64,000 nt of DNA from Homalodisca vitripennis (taxonomy: Eukaryota > Arthropoda > Insecta > Hemiptera > Cicadellidae), in assembly GCF_021130785.1 (NCBI RefSeq), contig NC_060209.1, forward strand, positions 22,568,001 to 22,632,000, given 5' to 3'. The position numbers and the translations under genes are program-made. Every line of letters begins with the position of its first letter. The first letter of the stretch is position 1. The notes beneath the pieces are model-generated. The model was not told the DNA's origin. It worked only from the letters and a program-made list of their open reading frames with translations, and did no database searches. This document shows positions 1 to 64,000 of the stretch, piece by piece.

Positions 1-2012
1 AGATTTGTATATAGTTTTTTAAATTAAAAAATCACTATAAACAGCAACATTTCCACGGATACAAAATAAAAATCAAGTTTGAGGTGAAATAACTATTATC
101 CAAAAAATTATTTTGAAATTTCAGTACTTTTATGCTAAAGAGAATTCAAAAACAACCCAAAATCATGTGTAATAACCTAATAAGTACCGTAAACAAAATT
201 TTTATATACAGTATAGTCAATTGCTAGAAATTTTTTTACTAAAACGCAAGGTTTCAAAAAAATTCACCTAAAATTTATGTTTGATTATTAAAAGTTTCTT
301 TTTTAATTTGTTTAAAAGATAAATTAATTATCTATCAAAAAATATATAACAATAAGATGTTTATATAATTAAAAAAAGCTAAAAATCACTTTAGACAGTG
401 ACTTTTTTCTACGGAAACAGAATAAAATCTCAGTTTCAGATAAATATTTTTTTTAAATTGTAATACCTTTATGATAAAAGAGCATTTACAAAAAAAAACC
501 CTAAAATCATATGTAATAACCTAATATTGTACAATAAACACAATTATAAAAAATATTCAAGCGCTAGAGGTTTGTTTTGCTAAAAAGCATAGGGTTTTAG
601 AAAATATTCAGTCAAAATTTATTTTACACCATAAAAAGTTTTTTTTAATTCTTTTTGAAACTTCAATACTTTAATGATAAAATCATTTATAACAATGCTA
701 AATCATGTGTAATATAACATTAATTACTAAAACGAAACTCAAAACATAAATATAACCTTATTCAGGCAATTTCCAAACAAATTCTACAACACTGTCTTCA
801 TGGACACTTGGATGTACGAGGGTCGTCCACAAAGTAACCTCCGTTTTGAAATAAAAAATAAACTAGTTGAGATACAAAAATTTTATTATATAAATGTTAA
901 AACTGCAGCTTTTCTCTACTTTTCTACATATTCACCATACAAATTCAAGCACTTATCATATCTTTTAAAAGTTTTTTAAATTCCGTCTTTAAAAAAATCT
1001 GCCGCCTGAGAACGTAGCCAACATGTTACAGCGTTTTGAAGCTCTTCATCACTCGCAAACCTCTGAGATGCAAGCCACCGCTTCATGTACGGGAAAAGAT
1101 GGAAATCACTGGGAGCCAAATCCGGGCTGTAGGGGGGGGGGGGGTGGTGGTCAAAAACGTCCCATTTGAACTTTTTCAAAAGTTCTGTAGTTCTTTGAGC
1201 TGTATGAGGGCGGGCGTTGTCATGGACAAACACAACACCAGATGTCAGAAGACCACGACGCTTGTTTTGAATCGCTCGTCGTAGCCGTTTTAAGGTTTCA
1301 CAGTAAGCTGCAGCTGTAATGGTCGTATCACGCTCCATAAATTCAACGAGTAAGATGCCCTTAGCATCCCAAAAAACTGTAGCCATCAATTTTCTCGCTG
1401 AAAAAGATTGGCGAGCTTTCTTCGACTTGCTTGGCGAAGCGGTATGACCCCATTGCATTGACGGACTACACCTTCGCTCATAATGTTTGGGCCATACACC
1501 GCACTCAATTCACGATGAATTTCAGCTGCTGTGTAACTTTTCGACCACAGAAATCTTATTACACCACGCACTTCACACGTGGCGGGATTTTCTATCACGG
1601 CGCTCATGTTTTTACGTTGTACCAAAAGAACGCGCGATCGCACAATGCTCTCCCTTGCACAGCTAGAAGCGTACTGAACGGCTGCGCACACCGATGTGAG
1701 AATGGCGGCGCTACCCCCACTACTTATCGCGCCAGGCCCAAACGGCGGTTACTTTATGGACGACCCTCGTATAACCGTCACAAACATGTAAGTTTTCTTA
1801 AGTGACTGTCATAACTTTTTTTTAATTAATTTTATTATCTAAAATAACATAGAAACATTTTAAATTGGTAAAAACTCACAATTATATAACATAAAAAACG
1901 CTCCGCTACTCGTCACAACACCATAATCGCAATCAAGCTCCAACTGAGAAAGTGTTGTATTTTAGTTAGTTGCTTACGTCACCTAACAGCAGTACAAAGT
2001 AGAAATAATAGT
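1..2012 (-). repeat. Dispersed repeat D, copy 1 (interrupted by a mariner element)
   Basis: AT-rich sequence without coding potential that matches, in reverse complement, 12638-13182 plus 13941-14100. Shared landmarks include the TAAAACGCAAGG, CATGTGTAATA and GTTGTATTTTAGTTAGTTG strings. It contains internal repetition (near 228-300 and again near 590-650). The left end lies outside the window. Confidence 0.6.
817..1769 (-). mobile_element. Mariner element with internal deletion
   Basis: Inverted ends CGAGGGTCGTCCACAAAGTA at 817 and its near complement at 1750-1769, with TA on both sides. The minus strand holds an N-terminal transposase piece (IRFLWSKSYTAAEIHREL) and a C-terminal piece with FWDAKGILLVEF, VHDNARPH and YSPDLAPSDFHLF, the three catalytic aspartate regions of a DD34D mariner. 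The middle of the gene is missing and the two parts are in different frames, so it is inactive. Confidence 0.92.
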
Positions 2013-3514
2013 TGAAAAGGTTAATTTAGTTCATGTATTGGCCTTTTGTATGATATCAGCCAGGATGGGATAAGTTATAGAGGTACAAAAAATTAAGTAG
2101 AAATCGTGTCGTTCTGAGACACCAGCAACTCAAGCATGTTTTTACATTGTCTCGTAGTGAAATCCCCGGCACTCAAAGGGTTAAAATTGAAATGTTGTAA
2201 AAATAATTAAATTACTATTTTAGTATTAGAGTGAAACATGTAATAAGAGAAAGTTTGACCTTTTCATGTGTTTCAGACTTTGAATAATTACACAATTAAT
2301 TATGTTTTATTCTTTGATTATAATGGTATTAAAAAGATTTCTAAGGTTGTCTGTATCTATGTTAGCAGCTACTTAAATATGCCATTCTATACAAAGTCCA
2401 GTAATTTGGGATAGTGTGATACAAAGTAACTTTGTAATAATTTTGCAGTATGTGTATATATTTAGTATAAAAAAACCTCTGCAAATACCTATAAAATAAA
2501 ATGGTATTCTTAGATTACTTTTTATGTTACGGGCAGTCTCCAAAGGTTTAATCCTGGATCTGTAAAACAACTTCTGACTTTAAAATGTTTCCCCAATGTT
2601 AAACGACTAGTCACTAGTAGTTTTTGCAGTCATCTATTTAATCAAACTTTTGCTACTGAGAATCAGATTTAAGTTGGACAAATTGTATATCGGATTTATT
2701 GAGATGTTTCACACATGTAATGTATTGTTTATTACATGATAATGTAATAAGTACGTACATACATTATACAGTTGCAATAAAAAACCTTGGTTCTTCTCAC
2801 CCACTTCGACTAAATGCAAAATAGCGGGGTTTTATCTTCTAAAAAGTTATGTTTTTAATAAAAACCTCATGGGGAATATTTGATATATTTTGAAAAGTGT
2901 ACAAAAAATTGCTTTTATATTTAAAAAGGCTTTACTTTGGAATTTGTTTTATTTTCTTTTGTTTTTAATGTAAAAAAGTCCTAGACTGAAATATTAAAAC
3001 ATATCAACTGCATATAAATGTTCCCGTAATGTACTAAAAAGAGAAAATATATAATATTATATATTTTACTTCAATAATAAACATTCTACTTAGGTTTTAA
3101 TTTCAACAGCCAGATCCAGGGTTAAGAATGGCAGAAATTGGATTGAGATAATTTTATTTAAATCTTATGTAACCTAAAAAAGCTATTATTAGGAATCAAA
3201 ATTCAAGGATCAGGAATCAATTGTTTTAAGATTCGGAATCAGATTCAAGACTACAAAATTTTGGATTTGCCCATCACTGTATATATTACCTAGTAACATT
3301 TGGCGCAACACGATATAAAATAATTTTCTTTTAATCTCACATATTTCTTTGGTACTGAGTTAATATTCTTTTTTGGTTATATCCTAAAATGGTACAATGG
3401 TACAAATGGCCAATACCCTAAAACTAAAAATTAATAATAAATAAGTATGCAAATATTAAGAATCATGTAAGATAATAAGGATGATATATGAAGGATAAGG
3501 GTGACGAGTTTTAC
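2013..3514. other. Rest of the partial SART1 intron 13
   Basis: AT-rich intronic sequence in the 5' part of the intron that runs left out of the window. No exon for the expected QLSHRFHGK-type SART1 C-terminus and no recognisable element was found on either strand. Confidence 0.5.
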
Positions 3515-3651
3515 CTGAATGCCTCCTTAGCGCAGAGAACATGTCCATTGTCATCAATGTAATCCAACTTTACATTGGGCTTGTACCCATCCTTTTCCTT
3601 GAAGTCAGAGGTAGGACCGCAGTATCTCTCCCGACGGCCAAACTTGTCATC
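3515..3651 (-). CDS. SART1: SART1 exon 13 (last visible exon)
   Basis: Encodes [36 protein letters not shown] and AKEAFR, matching the conserved DDKYSRREEY...[19 protein letters not shown]...KEAFR block. The acceptor lies in a GCAGAGAG run; the third AG is the one that keeps the frame from exon 12. The donor GTAAAA leaves two bases, so at least one further coding exon must lie left of the window. Confidence 0.9.
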
Positions 3652-6600
3652 CTCTCTGCAATCAGTAGAATTTCTATAGTATTAACCCTATGCACTTCGA
3701 AACCAGTATTTATAATTTGTCTTTGGAGCTCGTATGACCAACTCTACTGGCTGTCACTATTTTATCGGAAGTGCGGATTACTTTTTGCCATAATGTCATC
3801 TTAGCTCATATGTCCAGCTGCACTGGCCGCTAAACATAGCAGTTATTTTATAATATTCTTTTTGTTTTATAATGAATGGTGGGTGCTGAAACCTATCGAG
3901 CAGCCTTAGTTTGAAGCAATTTTTACGTAAAGCAGTATATTTTAAATTAGTCTATAATTCTTCTCTAAACACTGACTGCAATTAAGACAAATGACGCATA
4001 GTGGGCCTATACACTGAAGTGATAGAAACCTAGAACATTTTACTAGAAGACGTGTGCTAACTATTTTTAACTAAACATAGGTATGTATTTTTAAAGTTTT
4101 ATTTCGTGAAAAATGTAAAGACTGAGAAAAATGTAAAACTTCATGTCTGAGTAAAACATAACCAAAGCCCTATTTTATAACATTCTAATTTACATACCTT
4201 TGTTAACAAGATACGTATAAAAACGCGTATTTAATGTATATACGTTAAATTTCCCAAATTTACGTTTATCTTTGTATTAGAAAGATTCATTAAAAATAAT
4301 GAATAATAAATAACGCAAGGCCATGAGCATGAGAGTAGTTCAAAAATTAATCTTCGAATAATCTACAAGGAATATATTTATGTGTTGTTTTGAACTGTAT
4401 CATGATCCAAAACACTTGATATAAAATATCTAATGCTATGGTAAGTTAACTCACAGTTTTTTTTTTTGTTTTGTTTTAATTAGGGCAAGGAGCTTACATA
4501 AACTATTCAACACACGCAGGTCTAATAAGACCTCTTTGCAGTTTCCAGAGTGGTAGGATATTCAAGATCAGTGAGGCACATGGAATAAGTTAAAAAATAA
4601 ATTATAAATCATAACTTGAAAAAAACTGTCTGTTTAGTATGTTTTAAATTTTTTTTTTAATTTTCCAATACAGCAGTTAAAATAAACAAATCCATTAAAT
4701 TTTATGCCTTACTGAGTATATATTCCCTACACATAACGTAGAGCAATGGTGGGAAGGGTTGATTCAATAGGAATGTTAAGTTCAGCTCCATTTCACCTTC
4801 CAATTAGTGCAACATCTGAATTCTAACGCTGTGCCGACTTGATCTCTTCAGATGAATGTTGATTCCAGACTCCAGGAGTAAAATCTGTCACAGCGTTAGA
4901 CTTCAGACGCTGCACTAAGTGGAAGGTGAAATGGAGCTTAACTTAACAATCGTATTTAACCCAGCAGGGATCACTTCTGGTTGGTTTATACCATCCAGTT
5001 GAACCTACCACTGGGCACAGCAAAAACCGATGTGTCACTTAAATCTGGGCAACCTTATGGATGTCCAGGAGCGGCACATCATTAAACGCAAATGTCAAGA
5101 TTCTGGGGTTCAAGGGCAATTCGATAGGTCTAGTCTACTTTGGGAGATGACTGTTGGAGTTGGGGGGGTTTGTTCCCTAACCTCAGAGGTTCTTGCTAGC
5201 CTCAATAAAGGTGTGCCTACTTTGACTGGAGAGGCTGGTTCAGAGCTGGCCTCCCCTTCTTCCAGGGAGACATGACTTTTGAGATATAGTGCCCTAATTC
5301 TTACTCATGGATCTCGATAGGAGGCGGCTCCTACTCCCTAACTTTACCCATCCTGAATATCCTGCCACTCCGGAAGCGCAAAGGTTTTTATAGGATTAAG
5401 TGCAATTTATAAGCTTCTTAAAAAAAAAAATCGTATTGTTTTTATATTATTATTTACTGACGTGTGAGCCTTGTCTTCAATGGAGTAATTCTGAGCCTGC
5501 AGATGCTGTAGGCGGGAAGCTGATGGCCGCTTGGTGGTTTCCTTCTCCAGGTAGCCCTTGCTGACTGCCAATCGCAGGGCTCCTGCCACACCGGCTGCAA
5601 GGTCTGGTTCAGCGTCCAGGATTGGAGCTTCATACTGCGCGATATCCACCAACCGCTCATCTACACAATACGCACACAATAAACACCGATAGTCTCAACA
5701 TACTGAAACGGCAAAAGTAGAACACTCATTGTAACAGTGGCCGAACCTTGACTATTAAATACAATTAAATGATATCAGAGTGGTTTGCTTACCCATTTCA
5801 ACGTCGTTCCAACCACTCCTTTTAACAGAAGACTCCTCTTTCATTCTCTCCTGCTTCATTTCTCTTTCAAAGTCCTGCAATAAAATCATAAACTTAAGCA
5901 AACTAAGAGAAATATATTTTTAAAGCGATTTCCTAATTGCATAGCTAACGGAATTGAAACATTAAAACCCCATGGCCATCAACTCCCGCAAAGTATGTAT
6001 GTGTGTGAGAATTTCCCAAAACAGATAGGCACATTTTTAGAAGAATTCGGATCTCACTTTCCAATACATCAGATGGTTATTTATAATCTGGTATCAAATT
6101 ATGAAATTGCAAATTTAATGTCTGTTAGAAAAGTCACTGACATCCGAAAGTAATTGCACAGTGATGTACTCAAATGCACATTTTTCACATTTTATTTTGC
6201 GATTTGCCGTTTAGATCTAAAATTAATTAAATAAAACACAGATGGATCTTCTTTACTTCACATTCCTCCAAACTATTACTACAATTCGGAGAATTTTACA
6301 TTGCATTTATCATTATGTATTTCTGTACCTGTAGTATTGCAAGTTAAGAATAGAATTAGGAATACTTGTTTACTTTATGGAGATCTTTGTGTTAGTACAG
6401 TTCTCTTACTATCTACTAAAAGAGTTATTAGTAATGGTCAAATAACTAATGTAATATTGGTCTTGGTTTGACTGACTGCATTCATTAATGACACAGTTGT
6501 AGTGCTAGTTGCAGTTCTGTAACAACTCTATTAGTGGTGACTTGATTTACCAGCATTTCCTGAGCGTCCTCGTCTCGGTTGCCGGCCAGACCGTAGGTAG

Positions 6601-9600
6601 GTATGTCGCCCAGGGTACGGCAGAACTCTGCTGTGGAGTTGAGAACTATAGAGCCCCCCGGTCCCGCCTCCCCATAGCCCATCTCCTCACTCAGCACCAT
6701 CCTCGCCACCTGCACAATTTTCACATATTAGGGAATGTGTGGTGTATATACAATGATGACGGAACTGTTGCCAACATTTTTTTTTATTACATTAATCTAG
6801 TTTTAAATTAAATAGTTAGTAAATCCCATGATCTACGATCAATATACTTATTCTCTGAGTTCATAATCTTATTATTACTAATCATTTTCCTATAGTTCAC
6901 TTAAAAGCACATTCCAGATGCTTTTTCAAGCTATTTGTTAATTTTTATGCAACTCAAGCTTATACACAATTCCTAATTGTAAATTTTACTATTTTTATGT
7001 ATTAATAAAGCATACCATTTTATTGCAATATTATAGTCTACTTTATATATGTACATTTTGTTACTTTATTTCTATAAATATCAATAATAATGAAACAGTT
7101 TTTCTATAAGTAGATTTATTTTATTAATTGACTGATCATTAGAAGAGTGAATTTTTTTTTCAATCCAGTAAGCAATTTCAATTTTACTGTTCTTTACCCA
7201 AAGAAACAGGTTCCTCAGTTTGGCTCCATCTGCATAACTGATCCAACAAAACTCCCAATGAAATGAGCCTTCCTCAGAGGCAGTGGATATTTATTAATGT
7301 CTATTGTAAAGCTGTTAGTCTGTCTGAAAATTGAAATGGTGAAAGGCAGTTACAATTTCAACTGTGTGATTCTTCTTGAATCACACTGCATATAAGCTCT
7401 AGCAGTCCTTCATTTTTTCAGCAGAATGTTTAAACATAACATGATTATTCAGGAAGATCTTCATTGACTAAAAGAGTAAAATTTGATGGAAGATCTTTTC
7501 TAGTTATTTTATTGCAGTATTATTATGGAATTCTATTTTTAAGAATCAAAATTAGTCCATTCCCTTCAAAAAATAACATAAACCATGTCTTTCGTACAAT
7601 TAATTTGTAATTATTTGTAACTTTAAATTTGAACCGAAAGAAAAAATCTTACAATAAAAAACATAGCATTGGTTGCAAACCTTGTCAGGATTATTTAAAG
7701 CTTCAGCTGCTTCTTTCTGCTTTAGTTTCCGAGCTTTTCTGAGAGCCATCTCGAGCTCATTATCATCTTGCTCCACTTTGATATTGGACAGATCTTCGTT
7801 CAGGTCTGGAAGATAAATAAAAACATTAGACAAGATACAAGTGTATGTGTGTGTGCTTAAGATTATGAGCTTCTTTTCAGGGCCATCTTCCATTCATTAC
7901 CTACCCCACTGGTGAAGAGACAGTAAAAAAAAACCTCATACAAAGGATTTAATATCATGTCAAATTGTAAGCTCTCTTAACCTATTGTGGGGTTGAAAAA
8001 TTTAAGCACATGATGGGTTTCAGATCGATTAGGATTAAGCCCCAGTGTGGGAGTTTTTATATATGTTTAAAAGGACTATTTATGTGTATGTGTGTGTGTA
8101 TGTGTATATATATATATATTTATATATAATTTCAATAAACATTGTATCGCAAAAAGTACTTGCTCCGCCGGGACTCGAACCCGGATCTCTCACTTGCTGG
8201 GTGAATGTGCTACCATTACACCACACAGCCCTCACTTTTTACAATTCAATTATTTTGTATTTGGCTGTTTCTTTCACATATTCACCCCGGCAAGTGAGAG
8301 ATCCGGGTTCGAGTCCCGGCGGAGCAAGTACTTTTTGCGATTCAATGTTTATTGAAATTACATAAGGCTATTGCCATTTATACAAATATATTTATATACA
8401 TTTATATATATATATATATATATAAACTTTTTATAAGTTAAATATGAATTCTCTCTTTTATTTGATATTTTAGAAGAAGTTCTTTTCTTGACCACACCAA
8501 TTTAAATATTTTCATAATATTTTTTTTTATTTTTGAGTTTTTTATCATTCAAAGATGGCAAATAAGAATGGATATCTAGCATCTAAAAGACCAGTAAAGT
8601 ATTGGGGCTGTTAGAATATAATCGCAAATATTACTAGTTGTTGTAGTATTCTTTTATTTAGTTTTAGCTATATAATATGTTTTCCCCAGGGACTATATTG
8701 TACTAAATGATGAAATTGTACATTTATTACTTGATGTTGCTGATTTTTTATAGTTTTGTTATAATTGTTATTGAAAATATATTCCAAATACAATTTAAGT
8801 AACTTATACCTATTTATTTTGTTCTTGTTATTATCCTGAAGTATTTATTTTTATTAAGACTAATTTTTTTATAGAAATGTTAATTATTGCCATTGTTTTT
8901 TTTTAGAAATTTTGGTATGTTAATATGAAATTTGTATTTATTATTTTTATATTGTTACTGCATTATTGGTGAAATGTTCGCTCTTGTAATAACATTGCAT
9001 GGACATGACCACAAATTAATTTTTAAGAACAGCATTAGTAATTAGTATTAAGTGAAAATGCAGACAAACTCAAATAAGATTTTTGCATTTATGAATAAAA
9101 TGATTTGTAATTGATTGTTGTTATTCCACAGAATAAATAAATACAATTAGGAAAAACCTCAATATAATAATTAGTGACCCTACTAGAATAATGACAGGTC
9201 CGGATGATGTTCTTGGCTGTCAGAGTATGAAACTACATAGTTGTAAATCAAAATGATAATAGCAACTAAAGCCAGATTGGTGTTTAGATGGCTAAGGTAT
9301 AAAAGCAGCATTAGACTTCTTTATTCTATCTCACACAAGTATTATAGAGATGGATTTACTAATTATTAATCTTTTACCCTTACATCTCATATTGTCATAT
9401 GTGGGACATAACGATTTTGACGTTCCATTAATATGTTGGATGGCATCTGACATTGTAATGACGTCATTTTTACTTCATTTTCAACCTGTCTGCAATGTTT
9501 CCGATTGATGCTGTGATTGCACAACATTCTCAGGAACTAATAACAACAGCTGGAGAAGGTGGAACATGCATTAGGTCAATGTGTAAGGGAAATGAAGAAA

Positions 9601-12600
9601 ATCAGATCCTTCATATACAGACCAACTGTTATCCAATCCATCATCACAACCACCAATTGCTTTTAGGTCTAGTATTAGGCTATCATCTCTGTCACTGAAG
9701 TTTTCCAGTGTTGGTAAAAAGTAATCACCATCACTTTGTATACTTTCGTAAATACTAGAATGATCATCATTGTCTAATTCAACAATAACTTCCAAATTTT
9801 TAAAAACGTATTCAGTAACGACATTAAGTTACTGACATGAACGTGCCTGGAAATAGGTTCGGCAACAAAAGTAACAAAACTCAGCAGATGACAATCATTA
9901 AAAACATTTTGGTATGAAAACACAGTAAATGTAATTCAAATGAGATGAGTCACTGTTCGACACCTAGAAGCATTGGTCCACCTTCCCAGCTGTTATTAGT
10001 GCCTAAGAATGCTGTGCAATCACATCGATCGGAAACATAGCTAACTGGCTGAAAATGAAGTCAAATTTACGTCCTTTTAATGTCGGTTGCCACCTGAACT
10101 AATATCCTATACACAACCAACCAATAAAACCAAAAATAATCTTAAAACAAAAGTACTATATTATACAAACTTGTGACTGCAATATATAATTAAATTAAAT
10201 ATCTATATATTTATTTCAAACATTATTTTCACATATTTTGAAGAAAATCCAAAATATTAAAATGCTGCTCAATTAAATAAGGAATATAAAAACAAATACT
10301 TTTGTGAACATACAAAAGGGATTTTCTTTATGAATGTTTTATGCAAACTTAAAATACACAAAAATACAAGGATAAACTAATAGTATATTTATCCTAATAT
10401 TGTAAAATCAAGTATATACAGTAAATTAAATTCTCTTTTAACTTTTAAGTGTTAAAAATAACAAACACCAAAACACTGATAGCAATTACATTTTTCAGAG
10501 CTAGCTTCATTTAAGCAATCCTTTTTGAAGGAATTCAATGTGTTTCTAAACTTACCTGGGACATCGTCAATATCCATTGGGTCATCACCTGGTTCCTCCT
10601 TTACCCTAACTGCCTCGGGTGGAACTTCACCATTTGTGTTAAAGCTGTCTATGTCGAAGTTATCTGGGTCAGGTTTGAGATTAACCTGTGGTGTTCGACG
10701 CGAGCCAAGCTCCCGCAGCCAGTCCTCTGTGTTGCCACCAGATGCATTGTCAACCAGCAGGTCATCAGCCTTCAGGATCTTTGATTTGCGCTCCCGAATC
10801 TTGCGTACCTGCATCAACATAAATTAATTTTATTTACAAAATTCTACAAGTAACATGGTTTTTAACAAATTCAAGAATTATTTAAAACTTAAATTTCAAC
10901 CAGGAATAGTTCATATTCAGAACTTACCTCTTCCCTTATTTTTATTATATTTTAAATTTTATTGTTTAATCAATATTGTTGTGAGTTTTTTCTAGGTTTT
11001 ATTTTATAAATTGGTTTTTATCGACATTGCCATAAACTATCGAATACATAGCAAAAGGAATAATAAAAGGGGAGGAAAGGCATGACAGAAACAGTGCTAA
11101 TAGCTCATACCCACTATACAAATACCTTGTAATTGAACCAGCAGCTACTGGGTACAAAGGTGTACTCCAGAAAGCTATTTTGGTAACCTTGTCCTTATAC
11201 CTTTCTCTGGCAATCCCAGTCTTGCACCTGAATCTTGAGACTTACGAGATATGATGATGTTATCAGCATGAAGAAGTTGCTGCCAACATACGAGGCATAT
11301 CCAGAAAGTAAGTGTACTGAGGTTCTCCAAGCCGGAGGGATTTTTTTCCCCAACAAGTTGGCTACACTGCTGTGTAGCCTGATTCCTCTCCTCCAAACGA
11401 GACCAGTTCAAGGTCAGTACATTGAGAAATGTCGATTTGATAATACATTTTGTGAAAAATGTCAATCTAATCTCCCGCCAAGTGTAAAATACGTGCCATC
11501 ATCCGTTATCTTGTTTGGAAGAGAAAAACTTCGATTAAGGTTTATCATGGGGTAAAAACTACATAAAGTGATAAAGCTATTAATTCATACGAGTGTGTTT
11601 AAGTGGTAGTGTGATCTTTAAAACGGGCATATGTCTTGCATGATGATCAGAGGGGCGGAAGAACTTCAATTGTGACTGAAATTCTTTAAAAAATCGAAAA
11701 TGTGCTTCATAAAATCACAGATTAACTGTGGATGAACTTTCTGTGATATTTTCACGAATCTCCAGATGTCTGTTACATGAAACCATCACAGAAAATATCG
11801 GATATTGGAAACTGTCTTTGAAGTGGGTCCCAAAACAGCTGACAGACCAACACAAGTTGAATCGAGTGGAGACCAGGCAAGAGGTTTTTAGATGTACAAA
11901 CTCCACGGACATAAATTTACCTGCTCCATTGTTTGGAGTTATGCAGTTTTTACCTCATTATAATAAACCTCAACTAGAGAGATAACGGATGATGCCACAC
12001 ATATTGCACTTAGAGGGAGATTGGATTGATAGTTTTTACGAAATGTACTGTCGCATCAACAGTTCTCAACGTATTGAACTCGAACCAGTCTCATTGCAGA
12101 GGGGAGTTCTCAACGTACTGAACTCGAACTAGTCTCATTGCAGAGGGGAGTTCTCAACGTACTGAACTCGAACTAGTCTCATTGCAGAGGGGAGTTCTCA
12201 ATGTACTGAACTCGAACTAGTCTCATTGCAGAGGGAAGTTCTCAACGTACTGAATTCGAACTAGTCTCATTGCAGAGGGGAGTTCTCAACGTACTGAACT
12301 CGAACCAGGGAGTTCTCAACGTACTGAACTCGAACCAGGGAGTTCTCAACGTACTGAACTCGAACCAGGGAGTTCTCAACGTACTGAACTCGAACCAGGG
12401 AGTTCTCAACGTACTGAACTCGAACCAGTCTCATTGCAGAGGGGAGTTCTCAACGTACTGAACTCGAACTAGTCTCATTGCAGAGGGGAGTTCTCAACGT
12501 ACTGAACTCGAACTAGTCTCATTGCAGAGGGGAGTTCTCAACGTACTGAACTCGAACTAGTCTCATTGCAGAGGGGAGTTCTCAACGTACTGAACTCGAA

Positions 12601-15600
12601 CTAGTCTCATTGCAGAGGGGAGGAATCAGGCTACAAGGCTGTCATTTCTACTTCGTACGGCTATTAGATGATGTAAACAACTAACTAAAATACAACACTT
12701 TCTCAGTTGGATCACGATCATGGTGTCGTGAAGAGTACCAGAGCGTTTTTTTATGTTATATAATTGTGCATTTTTATTAATTTAAAATGTTTCTATGTTA
12801 TATTAGACATTAAAATTAATTTAAAAAATTAAGAAAGTCATATACGGAAACTTTTAGTAGAAGATGTTTATGCCGGTTATACGTCTGAATGTCTATGAAG
12901 ACAATGTTGTAGAGTTTGTTTGAAAATTGCCCGAGTAAGGTTATGTTTTGAGTTTCGTTTTAGTAAGTAATGTTATATTACACATGATTTTGGGTTGTTT
13001 TCAAATGCTCTTTAACATGAAAGTATTGAAATTTCACTACTTTATTATAATAGTTATTTCATCTCAAACTTGATTATTTTTGTTTTCGTGGAAATTTTGC
13101 TATCTAAAGTGATTTTTTTAATTTACAAAATTATGTAAAAATCTGAATGTTAAATAGTTTATAATACATCATTCATTTACCTTTAACACATTCGCTGCAG
13201 CAAAAAGCACAATTGGGGTTACCAGATGCTGAAAAATTTTTATGTAGAAAAAACTTTCCTTGTACGGTAGAAAGGCAAGATTGAAGGTCTAAATGACGTT
13301 TCCGGCCGAGTTTCCTGGAACTGTGACGTCACAATTTTCGGCCCCTGCTGGGGCCGGCCGCATATTGTGCTGGTCCCGTACTGTCAAAAGTTGTTACAAG
13401 CTCTCTGCTGCTGATATCACTTACTTGTTTCATGGAAAGTCCATATACACTGAATGGCCTTGCCCCAAATAATCCTTCAAAAGGTGTAGGACAACCTTCT
13501 CTGTATGCCCTACACCACCAACGGTAGTATCTGATTTGCCCGTGTACATGAGGAATCCAAGAATAAATCCCTGATGCTCTGTCAAAGTGTACAATTTAAA
13601 GGATGCAGGATACATTTTTATTTAAAAAAAAACACACACAAATAATGTAGAGAAAGAATTACACAGTTGATATACACAGACGCAACACACTGAACACTCA
13701 AAGATTACAACAGGTTCCTATTGAAAAAGAACCGTGACAGGTAAAAGCGAACGAAACCGATCACAATAAAGCGTTGGACATAACATAAAATGCGGCAAAT
13801 ATTCAATAGTCTACAACGAAAGGCTGAATTACACTAAGGCTTTATGTGTAGAGCAGTAAGGCGGCCCCATCTGGGGACGTTCGTACTACGCGCGCAGGTC
13901 TGCCGTCCCCATATGGGGCCGGCCGCAGTGAATGTGTTAAAAAGAATTAAAAAGGAGCTTTTTATGATGAAAAATAAACTGTAGGTAAATTTTTTCTGTA
14001 ACCTTGCGTTTTCACACAAAACCCTCTGGAACTTTTCGCAGTCACACAAAAAACTCTGCACTTTGCAATAAAGATTTTTTTTATCTCTGGAACTTAAAGG
14101 GTTAATTAACCCTCTCCCGGTCGAATTACCGCGACGCGCTTTTGGCGCTACTGGGCTGAATTAAATCGGGCGCTCTGATACGAGGGGACACTTATTCGCG
14201 TTTTTACTAAGTTAAGAACTTTATTTTAATAAAACTATTATGTATTGTGCATCGTTACAAAGATGATTAAATCCTCTATAATAATGTTGTATTTATTTAA
14301 AAAAAAATATTATACTTATGAGGTAAATTAAAATCAAACACAAAGTCAAACTTACATGAAAAATCTTGTTTTGATTGATTCTGAAAACAACTAACAAAAT
14401 GATTTCAGTAAATGAGTGGTTATAAAAAGTCTCAAATAGTTCATCAAATTACGTAACATAGCAGCACAAGTCAGAAAGAATTGTACTACTAAACAACTAA
14501 ATCACCGTCAATGAAGTAATCAATGAACCGTTTCAAATTATTAATCCTAGATAGCGTCCCTAGTCATAAAACTATGAATAAACAAGGCAACAATGACACT
14601 GCCAATAGATATTTCCAGTATTAGTTCCCCAAACAACCGTATGACAGCAGCACAAAGCAGAGGGCGTTGATAAAGCAGTTGGAGGCGATTGGAGGCGTTT
14701 GGACTTTTGAGCCAGGCGCCCTGCCGAGGCGTTTGCCCGGGAGAGGGTTAAAGATTTTCTGTGAAATTTCTTGGATGTTAGCCATCCTATAACCCGTGTA
14801 TGACTATCGGAGAATAAATATTTATATTACCGTGTTTAATACTCTTAAAGTTTTGTCAAACAAAAGGTGTATGCAAAATTATTTAAGACAATGGTTACAA
14901 TGAGAAAAAATATAATGCCAGTATTTGTGAAATATTAAAAGATCAAATAACTACACAAGACTGACTGCAATAACCCAGGGTATTAAACTATCATACTATA
15001 TAAAAATTGATTACATCTTAAATTTTTAAATGAACACAAGAATCAGTTTATGGTGTATATTTATATGTCTACCTCTAAATAATAGTCTTTCTGTCATCCG
15101 CAGCTATTCCTTCTTATACACACTGACTAAATAATGTGAGTGTCAACTTATCAACCATATATTATCTATGTTTTACCTTTTTCTTAGGCTTCTTGAACTT
15201 AACCATCTCTTGTTCGGTGTAGTAGTCTGAGGCCAGCTGGAGAGCTGGTGTCACAAGGCTCTCAACTCTCTTATGCAACTGTAGTTTGGATTTAACCTGC
15301 ACCTTCTTCTTCTGCATTTCATCGACACCTTCAAAAAATCAAGACTTAATTTAACACCCAAATTAAGTAACAAGATTGCTTAAAAGACATCAACACATAA
15401 ATTTTAGAACAAGGAATGTCGATTCAAATTTTAAATGATTCATCGTTTTATAATCTTTTACTATTAAAAATTGTTGGAGGCTAATAAATAAAAGCTAAGA
15501 GGAGAAAAAAACCCATAATAATTTTAAACTTTATATAATTACTTATACGGATTATAGTCCACTATGTAGATACCACTTGCATATGAACAATAACTAATTA

Positions 15601-18600
15601 ATTCAATTTTAATTTAACTGAAACTTTTACTAAAACATAAAATTAAATTATTCATTAAAATTTATTGCAGATTTAGAATTTGTTAGTTTTATCTCTTTAT
15701 TTTTAAATGCATAAGGTCTTTTTAACCCTATTTTTGTTACATTAGTCTGCATTTTTTTAAATGATTAAATACAGCTGAAAAAGATTTTCACTCAAATGTA
15801 TCTTTTTTATATGATCTTTAAACCAGGTGCCATGTTACTGTAAGTATACATATGAAAAATATTAATGAAATTTAATTTTATGAATAATTAATTATTTTAG
15901 ATTGTTAACAAAGAATTCTGCAGTATTAAACAATTATATTCATTAAACACTATCTTTTATGGAAGACAACTTCTCCATGTTAAACAACTGTAATATAACA
16001 AGTAATCTTTAGGAAACTCCTATTGGGTTTAGTTTGTAAGGCCACAAATTCTAACTGTTCCATGTTACAATACTGTAATACTACACATGTTATTTGCAAT
16101 AAATTACTTCTGATGCTGAATCTGAGATCAGATTGATCTTTAGGAAACTCCTATTGGGTTTAGTTTGTAAGGCCACAAATTCTAACTGTTCCATGTTACA
16201 ATACTGTAATACTACACATGTTATTTGCAATAAATTACTTCTGATGCTGAATCTGAGATCAGATTGATCTTTAGAAAAATCATATTGGGTTTAGTTTGTA
16301 AGGCCACAAATTCCAACTGTTCCATGTTACAATACTGTAAATACTACACATGTTATTTGCAATAAATTACTTCTGATGCTGAAGAATCTGAGATCAGATT
16401 GATCTTTAGGAAACTCCTATTGGGTTTAGTCTGTGAGGCCACCAATTTCGCATACAAAATGACACTTTTATTTAGTTGTACAGAAGAGCATCAACAGTTC
16501 AGACTTCAAAAAATAGTTGAATTGGATAAAATCAAAATGAAAATGACATTCAAGAAGCAGGGCCTGTTCATTTCTGAAGCATTTGCCGCAGCAGACACAC
16601 TGATGTCAAGGCTTTTAAAATAAAGTGAGGGCATACCAGCTCAATTTGCTGAAAAAATAATAAATACTGTAGTTAAAAAATCAAAAAAGGTTGTTTTCAA
16701 TATCCAAATATTGTGTAATGTATTTTTTAGCAGTACTTTTACATGTATTGCTCTTCATAAAATAACACAGTTATCAAGTACATTATTATGTCAAAGAAAA
16801 TATTTTCATAATAAAACATGTTAAGAGTATAGTAGAAATAATTTGATATTCTAAAAGCAATCTGGACTATAAACACTCTACACTGCAATAAAGAATGTAA
16901 CGACGGGACAGAAAAAAAATTCTGCTTACTGGAAAAGAAAAACTTACCAAGTGTAAAACTGGTTTTCTTTTCTCCATCAATCTCCTCATCATACTTGCCG
17001 AGCACAGACCGCTCATCCTCTTCTTCTTCTCCGTACGCATCATAGCCGAATTGGTGGGGCTTCTGTTTCCTTCTGTCAATGTTCTGCATCATACCATAGA
17101 CACTACATTATAAGTTGGAAAGGCATTACTATATTTACTGTTTAAAATAGGGGTATAAACACTAGATTTTGTGTGTTGCAAACGAATTATAAAAAGACAA
17201 AATTGCACAAGCTTCAATACAAGTCATTTTGTAATGATCTCTTCTTGCATCAATATAAAATGGGAGCTATATAAATACCCCCCTTAAAATGTTCTTATTT
17301 GGCCAATGATTGAACCTTATTATTTACATTCACTTCATAGATCATAACCAGCAAAATAACAGCAAACAAATTATAAAAAGAGAAAATTGTTTCCATAAAA
17401 ATAATTATTTATATAGAAAGCACATTTATAGAAGTTTAAACAATCTAAAACAATGTATTATTATATTTATTACTTTTTCCAAGCCAGTACGATCAGGCAC
17501 AATACATTTATTAGACAACGGTTAATCCATATCACTAAACTAACATTATCTTCTGGTTCACTATTCAGTACATTCAGATTGCCACTACTGTTAAAATTAA
17601 CACTCATTGTGAAATGTACAATAATTATTTACTCCAAATAAAAATTATTGAACCCATATAAAACACAAGCCTTCCTACAGTTTCACAAAACATCTTCTAC
17701 ATTTTACACTTCACTAATTTATAAAATACTACACAAACATTTATTTGTACCCAATAAAAAGGGAAAGATCCAAATAAATAGCAAAGAACACACTAGTATT
17801 GACAATAATGTTAATAACAACTGAGAAATCAATATGACAGACAAAGCATAGTTCTTAGTTGAGTCTGTGATTGTGCCACAGTAAAAAAATAACATGATAG
17901 ATTCATGATACTGTTGCTAAGAGCTAAGAAGAAGAGTTCTTTGTTTTGATATATTTTTCACTACTTCCAGACAACAATAAAGTAAAAGAATTACAAAATT
18001 TAATGAAGCTATTTTTGACACATTGCCAATTTGAGATTTACAAAATCAACTGTTCAAACAACTATTGTATACATATTTATTTGCTTACTTGCTATTGAAG
18101 CGATGTTTCTAAAGCCAAGAATACACTCTTTTCAGTAACGACACTCATGATGGTGTAGGACGTAGAACTCTCAATTTTGACAAACATGCAGCAATTTTTT
18201 TTAATGCATTTTTTAAGTTAAAAAATGCAGTAATTTGTGCGTGTTCAGAAATAACGTGACAAATCGCAATCAGATGTGTGAACCTACACGTTAAAAATTT
18301 TCTAATGGAAAATACAACGTAACTATAAAATCTTTTACAGTACAATATAAAACCTTGGATCTTTATCTTCAAATTTACGTACGTTTTACTTCAAACAATG
18401 TAAAAATAGACTTGCTGTGAGAGATCATACTAGCTTAGTGCCATTTGAAAATGAAATTAATGCGTTGATAATTGCTTAAAGCCAGTTGCAGAGTTTAAAG
18501 CAGATCAGCATTTCTTCGATCACAAATACTAAACATAAAATACTACCTACCAACTTATAAGACAAAAGCTACACATCTAAGTTATAATTCATTCAGATCT

Positions 18601-21600
18601 TCTAGGAATCACTTTAAAATATTTAAATACCACATTGTGATGTTTTTGTTACCTTCTTGTAGCGTTCATCATCCATCAAATTGACATTGACCAAAGCATC
18701 GTCTTCTTCATCTAATACACCTTTGTCCTTCAGTGTCAAGATAATTTCTTTCCCTTCAGTGAAACCATCCTATAAAACCAAAGTGAAACATTTAAATTAA
18801 ATATGTAATTTGAAGAAAGCATTTTGTTTACAAACTATTGGCTATTAATTAACAATTTATCTTAAAAAATCTCTCAACATTTGATTAGCTCAGTTATATT
18901 TAAATTCCCACACAAATGTCTTACAACACAAATCTAGAGTTGATAACTGATGCAATTTTTTGTATAAACAAGATCAATGTATAAACACAATCCAAAATAA
19001 ATAACATAATTAAACCTTATAATGAAACTACACATTATTACTGTATATACTAAAAAATAATAATATATTTCCTTCTCTAGAATAAAAATAAAACTATCAA
19101 GATCACACACAACATAAATACTCAAGTTAGATATAAAAAAATAAAATAACAATCATTATTCAGGGTGACTGCTTAAAACCTTTTTTATATTCCAGGTATT
19201 TCTCCGATTACAAAAAATTTCCGATTCTCTAGTCCATTTTAAAAACCAAATACAGTATAAACAAATGTAATACTGTGGCTAACCCTTACACCAAAAACAA
19301 AGTGACGGTTTCTTGTCAAATTTTATCACTAGCGGTATATGCGAGAAATTTGGTGACGATTCACCATTACCGTCCAAGTGTAATTTTAGGAATATCTGTT
19401 GGTATCGGAATTGAGTTAAAAGAGCCATGGTATCGAGATCAGAATCGATCCACCCTTAGTAAAAATTGGAAATTACCCAAGTGCCATTAATTCACTATCT
19501 GTAGAACAGTACCTTCCACATTTGGTCCCAGAATAAGAACATAACTAATGTAATCAATTACTGGCTATTAATTATTTTATGCCTGTCTTAATACAATACA
19601 AGAATAGAATCACGCCATCATGAAAACACAACTTGTACAAAATAAATAAATGCAAAGAAGGCTGTGGTTCAAGTCACAAGGTTGTTTGTTAAATTGTGGT
19701 AATAGAGTATGAAACAAAACGATGTAAGGCTCCTTACATAACGATTCGTTAGACAATTTGGTTTGAACAGTTCTAATTCTACGGGGAAGTCATTCAGATA
19801 ACTAATATCGGAGAAATGGCAAGATTTCCACCATTCATCGTCCAACAAATGCTGCTCTGACAAGAAAAACAGACGTGTGTGGGGAATTCGGCTAAACTGG
19901 AGACAATATTAGTTCAGACCAATATGTGGATGTGACCATATCAACACATAACCTCATTTTCTCAGTTTAAACCTAAGTAATCTGACGACCAATTGGATCA
20001 TGAGTGAGAAACATTCGTTCAGAGACCAAACTGAGTTGATCGATCCGACAACTTTAATCGTAGAACACTGTGTGTATGGGAGCTTACGTGACATAAGGAT
20101 AGAGCTAACAAAGATAACCTCCATTACTATAGTGGAAGCACCCTTGGATGAACCAACATTGGGTGGAGAGCTTGTGAAACACTTTGTTGCTCACACAAAC
20201 TGTCCACAAACTCTGTAAATAAATCAGCTGTCATCATCACTCTCGTCGTTTCTCTTCATTCACAGTTATGGGTCACGTAGTGTAAAATACGATGTCAAAT
20301 TATTTCTCGATTTCATACGTTATTAGAGTCAGAAACATTGTTTTTAAGATTTTCCCAGTCCTAAAGGGAGATTCCCGGCTTATTCTCGGTTTTTCACCTG
20401 GTGTGTGTAATTCCCGACTTATTCCCGGTCAGATGGCCACCCTGTAATTAACTACATTAATTGCTTAATATTGTAAATTACAGAAGTTTCTGGATATATT
20501 TCCTTCAGAAGGTTAGTTTGAAGTGTTCTTTTTTACAGCTTCAAAATAGTTTAGTTTTCCAACTCAGAACTCCTCTAGAATTGGTAGTAAAATCAGGATC
20601 ATTATCTGTGTCATCTTGGTATAAATCATAACTTTCACTGTCACTTGAAAATCTGAGTAGGTAACTCATCTAGCACTTGATTGTCTTCAATACTGTTCCG
20701 ATTTATTGTACTTACTCCCAAACTATCGTTGTAAACTAAAGTAACAGCAAGCAAATCAATAACAATGCAGACGATGAATTAGCAAAATGGTAGTAGAACG
20801 GCAACAAACGTCCCCCTCCTTGATATGTCGAGGAGTTCGTAACAAACCACTTTTTTTCTGATATTCCTGGTGACTGCCAACAACATTTCATAGATCATAA
20901 TCCATAAAGTAAGGAATAAAAACAAGGAAATAGGGAATGACTATCAAAGCCGAAGTCTACATACATTTAAATGCATTTTATTACTGTAAAAGTCTGCGCC
21001 GTCTAAAGATGTTATGAATATTATAAAATATAATTAAATTTGTTGTCGGCAGTCAAAAGAATTCCATGCGCGACGTCAAATAACGTTGTCAGCAGTGAAA
21101 GTGTTAATATAATCCCTATGGACCTTATGTATAATAATGAGACTTACCACATCGTGTTCGACCCGCAAGCCCCTCAGGTCTCGGGCAGTGTAGGCTTCTT
21201 TGCGAGATGATCTCAACTCTTCCTCCACCAGTTCGCCCACACCAAACACAGCATCCATATCATCCAGTTCTTTAGCCTAACAATAAAGAATCATATTAAA
21301 ACATTGAAGATGGTACTGGAGGAAACAACCAAGAGTGTAAAACAAAATCTGTAATTAGTTTTTAATATCTACAGAAGTTGAATAGCAACCCTTTCAGTAA
21401 CATGGTTACTTGCCTAAGTAATATGTAGAGAGTGCCTGGCAATTTACAGTAAGACAGTTTATTAATCCTTCAGCGTGTTACATACATTGCAATGGACATT
21501 GTCATGTTGTATCAACTAATCTGTAAATTCTGTCCCAAAGAGTATATTGGAAAAACCATCACTCTATTAAGAGTGAGAATAACCAATCATCGGTTTGATG

Positions 21601-22513
21601 TTCCTCAAAATTATGAGAGACCATTATCTGCTTAAACAATTCAACACAATCAAAATAAATTAGAAAATTGCTTCGCCCTAAAATGAATTTACCATTTAAG
21701 CCAAATCCCAATCAAAATATTAATCTTATAAATTTAAGAAATGTTTAAATCGCACATCAATAAATTTTTAAAATGAAGGCAACCAGATGGGTTGAACCTA
21801 AGGTTGCCCCATCTGCCTGAAATAAATACATTTCAGTTTGACAGAATATTACTTCAAAATCATTAATTCTTTTAAAAATTGTAGCTGCACCCTAAAAAAA
21901 ATATTTAAAACTTACTTTCTTTTCTGCTTTAAGTCGTTCTTCTGTTATTTTCCGGTTTTTCACTACCCAAGCAGACGCACTCTCGTCATCACTGTCATCA
22001 GCTAGTCGCTTCACTTTTGCCAACTTCGCTTCAAGTGCCCGTTTTTTCCTTGCGTTCAGCCAATTTTGCTTTCAGTTTCTCAGACTTCAACTTGGCAGCA
22101 ATGTTATCTATGTTAAAAAAGAATAAGTATCAACAGTTAAAACAATACAATTAATTATTCCTCTTCGAAACATATACAAGAAAAGAAGTAATATGAGTTA
22201 ACTAGATTAAAATCAGAGACAAGAGGTGTTGCTACTTTTAAAGTATAGTAATTGACTTTAACAAGCATATTTAATATGTTTTGATTGTTTAAACAGAGGT
22301 TTATGTTTATTTAATATGTAGTGTTTTCAATAAAAATTTTTGTTTGAGTGTTAATTAAAAATTAATGCAAAATTAGAGTAAATTTTTAGTAGAAGAGAGT
22401 GTATTTCAGTTAACATTAAAAACAAATTTAATCATTAAATCAGCACTTTAGAAAAATATGCAAAGATTTCTTGAAATATATATATATACGGTATTTATAT
22501 ATATATAAATACC

Positions 22514-22560
<47 letters not shown>

Positions 22561-25500
22561 TGCATTGTAATTTAGTAGCTGAATAAATAAATATTAAATG
22601 AATTATTACTGCAGGCTTATGAGAAAAACACTAATTACATTGGGAAAACTTTTTGAACTAAAACACCATTAACAATAACAGCAAAGAAAAATAATGCAAC
22701 ATTTAAGAAAAATTGAAGTTTCTTTATCTTTATACGTATTTTACGAGCTGAGTTTTTTTTACAACTGCAACGTATCAGTTTGTGTTTTTGTATTTATTTG
22801 GATGGTTTTGTGTATTTATTATAATTATTGTTCCTAACTTATTGTTGATTACTGAAATATATTATTATTGTTATTGTTTTAGTTCCGTAGTTTAAAAATT
22901 TTTCTTTTTAATTATTTAAAATATGAACTTTTTCTGTATTTTAAAAAATTAATCTGTGTTATGGCTAAAGCTGCATTATTAGGGCATCTGCGATTAGATT
23001 GACTAAAAGATTAGAGTATTTTATCACATTACAACCTCTTAGTTTATAACTATAATAGTTAAGTAATTTTTATGACGGTATTCAATGTAAACAAAATGTA
23101 TATTTAATTAATAAAGAGATTTTCAATTTAATTCAATGTATATAATCTCAATACAATTTTTAAGAACACTCACTGACAGTTTTTAAGTTTACTGATTAAA
23201 AAAAACATGGATAGGTCTGCTATATTAGGCTTTCAGTTAGTGAAAATAAAAATATTTAAACATAATGTTAATATTATGTTCAAGTAAATTTCAAAGTCTA
23301 AATATGCCCTAAGATTAAATGTTCAATGGCATATCAAATTTTAAAGTAAGGAATAATATTTAAACCTATTTATGGTTAGTATCAACAAAAAGTTGATACG
23401 AATAAAATAAACAAATTTAATTCAATCAATAATACAAAATAAATTAAACTAGAGATAAATCAAATATTACATTACAAAAGTAAACATGAATTTTTTTAAT
23501 GCAAAAGAATTCAAATAAATCAAAATTTTATAAAATAAACTAAATAAGTTTTTTCCAAAAACAAAGTCGTAACTAACCAGCGGGTTTATGTACAAACTCG
23601 CCCATGTCCATCCCACCCTCAAGTGTTTTCTCAGATTTCTCCTCCCCCTTAATAGCCGTCGGTTGAGCCACCTCCAGTGGTTTGAGCCCCAGTTTGGCTC
23701 GCAGACGGTTTTGTCTCCTCGATGCTGAGACTCTGGTCAGAGGAGGACGAGATGCGAGGAGGTGATGGAGCTTGCGGTGGTGATGACAAGGCTGAGATGA
23801 CAGGTGGTGGAGGTACAGGAGGTGTGTCTGGCCGCGATATCTTCGGTGGAGGTGGGGGTGGTACCAAGATAACATCATCATCTGCAACACATCAATTGCA
23901 CTATTTAGATCAATGCATTAACAGTTTCTTGTCTTATGTCTAGTTTGAAAGTACTTTAAACAGATTATTGCTTGACTTCGTCCTAAAGTTTTACAACCCA
24001 TAAAACATTTTACTAGAACACTCAACTTATATTATAATTACAAGATTTTGTGCAATAATACCTCCAATATGCCCTACGTTATGGTGTTTTGAATGAATAT
24101 GATATTGTGATTACAGTATTTATAATAAACAATACTAATATATAATTAACAAAATATAAATATATTATAGGAGATATTATAATAATATTAAGACATACAA
24201 CAAACAAATAAGAGCAAATGGCATAGTTTGGAATACTACAAATAGCTAAAATAGAGTTGAATAGTAAATTGAATATATAATCAAACCTCATTTTCAGACA
24301 AGTTATGTTTAAGGTCCTTTCATTAATAATATTGCTGCTTATGTTAAGTAAACAGCTCTAACATAAAACATATTAATTAACATTATTCTTAAATACCACA
24401 AAAATATCTGTTGTGGTGTTGCTATCCCTTATTGTTTGGACTTTTACTTCAAAGAGCAATAAACTAGTTAGTCCACCATAACAACAAAACGAAACACTGT
24501 ATAGTTATAATGCAAAATGTAATGTCCACTAAGTAAAGGTCTCCGGACAACTGGCACAACAACATCTTTATTCATTTTAACCTCAAAATACTTACAATTG
24601 AATAATCTATTATTAAGCTACATTTACACTGGTAGTACAACTGTCATCACATAATGTGAACAAGGATAAGCAATTTTAACCACAAGTACTTGTGAAAGAT
24701 GCACCACTGGTTGTTACAGAAGTCAGTGCAAAATCTGTTTACACAAAACATTAGTATCTCAGCAATGTTTACAATTCAAATTTTAATGTCGAACACTAGT
24801 CGTGACACCGCTCACAGTATATATCTTTTTACTGAACATTTGTAATGTCCGACAATGCTCTTCAATTCCATGTACAACTGTGAGACACTGCACGCGAGAG
24901 CTCTTGCACCCGTCTTGACAAGCTATTTCTAATGTTGGACACAAAACTTGTACAATTGTGTGACTGAAGCTTAAAACTTAATATCCTACAATTAATGTTA
25001 ATATCTATACCCTATAGAAACAATAACAAATAAATATGAGAAACTGAAATAACAATTATAAACCTAAAAAGTCATAATTATTAAAATACTATACGTGACA
25101 AAATATTTTGTTACCAAGTTTCCACATATTCTACAGACAAATGGAATAAAACCACGATGGGGGTTTTTCACGACTGTGGTAGTGTACTTCCCTGAAATGT
25201 GAAAAGACTGTTGAACCATCCACTGATGCACATGTTTGAAGACAGGCATCTGTTTGTGCTGTAAAGTTTGATGTTATTTTCATCTCCTTCATGACTGACA
25301 TATTGTGTTAGCTATTGGATTTATTTGCATATTTCCTCTTATACTTGCTAATGTATGGGTCGCCCATAGTTCAAAAGAAAACTAAAATTGAGGTGTTTAG
25401 AAAAAGTGAAAATGCCCAAAGTGTGCCAAAATGCATACACTTATGACACAATTTAATTCTATCAATTTCATAATAATATTGTATTCCCAGTAAACATGAG

Positions 25501-28500
25501 AAAAATTATGAGGTTTAAAGGCCGTTTCAAACCGCGGTCACACTATGTCACGTTACTTAAAGTGACAGATGTCGCGTGACAGACGTACAGTTCACACCGC
25601 CCTGTCAGACGGTTTAGTTGAAGCAGGTAACATGGCAAGTGGTTCGTAGTGCGATAGGGCGTTTACTAAAAATGTGCCTCGGTTGGATGATGGTGATAGT
25701 AGTTCGAGTAGTGAAGAGGAACTCATGCTGTTGTATTCGGTTACAAACCGAACGCACTGGGTGCACCCCTTCAACCACTAGAACTACTTACTATTTTGTT
25801 CCAGTTGCTCTGGTATTTCACCCCATGCTGTGTCCTTTAAATTGCTGTCTCTATACTCCTCCAAATCTGTATTCTACAGCAGTGGACGCGTTCTGATGGC
25901 TTCAATTAGCTGTTCCATAATAAATAACAAAAATAGCAATCCAGTTTCTTGTAAAGAGTTACGGCACAAAACTGCGCGACAGGTAGCGAGCCAGTGCGCA
26001 TGCGCGAGGCCACAGACGTCGACAGATGTTTTGAAAAGATCGCTCTCGGAGCGATTCCGCAGAGGTTCTGCGAGGTCGGTGTGAATTACACCATTTAAAA
26101 CTATGGAAACAGATCTTTTGAAAAATCTGTCACGTTCCGTAACGTGACATAGTGTGACCGCGGTGTGAAACGGCCTTAAACCAAAAATAACATAAACTTA
26201 AAACTGTAAAAAAAAGAATATTGCTTAAACAGTAGCAAAAAGTGAAATAAAAATTATACTGCAGAAAATAGTTCTTATTGTAAAAACAGATTATGTCAGC
26301 AGCAAAATTTATTCAGAATGCCTAGCTTACTAGTCTTACACACTACTCATTCAGTTCTCTGAGTCAAAGACAGACGCTCTGGGTCAATAATCTGACTATT
26401 TCAAAATTTAATTTACTATAATACTCAAGTTATTTCAATAGTAGTTTTCTTAATATATGAAAAACATTAAATACAAAATACAAATTAGCTCTCATATTTT
26501 GTCTTTTCAGTCAACTAACCACAGGATTATAAGTCTACATTTCAGTAACAAATATTTTTATAAATCTTTGAAAAAGTTGTTACTTTTTGCCAAAAACTGT
26601 ATCCCCACTTTTTACTTTGCCACTTAAAAGTTAATATACTCTTAATATTATTTTGGTTACTTTGAAAAATCATTTTCTTAATTCTAGATCTGGTACAAGT
26701 ACATATAGTCAATAATGCACAATCACTAAAACAGCAGTTAAAAACCATTAAAAGATTAAGTTTTTAGTATGGATCGAAAGAGAAGTTTTGTATGCACGAA
26801 TGCCTTCAAATGACTGTCATTATTAAAAGTTTACAAACAAATAATATTCACGTTCACATTATATCATTTTAAGAATATCTCAAATATTCACAAAATTCAT
26901 TGGTCATAACATGATTTAAGTATTATTTAGCTTAAAAGTTATTTATTGATCAATCAGCTTGGAAAAATCACTATTTTTGTGATGTGTCTGAAGAAGATAG
27001 CCTCGCTATCGAAAGGCCTCACAAAACAATAAAAGTCTTAAATATTGGTTTTATGTTTTAATATAAGTTTTAAAAAAACCTGTATAGATATTTAAAAAAC
27101 GTTACTTTCATGCTTGTATTATTGAATTTTAATGACCAAAATAAATTACACATGTGACTTTTAACTCTTTGTTTCCATTTTACTATTTCATGCAAAATTT
27201 AAGCATATATTTACAGATACTTCTTCTTTGTGAACTTTACTAAAAATGTATAAGATAAAATGGCCAAAAATGTTGTTAAAGTTTAAAATTTAAAATAAGA
27301 AAATTTGTTAAATTTATACTCACAAATACAATTTCTATTTTTTTGAATATTTTGGTAAATCTGACAGCTCATATAACATAGCAATGATATACAAGGGTTG
27401 TTCAATAAGTCCTTAGAAAATGCAAGAGATGGTAAGAGTAGTTTTTGCCACTAAGTAGCACTCTTAACTAGTCAGCTGTATCCTGTAGTTTCATAGTTTA
27501 CTTAGTTGTCGATTGAAGTAAACTACTTTAATTTGTCAATAACTTGTATTTCAAAGGGTTAACGCCGAAAGAAATCAAAGCTAAGTTGGACAAAGTTCAT
27601 GCTGCATCTGCCCCTGTGTTTGCAATTGTTTACAATCGGTTGAATGAGTTTAAAAGTGGTTGTACATCCACAAAAGATGAATGACACCCTGTGGAAGTGT
27701 CTACCTCCAAAATGATTGACAAAATTCACAATATGATTTTAAACGATTGATGAATCAAAAGTACGCAAAATAGTTGAGACTACAGGCTTTTCGCAAGGTA
27801 CACTGACTTCAATTTTGCACAAAAAATTGGGTGTGAAAAAATATCTCAGCAAAATCATGTGGACCACTCTGAGGCTGTTTTGGTGCTTTTCCATCTCAAG
27901 CCTGATGAATACCTGTGTCAATATACAGCTTTTGATGAAACATGGATACGTCTGTACTTTTCAGAGACAAAAGAGCAGTAAAATCAGTGGATTTTTAAAA
28001 GTGAAATGGCTCCGAAGATGGTGAAGACAGTGAAGTCGGCCGGTGAAGTTTTGGCCACGGCCTTTTGGGATGCTCACAGAATAATCTACATTGACTATAT
28101 AAAAAGGGAACAATGATAACAGGAGAGTATTATGCATCATTATTAGGAACGGCTGAGCAAACAAAGAAATCAAGGAAAAGCCTCCTCATTCGATGTCAAG
28201 ATTTTGTTTCATCAAGACAATATACAGGCGCACATCAGCGATGTCACCGTATTCACCAGACTTGGTCCCCAGTGACTATTTCTTATTTCCAGATGTGATG
28301 AAATGGTTTAGCAGACATAGGTTTACGTCTAACGAGGATGTAATTGCCCAAAAACAAATACCTATTTTGAGGAGCTTTCAAATCCTACCTTTTAGATGGC
28401 TTAAAAAATTGGAAAGAAAGCTTAGGCAAATGTATAGAGCTGGAAGGAGATTAGGTTGAGGTTGAAAAATAAAAAAACTCTGGCCAACAAATGATTTTTC

Positions 28501-31500
28501 TACTATTTTCTAAGGCCTTTTGATCAACCCTCGTTCAACTAGAAAAAGTAAAATTTATTGATTTTTAGGTTTGTTGTCAAATTTTGTGATATAATAAATT
28601 TTGTTTTCCATTGAAATGATAGGTTTTATTCATCATGTAAAAAACAACAGTTTGAATAATAATAGAATCTACTATCGTATAGCACATTTTTGGCGTTATA
28701 GCTTACAAATAATACCTCAGCAAAACATTATTTTTACCTTACTTTTGTAATTTTTGAAGTTTGTTCGTTTTTCCAAAAAAATAATCAGTTCCAAAGCAAA
28801 AAGTTCCACACACATTCCCAGAAATTGAAGTATATAATCCTGAATGGAATAGCCCATTACATTTGGATTATTTAGTTGTACATCTAGGATATGTTTAAAA
28901 TGCTGTGTTTTACATAACAGGGAATGGAAGTGAGAATTTTTTCATTGAAAAATACACAAAAGGTATGTTTTAATTGAAAATTGGGGTTGTGTTAGATTTG
29001 TTTTGTATTAGTAGAATTTAAATTTCTTTACAAGAAAAACGTAATTACTTTTTAAGCAATTAAATATTTTTAGTTATATTTTTTAAGAAAAAAATCTCAT
29101 TAAGTGAGAATGGAGCATGACCAAGTTGAACCTTAAACAAAACACACATCTAGAGTTAGAACTATTGCACAATAAAATCCATAAAACTATAAAATGCCAT
29201 AGTAAAATACTATCAACGGATCTAATGAAACCCATGACAAGCCTTTTAATGGTGATGTCTGAGAATGTTGGCTTAGATATTCATATTACCTAGTAAGTGT
29301 TCCCTAAGAGCATCTTATACTATCCATTTCCACAGCACTGCCTCAATAGTAACAATGATTTACATCTAAAGCAATATCCTCTTGCAACTTGTCTATGTTC
29401 GAAATTTCATTAAAATCCTATGAATTTCAAGTACTTCGCCACAGGAAGTTTTTAATTAAAATTAAATATACACATTAGTTATTTTACTTTATAGTAAAAT
29501 ATCAGGTTAAAGATTTATAGTCATAGCCAGTAATCAAGTTAGTATAAAGTAACATAGATAGAGATATCATTTGTTGAATCTTGTAGGATATTCTTTACCC
29601 AACTCGATAATTGTATCAGTCAACATATACATATATATATCAGAAGTATTTTTACATGGAATTCCCTGTAAGATCAAGTATGTACATCTAATATATCCTA
29701 AGACCTCCAATCTATCTCAGGTGTGGCGAAATAAATTATGATGACCGTTTGGAAAGTAACGTCCGTTTGCACATTGTATGGGAAGTGGAGGAGATAGCAT
29801 TGTAATTCTCACATCAATGTGCATGTTAGGGAAGTGGACATTCAGCAATGGTATAGTGAAGATCGTTCAAGCACTAATTTCTTCCATCACTTGCAAAAAA
29901 GTGTATTGCAGTAGAAAAACCTGTTGTGTGAAGTGCGTGCTGTCATTCAATTCCTTTTTCAGTGACAGAAAACTTTGTTGCTTTGTGTAGACCACAGGTA
30001 ACAAGGGAAGGAATTGTTAGGGAATGGGTTCGCTAATTTTGAAGTGGCTGAACAAATCACCATGATGAAGAGAGAAGTTACAGACAGTCTGTGGTCATTG
30101 ATGAATTTGTTGAGAAAAGTAACTTGAAAATTCACAATCGTTCACCATCTTAAAGTTTTTGGTTGATAAAATATAATAATTATACTCTAATAATAGAAGA
30201 TAGTAATTCTATTCTAATAATACGAGGTAGTAATTAGATTACACAACAAATAACTTCGGCTCTAGGTGTCTTATGAGTTATCAACAGGAAAAATTATTTT
30301 TAACAAGTGAATTACGTAAGAACATCCTTACTGAAAACATAGCATATCTACACAAAAAAACGAAGGCCCAGCAAGATTGTTCTGGCAAAAAGTTTATAGA
30401 AATAGTTTTTGGGATTGAAAAGTGGTACTGTTGCTGGAATTCAAAGAATGTGGGATAACTATCAATGTATAAAATACACTGCAACAATAAAAAACCTATG
30501 ACAGCACATTCAAAACAAACATTGTCTGCTTATATCTATTATCATTTTTATGTGCACCAAAGCTCATCTCCATGCTGCTAAGAAAAACAAAGCCCTCTAA
30601 GGAACTTTGGATGGTTTTAGACACCACCTTAAAGCCCACATGTGACTTCCAAAGACTTCCACCTTGTCATAAACATGAAGAAATCACTCGGTTTCCAGCA
30701 ATTTGAGCTCAAAGATGTAACTGATGGCTTAAGGTATGGGTTTTTTCAGAATTTCTAAATTAGCGAGTAGATATGATAAGTTCTTAATCGAAACTAATAT
30801 GTTTCAATATAAAACAATAAGCAAAGGAAGATCGTGGTTTCAATATGAATATAATAAAATGCTTTTATCAAATTTTGTGTTTTATTACTAAAAGAACAGA
30901 GATTACTTTCAGTACGGCCCTCATACAATTCATTTTCCAACATCAAATTATTAAACCAACTTGTAAAAATAAATTTATACCACCATACGAACATAGATTT
31001 TATAACGACTAGCTCATTATTTGATAACATCATGTTATTAATAATAATTTAAGTGTTAGTGAGTTTAATAACAATAGTAAATCTTCTTTAATATATTTTT
31101 AGTCTAACTCTCTCTGTCAGACATATCTTCTTACCTAATACAAATAAATAGACTTTTTTTAAATTACATTCAAAACATATAAACTATTAATTAAAACTTT
31201 TATTTGTGTAATAGTAGCCAATACAAGCTCCATCTTCAACAAACAATTTCATATGTATTGCCTTTGTGCATGTCCCATTCTTTAGATACACAATCTAGAG
31301 ACGTTACATTATAGTAAATGCTGTATCTGTCAATGAGTTACTCCTTCAGAATGTGAAAACCCCTCGCCATAATCCTAAGGATGTTGTTATTCTCTCCTGT
31401 TCCAACCTGATACAACAGTAAAGATACTAACAAGTCTCTCCGTACAACAATAGCTACAACTTAATGATTAACCCTTTAACACGTTGTTTCAGAGTAGGCA

Positions 31501-34500
31501 ACGTCCGCTATGGCAGGACTTTATTAAACAAAGCTAGCATAAATACACTAAGATTTAGAAAAGCCTCAATATCTTAGATAATTTTGGTACTATGTTAATA
31601 ATTTTTTTCAGTAAAATATTTTTAATGACTCACAACAAATCCAACAAAATAATCGCATCATTTAACTATTTTTGAATGCTAAAAATTAAATTATTACTCT
31701 CAGACAACAAAAAAAACATTGTCTAATCAGTGATTGCTTTTGAGAGCTGCCACTTTGGCAACTTATCATAGCTTTGAGATAACATTACACAATATCAAAC
31801 ACTGTCTAGATAAAAATCAATTTTACTAATGTAAATAACTAACAAACAGAAACATAAAACCACCAGAATGAAAAACAATAGTTTACAAACATGTGTCCCT
31901 CACTTTGTAAACAACGTACTCATAGTACTGTTATAATTTAGTTAACAACATATTGAGGTTGTAAGTCACCTATAACGTCCAACCGTGTCAAAGGGTTAAC
32001 CAAGATCCCCACTCAATCTAGCTACAAACCCTCAGATGACAGTGTCATAAAAACTAGTTTTTTTAACAGTTCGCTTTCTAGTTGCAGGTTGCCAAACACA
32101 ACCTGCCTTGGAGTTTACTACTTTATTAAGAGTTTACTCATACAGAGTCCCACAAATAATTCTTTTGGCGTTTATCTCGAGCTCAGTGTATAGGCTCAAA
32201 GTTACAAATATGTTCATGACAAACGTAAACATATTATCACAAAAGTGTCATGAAAGAGAAGGCGAATTATATAAAATGTAAAACTTCCTGACACAACAAT
32301 ACATGTATATATACATTTTTGTTATTAATAAGATGTGATTAGCAGTGAGAGGTATGCTAATGCAATAAAAATAAAATAATCCGACAACTTTAATTTTTCC
32401 CCTATACAAAAATATTGAGAACATCTTTCAACTTACACATTATTTCAAAATTAAATCATATTAGACAGGATTATTAGAAACAAATATCCAAATGATTAAG
32501 AAATTAATAAACTATTATATAAATCAGATCACTAGTGACTGTTAAATAAAATTTTAAACTTATCAAATCAATTCAGCCACAAATGTCACCAATAACGAGT
32601 TTATATATATATATATACATTAATGCGAATTTTTAGAGCTTAGACAATATTACCATTGAAACATTCAATAATATAATTGTAATAGCTCAAAATTAAAGCT
32701 ATTTAAAGTTGACTTCTCTAAATGTTTATTTTTTGAAAATGTACAATTACAAAAAACAAATACCGATAGTTCTATTTTCAACAGCTGACTTTAATTTAAC
32801 CAATAATTAGTATAATGTTACAAAACTCTATCAAACTTTTCAGGAACCTAAAACAAACCAAAATATCATATTCAAACTTTTGAAAACTCAAAAATGAGAA
32901 CAGCTTGTTTTGAAATTTGGTGTACTACTATAGAACTTAGGCTTAATTACATAAAAAATAAAGATTTGTTACAACCTTCGTTTTTAAAATGGGGGCTTTA
33001 AAAAACTTAGAATGTAAATATCTTAAAAACCAGGATTGATAAAAATGTTATTACATTTTATTTTGACAATTTAATTACAAATTCAGTGATAACAAGTTTA
33101 CAAAAATCAGTTGACCAATAATTAGGGTGATAATATGATTTTAAACAGCCACGTGCTAAACAATATTGAGTGTTGTTGTTGTGCTGTTACAAGTTTTACT
33201 ATGTAACAACTGCTAGTGAGCCACAACAATCCGCTGTTTTAATCTTAGCTGCTCTAATCAGCTGACTATAACATTACATTGTTGGATGGTAACCATAATA
33301 ATTGTACTTTTTGTATAATTCAAGTTTTTTTTATCACAAAATAATAAGATAAAAATGTGTATAATCTAGAAAAAATAACAACTTTATTTACATAGGACTG
33401 CTAATAAATTTAACTTAAATTTTCTTAATGAAAAAAAGTGTACAACATCGAATTTGGAAATTTTTTGCTAACTATGGTAACACAGTTCAAAATGTGCAAT
33501 CAAGCTGGCTGGCAATGGGAATAATAAATGCAGCTTACTTAATGCAGGACAAAAATTATTCAGAAGTAGAAATTCATTTAATTCAAACTTAATTATTTTG
33601 TAATCTGTTTTAAAGAAGCTGCAATTTTTAATAAGGTTGAAAAATTTTTTGAAAATTAGGCCTTAAGAAGGTTATAAAGTTGTATAGCAAATGTTGACAA
33701 GTAGTTCTCAAAATAAAAATACGAAATGGTGGCTGTTAGGGTAATCATTGAGTTTCTTAAAGTTTGAATATGATATTTTGGTTTGTTTTTGGTACAGGAA
33801 TAATTCCTGAAATAGAATAATTCCTTTTTGGTAGACAGTTCTGAGACATCCTGTATATTAAGTCTTTTTATTATTTTAGGTCCAATTTTTGCCTTTTTCT
33901 TAAAAAAACTTTAAACAAATATATAAAATGACAATAACATTATTTATGGTTTAATTGTATTAAAACTTATCTCTGTATCAGTATCACAAACAAGGTATTT
34001 CACAATCAACTTGTCTTCCTTACAGCTATTGAAGAATGACATTACTGAACACTGGTTACTGTACCTGTTTGGACCCATGGCTAGGCAGCCGTCGCCTCTT
34101 ACGATCACTCTGAAAAACGGACAAACCGCAGCCAATATTACTGTTTTCAAGACTTACAGACAATAACTACTCATATAACACCATTACCTCATTTCAGTTA
34201 ATTATAGATTTAAAATATCCAGGGTATTAGTGCGCTGAAAGAAAATTAACTAAGTCTCATAGTCTCCGATACACAGTAAAAAAAGTAGTAATATTTTGAT
34301 GTTAGGAATAACCAATTGAATGGTTGGTTATTATTAAACAAAGAAATATAGGATTGTGTTTAATGCACTTTTGAATTAGTAGTAGATGTATTGGGTCATT
34401 TCAAAAAATGTTTGTAATCATGAAATTATTAAATGTTACTTCATATTTTGTTAATGTGGACAAACATTTTGTTAAATACATTAACAACCACTTTCTTCAC

Positions 34501-37500
34501 AAAATACAAATAAACTACCAAGAGATTTTTACCATATAATAAAATTAACCCAAAATATTTTAGTAACAATGTCTTGAAATGTGGCAGATTAAACCTAGTT
34601 GATCCACATAAGTTTTTAGGACTGAACATTGTTAAAAATTTAAGCTAGAAATTTCATGTTAATTATCTAGTAAACAAACTAAGCTTTTTTTTTGCTTTCC
34701 AATGAAAATATTACCAGATTCAGTATCTATTTCTACTTGTATACTATGCCTATGTACATCGATTCTGAAATACGGTATTGTACTCTTGGGTTCATCTCCT
34801 GATTTTGAAAAAGTTTTCATAGCCCAAAAAGCTGTTCTGAGAGCAATGGTTGGTACAGATTTTAGAGAGAGCTGCTGACCGCTATTTAAAAAATCTAAAA
34901 TACTCACACTACCAGGTTTATATATTTTTGAATTGTTGAACTTAGTACATAAAATCTAAACACATTTAACCAATACAAAAATCAGCATAACATAATACTA
35001 AACACAAAAATCTTCTTGCCTTTCTGATTCATAAAACTTTTTGAATTGAGAATTTCTTTTTGAAAAAATTCCACTATATATGGAAATTTGCTTATATATA
35101 TTTACCTTTATCACTAAAAGCTCAAAAATAATAATTTTCAAAATAGTATTAATAACCTTGTCATAGAAAAAGCTTATTAGAGTGTAAATGAAATGCTGAA
35201 AGATTTTTCAAACAATAAGTAAAACAGAAACTAATCAATTTTAAAATCTCAACATATGAAATTATTTACGTTTCACAATATTATCCCTTCAGACCGAAGA
35301 ACACGATTTCAATACATTATTACATTTAAAAAACATTCAATAGGAAATAAAAATATATTTTCAGCTGCTGAAAATCTAGCTTTGAGTAGTCAGCATTACA
35401 CAACAATGCAATACTGATTATGATGTAGTTGATTAATTTGATGTACAAAAGTATGAAGCAGTGTATGTGTACTACTGAAACTACAGTATCCACCAGCTTC
35501 AATTGATTTTGTACACCATATGTTCAAAATGCAAATCTCCAATCGGTATTTACCACTCAAAAATTGTCCAATACCTATGAAATCTGTTGTACGACAATTA
35601 CAGACAAACGTGTCAACTTCTAACAACTATCTGTGAGAGGAAAATCTCTCTCTCCAGAGTCAATTACTTATACTTAAGCATAATTTTCAATATCTTCATC
35701 ACCCATCTCAAAACTCACAAGTTACATTATGTTTACATAAATCTTGAAGAAAAAAAGAGTTGTATACATCCAAAGAATATAAAATTTGCAATTTGTTCTC
35801 AGCTGTCCTCTCGACTATTCAAGTATGTTCCTTCCATTTCTTCATAAACCTGTGGATTATGTATCCTGCTGATATATGTATATATAATATACATATATAT
35901 TATATAAAAATAATTTCAATAAACATTGAATCACAAAAAGCACACACACATATATGTGTATATCCGTACACATTATAACATCCGTTTTCATGTTATAATA
36001 TTTATTTACTGTTCATTCTGACTGGGAGCTCTGGTTTCCAACTGAACTACACAGTGTAAAATTTCTGCTGCACTTGCTGCCATGTTGTAAAAAACCTTCA
36101 GAGTACAAATTCAGAATACTGTAAATTTATTATACAGCATTTCCAACAACTGGATAAGTGAAATATACAAATATGTAAAACAAAGCCACTAATTCAGTAG
36201 CCTATTCTTTGAGTTAAGCATTCTCATGGTATAATAAGTATTTTCTTAATAACAACAAATTTCTAGTAAACCATATAAAAGCGACATTTCTAAATTTAAA
36301 ATAGTGAATTTGCACAAATTAAGTACTGAAAAACTACTAGAGTATTTTGTTCACATTCAGGTTATTATTGTTATATAGTTAGTTGCAAAATTATGTTTAT
36401 ATCCTAGATGTTTCCACAGCGAATATTATAAGAAGCAATGTTAGTCAGGTTAGATTAGTTGTCAAAATGAATGGTAAAAAACCACCTGTTATAATTGTTA
36501 ATTTATTTATGATCTAATTTCAATCTATTGTTATTATTATGTTTGTAATAAACTATTTATCATACACTAAATGTACTCTACATTAACCCAAGCATTGGCA
36601 ACTAAATTATCTCTATTGCCAGGCTACTTGTCAGGTTTTGCGAGGGCATTTTATTAAAAGAAAACTAAGATACTAACAGAAAACTAACAGAAGTGTATAT
36701 TTGTACTAAATCAAAATTCCAAAATATAAAAATTATTTATATATTTCTCTAGTTTCCGAAAATATATAGTTATAAAATACATAGTTTAGTGGACTTATTT
36801 CATAAATTTATATTTTTATATTCTGGTAAAACTTGCAACAGAGCATTTTTATGAAAATGTACACTACCCTGGTAACATACTACATTACAAAAATAATAGT
36901 TTATAATAGATGAAACAGTAGATTACATCAGGAGATAGCAATAACATATAATTTATCAATAACAAGTACAAGTAAAAAATTATATAACATAACTCATCAC
37001 ATTTATTAATCAGCAAAGCATACACTTTCTTACATGTCAAACTTTATATCTTCAAATTTAGAATCAATGCTCAAATTTTCTTCTCATTTTAAAAATAAAA
37101 TGGTATTTATCTACTAACACATTCTGTATTGTGACAAAAATCCCTAATTAAAAAAAATGTATTTACAAAAATGTAGCCTACAACTACACTCCAAGTTTCC
37201 GTTGCGGCACTGAGATCTTACATTAAGCCTAATCAGATTCACCACCGCTGTCATAGTCTACTGGTTAACTTTCAAACAACTCTCTTATATCACTAGATTG
37301 ATCTAAATGGTTCTCATCCATTTCAAATGCATATAATGATGGTAAAATTAAACATATCAAATAAATAAAACTGGCTAATATAAAAACCTGACACTCAACC
37401 TAGGCCTACATAGATTACAAAACTTGGGTTATTTAGAAACAAAGCACTAATTATTTGTTTCACTACATCACTCCTATGAAAGAGGAATACTTTTCAAAAC

Positions 37501-40500
37501 ATGTTAATACCACTTGGCTAAGTAATAACTTCAAATAATATTACATACTTGTAACAAAAGGAATAAACAAACAAACTAACAATACGTAAACAACAGCAAA
37601 AGAAATGACAAGAATGAAAATTTAAAACTATATTCTTCTTCTCTCCGAGTTGTATCAAAGATCGAATAGTACTGAACTTCATACTAATTGATACATTGAT
37701 TTATCCACTATCGAATGCTACCATTACTTTCGTCAAAAAGCATTGTAGTTACTTTATAAAATGGCTTTTTCACTACTATGTTTTACCATTACTGCAGCAA
37801 TCTTCACCAGTACCTGGGTTAAATAAACATATTTCCTTATTATACTATATTGTTTTATAAATAAAGATTTTTTTATAAAAAAATCGGTACTTTGGGATTA
37901 TACCGACCACACTAGTATGAAGAACACAAAAATAGAAATTTATAGAAACAAACATGATAGAACGAAAAAACAACTCTTCAATTACAAAATTACAAACTTA
38001 CAAGCATTTCCAGGTATTGTGATCGGTATTGTTGTCGCTGTTATCTTATCTTTCTCGAGAATCCTGATTACGGCAGGCCGCGCGGCATCACGTGATTTGC
38101 ACGGTACATAATTGCCTTTCCATTACAATTCAATTTATATTTCTGATTAGCCCCTCTAGAATTTGATATTTTACTGATAGGTACTATCTCGAGGGATGTT
38201 TTTCTTTCATCGACATCAGCGCGGGGCAGCACCGAAGGTGCTGCCAAGGCCCGCGCTGATGGCCGGAGGCACTCGCATTTTGGGTGGCGGAATGTGATCA
38301 AGAATAAAAACAAGTTTTTAGTGTTTTTTTAATAAAGAGTTTAGTTTGGTAAATGATTGTTTTTGTTGAATTTTTGTGTTTGGAGAAATGTAGAGGTAAA
38401 ACACGGAAGTACAACAAAGCGATGCACCAGCTGAACGGGCGGCGAGACTGCAATCACGTTATCTACTAGACGCTCGACTTTGACCTCTGTCTGAGGATGG
38501 GGAGGGGTTTGCGATAAGACAATTCCTGTTTTATATTGACGAAATATTGTTCTACGCTAATCTAGTAATCAGTAGAAACGAAATGTGAAATAACGATTCA
38601 TGTCTGGGTGTGGTCGGTATAATCCCAAAGTACCAAAAAATCATATTACATTACAAAGCTCTAGGTTATTTGGTGAAATTCAGACTTACTTATATTTTAC
38701 ATTTTTTGTTATTTAGTGTCATAATTTTTGTTTTAACTAAGTTTTTCCATTTTTTAAATTTCCAACGAACAATGCGCTCGAACAATCGGTCATATTCTGC
38801 ACCCATGCTTTTGTCATCCTTCTTGCTTAGCTTGCGAGCTGTTCCACCCTTTTTCCTTTGAACAGACAGTAATGGCTCCTTTAGGTGGGTACTTTCCTCA
38901 GGACAAGGGAACAGGTTAGTTTTTCCATCATTACTGTCCGTTACTTTTGTGATCTTTGGAGTAAACCTGTCTTGCTTGGATTAAACCGAGGTATTATCTT
39001 CAATTACAATCATCTCAAAACAAGCTTCTTTGAAGATGACATGCTTCTGCTTCCCTTCCTTCTTCTTCCTGAGGTTCTCCAATAAACTTTGTGCCTTCTT
39101 CATTAGCCTTTGCTGGATTTTCCCGACTTGTAGCTGATCCAGATCCTCTTTCTTAAGTTTGTTCACAAAAGCACAGTTTATTGCAAAAGATGCCACAGCA
39201 GATATCAATAATTAATTTAATTTGTGTAAATTTGTGCTTAAATTATTCCATGAAAGTGCCATTAAAAATACTTTCACAATAGACTGTTTTGCCATTCCTC
39301 CATCTTAATATTAAATTAAATCTTTTAGATCAAATTGCGTTGAGTGTATGGTTACACTAATTTTCTGGTCTATGAAGGTTAGTAGCGTATTCTTTACTCT
39401 AAATTGATAATTTTAACCAAAATTTAATGAACATGTCTAGAAACTATACATTGGTATATACAAACTTTCAACATCAAAGTTAACCAGCTAATCATTATCA
39501 TGGTTTATGTCAAATATTTGAATAATTCAACAAAATCTTAGGTGTTCTGAACAAGTTTGCCATAAGCGGAAATAGCTATATTTAAAAATAATTATATTGT
39601 ACAACGATCTAGACCTTAATATTAAGTTCTTCTAGTCCAGGGTAATCAAATTAATTATTTTTAAATATTTGTAATACTTAATCAGAGTGGCCACTCAAAA
39701 CCCTTCTTTTCAAATTCCCGGTTTTTTCTCAGTTTTTCCGGTCCATAATTTCCAATGGTGGTTTATCTGTATTTGCAGGTAATGCAACAAAACTGTGGTT
39801 GTCTAGCAAATTTCATAACTAATGATATGCGAGAAATTCTGTTACAAATCACCGCTACCACCTATTTTAAGCTCCATTTTTATCTCTGTGGCTTTCAATG
39901 TGAAGAACATTGCGTATAGACCTGCCTAATAACACTTTCCTTCCTGTGATGTTTGGAAAATACATTACACAATTTTGAAAAATAAAGAGAACAAACAATT
40001 ACCAACACAGGGCAGACTACAGTCTAGAATTGCAGGTGAGAGGTCTGTGATGCACGAACTTTTGTACGAGACCATGATTTTGCCGGTATACAAGTTCAGT
40101 TCGGTACATTTTTGTTTGACCTTTTTTGGGATAAAACAAGCCTATTCAAGCTACTTGAAAAAATGTGTAGAAATTCAGGGAAATGAATAAATTTTAAAAA
40201 CTAAGTCATATCTTATATTATTTGCTTTTAAATAATAGAAATGGTAGCTTACAAAATAAGCTTACAGAATATATTCCATTAACATAATTTATGGACCTAT
40301 ATTTATAGAGAATCTATTTATGTACAAATAAACAAAGTACGACATATGGATAAAATAAAAATTACCGATCGTCGGTTTGCCACCAAGCAGTTAACGTCCA
40401 CGTATAGAACCAGCAGATACACAGTATTATTTACAAAGTCACATTATTTTGTTACTTTAGATTTTTAAATAGTTTGAATACACAAGGAACTACAGAAACA

Positions 40501-42458
40501 CATTCTACCAATCAGTAATTAGCGTACTGCCAGTCAACCGTCGTCCGCAAGTAGACTTATATGGATTCAAGATTCAGCTTCCACACGTCACTTGATGTAA
40601 TATAGTACAATCAAGATTTTTCAAGCATATCTTCAGCACTTCTGTTGGTATCAGCATCGATGCATTCTAGTACAAATTCCATTGGTATTACGAAAATGTA
40701 CGCATAACCCATGCATGTTTTCCTGAAGCCCGAAATAAATACATAATCCAGCCCTGTTCATGCATCATCACTCCAAATATATCCCACTGACTGCCAATAT
40801 ATGAAGAATGAGTCATAAAGTTATCTGCTACGGAAGTTACCAAAATGCAGCTAATACATACACAATCAGTAGAATAAGTAGAGACTAGTACCAACAATAC
40901 CTTCCATAATTGCCTCCAGAATACAAGCAAATTAATGTTATCATTTAGTATATCTTAAATTTGTAGTGTTTACCTTTAAAAAATGCAAAAGAAGAATCAC
41001 TCCATCACAACAGTACAACTAGTATAAAGTAAATAAACACACAAAAGTCTGAATTTAAACCACAACGTGTTTGTTAAATTATAGTCATGGACTACAAAAC
41101 ATGACAAGGCTCCTCAGATACATTGGACTATTTGGTTTGAACATTTTGAATTGCTGAAATTTCCAAGGAGCGCTCAGGTAATCTGCTGTACAGATAGGCT
41201 AATACTGAAAAGCAAATAACAAGAAGCCTCATAAATAGAACAAAATATAACATTTCCATTTTCAATATTAAAAAACATTCTATTAATTTTAATCATCTCC
41301 TCCTAAAACCATTAAAATATATTTGTTCAGGAGGAGTAGAATAGCCAACATTAAAACATTGAAATGGGTAGGGTACGATAAGCAGACCCGGTTTTTTATA
41401 TCGAAGAATGTAATCATCGATACCTAATATTCGCATCTCAAATCCTAGACTATCAAACGATATAAAATGGTCTGTAGTCTGCAACAACAAACATATGTTT
41501 TAAATTAAAATGTGAATTTAATATTAACAGTCATCAAACAAATTATTACAACCAAAATTAGAAAAACAGAAGATGACTATATTTACTCCTCTCACAGTTA
41601 CATTTGTTTCTTTCCCACAAATTTCACATAATGGATTTTTCGGTACGAGTCCTACATGTTGAAGCTACGAAAAACATGTCTTATCATCTTTCAAAGCAAT
41701 GTTGTGTAGTTTTCTGAAAGTGACTGCCATTCTTAATAATCAAATGTTACTTAAATGTAAAATTGAAATATTACCTTACGTGTATTACTTGAGTGTTTAC
41801 AGCTGTACATATGGATTATTTAAGTTAATTGTTCAAAGTAATTAATTAGTATCGATTGATTATATCGATGGTTATGATTGAGTAATATCGTTTGCCAATT
41901 TCGATATAAAAAAACCGGGTCCGCTTATTGTGCCCTACGCATTGAAATTATAATTGGCAACGCCAAACCAATAACTTCACTTAGGCCTATATCACTTGCT
42001 GAACTTTAACCCATTTGGCATACTACACAGTCTAAACTATCTTCTGTAGTTTACTGGACATAAAAACACTATGGCATAGCCTACCAGCAATACAGGTAAA
42101 GTAATCTGACAATTTAGGCATTACCTTAGGCTTTTAGGCTATCCTGTATATGCTCATTTTGGATTTCAATTGCGTACAAGATATAGGTGTAGAAAAAACA
42201 TTGAAACCTATTTTTTGTAGGCTAGCCTACTTAATTGCCTAAGTTACATACATAAAGTTGAAAATGAAACCTACCTTCACTTTCATATGATTCATCACTT
42301 CTAGGTTTAGGACGTTTTTCTTTCTTCCTCTCTTTGTGATGTTTCTTATGACGACGCTTTTCCTTTTCTACTTCTTCAACTGAACCCGATCTACTACGAT
42401 CACGCTCGCGATGTTTACGTTTCTTCGAATCTTTCTTGTGCTTTTTATGTGAGCCCAT
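3515..42458 (-). CDS. SART1: SART1 / Snu66, U4/U6.U5 tri-snRNP-associated protein 1 (13 exons, 3' end outside window)
   Basis: Nuclear splicing factor of the U4/U6.U5 tri-snRNP, needed for spliceosome assembly. Exons (minus strand): 42275-42458, 23578-23881, 21916-22107, 21148-21276, 18653-18769, 16948-17083, 15177-15328, 10556-10808, 7681-7805, 6551-6709, 5793-5874, 5458-5660, 3515-3651. About 723 codons are visible; the human protein is 800 aa. Domains in order: Lys/Arg/Ser-rich N-terminus (1-60), proline-rich stretch (about 68-95), HIND motif (SLSIEET then [11 protein letters not shown]), KEKR-rich helix, the conserved [13 protein letters not shown] and [10 protein letters not shown] blocks, [34 protein letters not shown], and [18 protein letters not shown]. 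An in-frame stop lies three codons before the ATG. All introns keep phase. Exons 2 and 3 each carry one extra A that breaks the frame as assembled. The final exon (about 75-90 residues in relatives) is left of base 1. Confidence 0.95.
4731..4966. repeat. Foldback element B, copy 1
   Basis: Begins with ACACATAACGTAGAGC and contains two arms that fold on each other: TCCATTTCACCTTCCA...GCTGTG and CACAGCGTT...TGGAAGGTGAAATGGA. The same ends occur at 51074-51453. Non-coding MITE-like DNA in SART1 intron 12. Confidence 0.55.
4967..5430 (+). repeat. Dispersed retroposon A, copy 1, with A-tail
   Basis: About 455 bp starting CCCAGCAGGGATCACTTCTG and ending in TTATAAGCTTCTT plus about eleven A. It is highly similar to 53036-53503. 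The A-tail points to retroposition, as a SINE or the truncated 3' end of a LINE. It stops about 28 bp from the exon 12 donor of SART1. Confidence 0.7.
5458..5660 (-). CDS. SART1: SART1 exon 12
   Basis: 203 nt from a GTGTAG acceptor to a TCA/GTAAAT donor. It encodes [20 protein letters not shown] and [10 protein letters not shown], then [11 protein letters not shown], matching LDEEPIVNRGLAAALLLCQNKGLLE and the later IEDK motif. A dispersed retroposon with an A-tail lies only about 28 bp into the following intron. Confidence 0.92.
5793..5874 (-). CDS. SART1: SART1 exon 11
   Basis: 82-nt exon, acceptor TTGCAG, donor GTAAGC. It encodes [21 protein letters not shown] and WNDVEMG, matching the MDFERDEE....G.W..V segment of the family. 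Phase 0 in, one base left over. Confidence 0.9.
6551..6709 (-). CDS. SART1: SART1 exon 10 (EFCRTLG signature)
   Basis: 53 codons in phase 0. It holds the most diagnostic SART1 block: [20 protein letters not shown] followed by [14 protein letters not shown], matching [26 protein letters not shown] of the vertebrate protein nearly residue for residue. Clearly more GC-rich than the flanking introns. Confidence 0.95.
7681..7805 (-). CDS. SART1: SART1 exon 9
   Basis: Acceptor TTCCAG; the donor GTTTGC is weak compared with the other introns. It encodes [20 protein letters not shown] and then [13 protein letters not shown], the acidic-to-basic coiled segment before the EFCRTLG block. 125 nt restore phase 0. 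Confidence 0.88.
8122..8362. mobile_element. tRNA-derived SINE in two inverted copies
   Basis: Minus-strand copy has box A (TGGTGTAATGG, 8213-8223) and box B (GGTTCGAGTCC, 8171-8181), with a GCAAGTGAG anticodon-arm region. The plus-strand copy (about 8290-8362) repeats box B onward. Both end in a tail containing TACTTTTTGCGATTCAATG and TTTATTGAAAT, and TA-rich microsatellite flanks both sides. The tail alone recurs near 35908. The arms could pair over about 70 bp in SART1 intron 8 RNA. Confidence 0.8.
9437..10100. mobile_element. Foldback DNA element with long inverted arms
   Basis: Arms of about 110 bp: 9437-9556 against 9976-10100. They share CTTCATTTTCA, TGTTTCCGAT and TAATAACAGCTGG when one is reversed. 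The interior minus strand holds an acidic open stretch (9571-9795, [19 protein letters not shown]) of the kind found at piggyBac transposase N-termini, which is only suggestive. Lies in SART1 intron 8. Confidence 0.55.
10556..10808 (-). CDS. SART1: SART1 exon 8
   Basis: Acceptor ATGCAG, donor GTAAGT. It encodes [20 protein letters not shown] (family block KKIRKKEK..V.ADDLL), WLRELGSRR, an acidic linker, and [15 protein letters not shown] (family MDISDEE). Length is 84 codons plus one base. Confidence 0.93.
11291..11990 (+). mobile_element. Mariner fragment (5' half)
   Basis: Starts after a TA with CGAGGCATATCCAGAAAGTA, a mariner-type terminus. The plus strand then holds decayed transposase N-terminal sequence, including [20 protein letters not shown] and then [16 protein letters not shown]. 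No catalytic C-terminal half or right terminus is visible. Different subfamily from the copy at 817-1769. Confidence 0.8.
12061..12622. repeat. 44/30-bp compound minisatellite
   Basis: A unit of 44 bp (AGTTCTCAACGTACTGAACT plus CGAACTAGTCTCATTGCAGAGGGG) repeats about five times, then about five 30-bp units lacking the 14 bases TCTCATTGCAGAGG, then 44-bp units again. The rightmost unit and its flank match, in reverse complement, mariner sequence at about 11377-11427. Confidence 0.9.
12638..14100 (+). repeat. Dispersed repeat D, copy 2 (interrupted by a piggyBac-like element)
   Basis: Reverse-complement counterpart of positions 1-2012. It includes an uninterrupted GGTTATACGTCTGAATG junction exactly where copy 1 carries the mariner element. 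It is itself split at a TTAA by the piggyBac-like element at 13187-13936. Confidence 0.6.
13187..13936 (-). mobile_element. Deleted piggyBac element
   Basis: Flanked by TTAA on both sides (13183-13186, 13937-13940). Ends CACATTCGCTGCAG and, reversed, CACATTCACTGCGG; GC-rich subterminal palindromes GGCCCCATATGGGGCC-like repeat inside. The minus strand at 13430-13615 encodes [19 protein letters not shown] and [10 protein letters not shown], the central catalytic region of piggyBac transposase. It is interrupted where the expected DN-F motif should follow. Confidence 0.85.
14110..14747. mobile_element. piggyBac-like MITE
   Basis: Perfect terminal inverted repeat CCCTCTCCCGG / CCGGGAGAGGG, flanked by TTAA at 14106-14109 and 14748-14751. 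About 640 bp, no transposase. GC-rich ends in an AT-rich intron. Confidence 0.8.
15177..15328 (-). CDS. SART1: SART1 exon 7
   Basis: Acceptor TTTGAAG, donor GTAAAA; 152 nt complete the split codon of exon 6 and end in phase 0. It encodes [20 protein letters not shown] and then [20 protein letters not shown], matching the LASEYLTPEEMVTFKK block. Confidence 0.93.
16005..16450. repeat. 131-bp tandem repeat in SART1 intron 6
   Basis: Three and a third copies of a 131-135 bp unit starting ATCTTTAGGAAACTCCTATT (16005, 16136, 16267, 16402). Neighbouring copies differ at few positions. No coding role seen. Confidence 0.85.
16948..17083 (-). CDS. SART1: SART1 exon 6
   Basis: Acceptor GATGCAG, donor GTAAGT; 45 codons plus one base. 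It encodes [20 protein letters not shown], an acidic run, and [19 protein letters not shown], equivalent to the ILSKYDEELEGE...SFRL segment of SART1. Confidence 0.92.
18653..18769 (-). CDS. SART1: SART1 exon 5
   Basis: 39 codons, phase 0 at both ends, acceptor TATAG and donor GTAACA. It encodes [20 protein letters not shown] followed by [19 protein letters not shown], matching the [26 protein letters not shown] block of the family. Confidence 0.93.
19161..20444. mobile_element. DNA-transposon-like repeat C, copy 1
   Basis: Ends CAGGGTGACTGCTTAAAACC and, reversed, CAGGGTGGCCATCTGACCGG, with CCCGG-rich subterminal tracts; the CAGGG start recalls hAT-type ends. No clear 8-bp duplication. Parts recur at 39683-41210. 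No recognisable transposase. Confidence 0.5.
20560..21103 (-). mobile_element. piggyBac remnant (5' end)
   Basis: The right edge at the TTAA 21104-21107 reads, on the minus strand, CACTTTCACTGCTGACAACG. Further in, near 20570-20650, the minus strand encodes an acidic stretch [19 protein letters not shown] resembling a piggyBac transposase N-terminus. The other end is not found. Confidence 0.4.
21148..21276 (-). CDS. SART1: SART1 exon 4
   Basis: Exactly 43 codons in phase 0, acceptor TTAG, donor GTAAGT. It encodes [20 protein letters not shown] and then [15 protein letters not shown], closely matching the conserved EEMD..FGVS.LVEEE and YSARDLQGLTVEH blocks of SART1. Confidence 0.93.
21916..22107 (-). 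CDS. SART1: SART1 exon 3 (carries a second +1 frameshift)
   Basis: Acceptor ATAG before 22107, donor GTAAGT after 21916. It reads [20 protein letters not shown], then EK, and after a frame change [20 protein letters not shown] through [11 protein letters not shown]. The human counterpart is the AAAKEKR...KLGKIKTL region. The break is in the A6 run opposite T(22042-22047); five A would keep the frame. Without the extra base the exon adds 191 nt and leaves phase 0, as exon 4 requires. Confidence 0.9.
22470..22557. repeat. TA microsatellite with embedded palindrome
   Basis: Alternating TA interrupted by TACGGTATTTATA and its exact reverse complement TATAAATACCGTA, forming a perfect hairpin of about 30 bp in the repeat. 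Confidence 0.8.
23578..23881 (-). CDS. SART1: SART1 exon 2 (proline-rich plus HIND motif, carries a +1 frameshift)
   Basis: Acceptor TTGCAG before 23881, donor GTTAGT after 23578. It encodes [13 protein letters not shown], a proline-rich segment, then [13 protein letters not shown] in one frame and [14 protein letters not shown] in the next. These are adjacent halves of the HIND motif, the segment of Snu66/SART1 that binds the ubiquitin-like protein Hub1/UBL5. The frame changes at the A-run opposite T(23709-23712), where four A are present and three restore continuity. Removing one base also makes the exon phase match both neighbours. Read literally, the frame stops about 20 residues later. 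Confidence 0.9.
25519..26176 (+). mobile_element. PIF/Harbinger-type element, internally deleted
   Basis: Terminal inverted repeat AGGCCGTTTCAAACCGCGGT... against ...ACCGCGGTGTGAAACGGCCT, with a 3-bp TAA duplication at 25516-25518 and 26177-26179, the signature of this superfamily. The plus strand near 25690-25775 encodes [20 protein letters not shown] and HPF, resembling the start of Harbinger nucleases. The rest of the gene is gone. Confidence 0.75.
26975..27026 (+). ncRNA. Nested hairpin with hammerhead-like core strings
   Basis: Outer arms TTTTGTGA / TCACAAAA enclose CTGAAGA, an inner GATAGC-CTC-GCTATC hairpin, and GAAA. CTGANGA and GAAA flanking stem II are hammerhead core elements, but an extra A and the lack of a third stem with a cleavage site argue against an active ribozyme. 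May be the end of a retroelement. Confidence 0.2.
27392..28533 (+). mobile_element. Full-length but decayed mariner element
   Basis: Ends CAAGGGTTGTTCAATAAGTC and, reversed, CGAGGGTTGATCAAAAGGCC; TA at the left edge. The plus strand shows transposase pieces in several frames: [45 protein letters not shown] and [15 protein letters not shown]. Stops and frameshifts throughout, so no product. Confidence 0.88.
29740..30745 (+). mobile_element. Heavily eroded mariner relic
   Basis: Left end GACCGTTTGGAAAGTAACGT resembles the 817-1769 element. Plus-strand scraps include [31 protein letters not shown], and near 30600-30730 [20 protein letters not shown]. Unrelated sequence occupies about 30130-30480. 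Not coding. Confidence 0.55.
31472..31995. mobile_element. piggyBac-like MITE
   Basis: CCCTTTAACACGTTG at the left and CAACCGTGTCAAAGGG at the right form an inverted pair, flanked by TTAA at 31468-31471 and 31996-31999. 524 bp, no coding capacity. Confidence 0.75.
32000..34064. other. Unassigned AT-rich part of SART1 intron 1
   Basis: Low-complexity intronic DNA. Nothing recognisable on either strand apart from a short TATA microsatellite near 32602-32620. Confidence 0.5.
34065..34109 (-). other. Candidate 45-nt cassette exon inside SART1 intron 1
   Basis: A CGTTTTTCAG acceptor and CAG/GTACAG donor bracket exactly 45 nt. Read alone from its first base it encodes [15 protein letters not shown], a basic peptide. 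Exon 1 ends with one spare base, so inclusion after exon 1 would read GAG then TGA, an immediate stop. It would therefore act as a poison exon unless exon 1 uses another donor. Prediction from splice motifs only. Confidence 0.25.
34760..34960 (+). pseudogene. Non-LTR retrotransposon reverse transcriptase C-terminal remnant
   Basis: The plus strand reads [37 protein letters not shown], a stop, then [18 protein letters not shown]. This is the YG..LWG / QK..R / PLFK...L-LY-E pattern found after the RT domain of Jockey/CR1/RTE-type LINEs. Truncated at the 5' side and broken. Confidence 0.7.
35030..37877. other. Unassigned AT-rich part of SART1 intron 1
   Basis: No exon or full element recognised. 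Near 35908-35945 there is an isolated SINE tail (AATTTCAATAAACATTGAAT plus CACAAAAAG), bordered by TA and CA microsatellite, matching the tail of the pair at 8122-8362. Confidence 0.5.
37886..38634. mobile_element. MITE with 8-bp target duplication
   Basis: Terminal inverted repeat GGTACTTTGGGATTATACCG continuing ACCACAC on the left, mirrored on the right, flanked by AAAAAATC at 37878-37885 and 38635-38642. The middle has a GC-rich hairpin GGCAGCACC-GAA-GGTGCTGCC. An 8-bp duplication fits hAT, P or Merlin; the termini do not start with the usual hAT CAG. Confidence 0.8.
38750..39208 (-). pseudogene. Unidentified Lys-rich protein-coding remnant
   Basis: The minus strand at 39208-38981 reads [40 protein letters not shown], then a stop; in another frame further on it reads [20 protein letters not shown] and [16 protein letters not shown]. 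No introns, at least one stop and one frameshift: a processed-pseudogene look. I do not recognise the parent gene. Confidence 0.35.
39683..41210. mobile_element. DNA-transposon-like repeat C, copy 2 (interrupted)
   Basis: Begins CAGAGTGGCCACTCAAAACC with the same CCCGGTTTTT tract and the TATGCGAGAAATT block as 19161-20444. The later part, from about 40975, matches 19590-19830 (TTTGTTAAATT, AAGGCTCCT, TTTGGTTTGAAC). Unrelated DNA of several hundred bases separates them. Confidence 0.45.
41366..41940. mobile_element. Second MITE with 8-bp target duplication
   Basis: Inverted ends GGGTAGGGTACGATAAGCAG and, reversed, GCGTAGGGCACAATAAGCGG, both continuing ACCCGGTTTTTTATATCGAA. Flanked by ATTGAAAT at 41358-41365 and 41941-41948. 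The interior is rich in ATCGAT strings. No transposase. Lies in SART1 intron 1 about 330 bp from exon 1. Confidence 0.85.
42275..42458 (-). CDS. SART1: SART1 exon 1 (start codon)
   Basis: Begins ATG at 42458, reading [20 protein letters not shown] and continuing as a basic, Lys/Arg/Ser-rich stretch typical of the SART1 N-terminus. The start is fixed by an in-frame TAG nine bases upstream. It ends at a strong GTAGGT donor (42274-42269) after 61 codons plus one base. The intron that follows, about 18.4 kb, is the largest in the gene and is packed with mobile-element remnants. Confidence 0.92.
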
Positions 42459-42495
42459 TGTAGGCTAGGATTGGACTGACAGATACAATAAACAG

Positions 42496-42503
42496 TATCG
42501 ATA
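42496..42503. promoter_or_regulatory. DRE-like palindrome upstream of SART1
   Basis: TATCGATA lies 38 bp upstream of the SART1 ATG. In Drosophila this octamer is the DRE bound by DREF and is common in core promoters of housekeeping genes, which fits a splicing factor. Only the position and sequence are seen; function is inferred. Confidence 0.45.
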
Positions 42504-42929
42504 ACTTAATTTATAGATTAGCTCTTAAGATACGTATCACACCACTCGGAAAAAACACCACTCGATAATACAGTGTATCAAATTGTAATTTGATTTACAA
42601 TACAACATAAAAACGCTGCACAACAAATACAACTTATACACGGCAGACACGTTATGAGAGAATGAGACGTTTCGTTAGGAGAGGAGAAGAAGACCAAACA
42701 AAGCAGAAATAAAGCAGACGCAAGCAAGTAGTATACTTCTAGTATGAGAGTTTCTTTATCTATAATTGAACTGGTATGGATGTTCTATACCAATAAGAAA
42801 CTATAATTTCATAGTGCCGTGCTGTGTGATTTTTGGCGGTATTGAATTTGACGTCTACAAATCCTAACAAAAATTGTTTTCAATTACTTCTACGAACAAT
42901 ATTATGAAGCATCAATGTTCCCGTTATAT

Positions 42930-44236
42930 GATGAGTGAAAATAATTATTAAACTTATCTCTCACGGACTTATGTCTTACAAATTCAAAACAGCTCATCTT
43001 GGAAAAGTAAATTCAACCAAGAACTGGCCACTGAAAGTTATGTTTAAAAGCCACTGCGATTCTTTGGAAATTCTACGCAATTTCTCAAGGGAACCCTTAA
43101 GACTGCTGATGCTCACTTTAAGACGTTAAAATCTCCATCTATTGTCATTATCAACTTCAAGAGTGTTCACGTTTATGTCTTACGTTATGATGGGTGGATT
43201 CATACTACCTAGTGCATCGTCTAGTTGGTTATGTAACACGCCTATTGCTTGGTCTAGGTTTGCACCATTACTTAGATCATAGTCTTCTTGATGTTTATTT
43301 CAAATGGAGCAGTTTTGCATATCGGTTAATTTTCGCCTCCACTTGTTTAAAAAATGTATTTGTGAGTCCAAGTACTTTTTGCGCACTCTACAACATCTTA
43401 TTTTACGTGGTTCTTTATCACAAAACCTCCTTCCAGCAAAACCTGCCTTCTATTCGTGTGTTTTCCAGCGTTTCTTGTGCTAAGCCATGCTCTGAGATTA
43501 TGATTTAGTCTGGTTGCGTCTTACTAAAAAAGTGTGCTAGCTTGTCAGTCTGTTTTGCCAACAATATTTTGATAGGCAATATTGAGTTTGTATTCTTGGG
43601 CCCTCTGCTCTGCTAGCATTGTTTTTCTTCTGTTTTTTGTATTTCTTGAGGAGTGAATTCCTTAAATTTGTTGATTTCTGCTTTTTTATTTACTTGAGAA
43701 CCCGATTTTTACTAAAAATTAGTTCCTGTAGTTATTTTAGGGTATTCTTCTGGGTTATTTCCCTCACTATCCACAGTAGAGTTGTTAAAGGGAGGTTTAT
43801 ATTTTGGATTTGTATTTACATAGTATCTAGCAAGTTCATCAGGCCCAAGACAGACATGTTTAACACTTATTGGATCCACTTGATAATAGTGTCTTCTAAA
43901 GTATTGGTGATATACACAAAGGAATTTGTATTTCTTGAGATACCCACAAGATAGTGGGAGTGGATCTGTAGATGTGTTAAGGTTTGGTGGTAGTTCGTCT
44001 ACACAACAGCGTCTACTGCTAGCCGATCTTGAAATTCATGGATTGTTGATGTCACATACCGCAGTTTGCTCAGTTCTCATTTTTCTGAGTGTTTGCATAC
44101 AAGCAAGGTTATCTGCTTTTATCAATGATTTTATTAAGATTGTTTAGGGCGTCAAATGGAGCAGTCTTAGGGTCGTTTTCCGTTTTGTTTTTTTTGTACA
44201 TTCCTTGTGAGTAATATGTAAATATGAGGCCATGAG
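42930..44236 (-). other. Intergenic sequence with scattered open stretches, possible viral continuation
   Basis: The minus strand has short open runs in changing frames, such as LARYYVNTNPKYKPPFNN (about 43800) and LDQAIGVLHNQLDDALGS (about 43230). They are too broken to assign. The block lies on the far side of the transposon from the viral helicase fragment and could be part of the same insertion, but no polymerase motif was found. Confidence 0.25.
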
Positions 44237-47200
44237 ATGACAAGTGGGATAAGTTCACTTTTCACTATTTTGAGATAAATGTGTTTAAAGTATTTTACGC
44301 CGTAGAACTTTAATTTTTATTTGATTGAAAATATATTTTGGTAGTCATTTTTCTATGTTATTTAGATAATTTTGACATAAAAATCAACTCAGAAAATCAG
44401 TACTTTTATTTGTATTACAGTTTTATTTACTTCAGGGCATCACTTACTCCACTTGGCTTCTTATTAACAAGTACTTACCCCACTTGGCTTTTTAAATTAT
44501 TGTCCTTTCATATCAGGTGACCAATACTGTTGGCCACATCTGTTTCTACATCAGATCGACAATTATCTGTAAATCAGTTTTTTAAGGAATACATTACTCT
44601 TGGAAATAAGAATCAACAAATTTTCTGAGAAAATAATATTTTATTTGTGATACAAAGTGAAGTTATACATTTAATTTAATTGATGTTAACTTAAGTTCAA
44701 TATGTTACATGATGCTTTCATCTTCAGACTCCATTACTTTATCAAATTAAATTTCCTCGTTTTCAAGGGGTTCATTTGTCTCCTTTGAAGATCCAGCCTT
44801 AGTTGGTGTTCGGCGAGTAGTTGGCTTAGTTACAAGTTCACCTTTCTTAAGATGTGGTAGATTGATGTAAAAATCATGGTGAATCGGGGGTATGAAAGGT
44901 AGAAGGCTTTGCAGGTCAATGTACTTTTTGTACTGAATTTTGTTTTTTTTTTTTTGTCTGTTGATTCCAAGTGAAGGAAGGACTGCTACTTCTTTGTTAT
45001 TGACTATGTTTTTAGCAGTAATATTCATTTTATAAAAACAAACAGTTTCTGTTACCACAGAATAACTATAAAAAAGAGTGAAAGGTTGGTCTTTTCTGAA
45101 TTTTAGCCAATGAAATTTACTGATTCCTATTACATCTTTGACAAAAAAAAGGCAATATTGGCTGCAAATTAATAAAATCTTCATCTGCCATTTTGACTAC
45201 CATGAACTTTTTACTACTCTTTGCGATGATCTCACTCCAGTGAAGAGGAATAAAAATCTCCCTTGAGTTGTATCTCTTGGCCTTCTCGATCACACCGAAG
45301 TCCCTATCACATTCATTAAAGGAATGACCCGGAACAAAGAATTTATGGTTAACCAATTTAATATTTGTTGATTATGTTAACCATGACCAAAACTTTACAG
45401 TCAGAGAGCTCTTATTTTGTCCCCCACAGTTGTCACTGAAAGCGATGATATGATTAACTGTAGGGGGCAAACTGTTTACAAACTTTAATATGCAAGAAGC
45501 AATTGCTAGGCAGCCTCTAGAATATTGGCTTTCATTCCACATGAACATAGTTGCTTCTCTGTACATGCATTGTGTATGCACAGGTTATATGTCCACAATT
45601 GCCGACAGTAATATACTTTACTACATTGCAGAACTGGTGTTGGTAATGTTTTTTGGAGATCAAAGACTATGACAACTTTGGACTCATCTTGATTTAATAA
45701 TGTCACTGCTTCTTCTTTTGCTTTACGCGCACTTTCAGCTTTTCTAAGGTGAAATTCCTTCTTGGTGAGAAGCTCAGATTTCTGACCAGGAGTTTTTGCA
45801 TGATCGATTTGATTTTTCAATAAGTCACATGTGTTACAAGTGTCAGTGCTGGGTTTCTTGAAGCTGTAATTGAATTTAGTATTGAAAATGTAACGATAAA
45901 AGCTTTCTTTTACAGAAGATTTATTGTTTTCTTGGCACTGTTCTTTATACTTATTGTACATCAACTTCAAGTTTAAACTTGAATCTAAATAGCGCACATG
46001 CGGATTTTTGTTACGAGAATAGTGACTTGTGTAAACTGGAAAGGACCGAATGTGACCAATTACCTCATCAACTTTATCATCAGGTAATTTATTACCTGGT
46101 ATAGCTTTACCTCTCAAATCCTTTGGAGAGACTCCAGCACCTGTACTTTGTAGCTTTTTTTTGAACAACATAATCCAGCCGTCGATTAGATATGTTAAGA
46201 GTTTTTACAAAGAACTTTTTGCAAACTCTTATCCCCCAAAACTGGTTGAACGCTCACATTCTTATTTTTTTTTTAATTAAGTTTTTTTCTAACTTCATTT
46301 GTAGAAACTGAATTGAACAGGAAAGATGTTTGTAAATTCCAGTTATCAAGTGCCCAGTATTCATTGAAAATCTGAGACCGTTGTTCATCATTAAACTTAT
46401 CATTACAGCCGTACCTGCACTGATGAACATACTCAGTTGTGTTTTCGCTGCATGAAGTCTACTTTTCCGATCCTTATACTCCAGACCACTATTTCTCAAT
46501 GTGGACGCCCTTTTCCTTTTCCACATCCCTTCTTTACGTTGCCTTTTCCTTGGGCGCTCGATTTCAGCTGATTCAACGTTAGCTAATTGCTCTTTGTCAC
46601 TGCTGTCACTTTCTGACGATTCAGGCTCATAGGTCTTGTCTTGATCATCCCCATCATCTCCTGGAAGTAGATTTTATTTTTAAAACGGTTTTTACTAACT
46701 TTATTATAAAACTTTATTAATCTAAAACAGGGTAAATGTTTACTTTAGCTGCGGTACTTCGCATGAAATTGTGATTTTCTCTGTGGAAAGTACGTACTTA
46801 AAAAGTGCTTAGAAAAGCAATAATGAAGAAAAATATGAGAACAATTCCTGCATGAGGGATAAACCCTCAATGTAAGGAAAACTCCAGATTTTAATTTAAA
46901 AATAGTAAATAAAAGGAAAGTAAGAAATATGAAGCTAACAATAATGTAGCCTACTTATGTATTAACACTACTGTAGCTAAAGATGACTTTTATTTTTCAT
47001 TATTGCTTTCCTAAACACGTTTTAATTACTTTCAATAAGGAAAATCACTGTTTCATGCGAAGTAGCTAAAGTAAACTATTACCTAAAAAAATAAAAGCAA
47101 CAGAGAAAGTTTAAGCCTAAGTAACGTAATTGGTTCATAGTTCATGGCTAAAATAGTCTGTGTTGGTCAGATTTTGACTACCTTTAATAAGTATGCAAAT

Positions 47201-47607
47201 AAAGCTTTTGATTTAAAACCAGATAATTATGGCCATTGAATCTCTATCCCACCAATTTATCTTTTGAGGATAAACTAATATTTTAGAAGAAATATTTTAT
47301 AACCAAGTGCTTAACACTCATTTTTTTGCACCAGACGTAATAAAGTTACAATTAAAATTATAAAAATGTGTTACCTGGGAATAATGCCTCTTCAGAAGAA
47401 CTCAAATGCTCCATTTCCAGAAGGTCTATGATTTTGCACAAACTAAGAAATCGTCTTGTTTGGAAGCCAACTGAGACATGTGGTACTCACACCACTTGGC
47501 TTCTGAAATTTTCTTATCCCACTTGGCCATTAACTGAAATCAGCTGATTGTTGAGATTGTTCTCACAATATCTTCTAGATAGCAGCACTTGTCACTATTT
47601 TCACTTA
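44237..47607 (-). mobile_element. DNA transposon carrying a DUF7869-type gene
   Basis: Inverted ends GACAAGTGGGATAAGT (left) and ACTTATCTCACTTGTC (right) enclose the DUF7869-like coding remnant. Inside each end lie further copies of CCACTTGGCTTCT and CCCACTTGGC, in the same orientation at both ends. No clear target duplication was found. About 3.4 kb, inserted upstream of SART1 beside viral helicase sequence. Inverted ends plus a catalytic-looking gene suggest a once autonomous element. Confidence 0.65.
44747..47419 (-). pseudogene. DUF7869-type (RNase H-like) protein, frameshifted
   Basis: Apparent first exon MEHLSSSEEALFPG (47419 to a GTAACA donor near 47372), then after a TTCCAG acceptor near 46663 DDGDDQDKTYEPESSES and a basic KRQRKEGMWKRKR. 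Then EYVHQCRYGCNDKFNDEQ, KLPDDKVDEVIGHIRSF, DTCNTCDLL, FDLQKTLPTP, YYCRQLWTYNL, SDNCGGQNKS, GHSFNECDRDFG, and WLKFRKDQPF. These blocks and their order occur in a family widespread in arthropod genomes. FDLQ and SDN are candidate metal-binding Asp positions. At least three frame changes (near 46250, 45560, 45160) and a probable gap after SDNCGGQN make it inactive. Confidence 0.7.
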
Positions 47608-47639
47608 TCTCACTTGTCTACCAAATTTTCTGTATCTTA

Positions 47640-48340
47640 AGCTGTGCATTCCTGTGCATTCCATTATATTATAATGACTGAGGTGCTTTTTGTATATCTG
47701 TTAAGAGGTACTCAATTCTTGCGTTGTTTCAGCAAATTCTGTAATTTTTTGGAAGCTCACTTCCAGGTCCTCTATTCTGTTCATGTACGGGATCTGGCTT
47801 CTGTTACCAATAAGCAAGATATCTTTAGCCTTGGAGATATTTGATGTGAATAGAATTTATCCTGCTTTCATTATTAGTGCTTCGTCAATAATAAACGTTT
47901 GTAGCAGTGTCCGTGTTTAATATGGTTAGATGAATTTATGATAAAGGAGTGGACTGTTCTGAAAGTGTCCTGTCCTGCTCGGGGTTGAGTTTCTTTTAGC
48001 CTTAGCCTAAAATCAGGGGCGGACTCCCATATTAGGAATAGAATAAAATCTTCAGTTTGACACATATTCAGTATAAAGGTGGTTTTACCGCAGCCAGAAA
48101 CTTCTTGTATGAGTTGGATATTTAGTTCAGTTTCTTTGGCGATGTCAATGTTTTAATACTGTTGTAGAGTATTAAGTCACTGAAGATTTGAGTATCATCT
48201 GAGGCTAGAACAAGTTTATTGGGATAAAGGTTATTTTGTAGTTGCTATATATTTGCTGTTTATCTCTTGTAAGTTGCACGACATTTCCTTTACATCGTGG
48301 AAACAATGATCTGCTGAATGACTAAATTCATCCTTATTCG
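47640..48340 (-). pseudogene. Endogenous viral element: helicase fragment of a virga/nege-like RNA virus
   Basis: The minus strand encodes a superfamily 1 helicase piece: Walker A SGCGKTTFIL, then DTFRTVHSFIIN, then in a shifted frame a Walker B-like IIDEAL and, after a stop, a LLIGNRSQIPYMNR stretch. The order matches helicases of plus-strand viruses of the Virgaviridae/negevirus sort. One frameshift and at least two stops make it non-functional. It ends near the right end of the DUF7869 transposon. Confidence 0.75.
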
Positions 48341-48555
48341 AGGTTGAGACATGGAATGCAAAACCAGAGGCAGGGATAACTATCGTATTGGCTAACAAAG
48401 GGCAGAAATATACTCAAATTTGCCTTTTCAGACAGGCTTCCGATTATAAATTCTCTTCCGATACAGCGTTTGGGGGGTTCTTGGCACATTAGACAGGCGG
48501 CCATACAGCGGGATTGGAGTAACCAATCCAACCAATAGGTTTCAGCGGGAAAGAT

Positions 48556-49929
<1,374 letters not shown>

Positions 49930-49935
49930 TTTATT
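49930..49935 (-). terminator. Polyadenylation signal of the CD36-family gene
   Basis: AATAAA on the minus strand, about 80 nt past the stop codon, the usual distance for a short 3' UTR. Confidence 0.5.
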
Positions 49936-50013
49936 CCCAGAAAAGATTGTCACCTATATTAATTTCAAAATTTAATTGTATAATGTTTACAAGAAATACA
50001 CATTCTACAGTTC

Positions 50014-50239
50014 TCATTCAAGCAAGGAAACAGATTCTGAAGTGTCTTGACAGCGGAGAACTATCCCCAGGAGAAGCAGGATGGCTCCCACGCCTCCGCT
50101 GATCAAGAGGATACACCAGCCTCCCCACTTTGAGAAGGGGTAGAGAGGATGCATCAGAGCTGCCAAGTCAGGAGTCAGGATAGCATACTGATCCAACCAG
50201 TACATTGGCATATAGATTCTACTTAAGTTACTGAAAAAA
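50014..50239 (-). CDS. CD36-family exon 10 (C-terminal anchor and stop)
   Basis: Acceptor GGTCAG. It encodes FFSNLSRIYMPMYWLDQYAI, a short linker, the hydrophobic helix WCILLISGGVGAILLLLGIVL and a 14-residue cytoplasmic tail, then TGA at 50014. Matches the last ectodomain strand and C-terminal membrane helix of CD36 proteins. Confidence 0.93.
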
Positions 50240-51824
50240 CTGACCACGACAAGAGTAGAATTAGTCCTTTATTCAACTTATGTTCGTTATTGAATTTAGT
50301 GTTACAACAACTAAGACACTCTTATTATGTTTAGTTAATAATACGTAAATAACAGTGTTATTGATATGTATTATGAAGATATTGTCAAGAAAGTGACAAT
50401 CGATCTTTGGCAGACCATGTTAAAGTTTGAATCATCACAAACACGATATGGTGTTGATATTCTGGTGACACGTTCATGTTTTAATACGTGTTCATTTCAT
50501 TTATGCTCACCAGTTGCGTAACTAAGGGAGGATGAGAGTGATAGAATCCCCTCAAAAGACATAAATATTAAAAAAAAAAATCATATTTATAACACCAATC
50601 CAACTTGCTTGAAATACAGCAGTTAAATATTACTCAACTGCTTATGAATTAGGCTTATGTAATTAAGTTTAGATTTATTCAGATTTATTCAGATTCATTC
50701 CATACCCCCAATGTGGTGTGCTCTTCAATCAGATTCATCCCCCAAAGCCAAGACTAGGTTACACCACTGATGCTCACTAATCCCTATCACACCTACGATT
50801 ATTCTCTAGCGTTATAAACAGTTGTAATAAAGTATTCAACACAATGTTCGTATCTCTTGTAGTCTTGGTAGGCCACTGGCAAGGAATACACTAAAAGTTC
50901 AAAATACTATAAATGATTGTTAAAATTACATTATAACTGTAAAATATAATTTTAAAATGTGTAGAAAGGCCGTGGCGTGTTCTTTCCCCTGTCACACTTC
51001 AACTACAACTGTACTGGTGCTACTTGCAGTAATTACTCTACATTGTTTATTGGTTATTAAGTAAAACACTGTGCACATAACGTAGATATGGTGGGAAGGG
51101 TTGATCCAGTTTGAATGTTTAGGTTAGCTTCAGTATAGATCATGAGATATAGTATCTCATCAGTTCTGTGACAGCGCCAGATTCCAGATGCTGCACTAAG
51201 AGGAAGGTGAAATGGATTTAAACTCAACATTTGCATTGAATCAACCCTTCCTACCATTACTCTTCGCTATAAGTAGAAGTAATTATGTATATTGATGGAT
51301 TTGATCTTCAAACGTAGCAAAATACTTGTAAATGAGTCTTGTATATTTGTCTTGAAGCAAATCGCATCTATACCTATACGTCAGGTTCCAGAAGCGGGAG
51401 GTGAAATGGAGCTACACTCAACATTTGGATTTAATCAACCCCTACGTTATGTGTAGAAAATTCGGTTGCTCTGTCATGCTTTGGGATTAAAGCATATCTA
51501 AAACATTGTAGTGCACTCAATTGTGCAGCTGGTGATAAAATGAGAATACCTCGATCTTCATCTAGATTACACTGGATAGCTGATGGGTAAACCAGACAGA
51601 GCTCTTATTCTTATATTCATAAAAAACGTATCTTATTAAAACTTACGTCATGTTTGGTATCGGTTCCATGAGCAAGTTTGTTTGTAACCTAACTCGTACA
51701 ACCAGTGGCACAGACGTAAGCTGCAAAATTGCACTTAGGTTAGGGTTTTTAAGTTAATATAAAACAAATCATTATTTTAACATCTAATGAATATAATGGC
51801 ATGGGATGTTATAATGAATCAAAT

Positions 51825-51889
<65 letters not shown>

Positions 51890-54800
51890 CAATAACATTG
51901 GTAAAAGCAAAATAATAAAAAAAAATTAACCAATAACAATTTAAACTTAATGTAAAAAAGTCTTCTATGGGGTATGAACAGTATTCTGTTAATTATTTTT
52001 AACATATCTTTTAAATGAATAAAGAGGAAGTTCTTTTATTTCTGTATGCAAAAAGTTAAAAAAAATCTAATACTGCTACCATAAAAACGTGAGTAAGACT
52101 AATTAATTTGAAGCGATTTCTGGTTTCATAGCTGTGTACTTTTGAATAATCCCTAATTCCCTGTCTATTCCTGTTCACAATGTCAAACACTGCAAGATAT
52201 AAGTAGAAAAACTGTTGGAATTCTATGCTTTAAAAATAGTGGTGAACAGTGTTCATAATTCCTGGCTCCAGACATGATTCGTAAAGCTCTTTTCTGCAGC
52301 AAAAATACGTGTGAGATTTCATGAGTGGTGCCCCCATACAATAGTGCAGTAAGAACTATGGCTATGTACATGGGCATAATATAAACTCTTTGATTTAATA
52401 TATTTTGGCATAATATTATTGATTTATAATATTCAATTATCAACATTGGGAATGCATTTTTTCATAAAAATACAATGTATATATTGTTTTTAACAGTTAA
52501 TGAAATCACAGACTGTATTTGATTTGGAAATCACAGATTTGAAATGGAATGATCTACAAATAGGCATTCCTTAGGGCCATCAATAAAACTATTCTGTATG
52601 TTATTATTTAGCAACTTTCAATGTTCATTTGATGTAAATTAGTACATTTTAAGATCCAAGTACTAGAATTATACTTTAAAAAATGTTTGGATATACTTGG
52701 TATTCTTTTATTTGATTATTACAGATTTTAAAAGTTTTTATTTATATTGTTTGTACTCACTGGGCTATTTGTACTCACATTAGCAAGTGACATGAAGAAC
52801 GAGTGTTTACTAGCGTTAGGTTCCAGTCCACTGATTGCCTCCAAGTAACTGGGATCTGCATGGAGGAAGTGGGGCAGGGAGACGAACAAGGGGGCTCGTT
52901 TACAGGCCGATATATCCCGCACACCTATAGACACAGCAACACCACTTCTCACTGGTTGGATATTTGTGGACTGCTTTATTATCTATAATCATACTTTTAT
53001 ATTTTATAACACTAAAACTAATATACACAGTATACCCAGCAGGGATCACTTCTGGCTGGTTTATACCTTCCAGTTGGACCCACCACTGGGAACAGCAAAA
53101 ACCGATGTGTCACTTCAATCTGGACAACCTTATGGATGTCCAGGTGCAGCACATCACTAACCGCAAATGTCGAGATTCTGGGGTTCATGGGCAATTCGAT
53201 AGTCTAGTCTACTGTGGGAGATGACTGTTGGAGTTGGTGGGTTTTGTTCCCTAACCTCAGAGGCTTTTGCTAGCCTCAACAAGAGTGTGCCACCCCCTGC
53301 CTACTTTGACTAGAGAGGCTGGTTCAGAGCTGGCCTCCCCTTCTTCCGGGGAGACATGAATTTGAGATGTAGTTCCCTAATTCTTCCTCATGGATCTCGA
53401 CAGGAGGCGACCCCTACACTAACCTTACCCATCCTGAATATCCTGTCACTCCGGAAGCACTGCAAAGGTTCTTACAGGAAGTGCAATTTATAAGCTTCTT
53501 GTCCTAAGAGAACAAAACACAGTATATCTAACAGCTAAAGAAAGAACCCCTATAACTTCTAGATTCAAACATGACAATAATACATACTGTATAATAGCAC
53601 TTATTTTAAGATATACTTGAATAATGAATTAATAAACGGAACAAAAGTTCACTGAGAAAATTTAAAAGTGATTTTAACCACAGAGTAACTTACAGCAAGG
53701 GTGACATATCTGCTTTATCACATGTTCATATTTTTGTACATTGGAGAGGATAAGTCGTATGCTCTCAAGTGGTAACAATGGTAACAATGAAGATATGAGT
53801 ACCAATCAGAGTTTTATAACTTGATAAGGTCCATCATCTTAAACAGCAAAATTTCATAATTCAAATCCGGACTTAAAGCATTATAAATAAAGAGATAGAG
53901 TTAGAGATTAATGTAAGGAAATCAGTCATTTACCAGAAGCAGGACATGTTTGGCGAGGACAATAACAAGTCTCATTGTTGCTGAACATGGACTCGGTGGC
54001 TCGGTACTGGACCCCAGGTATGTTGTTTAGTTCCACAAGTTTTTCGTAATCAAGGGTGTATACTCTGGAACAGAATAACTTAATGCAATGTAGTGTATGT
54101 AGTTTGCAAATCTAACTTATTAAGCTAAGCCCATACTAACCTACAAATGTGGCATTGAAGAGTGTGAACTAGATCCATTTAATGTGGATAGATGCAACCA
54201 ATTACCATTTATAAATCTAACTTATCAAACTAAGTCCATACTAAACCATAAATGTAGGTATTGAAGAGTTTTAACTGGATCTGTTGAAAGTAGATAGGTG
54301 CAACCACTTACCATATTTTGTAAATCTAACTTATAAAACTATGTCCAGACTAATTCACAAATGTCAGTATTGAAGAGTGGGAACTAGATCTGTTTGAATG
54401 GGGATAGGTGCAACCAGTTACCATTTCTAAATATAACTTATCAAACTAAGCCCATACTAACCCACAAATGTCAGTATTGAAGAGCGTGAACTGGGGCTGT
54501 TTGAATGTGGAGAGAGGCAACACATTACCAATCGTTGATTTGACCTGTCCACAATCTCCCGGGTAACAGCCTGTGCTAGAAACATCATTTTACAGTAGTG
54601 TAGGTACAATTTATTTAACATTTAGATTAAACTTAATTTTTTAACAAACTGATGGTATCAGTATCCATTTTATTTATTTCCAAATATAATGACTGTGTGT
54701 ACCTCTTGTGGTACATTTATTAGTGATGTAAATAGGATGTCTATACTCCTAGGGCAACTTATTACAAACAGAAGTACTTGATGTTTATTATATATTCATA

Positions 54801-57800
54801 CAGTTTGTTTAACAGTAAATCCTGATTTGATTTTTGATAAGTTGATAAATGAATTTTCTACATCAGCTGCTGTCAGCTTCACTTTATTTAACATAATACG
54901 TTTTTATTTGTTAAAATAAAGGGCAGTGGAACAAAATATGATGTCTGTTCATTGCCATTCATCTCACAACTATGCTCATCTCCCGGCATTTTTAACTATT
55001 GTACATCTAGTACTTTGTGAAATAAGAAAGTAAAGCAATGTATTGGTAGCTATTACTAATCAAACATGTTACTCACCGTATTTTAAAAAAAATTGTATAC
55101 CAAGAGCTACACATGGGTTTGCACACAATTTCCTGATAAACAACAGGGATGTCATTTAAATGAAATAGCAAACACATTCCTGTGATAATTGGTGACCACT
55201 GGAATATACTTCAATCTCCTGATCCATTTTTTCTGCAGTTAGAAAGTGAAATAATTTTCATAAGTACAAACGAGATGTCAATACATTTCTCTACACCGTT
55301 CTAAGATATTTGATAGAATAGCTCCAATGATTTTAGTAGTGCCTGGTCCTTCCATTTTTGTTCCTTCAACTAATGTAGATATGCTTTCCTACAATGATAA
55401 AGGAAAAATAATTTTGAATATCCAAAAAATACACTAATTTGAGTTCATCACTGCTGCTATCTACAGTAAAAGCCAGATAGTACAACTGTCATATCTATTT
55501 GCAGCCCACTACAGCAGATGATGTTTCGTTCATGTAAATACAAAATTCTGGAATATGTATTTTATAATAATTTGTATTTTTGGATTAAAATATGTGTACA
55601 CTTTTTTATGATATCCGAGCAAAATCCATGACCAATTTCACTTAAACATGCCCAATAGATTTTTTGTGGAGGAGTATCAAACATAAAAATATACAAACTT
55701 CTAAACAGTATACTTCACAAACTTTTGCATTTATAATATTAATTCGGTACGTTTTTGAAATTATTGAGTCCTTCAAACTATATTGTTAGCATATTAAATA
55801 ATACCTTGTTTCATAGTTCCAACTAGTAAGTAGACCAAGCCTCTCGATGTCTTTCTGCCCAGTGTACATTGTGATCACTCCGTCAAATGTAGAAGACATA
55901 TTACGCTAAAATATAATTTAAATGTTATTGTTTACAACCGATTTTATACTAAATAATTGTACTTAATGATATATTTTTATTTCAGTGTTAATGACCTAAC
56001 TTAAAATATGTTCTACCTATACAAAACTTGATGGAACAAAAATAGACGTTGAAGACAGTTACATACAACACTGCTGAGCCTACCATATATCTACAGATGG
56101 AGGAATTTAGCTACGCGCGGAACCCAAATACAGTACTACCCTTTCAACAAATAAACGCTATCTGTGTGGCGGGTTGCATTTACGTGCTAGCCACTGAGAT
56201 GAAGGCGCAATAATATTTTTAACATCAGTTTAAACTCACGATTTCAATTTGCCGATTAGCATCGACAAATAAGTTATTTTTTAAAACACGATAACAAGAC
56301 TATAACAATTTAGTAAAAAAAAGTACATGTCCTTATTATTGCTATTATTTGAATTTCTATAATTATTTCATTTTTAATGAATTCAATAATATTTAGTTAA
56401 TTAAAATACTGGAATAAATATAATTTTATAACAACAAATGTAATCTACAACGTTTTTCATTGGAGTTCTTTAATCCCATTACATTCTTATCGAGTCATCT
56501 AATTAAGTAACTGCTTTATGTCGTCGGCTTTTTTGTGTAGTAAAACTTGCCTTGCACTGATTACTAACCATCAATTTTTAAGCTCACCGTTTATTTCAGT
56601 CACACTCGTTGCTGGAGTAGTTCTTTGATAACCCTTCGATAATGGAATATTAACGGTTTGATGGTCTGTCTCTTCCTTCATAAATTTATAAACATTACTG
56701 TACTTTACCTTTGAATTTCGACTTTAACTCGTCAGCCAATATCAGTAAAAACAAAGCTCCAGCAACTACCACACACAGCACCGTCACAAAATTGTGCCTA
56801 TTTAAGTATATACTTATTATTAAATCAAATTTCCAAATTTATGGTAACTATTACAAGGCAGCCAACTCTTTTGTATTTGTGTTTATCAATACTTTTTTAA
56901 TGCATGTGGTTTAAATAATAAATTGATAACTACCAAAGTAGCAATATAATTAATAATTCTAATAATGCTACGATAATATTTAAATAATTACAAACGTTTG
57001 AATTTCTAACCAATTAAATTTTTTTAGCCTAATAGACAAAAAATACAACAATAACAACGATCAAAACAGTATGATCAATAATGTTATCTAAACAAAATTT
57101 TTCTAATTAAGGAAAATTTGTAGTCAAATTATTTATTGTAATTACAAATTAAATACATAATGGTATTTTATTCTGAAACTTAAGTAAAATTATTCATTTT
57201 GTAGCATGTGCAATGTTTTTAGAAATGAATGAAAAGTGATTGACTGGCGAAGGGTGCATTCTTCCCAATGCTCCACTTGTGAGCTCCACACAGTAGAGAA
57301 ATGTGTGTGACACTACTACGATTAATTGGTTACCTGTTTCACAGCATATCTCAGCAGCTGGCAGACAAGAACACTATAGGCTACAGAATACTAAGTTAGT
57401 ATGAGAATACGGTCACCTTGAAACAATACAAAAAGTTACTTGTTCCACAAAAACACATAGTTAGGTTGGATTCATGATTACAACAGAATACAGTAAACAG
57501 TAATAGTTGTTATTCTTTATACAGTTGTGTATTTCTATGAATGAATAATGATTGAATCTTGAATATTTAAGAAAAACAATTATTGTATAGTACACACAAG
57601 TAAAGTTTGTTTGAATTCATAGTAGAAATATATTACTTGCAAATGGTGGTATGTTTTCTTTATTGATGAAATATTAACATTGATTTTTATTGAAAAATCT
57701 GACACTGCTGTCTAAAAATGCTTGAACAATGCAGTACAGGTACATGTTACTTGTAACAAAACACAAGTTTGTTCAATCTTTCAGAAACATTTGCTTTCTA

Positions 57801-60800
57801 AAAACAATTTTTATTCAAATGAAGCAATAAATTCACAAAAACATCACTTAGGATGACAGTTGTAAAATAAATTGTGTTAAATATTTTAAGACACTCAGAT
57901 AAAAGTTTAATAACACTTTAAACAACTAATTTTCTTACATATAAATAAGTTAACTTAGTTTTAATTTCCAAACAATTTTTCAGGAAGGCAATTTTTAGTC
58001 TCTTACTAATTTTGGTAGAGTAAAAAAATAAGAAAACTAAGAGAAACATAAGATTGAAGTTTAAATCTAACAATAAAACTGTTTACATGTAAAATGAAAA
58101 ACCAGATTAAAACACGACTTTTTAACAATTTGGTGCTTTATGTATTTTAAGCTAAACCAACTAATTATAAACCACAAAATGCATTAAAAAAATAATTAAA
58201 ATTAAATTAGACAGAAATAAAACATCTGACAAACATATAATTAAGATATGTACATAATATTTACATGTATCTGAGATACATACGTATCTGAAATACACAT
58301 TAATTTTACTTAATTAGAAAACAGTACTAAACTTAATTCTATCACATTTTATTTCTAAAATTTTTTTTAACTACAATGCCAGCATCTTTTAGTACCATCC
58401 AAAACTATCATAGTCGGGAAAATCTGTACAATACTTTTGTAAGTCAGCGTTCTGCAAGAGAGTATAGCTGTAGCCATTAAAGATGAGATCTTTCTCACTC
58501 TTGGATACAATAAAACTACAATGCCAGTACCTGATAGTACCATCCGAATCTGTCATAGTCAGGGAAGTCTGGGAGATACTTTCGCAAGTCAGTGTTCTGC
58601 AAGAGAGCATCGCTGTAGCCATTAAAGATGAGATCTTTCTCACTCTTGGATACAATAAAACTACAATGCCAGTACCTGATAGTACCATCCGAATCTGTCA
58701 TAGTCAGGGAAGTCTGGGAGATACTTTCGCAAGTCAGTGTTCTGCAAGAGAGCATCGCTGTAGCCATTAAAGATGAGATCTTTCTCACTCTTGGATACAA
58801 TAAAACTACAATGCCAGTACCTGATAGTACCATCCGAATCTGTCATAGTCAGGGAAGTCTGGGAGATACTTTCGCAAGTCAGTGTTCTGCAAGAGAGCAT
58901 CGCTGTAGCCATTAAAGATGAGATCTTTCTCACTCTTGGATACAATAAAACTACAATGCCAGTACCTGATAGTACCATCCGAATCTGTCATAGTCAGGGA
59001 AGTCTGGGAGATACTTTCGCAAGTCAGCGTTCTGCAAGAGAGCATCGCTGTAGCCATTAAAGATGAGATCTTCCACACTCTTGGAGACAATAAGACTCCC
59101 TTCCTTCTTGAATATGTTGTCCACAGATTCTGTAAGGTTTCCCAGATTGTGACATCTTGAGCCAAGAATCTGCAAATGGCTATGTTTGAGTCAGAATTGA
59201 CCAAAGGTTGACTTAATATTGAAGAATGTATAGAGTGTTCCTCCATTTTCAACATTATCATAATTAGAGGAAATTAAACTTAATGTATCTATTACAGGGC
59301 TTTCCTTTTTATCACTTTTAACATTTTAGGTCATGAGGAATCAAGGGAGATGTGAGACAACTCAAAATCGTTAAATATGACACATAATCAAAATGAAGTA
59401 ATTTTAAAGGCAAGAAATTTTAAATAAGACTATATAAGAAATTTTATATAATGATATCTGGAGCATTTTCAAAAAACACACAAACTCTTGCCATAAAAAG
59501 TTCTTAATGTTTGATATAAAGTGAAGAACACTATTTAAAAAAGCATGTCAAAAATGAAAATAAATTGAAGGTAGTAAATCCTTGCTTATTCTACAAGTTG
59601 TTTGTACAGTTAAAATACTTTGCATTGTAAATGATAAAACACAACAATTATCATAACTTATGTGTGTCTTACCAACTTCTTGTAAATCATTGTAAATATG
59701 TTAACTAAAAACATTCAAAGAATTTTTCATTCATCAATTTTAAAATGTGCTAATGATTTGGACAAATAAATTTACTGATAGCTGCCAATTTTTTGGGTCG
59801 AACTTTCTCAAATTCTTAACATTGTCACAATACTTACACCTGTTATTTCTACCTCAAGCCTTCCATGAAACCTCAATGTGTTCAACTAAACATTTAACGA
59901 GATTGAATAAAATTCAATCTCAGCATTACTACTTTATCTTCCATGTATTGCATTCTCAGAATGTATGTTGTAAGTTTTTCACATAGATGTACAGTCTACG
60001 GACATACCATGGCAACAGTGTTGAGGTTGGTAACAATGTCAGAAAGAGAGCCAGACGACATGTTTGGCATAAAATGCCACTCGTTGCGATTCAAGAATGT
60101 GATGGTGCTGTTGTCGTTCCACACTATGTTCCGCTTGGAGTGGTGCTCACTGTAACGAAGCAGATTCATGGTTATATTTCTAAACTGAAATGAACATTAA
60201 CACATTAACATTGCTTCGTGATCTTAACAAATCTTAGTAACATTTCACTGCTGGCCTATACTGAATGATCTTGAGACTGTAATGAAGTTACACACCCTAA
60301 GGTGTCTGCCACAGTCAACGTCTGCAGATTCATAAAACAAACTTCTCTTGTGGACAGCTGCTGGATCCTCCCTAACTCAAATTATGAATATGCCACTGGA
60401 TTTCATATCTACCATTTTTTAATAAAAGTTATATTCAGTTTTTATGAGTACATAGAAATTCTTGTTAATAGTGTGATCCATTTATATACAAAATAGAGAT
60501 CAGATAACAGAGAGCTTTTGTTTACATAAAAATACTCATATGAGTTATATTTATCAAAATTTCTTTGTTCTGGTGATCACTCATCAGATTTCTAAAAAGA
60601 ATCTTACAGAAATGGGAAAAGTACCTAAGATCATTTTTTCTACTTCAATTTAACATATAAAAAAGTATGTACCTGAAGACATAAGGTCCCATCTCAGTGA
60701 AAGCAGGTTTTTCAGGACCATGGAGGGATTGATCAGGGTTCGTCCAGTTGAAAAGAACAACGTTCATGTACATCGGCAGCGGGGTCTCCCTCCACATGTT

Positions 60801-63785
60801 GAACGTTATGGAATACGGTGATAGAGCGAATTGCTGTGCACCAAAGTAATAAAAAGTTTAATGGAGAATATAACTAAGAAAAGTTAACCGGTTTCCATAG
60901 CAGTGTTATAGTTAAACTTAGTATTTCCAAATAGTGAGTATAAACACAAAAAATGTTCTCTATAAAACTTATAAGGCTCTTTGTAATAAAACAGTTCACA
61001 GGAAAATCTATATTTTATATGAAAAACAATATATTTACATGAAAACTGAGTTTCCACAATCTTAAACTAAAAAAAAATTATAAACTTCTTTATACTTCGA
61101 TAAATTACTATTCAGTTTGAGTGATAATACAAACACAGATTATCAAGGTCAAGTATTTTTAGTTTCTTAGAAGTAAGTAATTAGTTTATTTCACTGCAGA
61201 AAGTTATTAAGAAATAAGATTATGGTAATAGATTTGTTTTAGGTTTTTTTTTTGTTTTAAACAACCAAGGTGTAACGTTTCATACATTACTATGTCACTT
61301 GTTCATTTATAACTTCAAAAATTCTCATAATTCTTTTATGAAATAGTTTTTCAATGAAAAAAGGACAGAAATGGAAATAAATCCCATATTAAAACCTTAA
61401 ATGCCAGTGTTTTATCATAGCATATTTATCTAAATCAATCAATTTAGTTAAACATTTCTCTTTTGATTCAATGTCTGTTAAAGTTTTTCATAATTTGACA
61501 TTCCTTACATCATAATTATAAATGATTTATACCTAATTTTTGATTTTTTTAAAATTCACTTTTGATTTTTTTTAAATTCACTTTTGAATTTGCTAAATTC
61601 AAAACACCATGTAAACTGAAGCATGTTTTGGTGTTTCTATTTGCATCCAATGGAATTTGTCACTATATATTTTTATTTACTACCAATAGAGTTTTAGTTA
61701 CTCTACATTTATTATTCCCTCACTGAGAATCCACCTGTACTTGTAGTCAGTACAGTTTGCATATTTTGCAATCTATGATTAATTGATATAATATTACTAA
61801 GAATCGTGAGTGATCAGCAATTATCATTAGTAAACCAATTGAACTTTTTCATGTGTGTATTCAACTCCCATTACTATTTTTTAGCATTTCATATATTTTA
61901 CTAAAAAGTATTGGTTATTATGGCATAATTTTATTAGAAGATTAATACTGAAACTATTATCTAATTTTTATATGTTTAAAATAATTATGTTTTTTGTAGT
62001 GTTTTGAACACATGCTCTGCCTTCCATATTGAACTTAAAATACCAGGTGTTTATAAATGAATATCAGAGTTTTAACGTTTTGTAGTATTTATTATATAAA
62101 ACTTAAATTATAATTAATACATGAAATTAAAGAGGAACTCAAACAATTATAACAACAAGCTTACAAGTTTTCAATGTGAGCTCCATTCGTAACACACCAC
62201 ACATCAAGTCAATAGCCCAGTTCTTTCCTAACTTGGAACAATGTGTCTTGAGTGATAGTTGCAATAGCTGCTTCAATGCTATTCATTGCCGGGTAGGTGA
62301 CCTGATAGTGGAGACACATACACACAATCATTTATGAATCCCCAAAGGTATAAATTACACGGCGTAAGGTCGGGTGAACATGGAGGCCAAGCAAGCTCTG
62401 TCATTAGACCCTTGCAGCCAATCCAGCTGTCTGTACAGTGACGTTCAACCAATTGCGTACTGAGTTATGCCAGTGAGGCAGTGCACCATCTTGCTGCCGA
62501 ATGAAGTTCTGTGGTTTATCTTCTTCCATTTGAGGAAGTAGACATAGTTCTAGAGCATCAAGTTAAGAAATGCAAGTTATCTTACAGTTCCTTTTCTAAA
62601 AACCTTTCCATAAACTTTCCGCCTAGACATGGCACAAAACAAAACATTTAATTTAGGAGAGTCTCACTGCAATTTTACCATCTCGTGAGAGTTTTCTGAG
62701 TCCTAGATACGCACATTGAGTGTTCACATGTTCACTGAGGTGAAATGTTGATTCATCATTGAAAACAACAAGATTCAGAAAATCTGCATTGTCATGTAAC
62801 AAAATTTTGTTTGGAAAATTGGTACTTAAACCATAGTATACAGGTTTTAGAACCTGTAACAACTGCAAACGATAAGGGTGTAGATGTAAGCATTTCCATA
62901 TGACTTCCCAAACAGTCATCACTGGAGTTGCTAATTCACGAATAACCTTCCGAAATGAATTCTGTGGGTTATACGTGAAAGTCTCTTTCATTCTCTCAAC
63001 ACTCTCTTGACTAACCGTTAGTCGTCCCACGTACTCTTCCCTTTGAAAAGGCAGCCAGTATCTTCAAACTGGTAATACCAACTACGGATGTTTTTATCAC
63101 TTGGAGGATCAAAACTGAACTTTATATGTTGCACAGTTACTACAGATTTGGTCTTTACAAACTGCAGAACATAAAAAAACTTCTGTTTGCGAGTCACCAT
63201 TTGTGCTACTATTGCTAATGGCTGGTGAAGGAAACATTGCGTCCGCATTTGAGTTGCTCTTTGATTTGATGTAGGAATTATAATTATAAGTTACATGTAA
63301 AAAAAACTATAAAGTGTTAACACCCTGATATTTATAATCTAATTTATAAACACCTGTATTTGTCTTTATTGTTTAACTTTAACCTGTCATATTAAGAATA
63401 TTATTCTGGCTATATATCAAGGGTTTCATTTATTTATTACAGCAACACAAGGTTTAATTAAAAATAAGAATTTCAATTTTTCATACTGGGTATTTACAAA
63501 TATTTACGTTCATCAGTATTACGTTATTGATACAATTTTATATTTGTACTACTCTCTGTTACAAAAATTCATATTTGCACCATGTAAACTCCATAAGCAA
63601 CTTAGTAACTTTGGGCTCACCCAGCTGAGGAAGTAAAAGAAGATAGAGGACCATAAAGCAGCAACCACGATGGCAGGCAACAGACAGCAGCAACCACATC
63701 CACAAAGACAGAGCTTCTGTTTGTTGAGTGTCTGTTTGTAACCACAACAGTTCACCACTCGAGGGTGTTTCTTCTCAGGTGCCAT
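50014..63785 (-). CDS. CD36 / class B scavenger receptor family protein (10 exons, complete)
   Basis: Membrane receptor or lipid transporter of the CD36 family (SR-B, croquemort, SNMP group). Exons (minus strand): 63621-63785, 60673-60833, 60008-60149, 58966-59169, 55805-55905, 54462-54575, 53934-54064, 52779-52924, 51647-51720, 50014-50239. They total 1464 nt, 487 aa plus stop, in frame throughout. Residues about 37-54 form the N-terminal membrane segment after a Cys-rich stretch that could be palmitoylated; residues about 454-474 form the C-terminal one. The ectodomain has the signatures FNWTNPD, AFTEMGPYVF, LIFNGYSD, WNYET, CYCPRQTC, SLPHFLHADPSYLEAISGLE and RLQTN. An in-frame TAA just upstream fixes the start. 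The exact subfamily cannot be told here. Tandem copies follow exons 4 and 6, and a mariner-type element sits in intron 1. Confidence 0.93.
51074..51453. repeat. Foldback element B, copy 2
   Basis: CACATAACGTAG at the left and CTACGTTATGTG at the right form perfect inverted ends. Internal strings GGTGGGAAGGGTTGAT and GAAGGTGAAATGGA match the copy at 4731-4966. An internal ATCAACCCTTCCTACCATTA near 51240 suggests a nested or tandem partial copy. Lies in an intron of the CD36-family gene. Confidence 0.65.
51647..51720 (-). CDS. CD36-family exon 9 (short)
   Basis: 74-nt exon: LTSVPLVVRVRLQTNLLMEP then IPNMT, the PxTGxPLxxxxRLQxN block of the family. Acceptor TTTGCAG, donor GTAAGT. It is too short to stand out as an open frame; it was found because exon 8 and exon 10 require it for both phase and motif order. 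Confidence 0.9.
51829..51888. repeat. (TA)n microsatellite
   Basis: About 30 uninterrupted TA repeats in the intron between exons 8 and 9 of the CD36-family gene. Confidence 0.95.
52183..52446 (-). pseudogene. Non-LTR retrotransposon reverse transcriptase C-terminal remnant
   Basis: The minus strand reads IVLTALLYGGTTHEISHVFL, LQKRALRIMSGARNYEH and CSPLFLKHRIPTVF, the post-RT LQKRA-R-I...C-PLF signature of Jockey/CR1-like LINEs. Only this tail is present. Confidence 0.7.
52779..52924 (-). CDS. CD36-family exon 8
   Basis: Encodes GVRDISACKRAPLFVSLPHF, LHADPSYLEAISGLEPN and KHSFFMSLAN, the strongly conserved C-x3-P-x4-PHF-x2-AD-x7-GL-x-P-x4-H block of CD36 proteins. 49 codons, acceptor CTATAG, donor GTGAGT. 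Confidence 0.95.
53036..53503 (+). repeat. Dispersed retroposon A, copy 2
   Basis: Highly similar to 4967-5418 along its whole length, from CCCAGCAGGGATCACTTCTG to TTATAAGCTTCTT, but without an A-tail. Lies in intron 7 of the CD36-family gene, antisense to it. Confidence 0.75.
53934..54064 (-). CDS. CD36-family exon 7 (Cys-rich)
   Basis: Encodes VYTLDYEKLVELNNIPGVQY, RATESMFSNNET and CYCPRQTCPASG. This corresponds to the family's KGIxxYRF region followed by the CxC...C cluster whose cysteines form ectodomain disulfides. Acceptor TTCCAG, donor GTAAAT. Confidence 0.93.
54070..54528 (-). repeat. Degenerate tandem array copied from the end of CD36-family exon 6
   Basis: The last 67 bp of exon 6 plus the start of the following intron are repeated three more times to the left, with units of roughly 105-115 bp. 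Each is recognisable by the minus-strand string GGTTGCA-CTATC...CTCTTCAAT...ACATTTGT. The extra copies hold stops or have lost their donors, so they look non-coding. Same layout as the exon 4 array, but older. Confidence 0.8.
54462..54575 (-). CDS. CD36-family exon 6
   Basis: Acceptor TTCTAG, donor GTTAGT. It continues WNYET as STGCYPGDCGQVKSTIG, then LPLSTFKQPQFTLFNTDIC. This fits the family's CG-x-V-x-GT-xG segment and the stretch before the LCR position. A tempting earlier donor at 54528 (GTAATG) breaks the phase with exon 7; reading through it to 54462 keeps the frame and yields the expected residues. Confidence 0.87.
55805..55905 (-). CDS. CD36-family exon 5
   Basis: Acceptor TTTTAG, donor GTATTA. 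It encodes RNMSSTFDGVITMYTGQKDI, then RLGLLTSWNYET, the family's N-x-T-x-DG-x5-TG and lxxWN blocks. It ends with two spare bases completed by exon 6. Confidence 0.93.
55906..58378. other. Intron 4 of the CD36-family gene, no recognised content
   Basis: AT-rich intronic DNA between the exon 4 array and exon 5. I see no exon, inverted repeat or element signature here. Confidence 0.5.
58379..59066 (-). repeat. 145-bp tandem array copied from the 3' part of CD36-family exon 4
   Basis: Five tail copies end at 58966 (true exon 4), 58821, 58676, 58531 and 58386. The three middle units look identical to one another; the leftmost is diverged and has a TAA and no donor. Each intact unit has the donor CAG/GTACTG and an internal CTCTCTTGCAG acceptor. 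Read as GT-AG pairs, they give 66-nt cassettes at 58821-58886, 58676-58741 and 58531-58596, each 22 codons in phase 0 (NTDLRKYLPDF...RFGWYYQ), separated by 79-nt introns. Reading through the donor without splicing hits TAG after four codons. Confidence 0.9.
58966..59169 (-). CDS. CD36-family exon 4 (parent of the 145-bp array)
   Basis: 68 codons, phase 0 at both ends. It reads ILGSRCHNLGNLTESVDN, SKSVEDLIFNGYSDALLQ, and ends DFPDYDRFGWYYQ before GTACTG. LIFNGYSD is the family's LxxGYxD block, and the junction FGWYYQ-RNMSSTFDG with exon 5 is the conserved FGxFYxxNxTxDG motif. The 3' portion is the source of the tandem array extending left to 58379. Confidence 0.93.
60008..60149 (-). CDS. CD36-family exon 3
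   Basis: The first base completes the Ser codon of exon 2. It reads EHHSKRNIVWNDNSTITF, then NRNEWHFMPNMSSGSLSD and NTVAM, with N-x-S/T sequons expected of a glycosylated ectodomain. 48 codons, donor GTATGT. Confidence 0.93.
60673..60833 (-). CDS. CD36-family exon 2
   Basis: Phase 0 start at QFALSPYSITFNMW. It carries RETPLPMYMNVVLFNWTNPD and AFTEMGPYVF, the family signature where a Trp and Pro-x-Pro precede an FNxTNP block and the GPYVF motif. It ends with two bases (AG) before GTACAT. Confidence 0.95.
62043..63356 (-). mobile_element. Mariner/Tc1-type element (DUF4817-like transposase), decayed
   Basis: Inverted ends CCAGGTGTTTATAAAT (left) and ATTTATAAACACCTG (right), each with ATATCAG strings inside, flanked by TA. 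The minus strand encodes SVERMKETFTYNPQNSFRKV, LHPYRLQLLQVLKP and VVFNDESTFHLSEHVNTQCA, then further on WPPCSPDLTPC-like and GAHIENL-like pieces. This is the insect transposase type with an SVER-x-F-x-S-P...HPYK-x-QL head. Frameshifts and stops break it. Lies in intron 1 of the CD36-family gene, same strand. Confidence 0.82.
63621..63785 (-). CDS. CD36-family exon 1 (start, N-terminal membrane anchor)
   Basis: ATG at 63785, preceded in frame by TAA. 55 codons: MAPEKKHPRVVNCCGY, then a Cys cluster CLCGCGCCC, then hydrophobic LLPAIVVAALWSSIFFYFL ending in SW. The donor GTGAGC follows. The order basic tail, cysteines, transmembrane helix is the standard CD36-family N-terminus. Confidence 0.9.
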
Positions 63786-64000
63786 AGCAGTTATTCCTTA
63801 CAGCCCTGGACACTTCTGATAAGTTTAGAGACAACCAACACAACTGTCAGTGTTTAGAGACATTACAAAACTATATTTGCTACTTATTCATTAATAGTTT
63901 CTTCTACACTATGCTTTTATGGAAGCTTGAGTTCTAAAATCTGATAGAATTGAGAAAATACTTAATGTTCACAATTATTCTTTAACATCTCAGTATTAGA

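What the first reader, a model, noticed from the sequence alone, without database searches (positions are those of the whole stretch)
58379..59169. Self-contained tandem mini-exons in a CD36-family gene: 145-bp units each with a 66-nt in-frame cassette and a 79-nt GT-AG intron
Seen: exon 4 is followed by an array of its own 3' part with period 145 bp. Every intact unit has a donor (CAG/GTACTG) and a CTCTCTTGCAG acceptor. The piece between acceptor and next donor is 66 nt, phase 0, open, 22 residues; the rest is 79 nt, a normal size for a short insect intron. Exon 4 ends in phase 0 and exon 5 starts in phase 0. Inference: splicing could insert one to three extra copies of a 22-residue ectodomain segment without frame loss, whereas read-through stops after four codons. 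Creation of a ready-spliced exon by a duplication that captures its internal cryptic acceptor is a neat route to exon birth.
Basis: partly seen in the sequence, partly recalled or inferred. Interest (0 to 1): 0.85.

Follow-up and report, generated by a model that had tools for sequence, protein, structure and literature searches.

The report
Duplicated exon end in insect gene
In a leafhopper scavenger-receptor gene, a piece covering the end of one exon and its splice site was copied head to tail into the following intron, so that each intact copy could in principle be spliced in as a small extra exon, but the evidence at hand favours silent by-products of ordinary tandem duplication.

Summary
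Exon 4 of a complete 10-exon CD36/SCARB gene (minus strand, 63785-50014) is followed by three identical 145-bp units, each a 79-nt GT-AG "intron" plus a 66-nt open phase-0 cassette, and by a fourth, decayed unit. The nearest proteins found are from sharpshooter leafhoppers: Homalodisca vitripennis (97%) and Graphocephala atropunctata (85%). An inverted partial copy of the gene ("B", exons 3-10, about 256 kb away) has one unit plus the decayed one. There the cassette carries two insertions and an in-frame stop, while 1,125 nt of exon have no indel and no stop. Intron 6 holds an older, broken array of exon 6's end, and two other CD36-family genes have arrays across a donor and an acceptor. Four arrays, for gene A's 10 exons plus 63 other match places, is about what the genome's array density gives. 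No inserted copy is seen in 9 homologous proteins. I conclude that these are neutral tandem duplications across a splice site, spliced away from the first donor. The cassette's acceptor looks strong, so occasional or regulated inclusion is possible but was not testable here. The nearest precedent is a potato RdRp intron gained by duplication across the opposite boundary.

The parts
63621..63785 (-). Exon 1 (start codon, N-terminal hydrophobic segment)
   Evidence: tblastn with the N-terminus of Graphocephala protein P0002, 80% identity over 55 residues; donor and frame
60673..60833 (-). Exon 2; its region gave one match in the genome (itself), none in copy B
60008..60149 (-). Exon 3
58966..59169 (-). 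Exon 4, parent of the array, with cryptic acceptor CTCTCTTGCAG inside
58887..58965 (-). Unit 1, 79-nt potential mini-intron
58821..58886 (-). Unit 1, 66-nt in-frame cassette (22 residues)
58742..58820 (-). Unit 2, 79-nt potential mini-intron
58676..58741 (-). Unit 2, cassette identical to unit 1
58597..58675 (-). Unit 3, 79-nt potential mini-intron
58531..58596 (-). Unit 3, cassette identical to unit 1
58386..58530 (-). Terminal, older unit: decayed, in-frame TAA, donor GT lost; also present in copy B
55805..55905 (-). Exon 5 (phase 0 acceptor)
54462..54575 (-). Exon 6, parent of a second array
54108..54530 (-). Second array: last 69 nt of exon 6 plus start of intron 6, period 107, about 4 copies including the parent; the three extra copies carry a stop or frameshifts
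53934..54064 (-). Exon 7
52779..52924 (-). Exon 8
51647..51720 (-). Exon 9
50014..50239 (-). Exon 10 (C-terminal hydrophobic segment, stop codon); start moved 9 nt upstream of the model after comparison with P0001 and P0002
   Evidence: end read by eye

Best explanation
A DNA-level tandem duplication (minisatellite-like, 145-bp unit) arose across the exon 4/intron 4 border of a CD36/SCARB gene and later expanded. Each copy carries the parental donor and, by inheritance from coding sequence, a cryptic acceptor. The spliceosome most likely keeps joining the first donor (58966) to exon 5 (55905), so the units are removed with intron 4 and drift; at most they are included as low-level splicing noise. 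Shown: the sequence anatomy, the likely order of events (terminal unit and one unit shared by A and B; further units of A young or homogenised), and decay in copy B and in the intron-6 array. Inferred: use of the first donor, and neutrality.
For: Copy B keeps exons 3-10 without indel or stop (27 substitutions in 1,125 nt; 63-72 expected, depending on which intron segments set the rate; NG86 dN 0.009, dS 0.085), yet its single cassette has +1 and +5 nt insertions and CAG to TAG; all three lesions falling in 72 of 1,197 nt has P about 2e-4. Of the 7 amino-acid differences between A and B, 1 is on B's branch when polarised with P0001 and P0002, so B's coding exons were under constraint. The terminal unit and the three extra intron-6 copies are broken. 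The first copy of exon 4 is the conserved one. In 9 of 9 homologous proteins no inserted copy is seen: no such insertion in the alignment; a motif count gave one copy in 7 and no motif match in 2 fish proteins. Other arrays across exon borders in the family (L053 donor side, L047 acceptor side) show the event is generic: 4 arrays for gene A's 10 exons plus 63 other match places, about 2.3 expected from background array density, P(>=4)=0.20. In L053 the possible cassettes for the two acceptors tested are 35, 116 or 124 nt, none a multiple of 3.
Against: The cassette acceptor scores 7.7 bits against a best of 5.6 for the 9 authentic acceptors of exons 2-10, and is the top of 45 exon-internal AGs in exons 2-9 (small matrix). 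The donors are copies of the authentic one, and 79 nt is a usable intron length, so inclusion is mechanically easy. The 145-nt unit differs at only 3 sites between A and B: 9.3 expected from the five intron segments first pooled (P=0.017), 8.1 from all seven segments (P=0.040); mini-intron 1 of 79, P=0.038 to 0.066. That is fewer than neutral, though chance or gene conversion would do. Exon 2 was not found in copy B, so its cassette may have decayed after B lost function; the clean exons argue against a long dead period. Within gene A alone, 2 arrays on 18 exon borders is more than expected (0.30; P=0.036). P0001 stands for a cluster of 6 sequences whose other members I could not see.
Confidence: 0.7

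Rival explanations
1. The units are genuine alternative (or constitutive) mini-exons: the mRNA of gene A carries 1-3 extra copies of a 22-residue ectodomain segment, so that copy number of a DNA repeat sets protein length.
For: All three cassettes intact and in phase, in-silico isoforms with 0-3 cassettes stay open; acceptor stronger than the authentic ones on a small matrix; donors identical to the real donor; 3 identical units in A; unit slightly less diverged between A and B than introns.
Against: Copy B's cassette is broken by two indels and a stop while its exons are intact; no inserted copy seen in 9 homologues; identity of the three units is explained equally well by youth; the terminal unit has lost its donor.
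Confidence: 0.17
2. The units act as decoy donors or poison exons: use of a later donor, or inclusion of a stop-bearing cassette as in copy B, sends transcripts to nonsense-mediated decay and lowers output.
For: Run-on into the array meets a stop after four codons; B's cassette keeps both splice sites but ends in TAG; the mini-intron is a little more conserved than the intron average (P=0.038 to 0.066).
Against: No conservation of the arrangement outside A and B could be tested; the conservation signal is 1 versus 4.4-5.1 expected changes and may be chance.
Confidence: 0.08
3. The copy number (three identical units) is an assembly artefact; the true locus has fewer or more units.
For: The three cassettes are identical and the units read alike; reads could not be inspected.
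Against: Copy B holds a diverged unit and the terminal unit, so an array of at least two units is real; similar arrays occur elsewhere in the genome. An error would change only the count.
Confidence: 0.05

Closest known systems
[quoted passage not shown]
   Same: Tandem duplication crossing an exon-intron border; one splice site inherited from the parental border and the other recruited from a cryptic site in the exon.
   Different: Mirror image: in potato the acceptor is inherited and the donor cryptic; here the donor is inherited and the acceptor cryptic. Potato has one new intron backed by 106 RNA-Seq reads; here it is an array with no RNA evidence, and each use would lengthen the protein.
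[quoted passage not shown] ATP2A1, Hellsten 2011; both seen here only as cited in PMC4974935)
   Same: Duplication itself supplies a GT and an AG.
   Different: That model duplicates a purely exonic segment and leaves the peptide unchanged; here the segment spans the border and inclusion adds 22 residues per unit.
Tandem exon duplication with alternative splicing (PMC9013439, abstract and outline seen)
   Same: Copies of exon sequence side by side in one intron, potentially spliced.
   Different: As I understand the class, whole exons are copied and often used mutually exclusively; here only the last 132 of 204 nt of the exon are copied.
Intronic minisatellites
   Same: Head-to-tail near-identical units; 8 merged arrays of period 60 or more in 178 kb here.
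   Different: This array starts inside a coding exon and carries splice sites.

Membership tests
CD36 / scavenger receptor class B (Pfam PF01130) | Sequence match to the family model above the curated cut-off | tested here: met
   Window exons score up to 67.7 bits against a cut-off of 26.5; homologues P0001 and P0002 carry PF01130; match to LIMP-2 chains, best E 9.9e-20
CD36 / scavenger receptor class B (Pfam PF01130) | Two hydrophobic terminal segments with an ectodomain between | tested here: met
   By eye: exon 1 and exon 10; no TM predictor was run
[quoted passage not shown]
[quoted passage not shown]
   79-nt GT..AG in units 1-3
[quoted passage not shown]
   No reads or transcripts of this gene were at hand; no inserted copy seen in 9 homologous proteins
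Tandem exon duplication | A whole exon with its flanking intron sequence is duplicated | tested here: not met
   Only exon 4 nt 73-204 plus about 13 nt of intron are in the unit
Minisatellite / tandem repeat array | Two or more adjacent near-identical head-to-tail copies | tested here: met
   5.0 copies, 95% match
Minisatellite / tandem repeat array | Copy-number variation between individuals | not testable with these tools
   One assembly only; gene copies A and B differ (three units versus one, plus terminal unit)

The most novel reading that the evidence does not exclude
A coding VNTR made of ready-spliced mini-exons: a duplication across a donor that captured the best-scoring cryptic acceptor of the gene lets each repeat unit be spliced in without frame loss, so that repeat copy number, and its variation between gene copies and individuals, sets the number of 22-residue segments in a CD36-family receptor ectodomain.
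Probability: 0.17. Interest if true: 0.65.

Novelty: new variant of a known kind. Interest (0 to 1): 0.38.

Why it matters
Tandem duplication across a splice site is a route by which a complete new exon-intron pair can appear in one mutation. This gene family in one insect genome offers a small natural series: a fresh array with intact cassettes (exon 4, gene A), the same array decaying (copy B), an old broken one (exon 6), a frame-incompatible one (L053) and an acceptor-side one (L047). The series would show whether the spliceosome ignores such units or samples them, which bears on how exon birth starts. If only the first donor is used, it also shows that such duplications are tolerated.

Tried and rejected
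Haplotype rather than paralogue for copy B: A and B differ by 4.0-7.5% in six intron segments outside the arrays (3.6% in the intron-6 array), against 1.2-1.7% genome heterozygosity reported for H. vitripennis (PMC8496328, passages); B is inverted, about 256 kb away, and its similarity stops inside intron 2. I treat it as a partial segmental duplication; a divergent misplaced haplotype is not wholly excluded.

Frame fit as evidence of function: rejected, since it follows from the parent exon with about one chance in three.

A mutational hot spot at donors: one of the family's four independent arrays lies on an acceptor, and the total is near background; the two arrays in gene A alone give P=0.036, too weak to claim.

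A second protein search with 239 residues from the end of exon 2 to exon 7 found nothing at E 1e-3 (200 candidates). A structure model to place the cassette was not possible (tool off). P450 exons as a second base-rate family: places were listed but no loci could be cut, so that control is missing. The first neutral rate left out intron 7 and the intron-6 array; one search adds them, and the P values above give both.

Species: inferred only from P0001 (97%) and P0002 (85%). The published H. vitripennis assembly is 1.93 Gb against 2.30 Gb here, and P0001 is not identical to A or B, so another Homalodisca population or a related species is possible.

Papers on partial-exon or border-crossing duplications: seven searches; listings only, apart from PMC4974935 and PMC9013439. 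I saw no donor-side array of this kind in those listings, which does not show that none is in print.

Full report
What is there. The window lies at C3:22568001-22632000 of a 2.3-Gb genome. The gene is on the minus strand and complete: ten exons from 63785 to 50014, an open frame of 487 codons by reading. The closest proteins are P0001 (hypothetical protein J6590_083230 of Homalodisca vitripennis, 97%) and P0002 (Graphocephala atropunctata, 85%), both with PF01130. It is a CD36/SCARB-type gene, most likely of a sharpshooter leafhopper. P0001 differs from both gene copies seen here, so the exact species is not settled.

The array. After exon 4 (59169-58966) come three identical 145-bp units and one decayed unit. 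A unit is the last 132 nt of exon 4 plus about 13 nt of intron 4. Because the unit contains the donor and, further in, the exon's own CTCTCTTGCAG, units 1-3 each read as a 79-nt GT-AG interval plus a 66-nt cassette. In-silico transcripts with 0-3 cassettes stay open; run-on into the array stops after four codons. A nine-site matrix (acceptors of exons 2-10) gives the cassette acceptor 7.7 bits; the authentic ones, each left out in turn, range from -6.5 to 5.6, and the other 44 of 45 exon-internal AGs tested in exons 2-9 score lower. The matrix is small. A TTTAAT stretch about 25 nt upstream of the cassette would do as a branch site (by eye; motif recalled).

A second copy of the gene. About 256 kb away and inverted lies copy B. 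It has exons 3-10 with GT and AG kept at the borders shown. Similarity ends in intron 2, the exon-2 region matched only itself in the genome, and on the 3' side similarity runs on at least to window 43602. Introns differ by 6.4% over five segments pooled, 5.6% over all seven measured; the exons differ at 27 of 1,125 sites without indels (exon 10 taken without its first 9 and last 4 nt), dN 0.009 and dS 0.085 by NG86, 0.012 and 0.063 by YN00. Polarised with P0001 and P0002, 1 of the 7 amino-acid differences falls on B. In B the array is exon 4, one unit and the decayed terminal unit. That unit keeps donor and acceptor, but its cassette has +1 and +5 nt and ends in TAG. If the cassette had been under the same constraint as the exons, three of three disruptive changes would fall in it with P about 2e-4. 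So along the B lineage the exons were guarded and the cassette was not. The caution is that B's exons 1 and 2 were not found, so part of its history may be that of a dead gene.

Against strict neutrality, the unit's substitutions between A and B are few: 3 of 145, 8.1-9.3 expected, P=0.040 to 0.017 by the choice of intron segments. The terminal unit shows 10 of 159, 8.9-10.2 expected. This may be chance or a conversion event; I leave it open.

It is not alone. Intron 6 of the same gene is an array of exon 6's last 69 nt plus 38 nt of intron, period 107, 80% match, present in A and B. In A the three extra copies are broken: the first has an in-frame stop and has lost the GT, the other two have one or two single-base deletions. 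A scan of the genome with PF01130 gave 73 places (only the best candidates are scored). Five belong to A and B, and five are extra units of one further array. For the 63 others the surroundings were run through TRF (27 loci; 34 loci covering 36 places, fetched). Two have arrays of period 40 or more across an exon border: L053 (C3:162.70 Mb, donor side, period 165, 5.8 copies, 95% match) and L047 (C9:31.63 Mb, acceptor side, period 98, 2.8 copies, 91%). A third (L043, period 61) lies more than 1 kb from its exon. In L053 the possible cassettes for the two acceptors tested are 35, 116 or 124 nt, so none keeps the frame.

Base rate. In 178 kb around A and B there are 8 merged arrays of period 60 or more, covering 2.8%; without the four exon-border ones 1.65%. 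For about 140 exon borders that predicts 2.3 hits; 4 were seen (P=0.20). For the 18 borders of gene A alone 0.30 are predicted and 2 seen (P=0.036). The border arrays are thus roughly what a genome rich in such arrays produces. A second gene family could not be sampled.

How it most likely works. A tandem duplication across a donor leaves the first copy of the exon and its donor untouched, so the old transcript can still be made; the extra copies become intron. This explains why the first copy is conserved and the last decays. Whether the spliceosome sometimes takes the cassettes depends on the strong cryptic acceptor and cannot be read from DNA. The alignment of nine homologous proteins shows no inserted copy, and a motif count gives one copy in seven and no motif match in two; P0001 stands for a cluster of six sequences of which I saw one. 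P0001 comes from a pipeline that used leg RNA-seq for training and refinement (PMC8496328, passages), but whether this model rests on reads is not stated in what I saw.

Relation to the known. The potato RdRp case (PMC4974935; part 1 of 5 and passages) is the mirror image: border-crossing duplication, acceptor inherited, cryptic donor activated, splicing shown by reads. The leafhopper array is a donor-side, multi-copy version without expression evidence. Whole-exon tandem duplication (PMC9013439, abstract and outline) differs because the exon is not copied whole.

Verdict. I rate it a new variant of a known kind, of moderate interest, with a cheap decisive test (junction counts in public RNA-seq).

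Noticed in passing
window 54108-54530 (and the matching intron 6 of copy B): Second exon-end array in the same gene: last 69 nt of exon 6 plus 38 nt of intron, period 107; three extra units in A, each broken by a stop or frameshift, and about four in B (by eye).
   Followed up: yes
L053 (C3:162699236-162702448), minus strand: Another CD36-family gene has five extra copies of an exon end (spacing 165 bp, the first 188). The first, in-place copy reads SPDRR where the units read SPDLCR, i.e. it lacks the cysteine that is invariant in the 9 aligned homologues, while the units keep it; the related exon in L041 also keeps the cysteine.
   Followed up: partly
L047 (C9:31630246-31633419), 1292-1569: Array of period 98 across the acceptor and 5' part of a CD36-family exon: the mirror type of the exon-4 array.
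   Followed up: partly
window about 43602-60541 versus C3:22884246 to at least 22916000: Inverted segmental duplication about 256 kb apart whose similarity ends in intron 2; the truncated copy B has accumulated fewer amino-acid changes (1) than the complete copy A (6, one of them less certain).
   Followed up: partly
window 16005-16447: Another tandem array, period 131, 3.4 copies, 95% match, not examined for genes.
   Followed up: no
window 46673-45120: Long open frames on the minus strand that look like a transposon-type protein (impression only, no search run).
   Followed up: no
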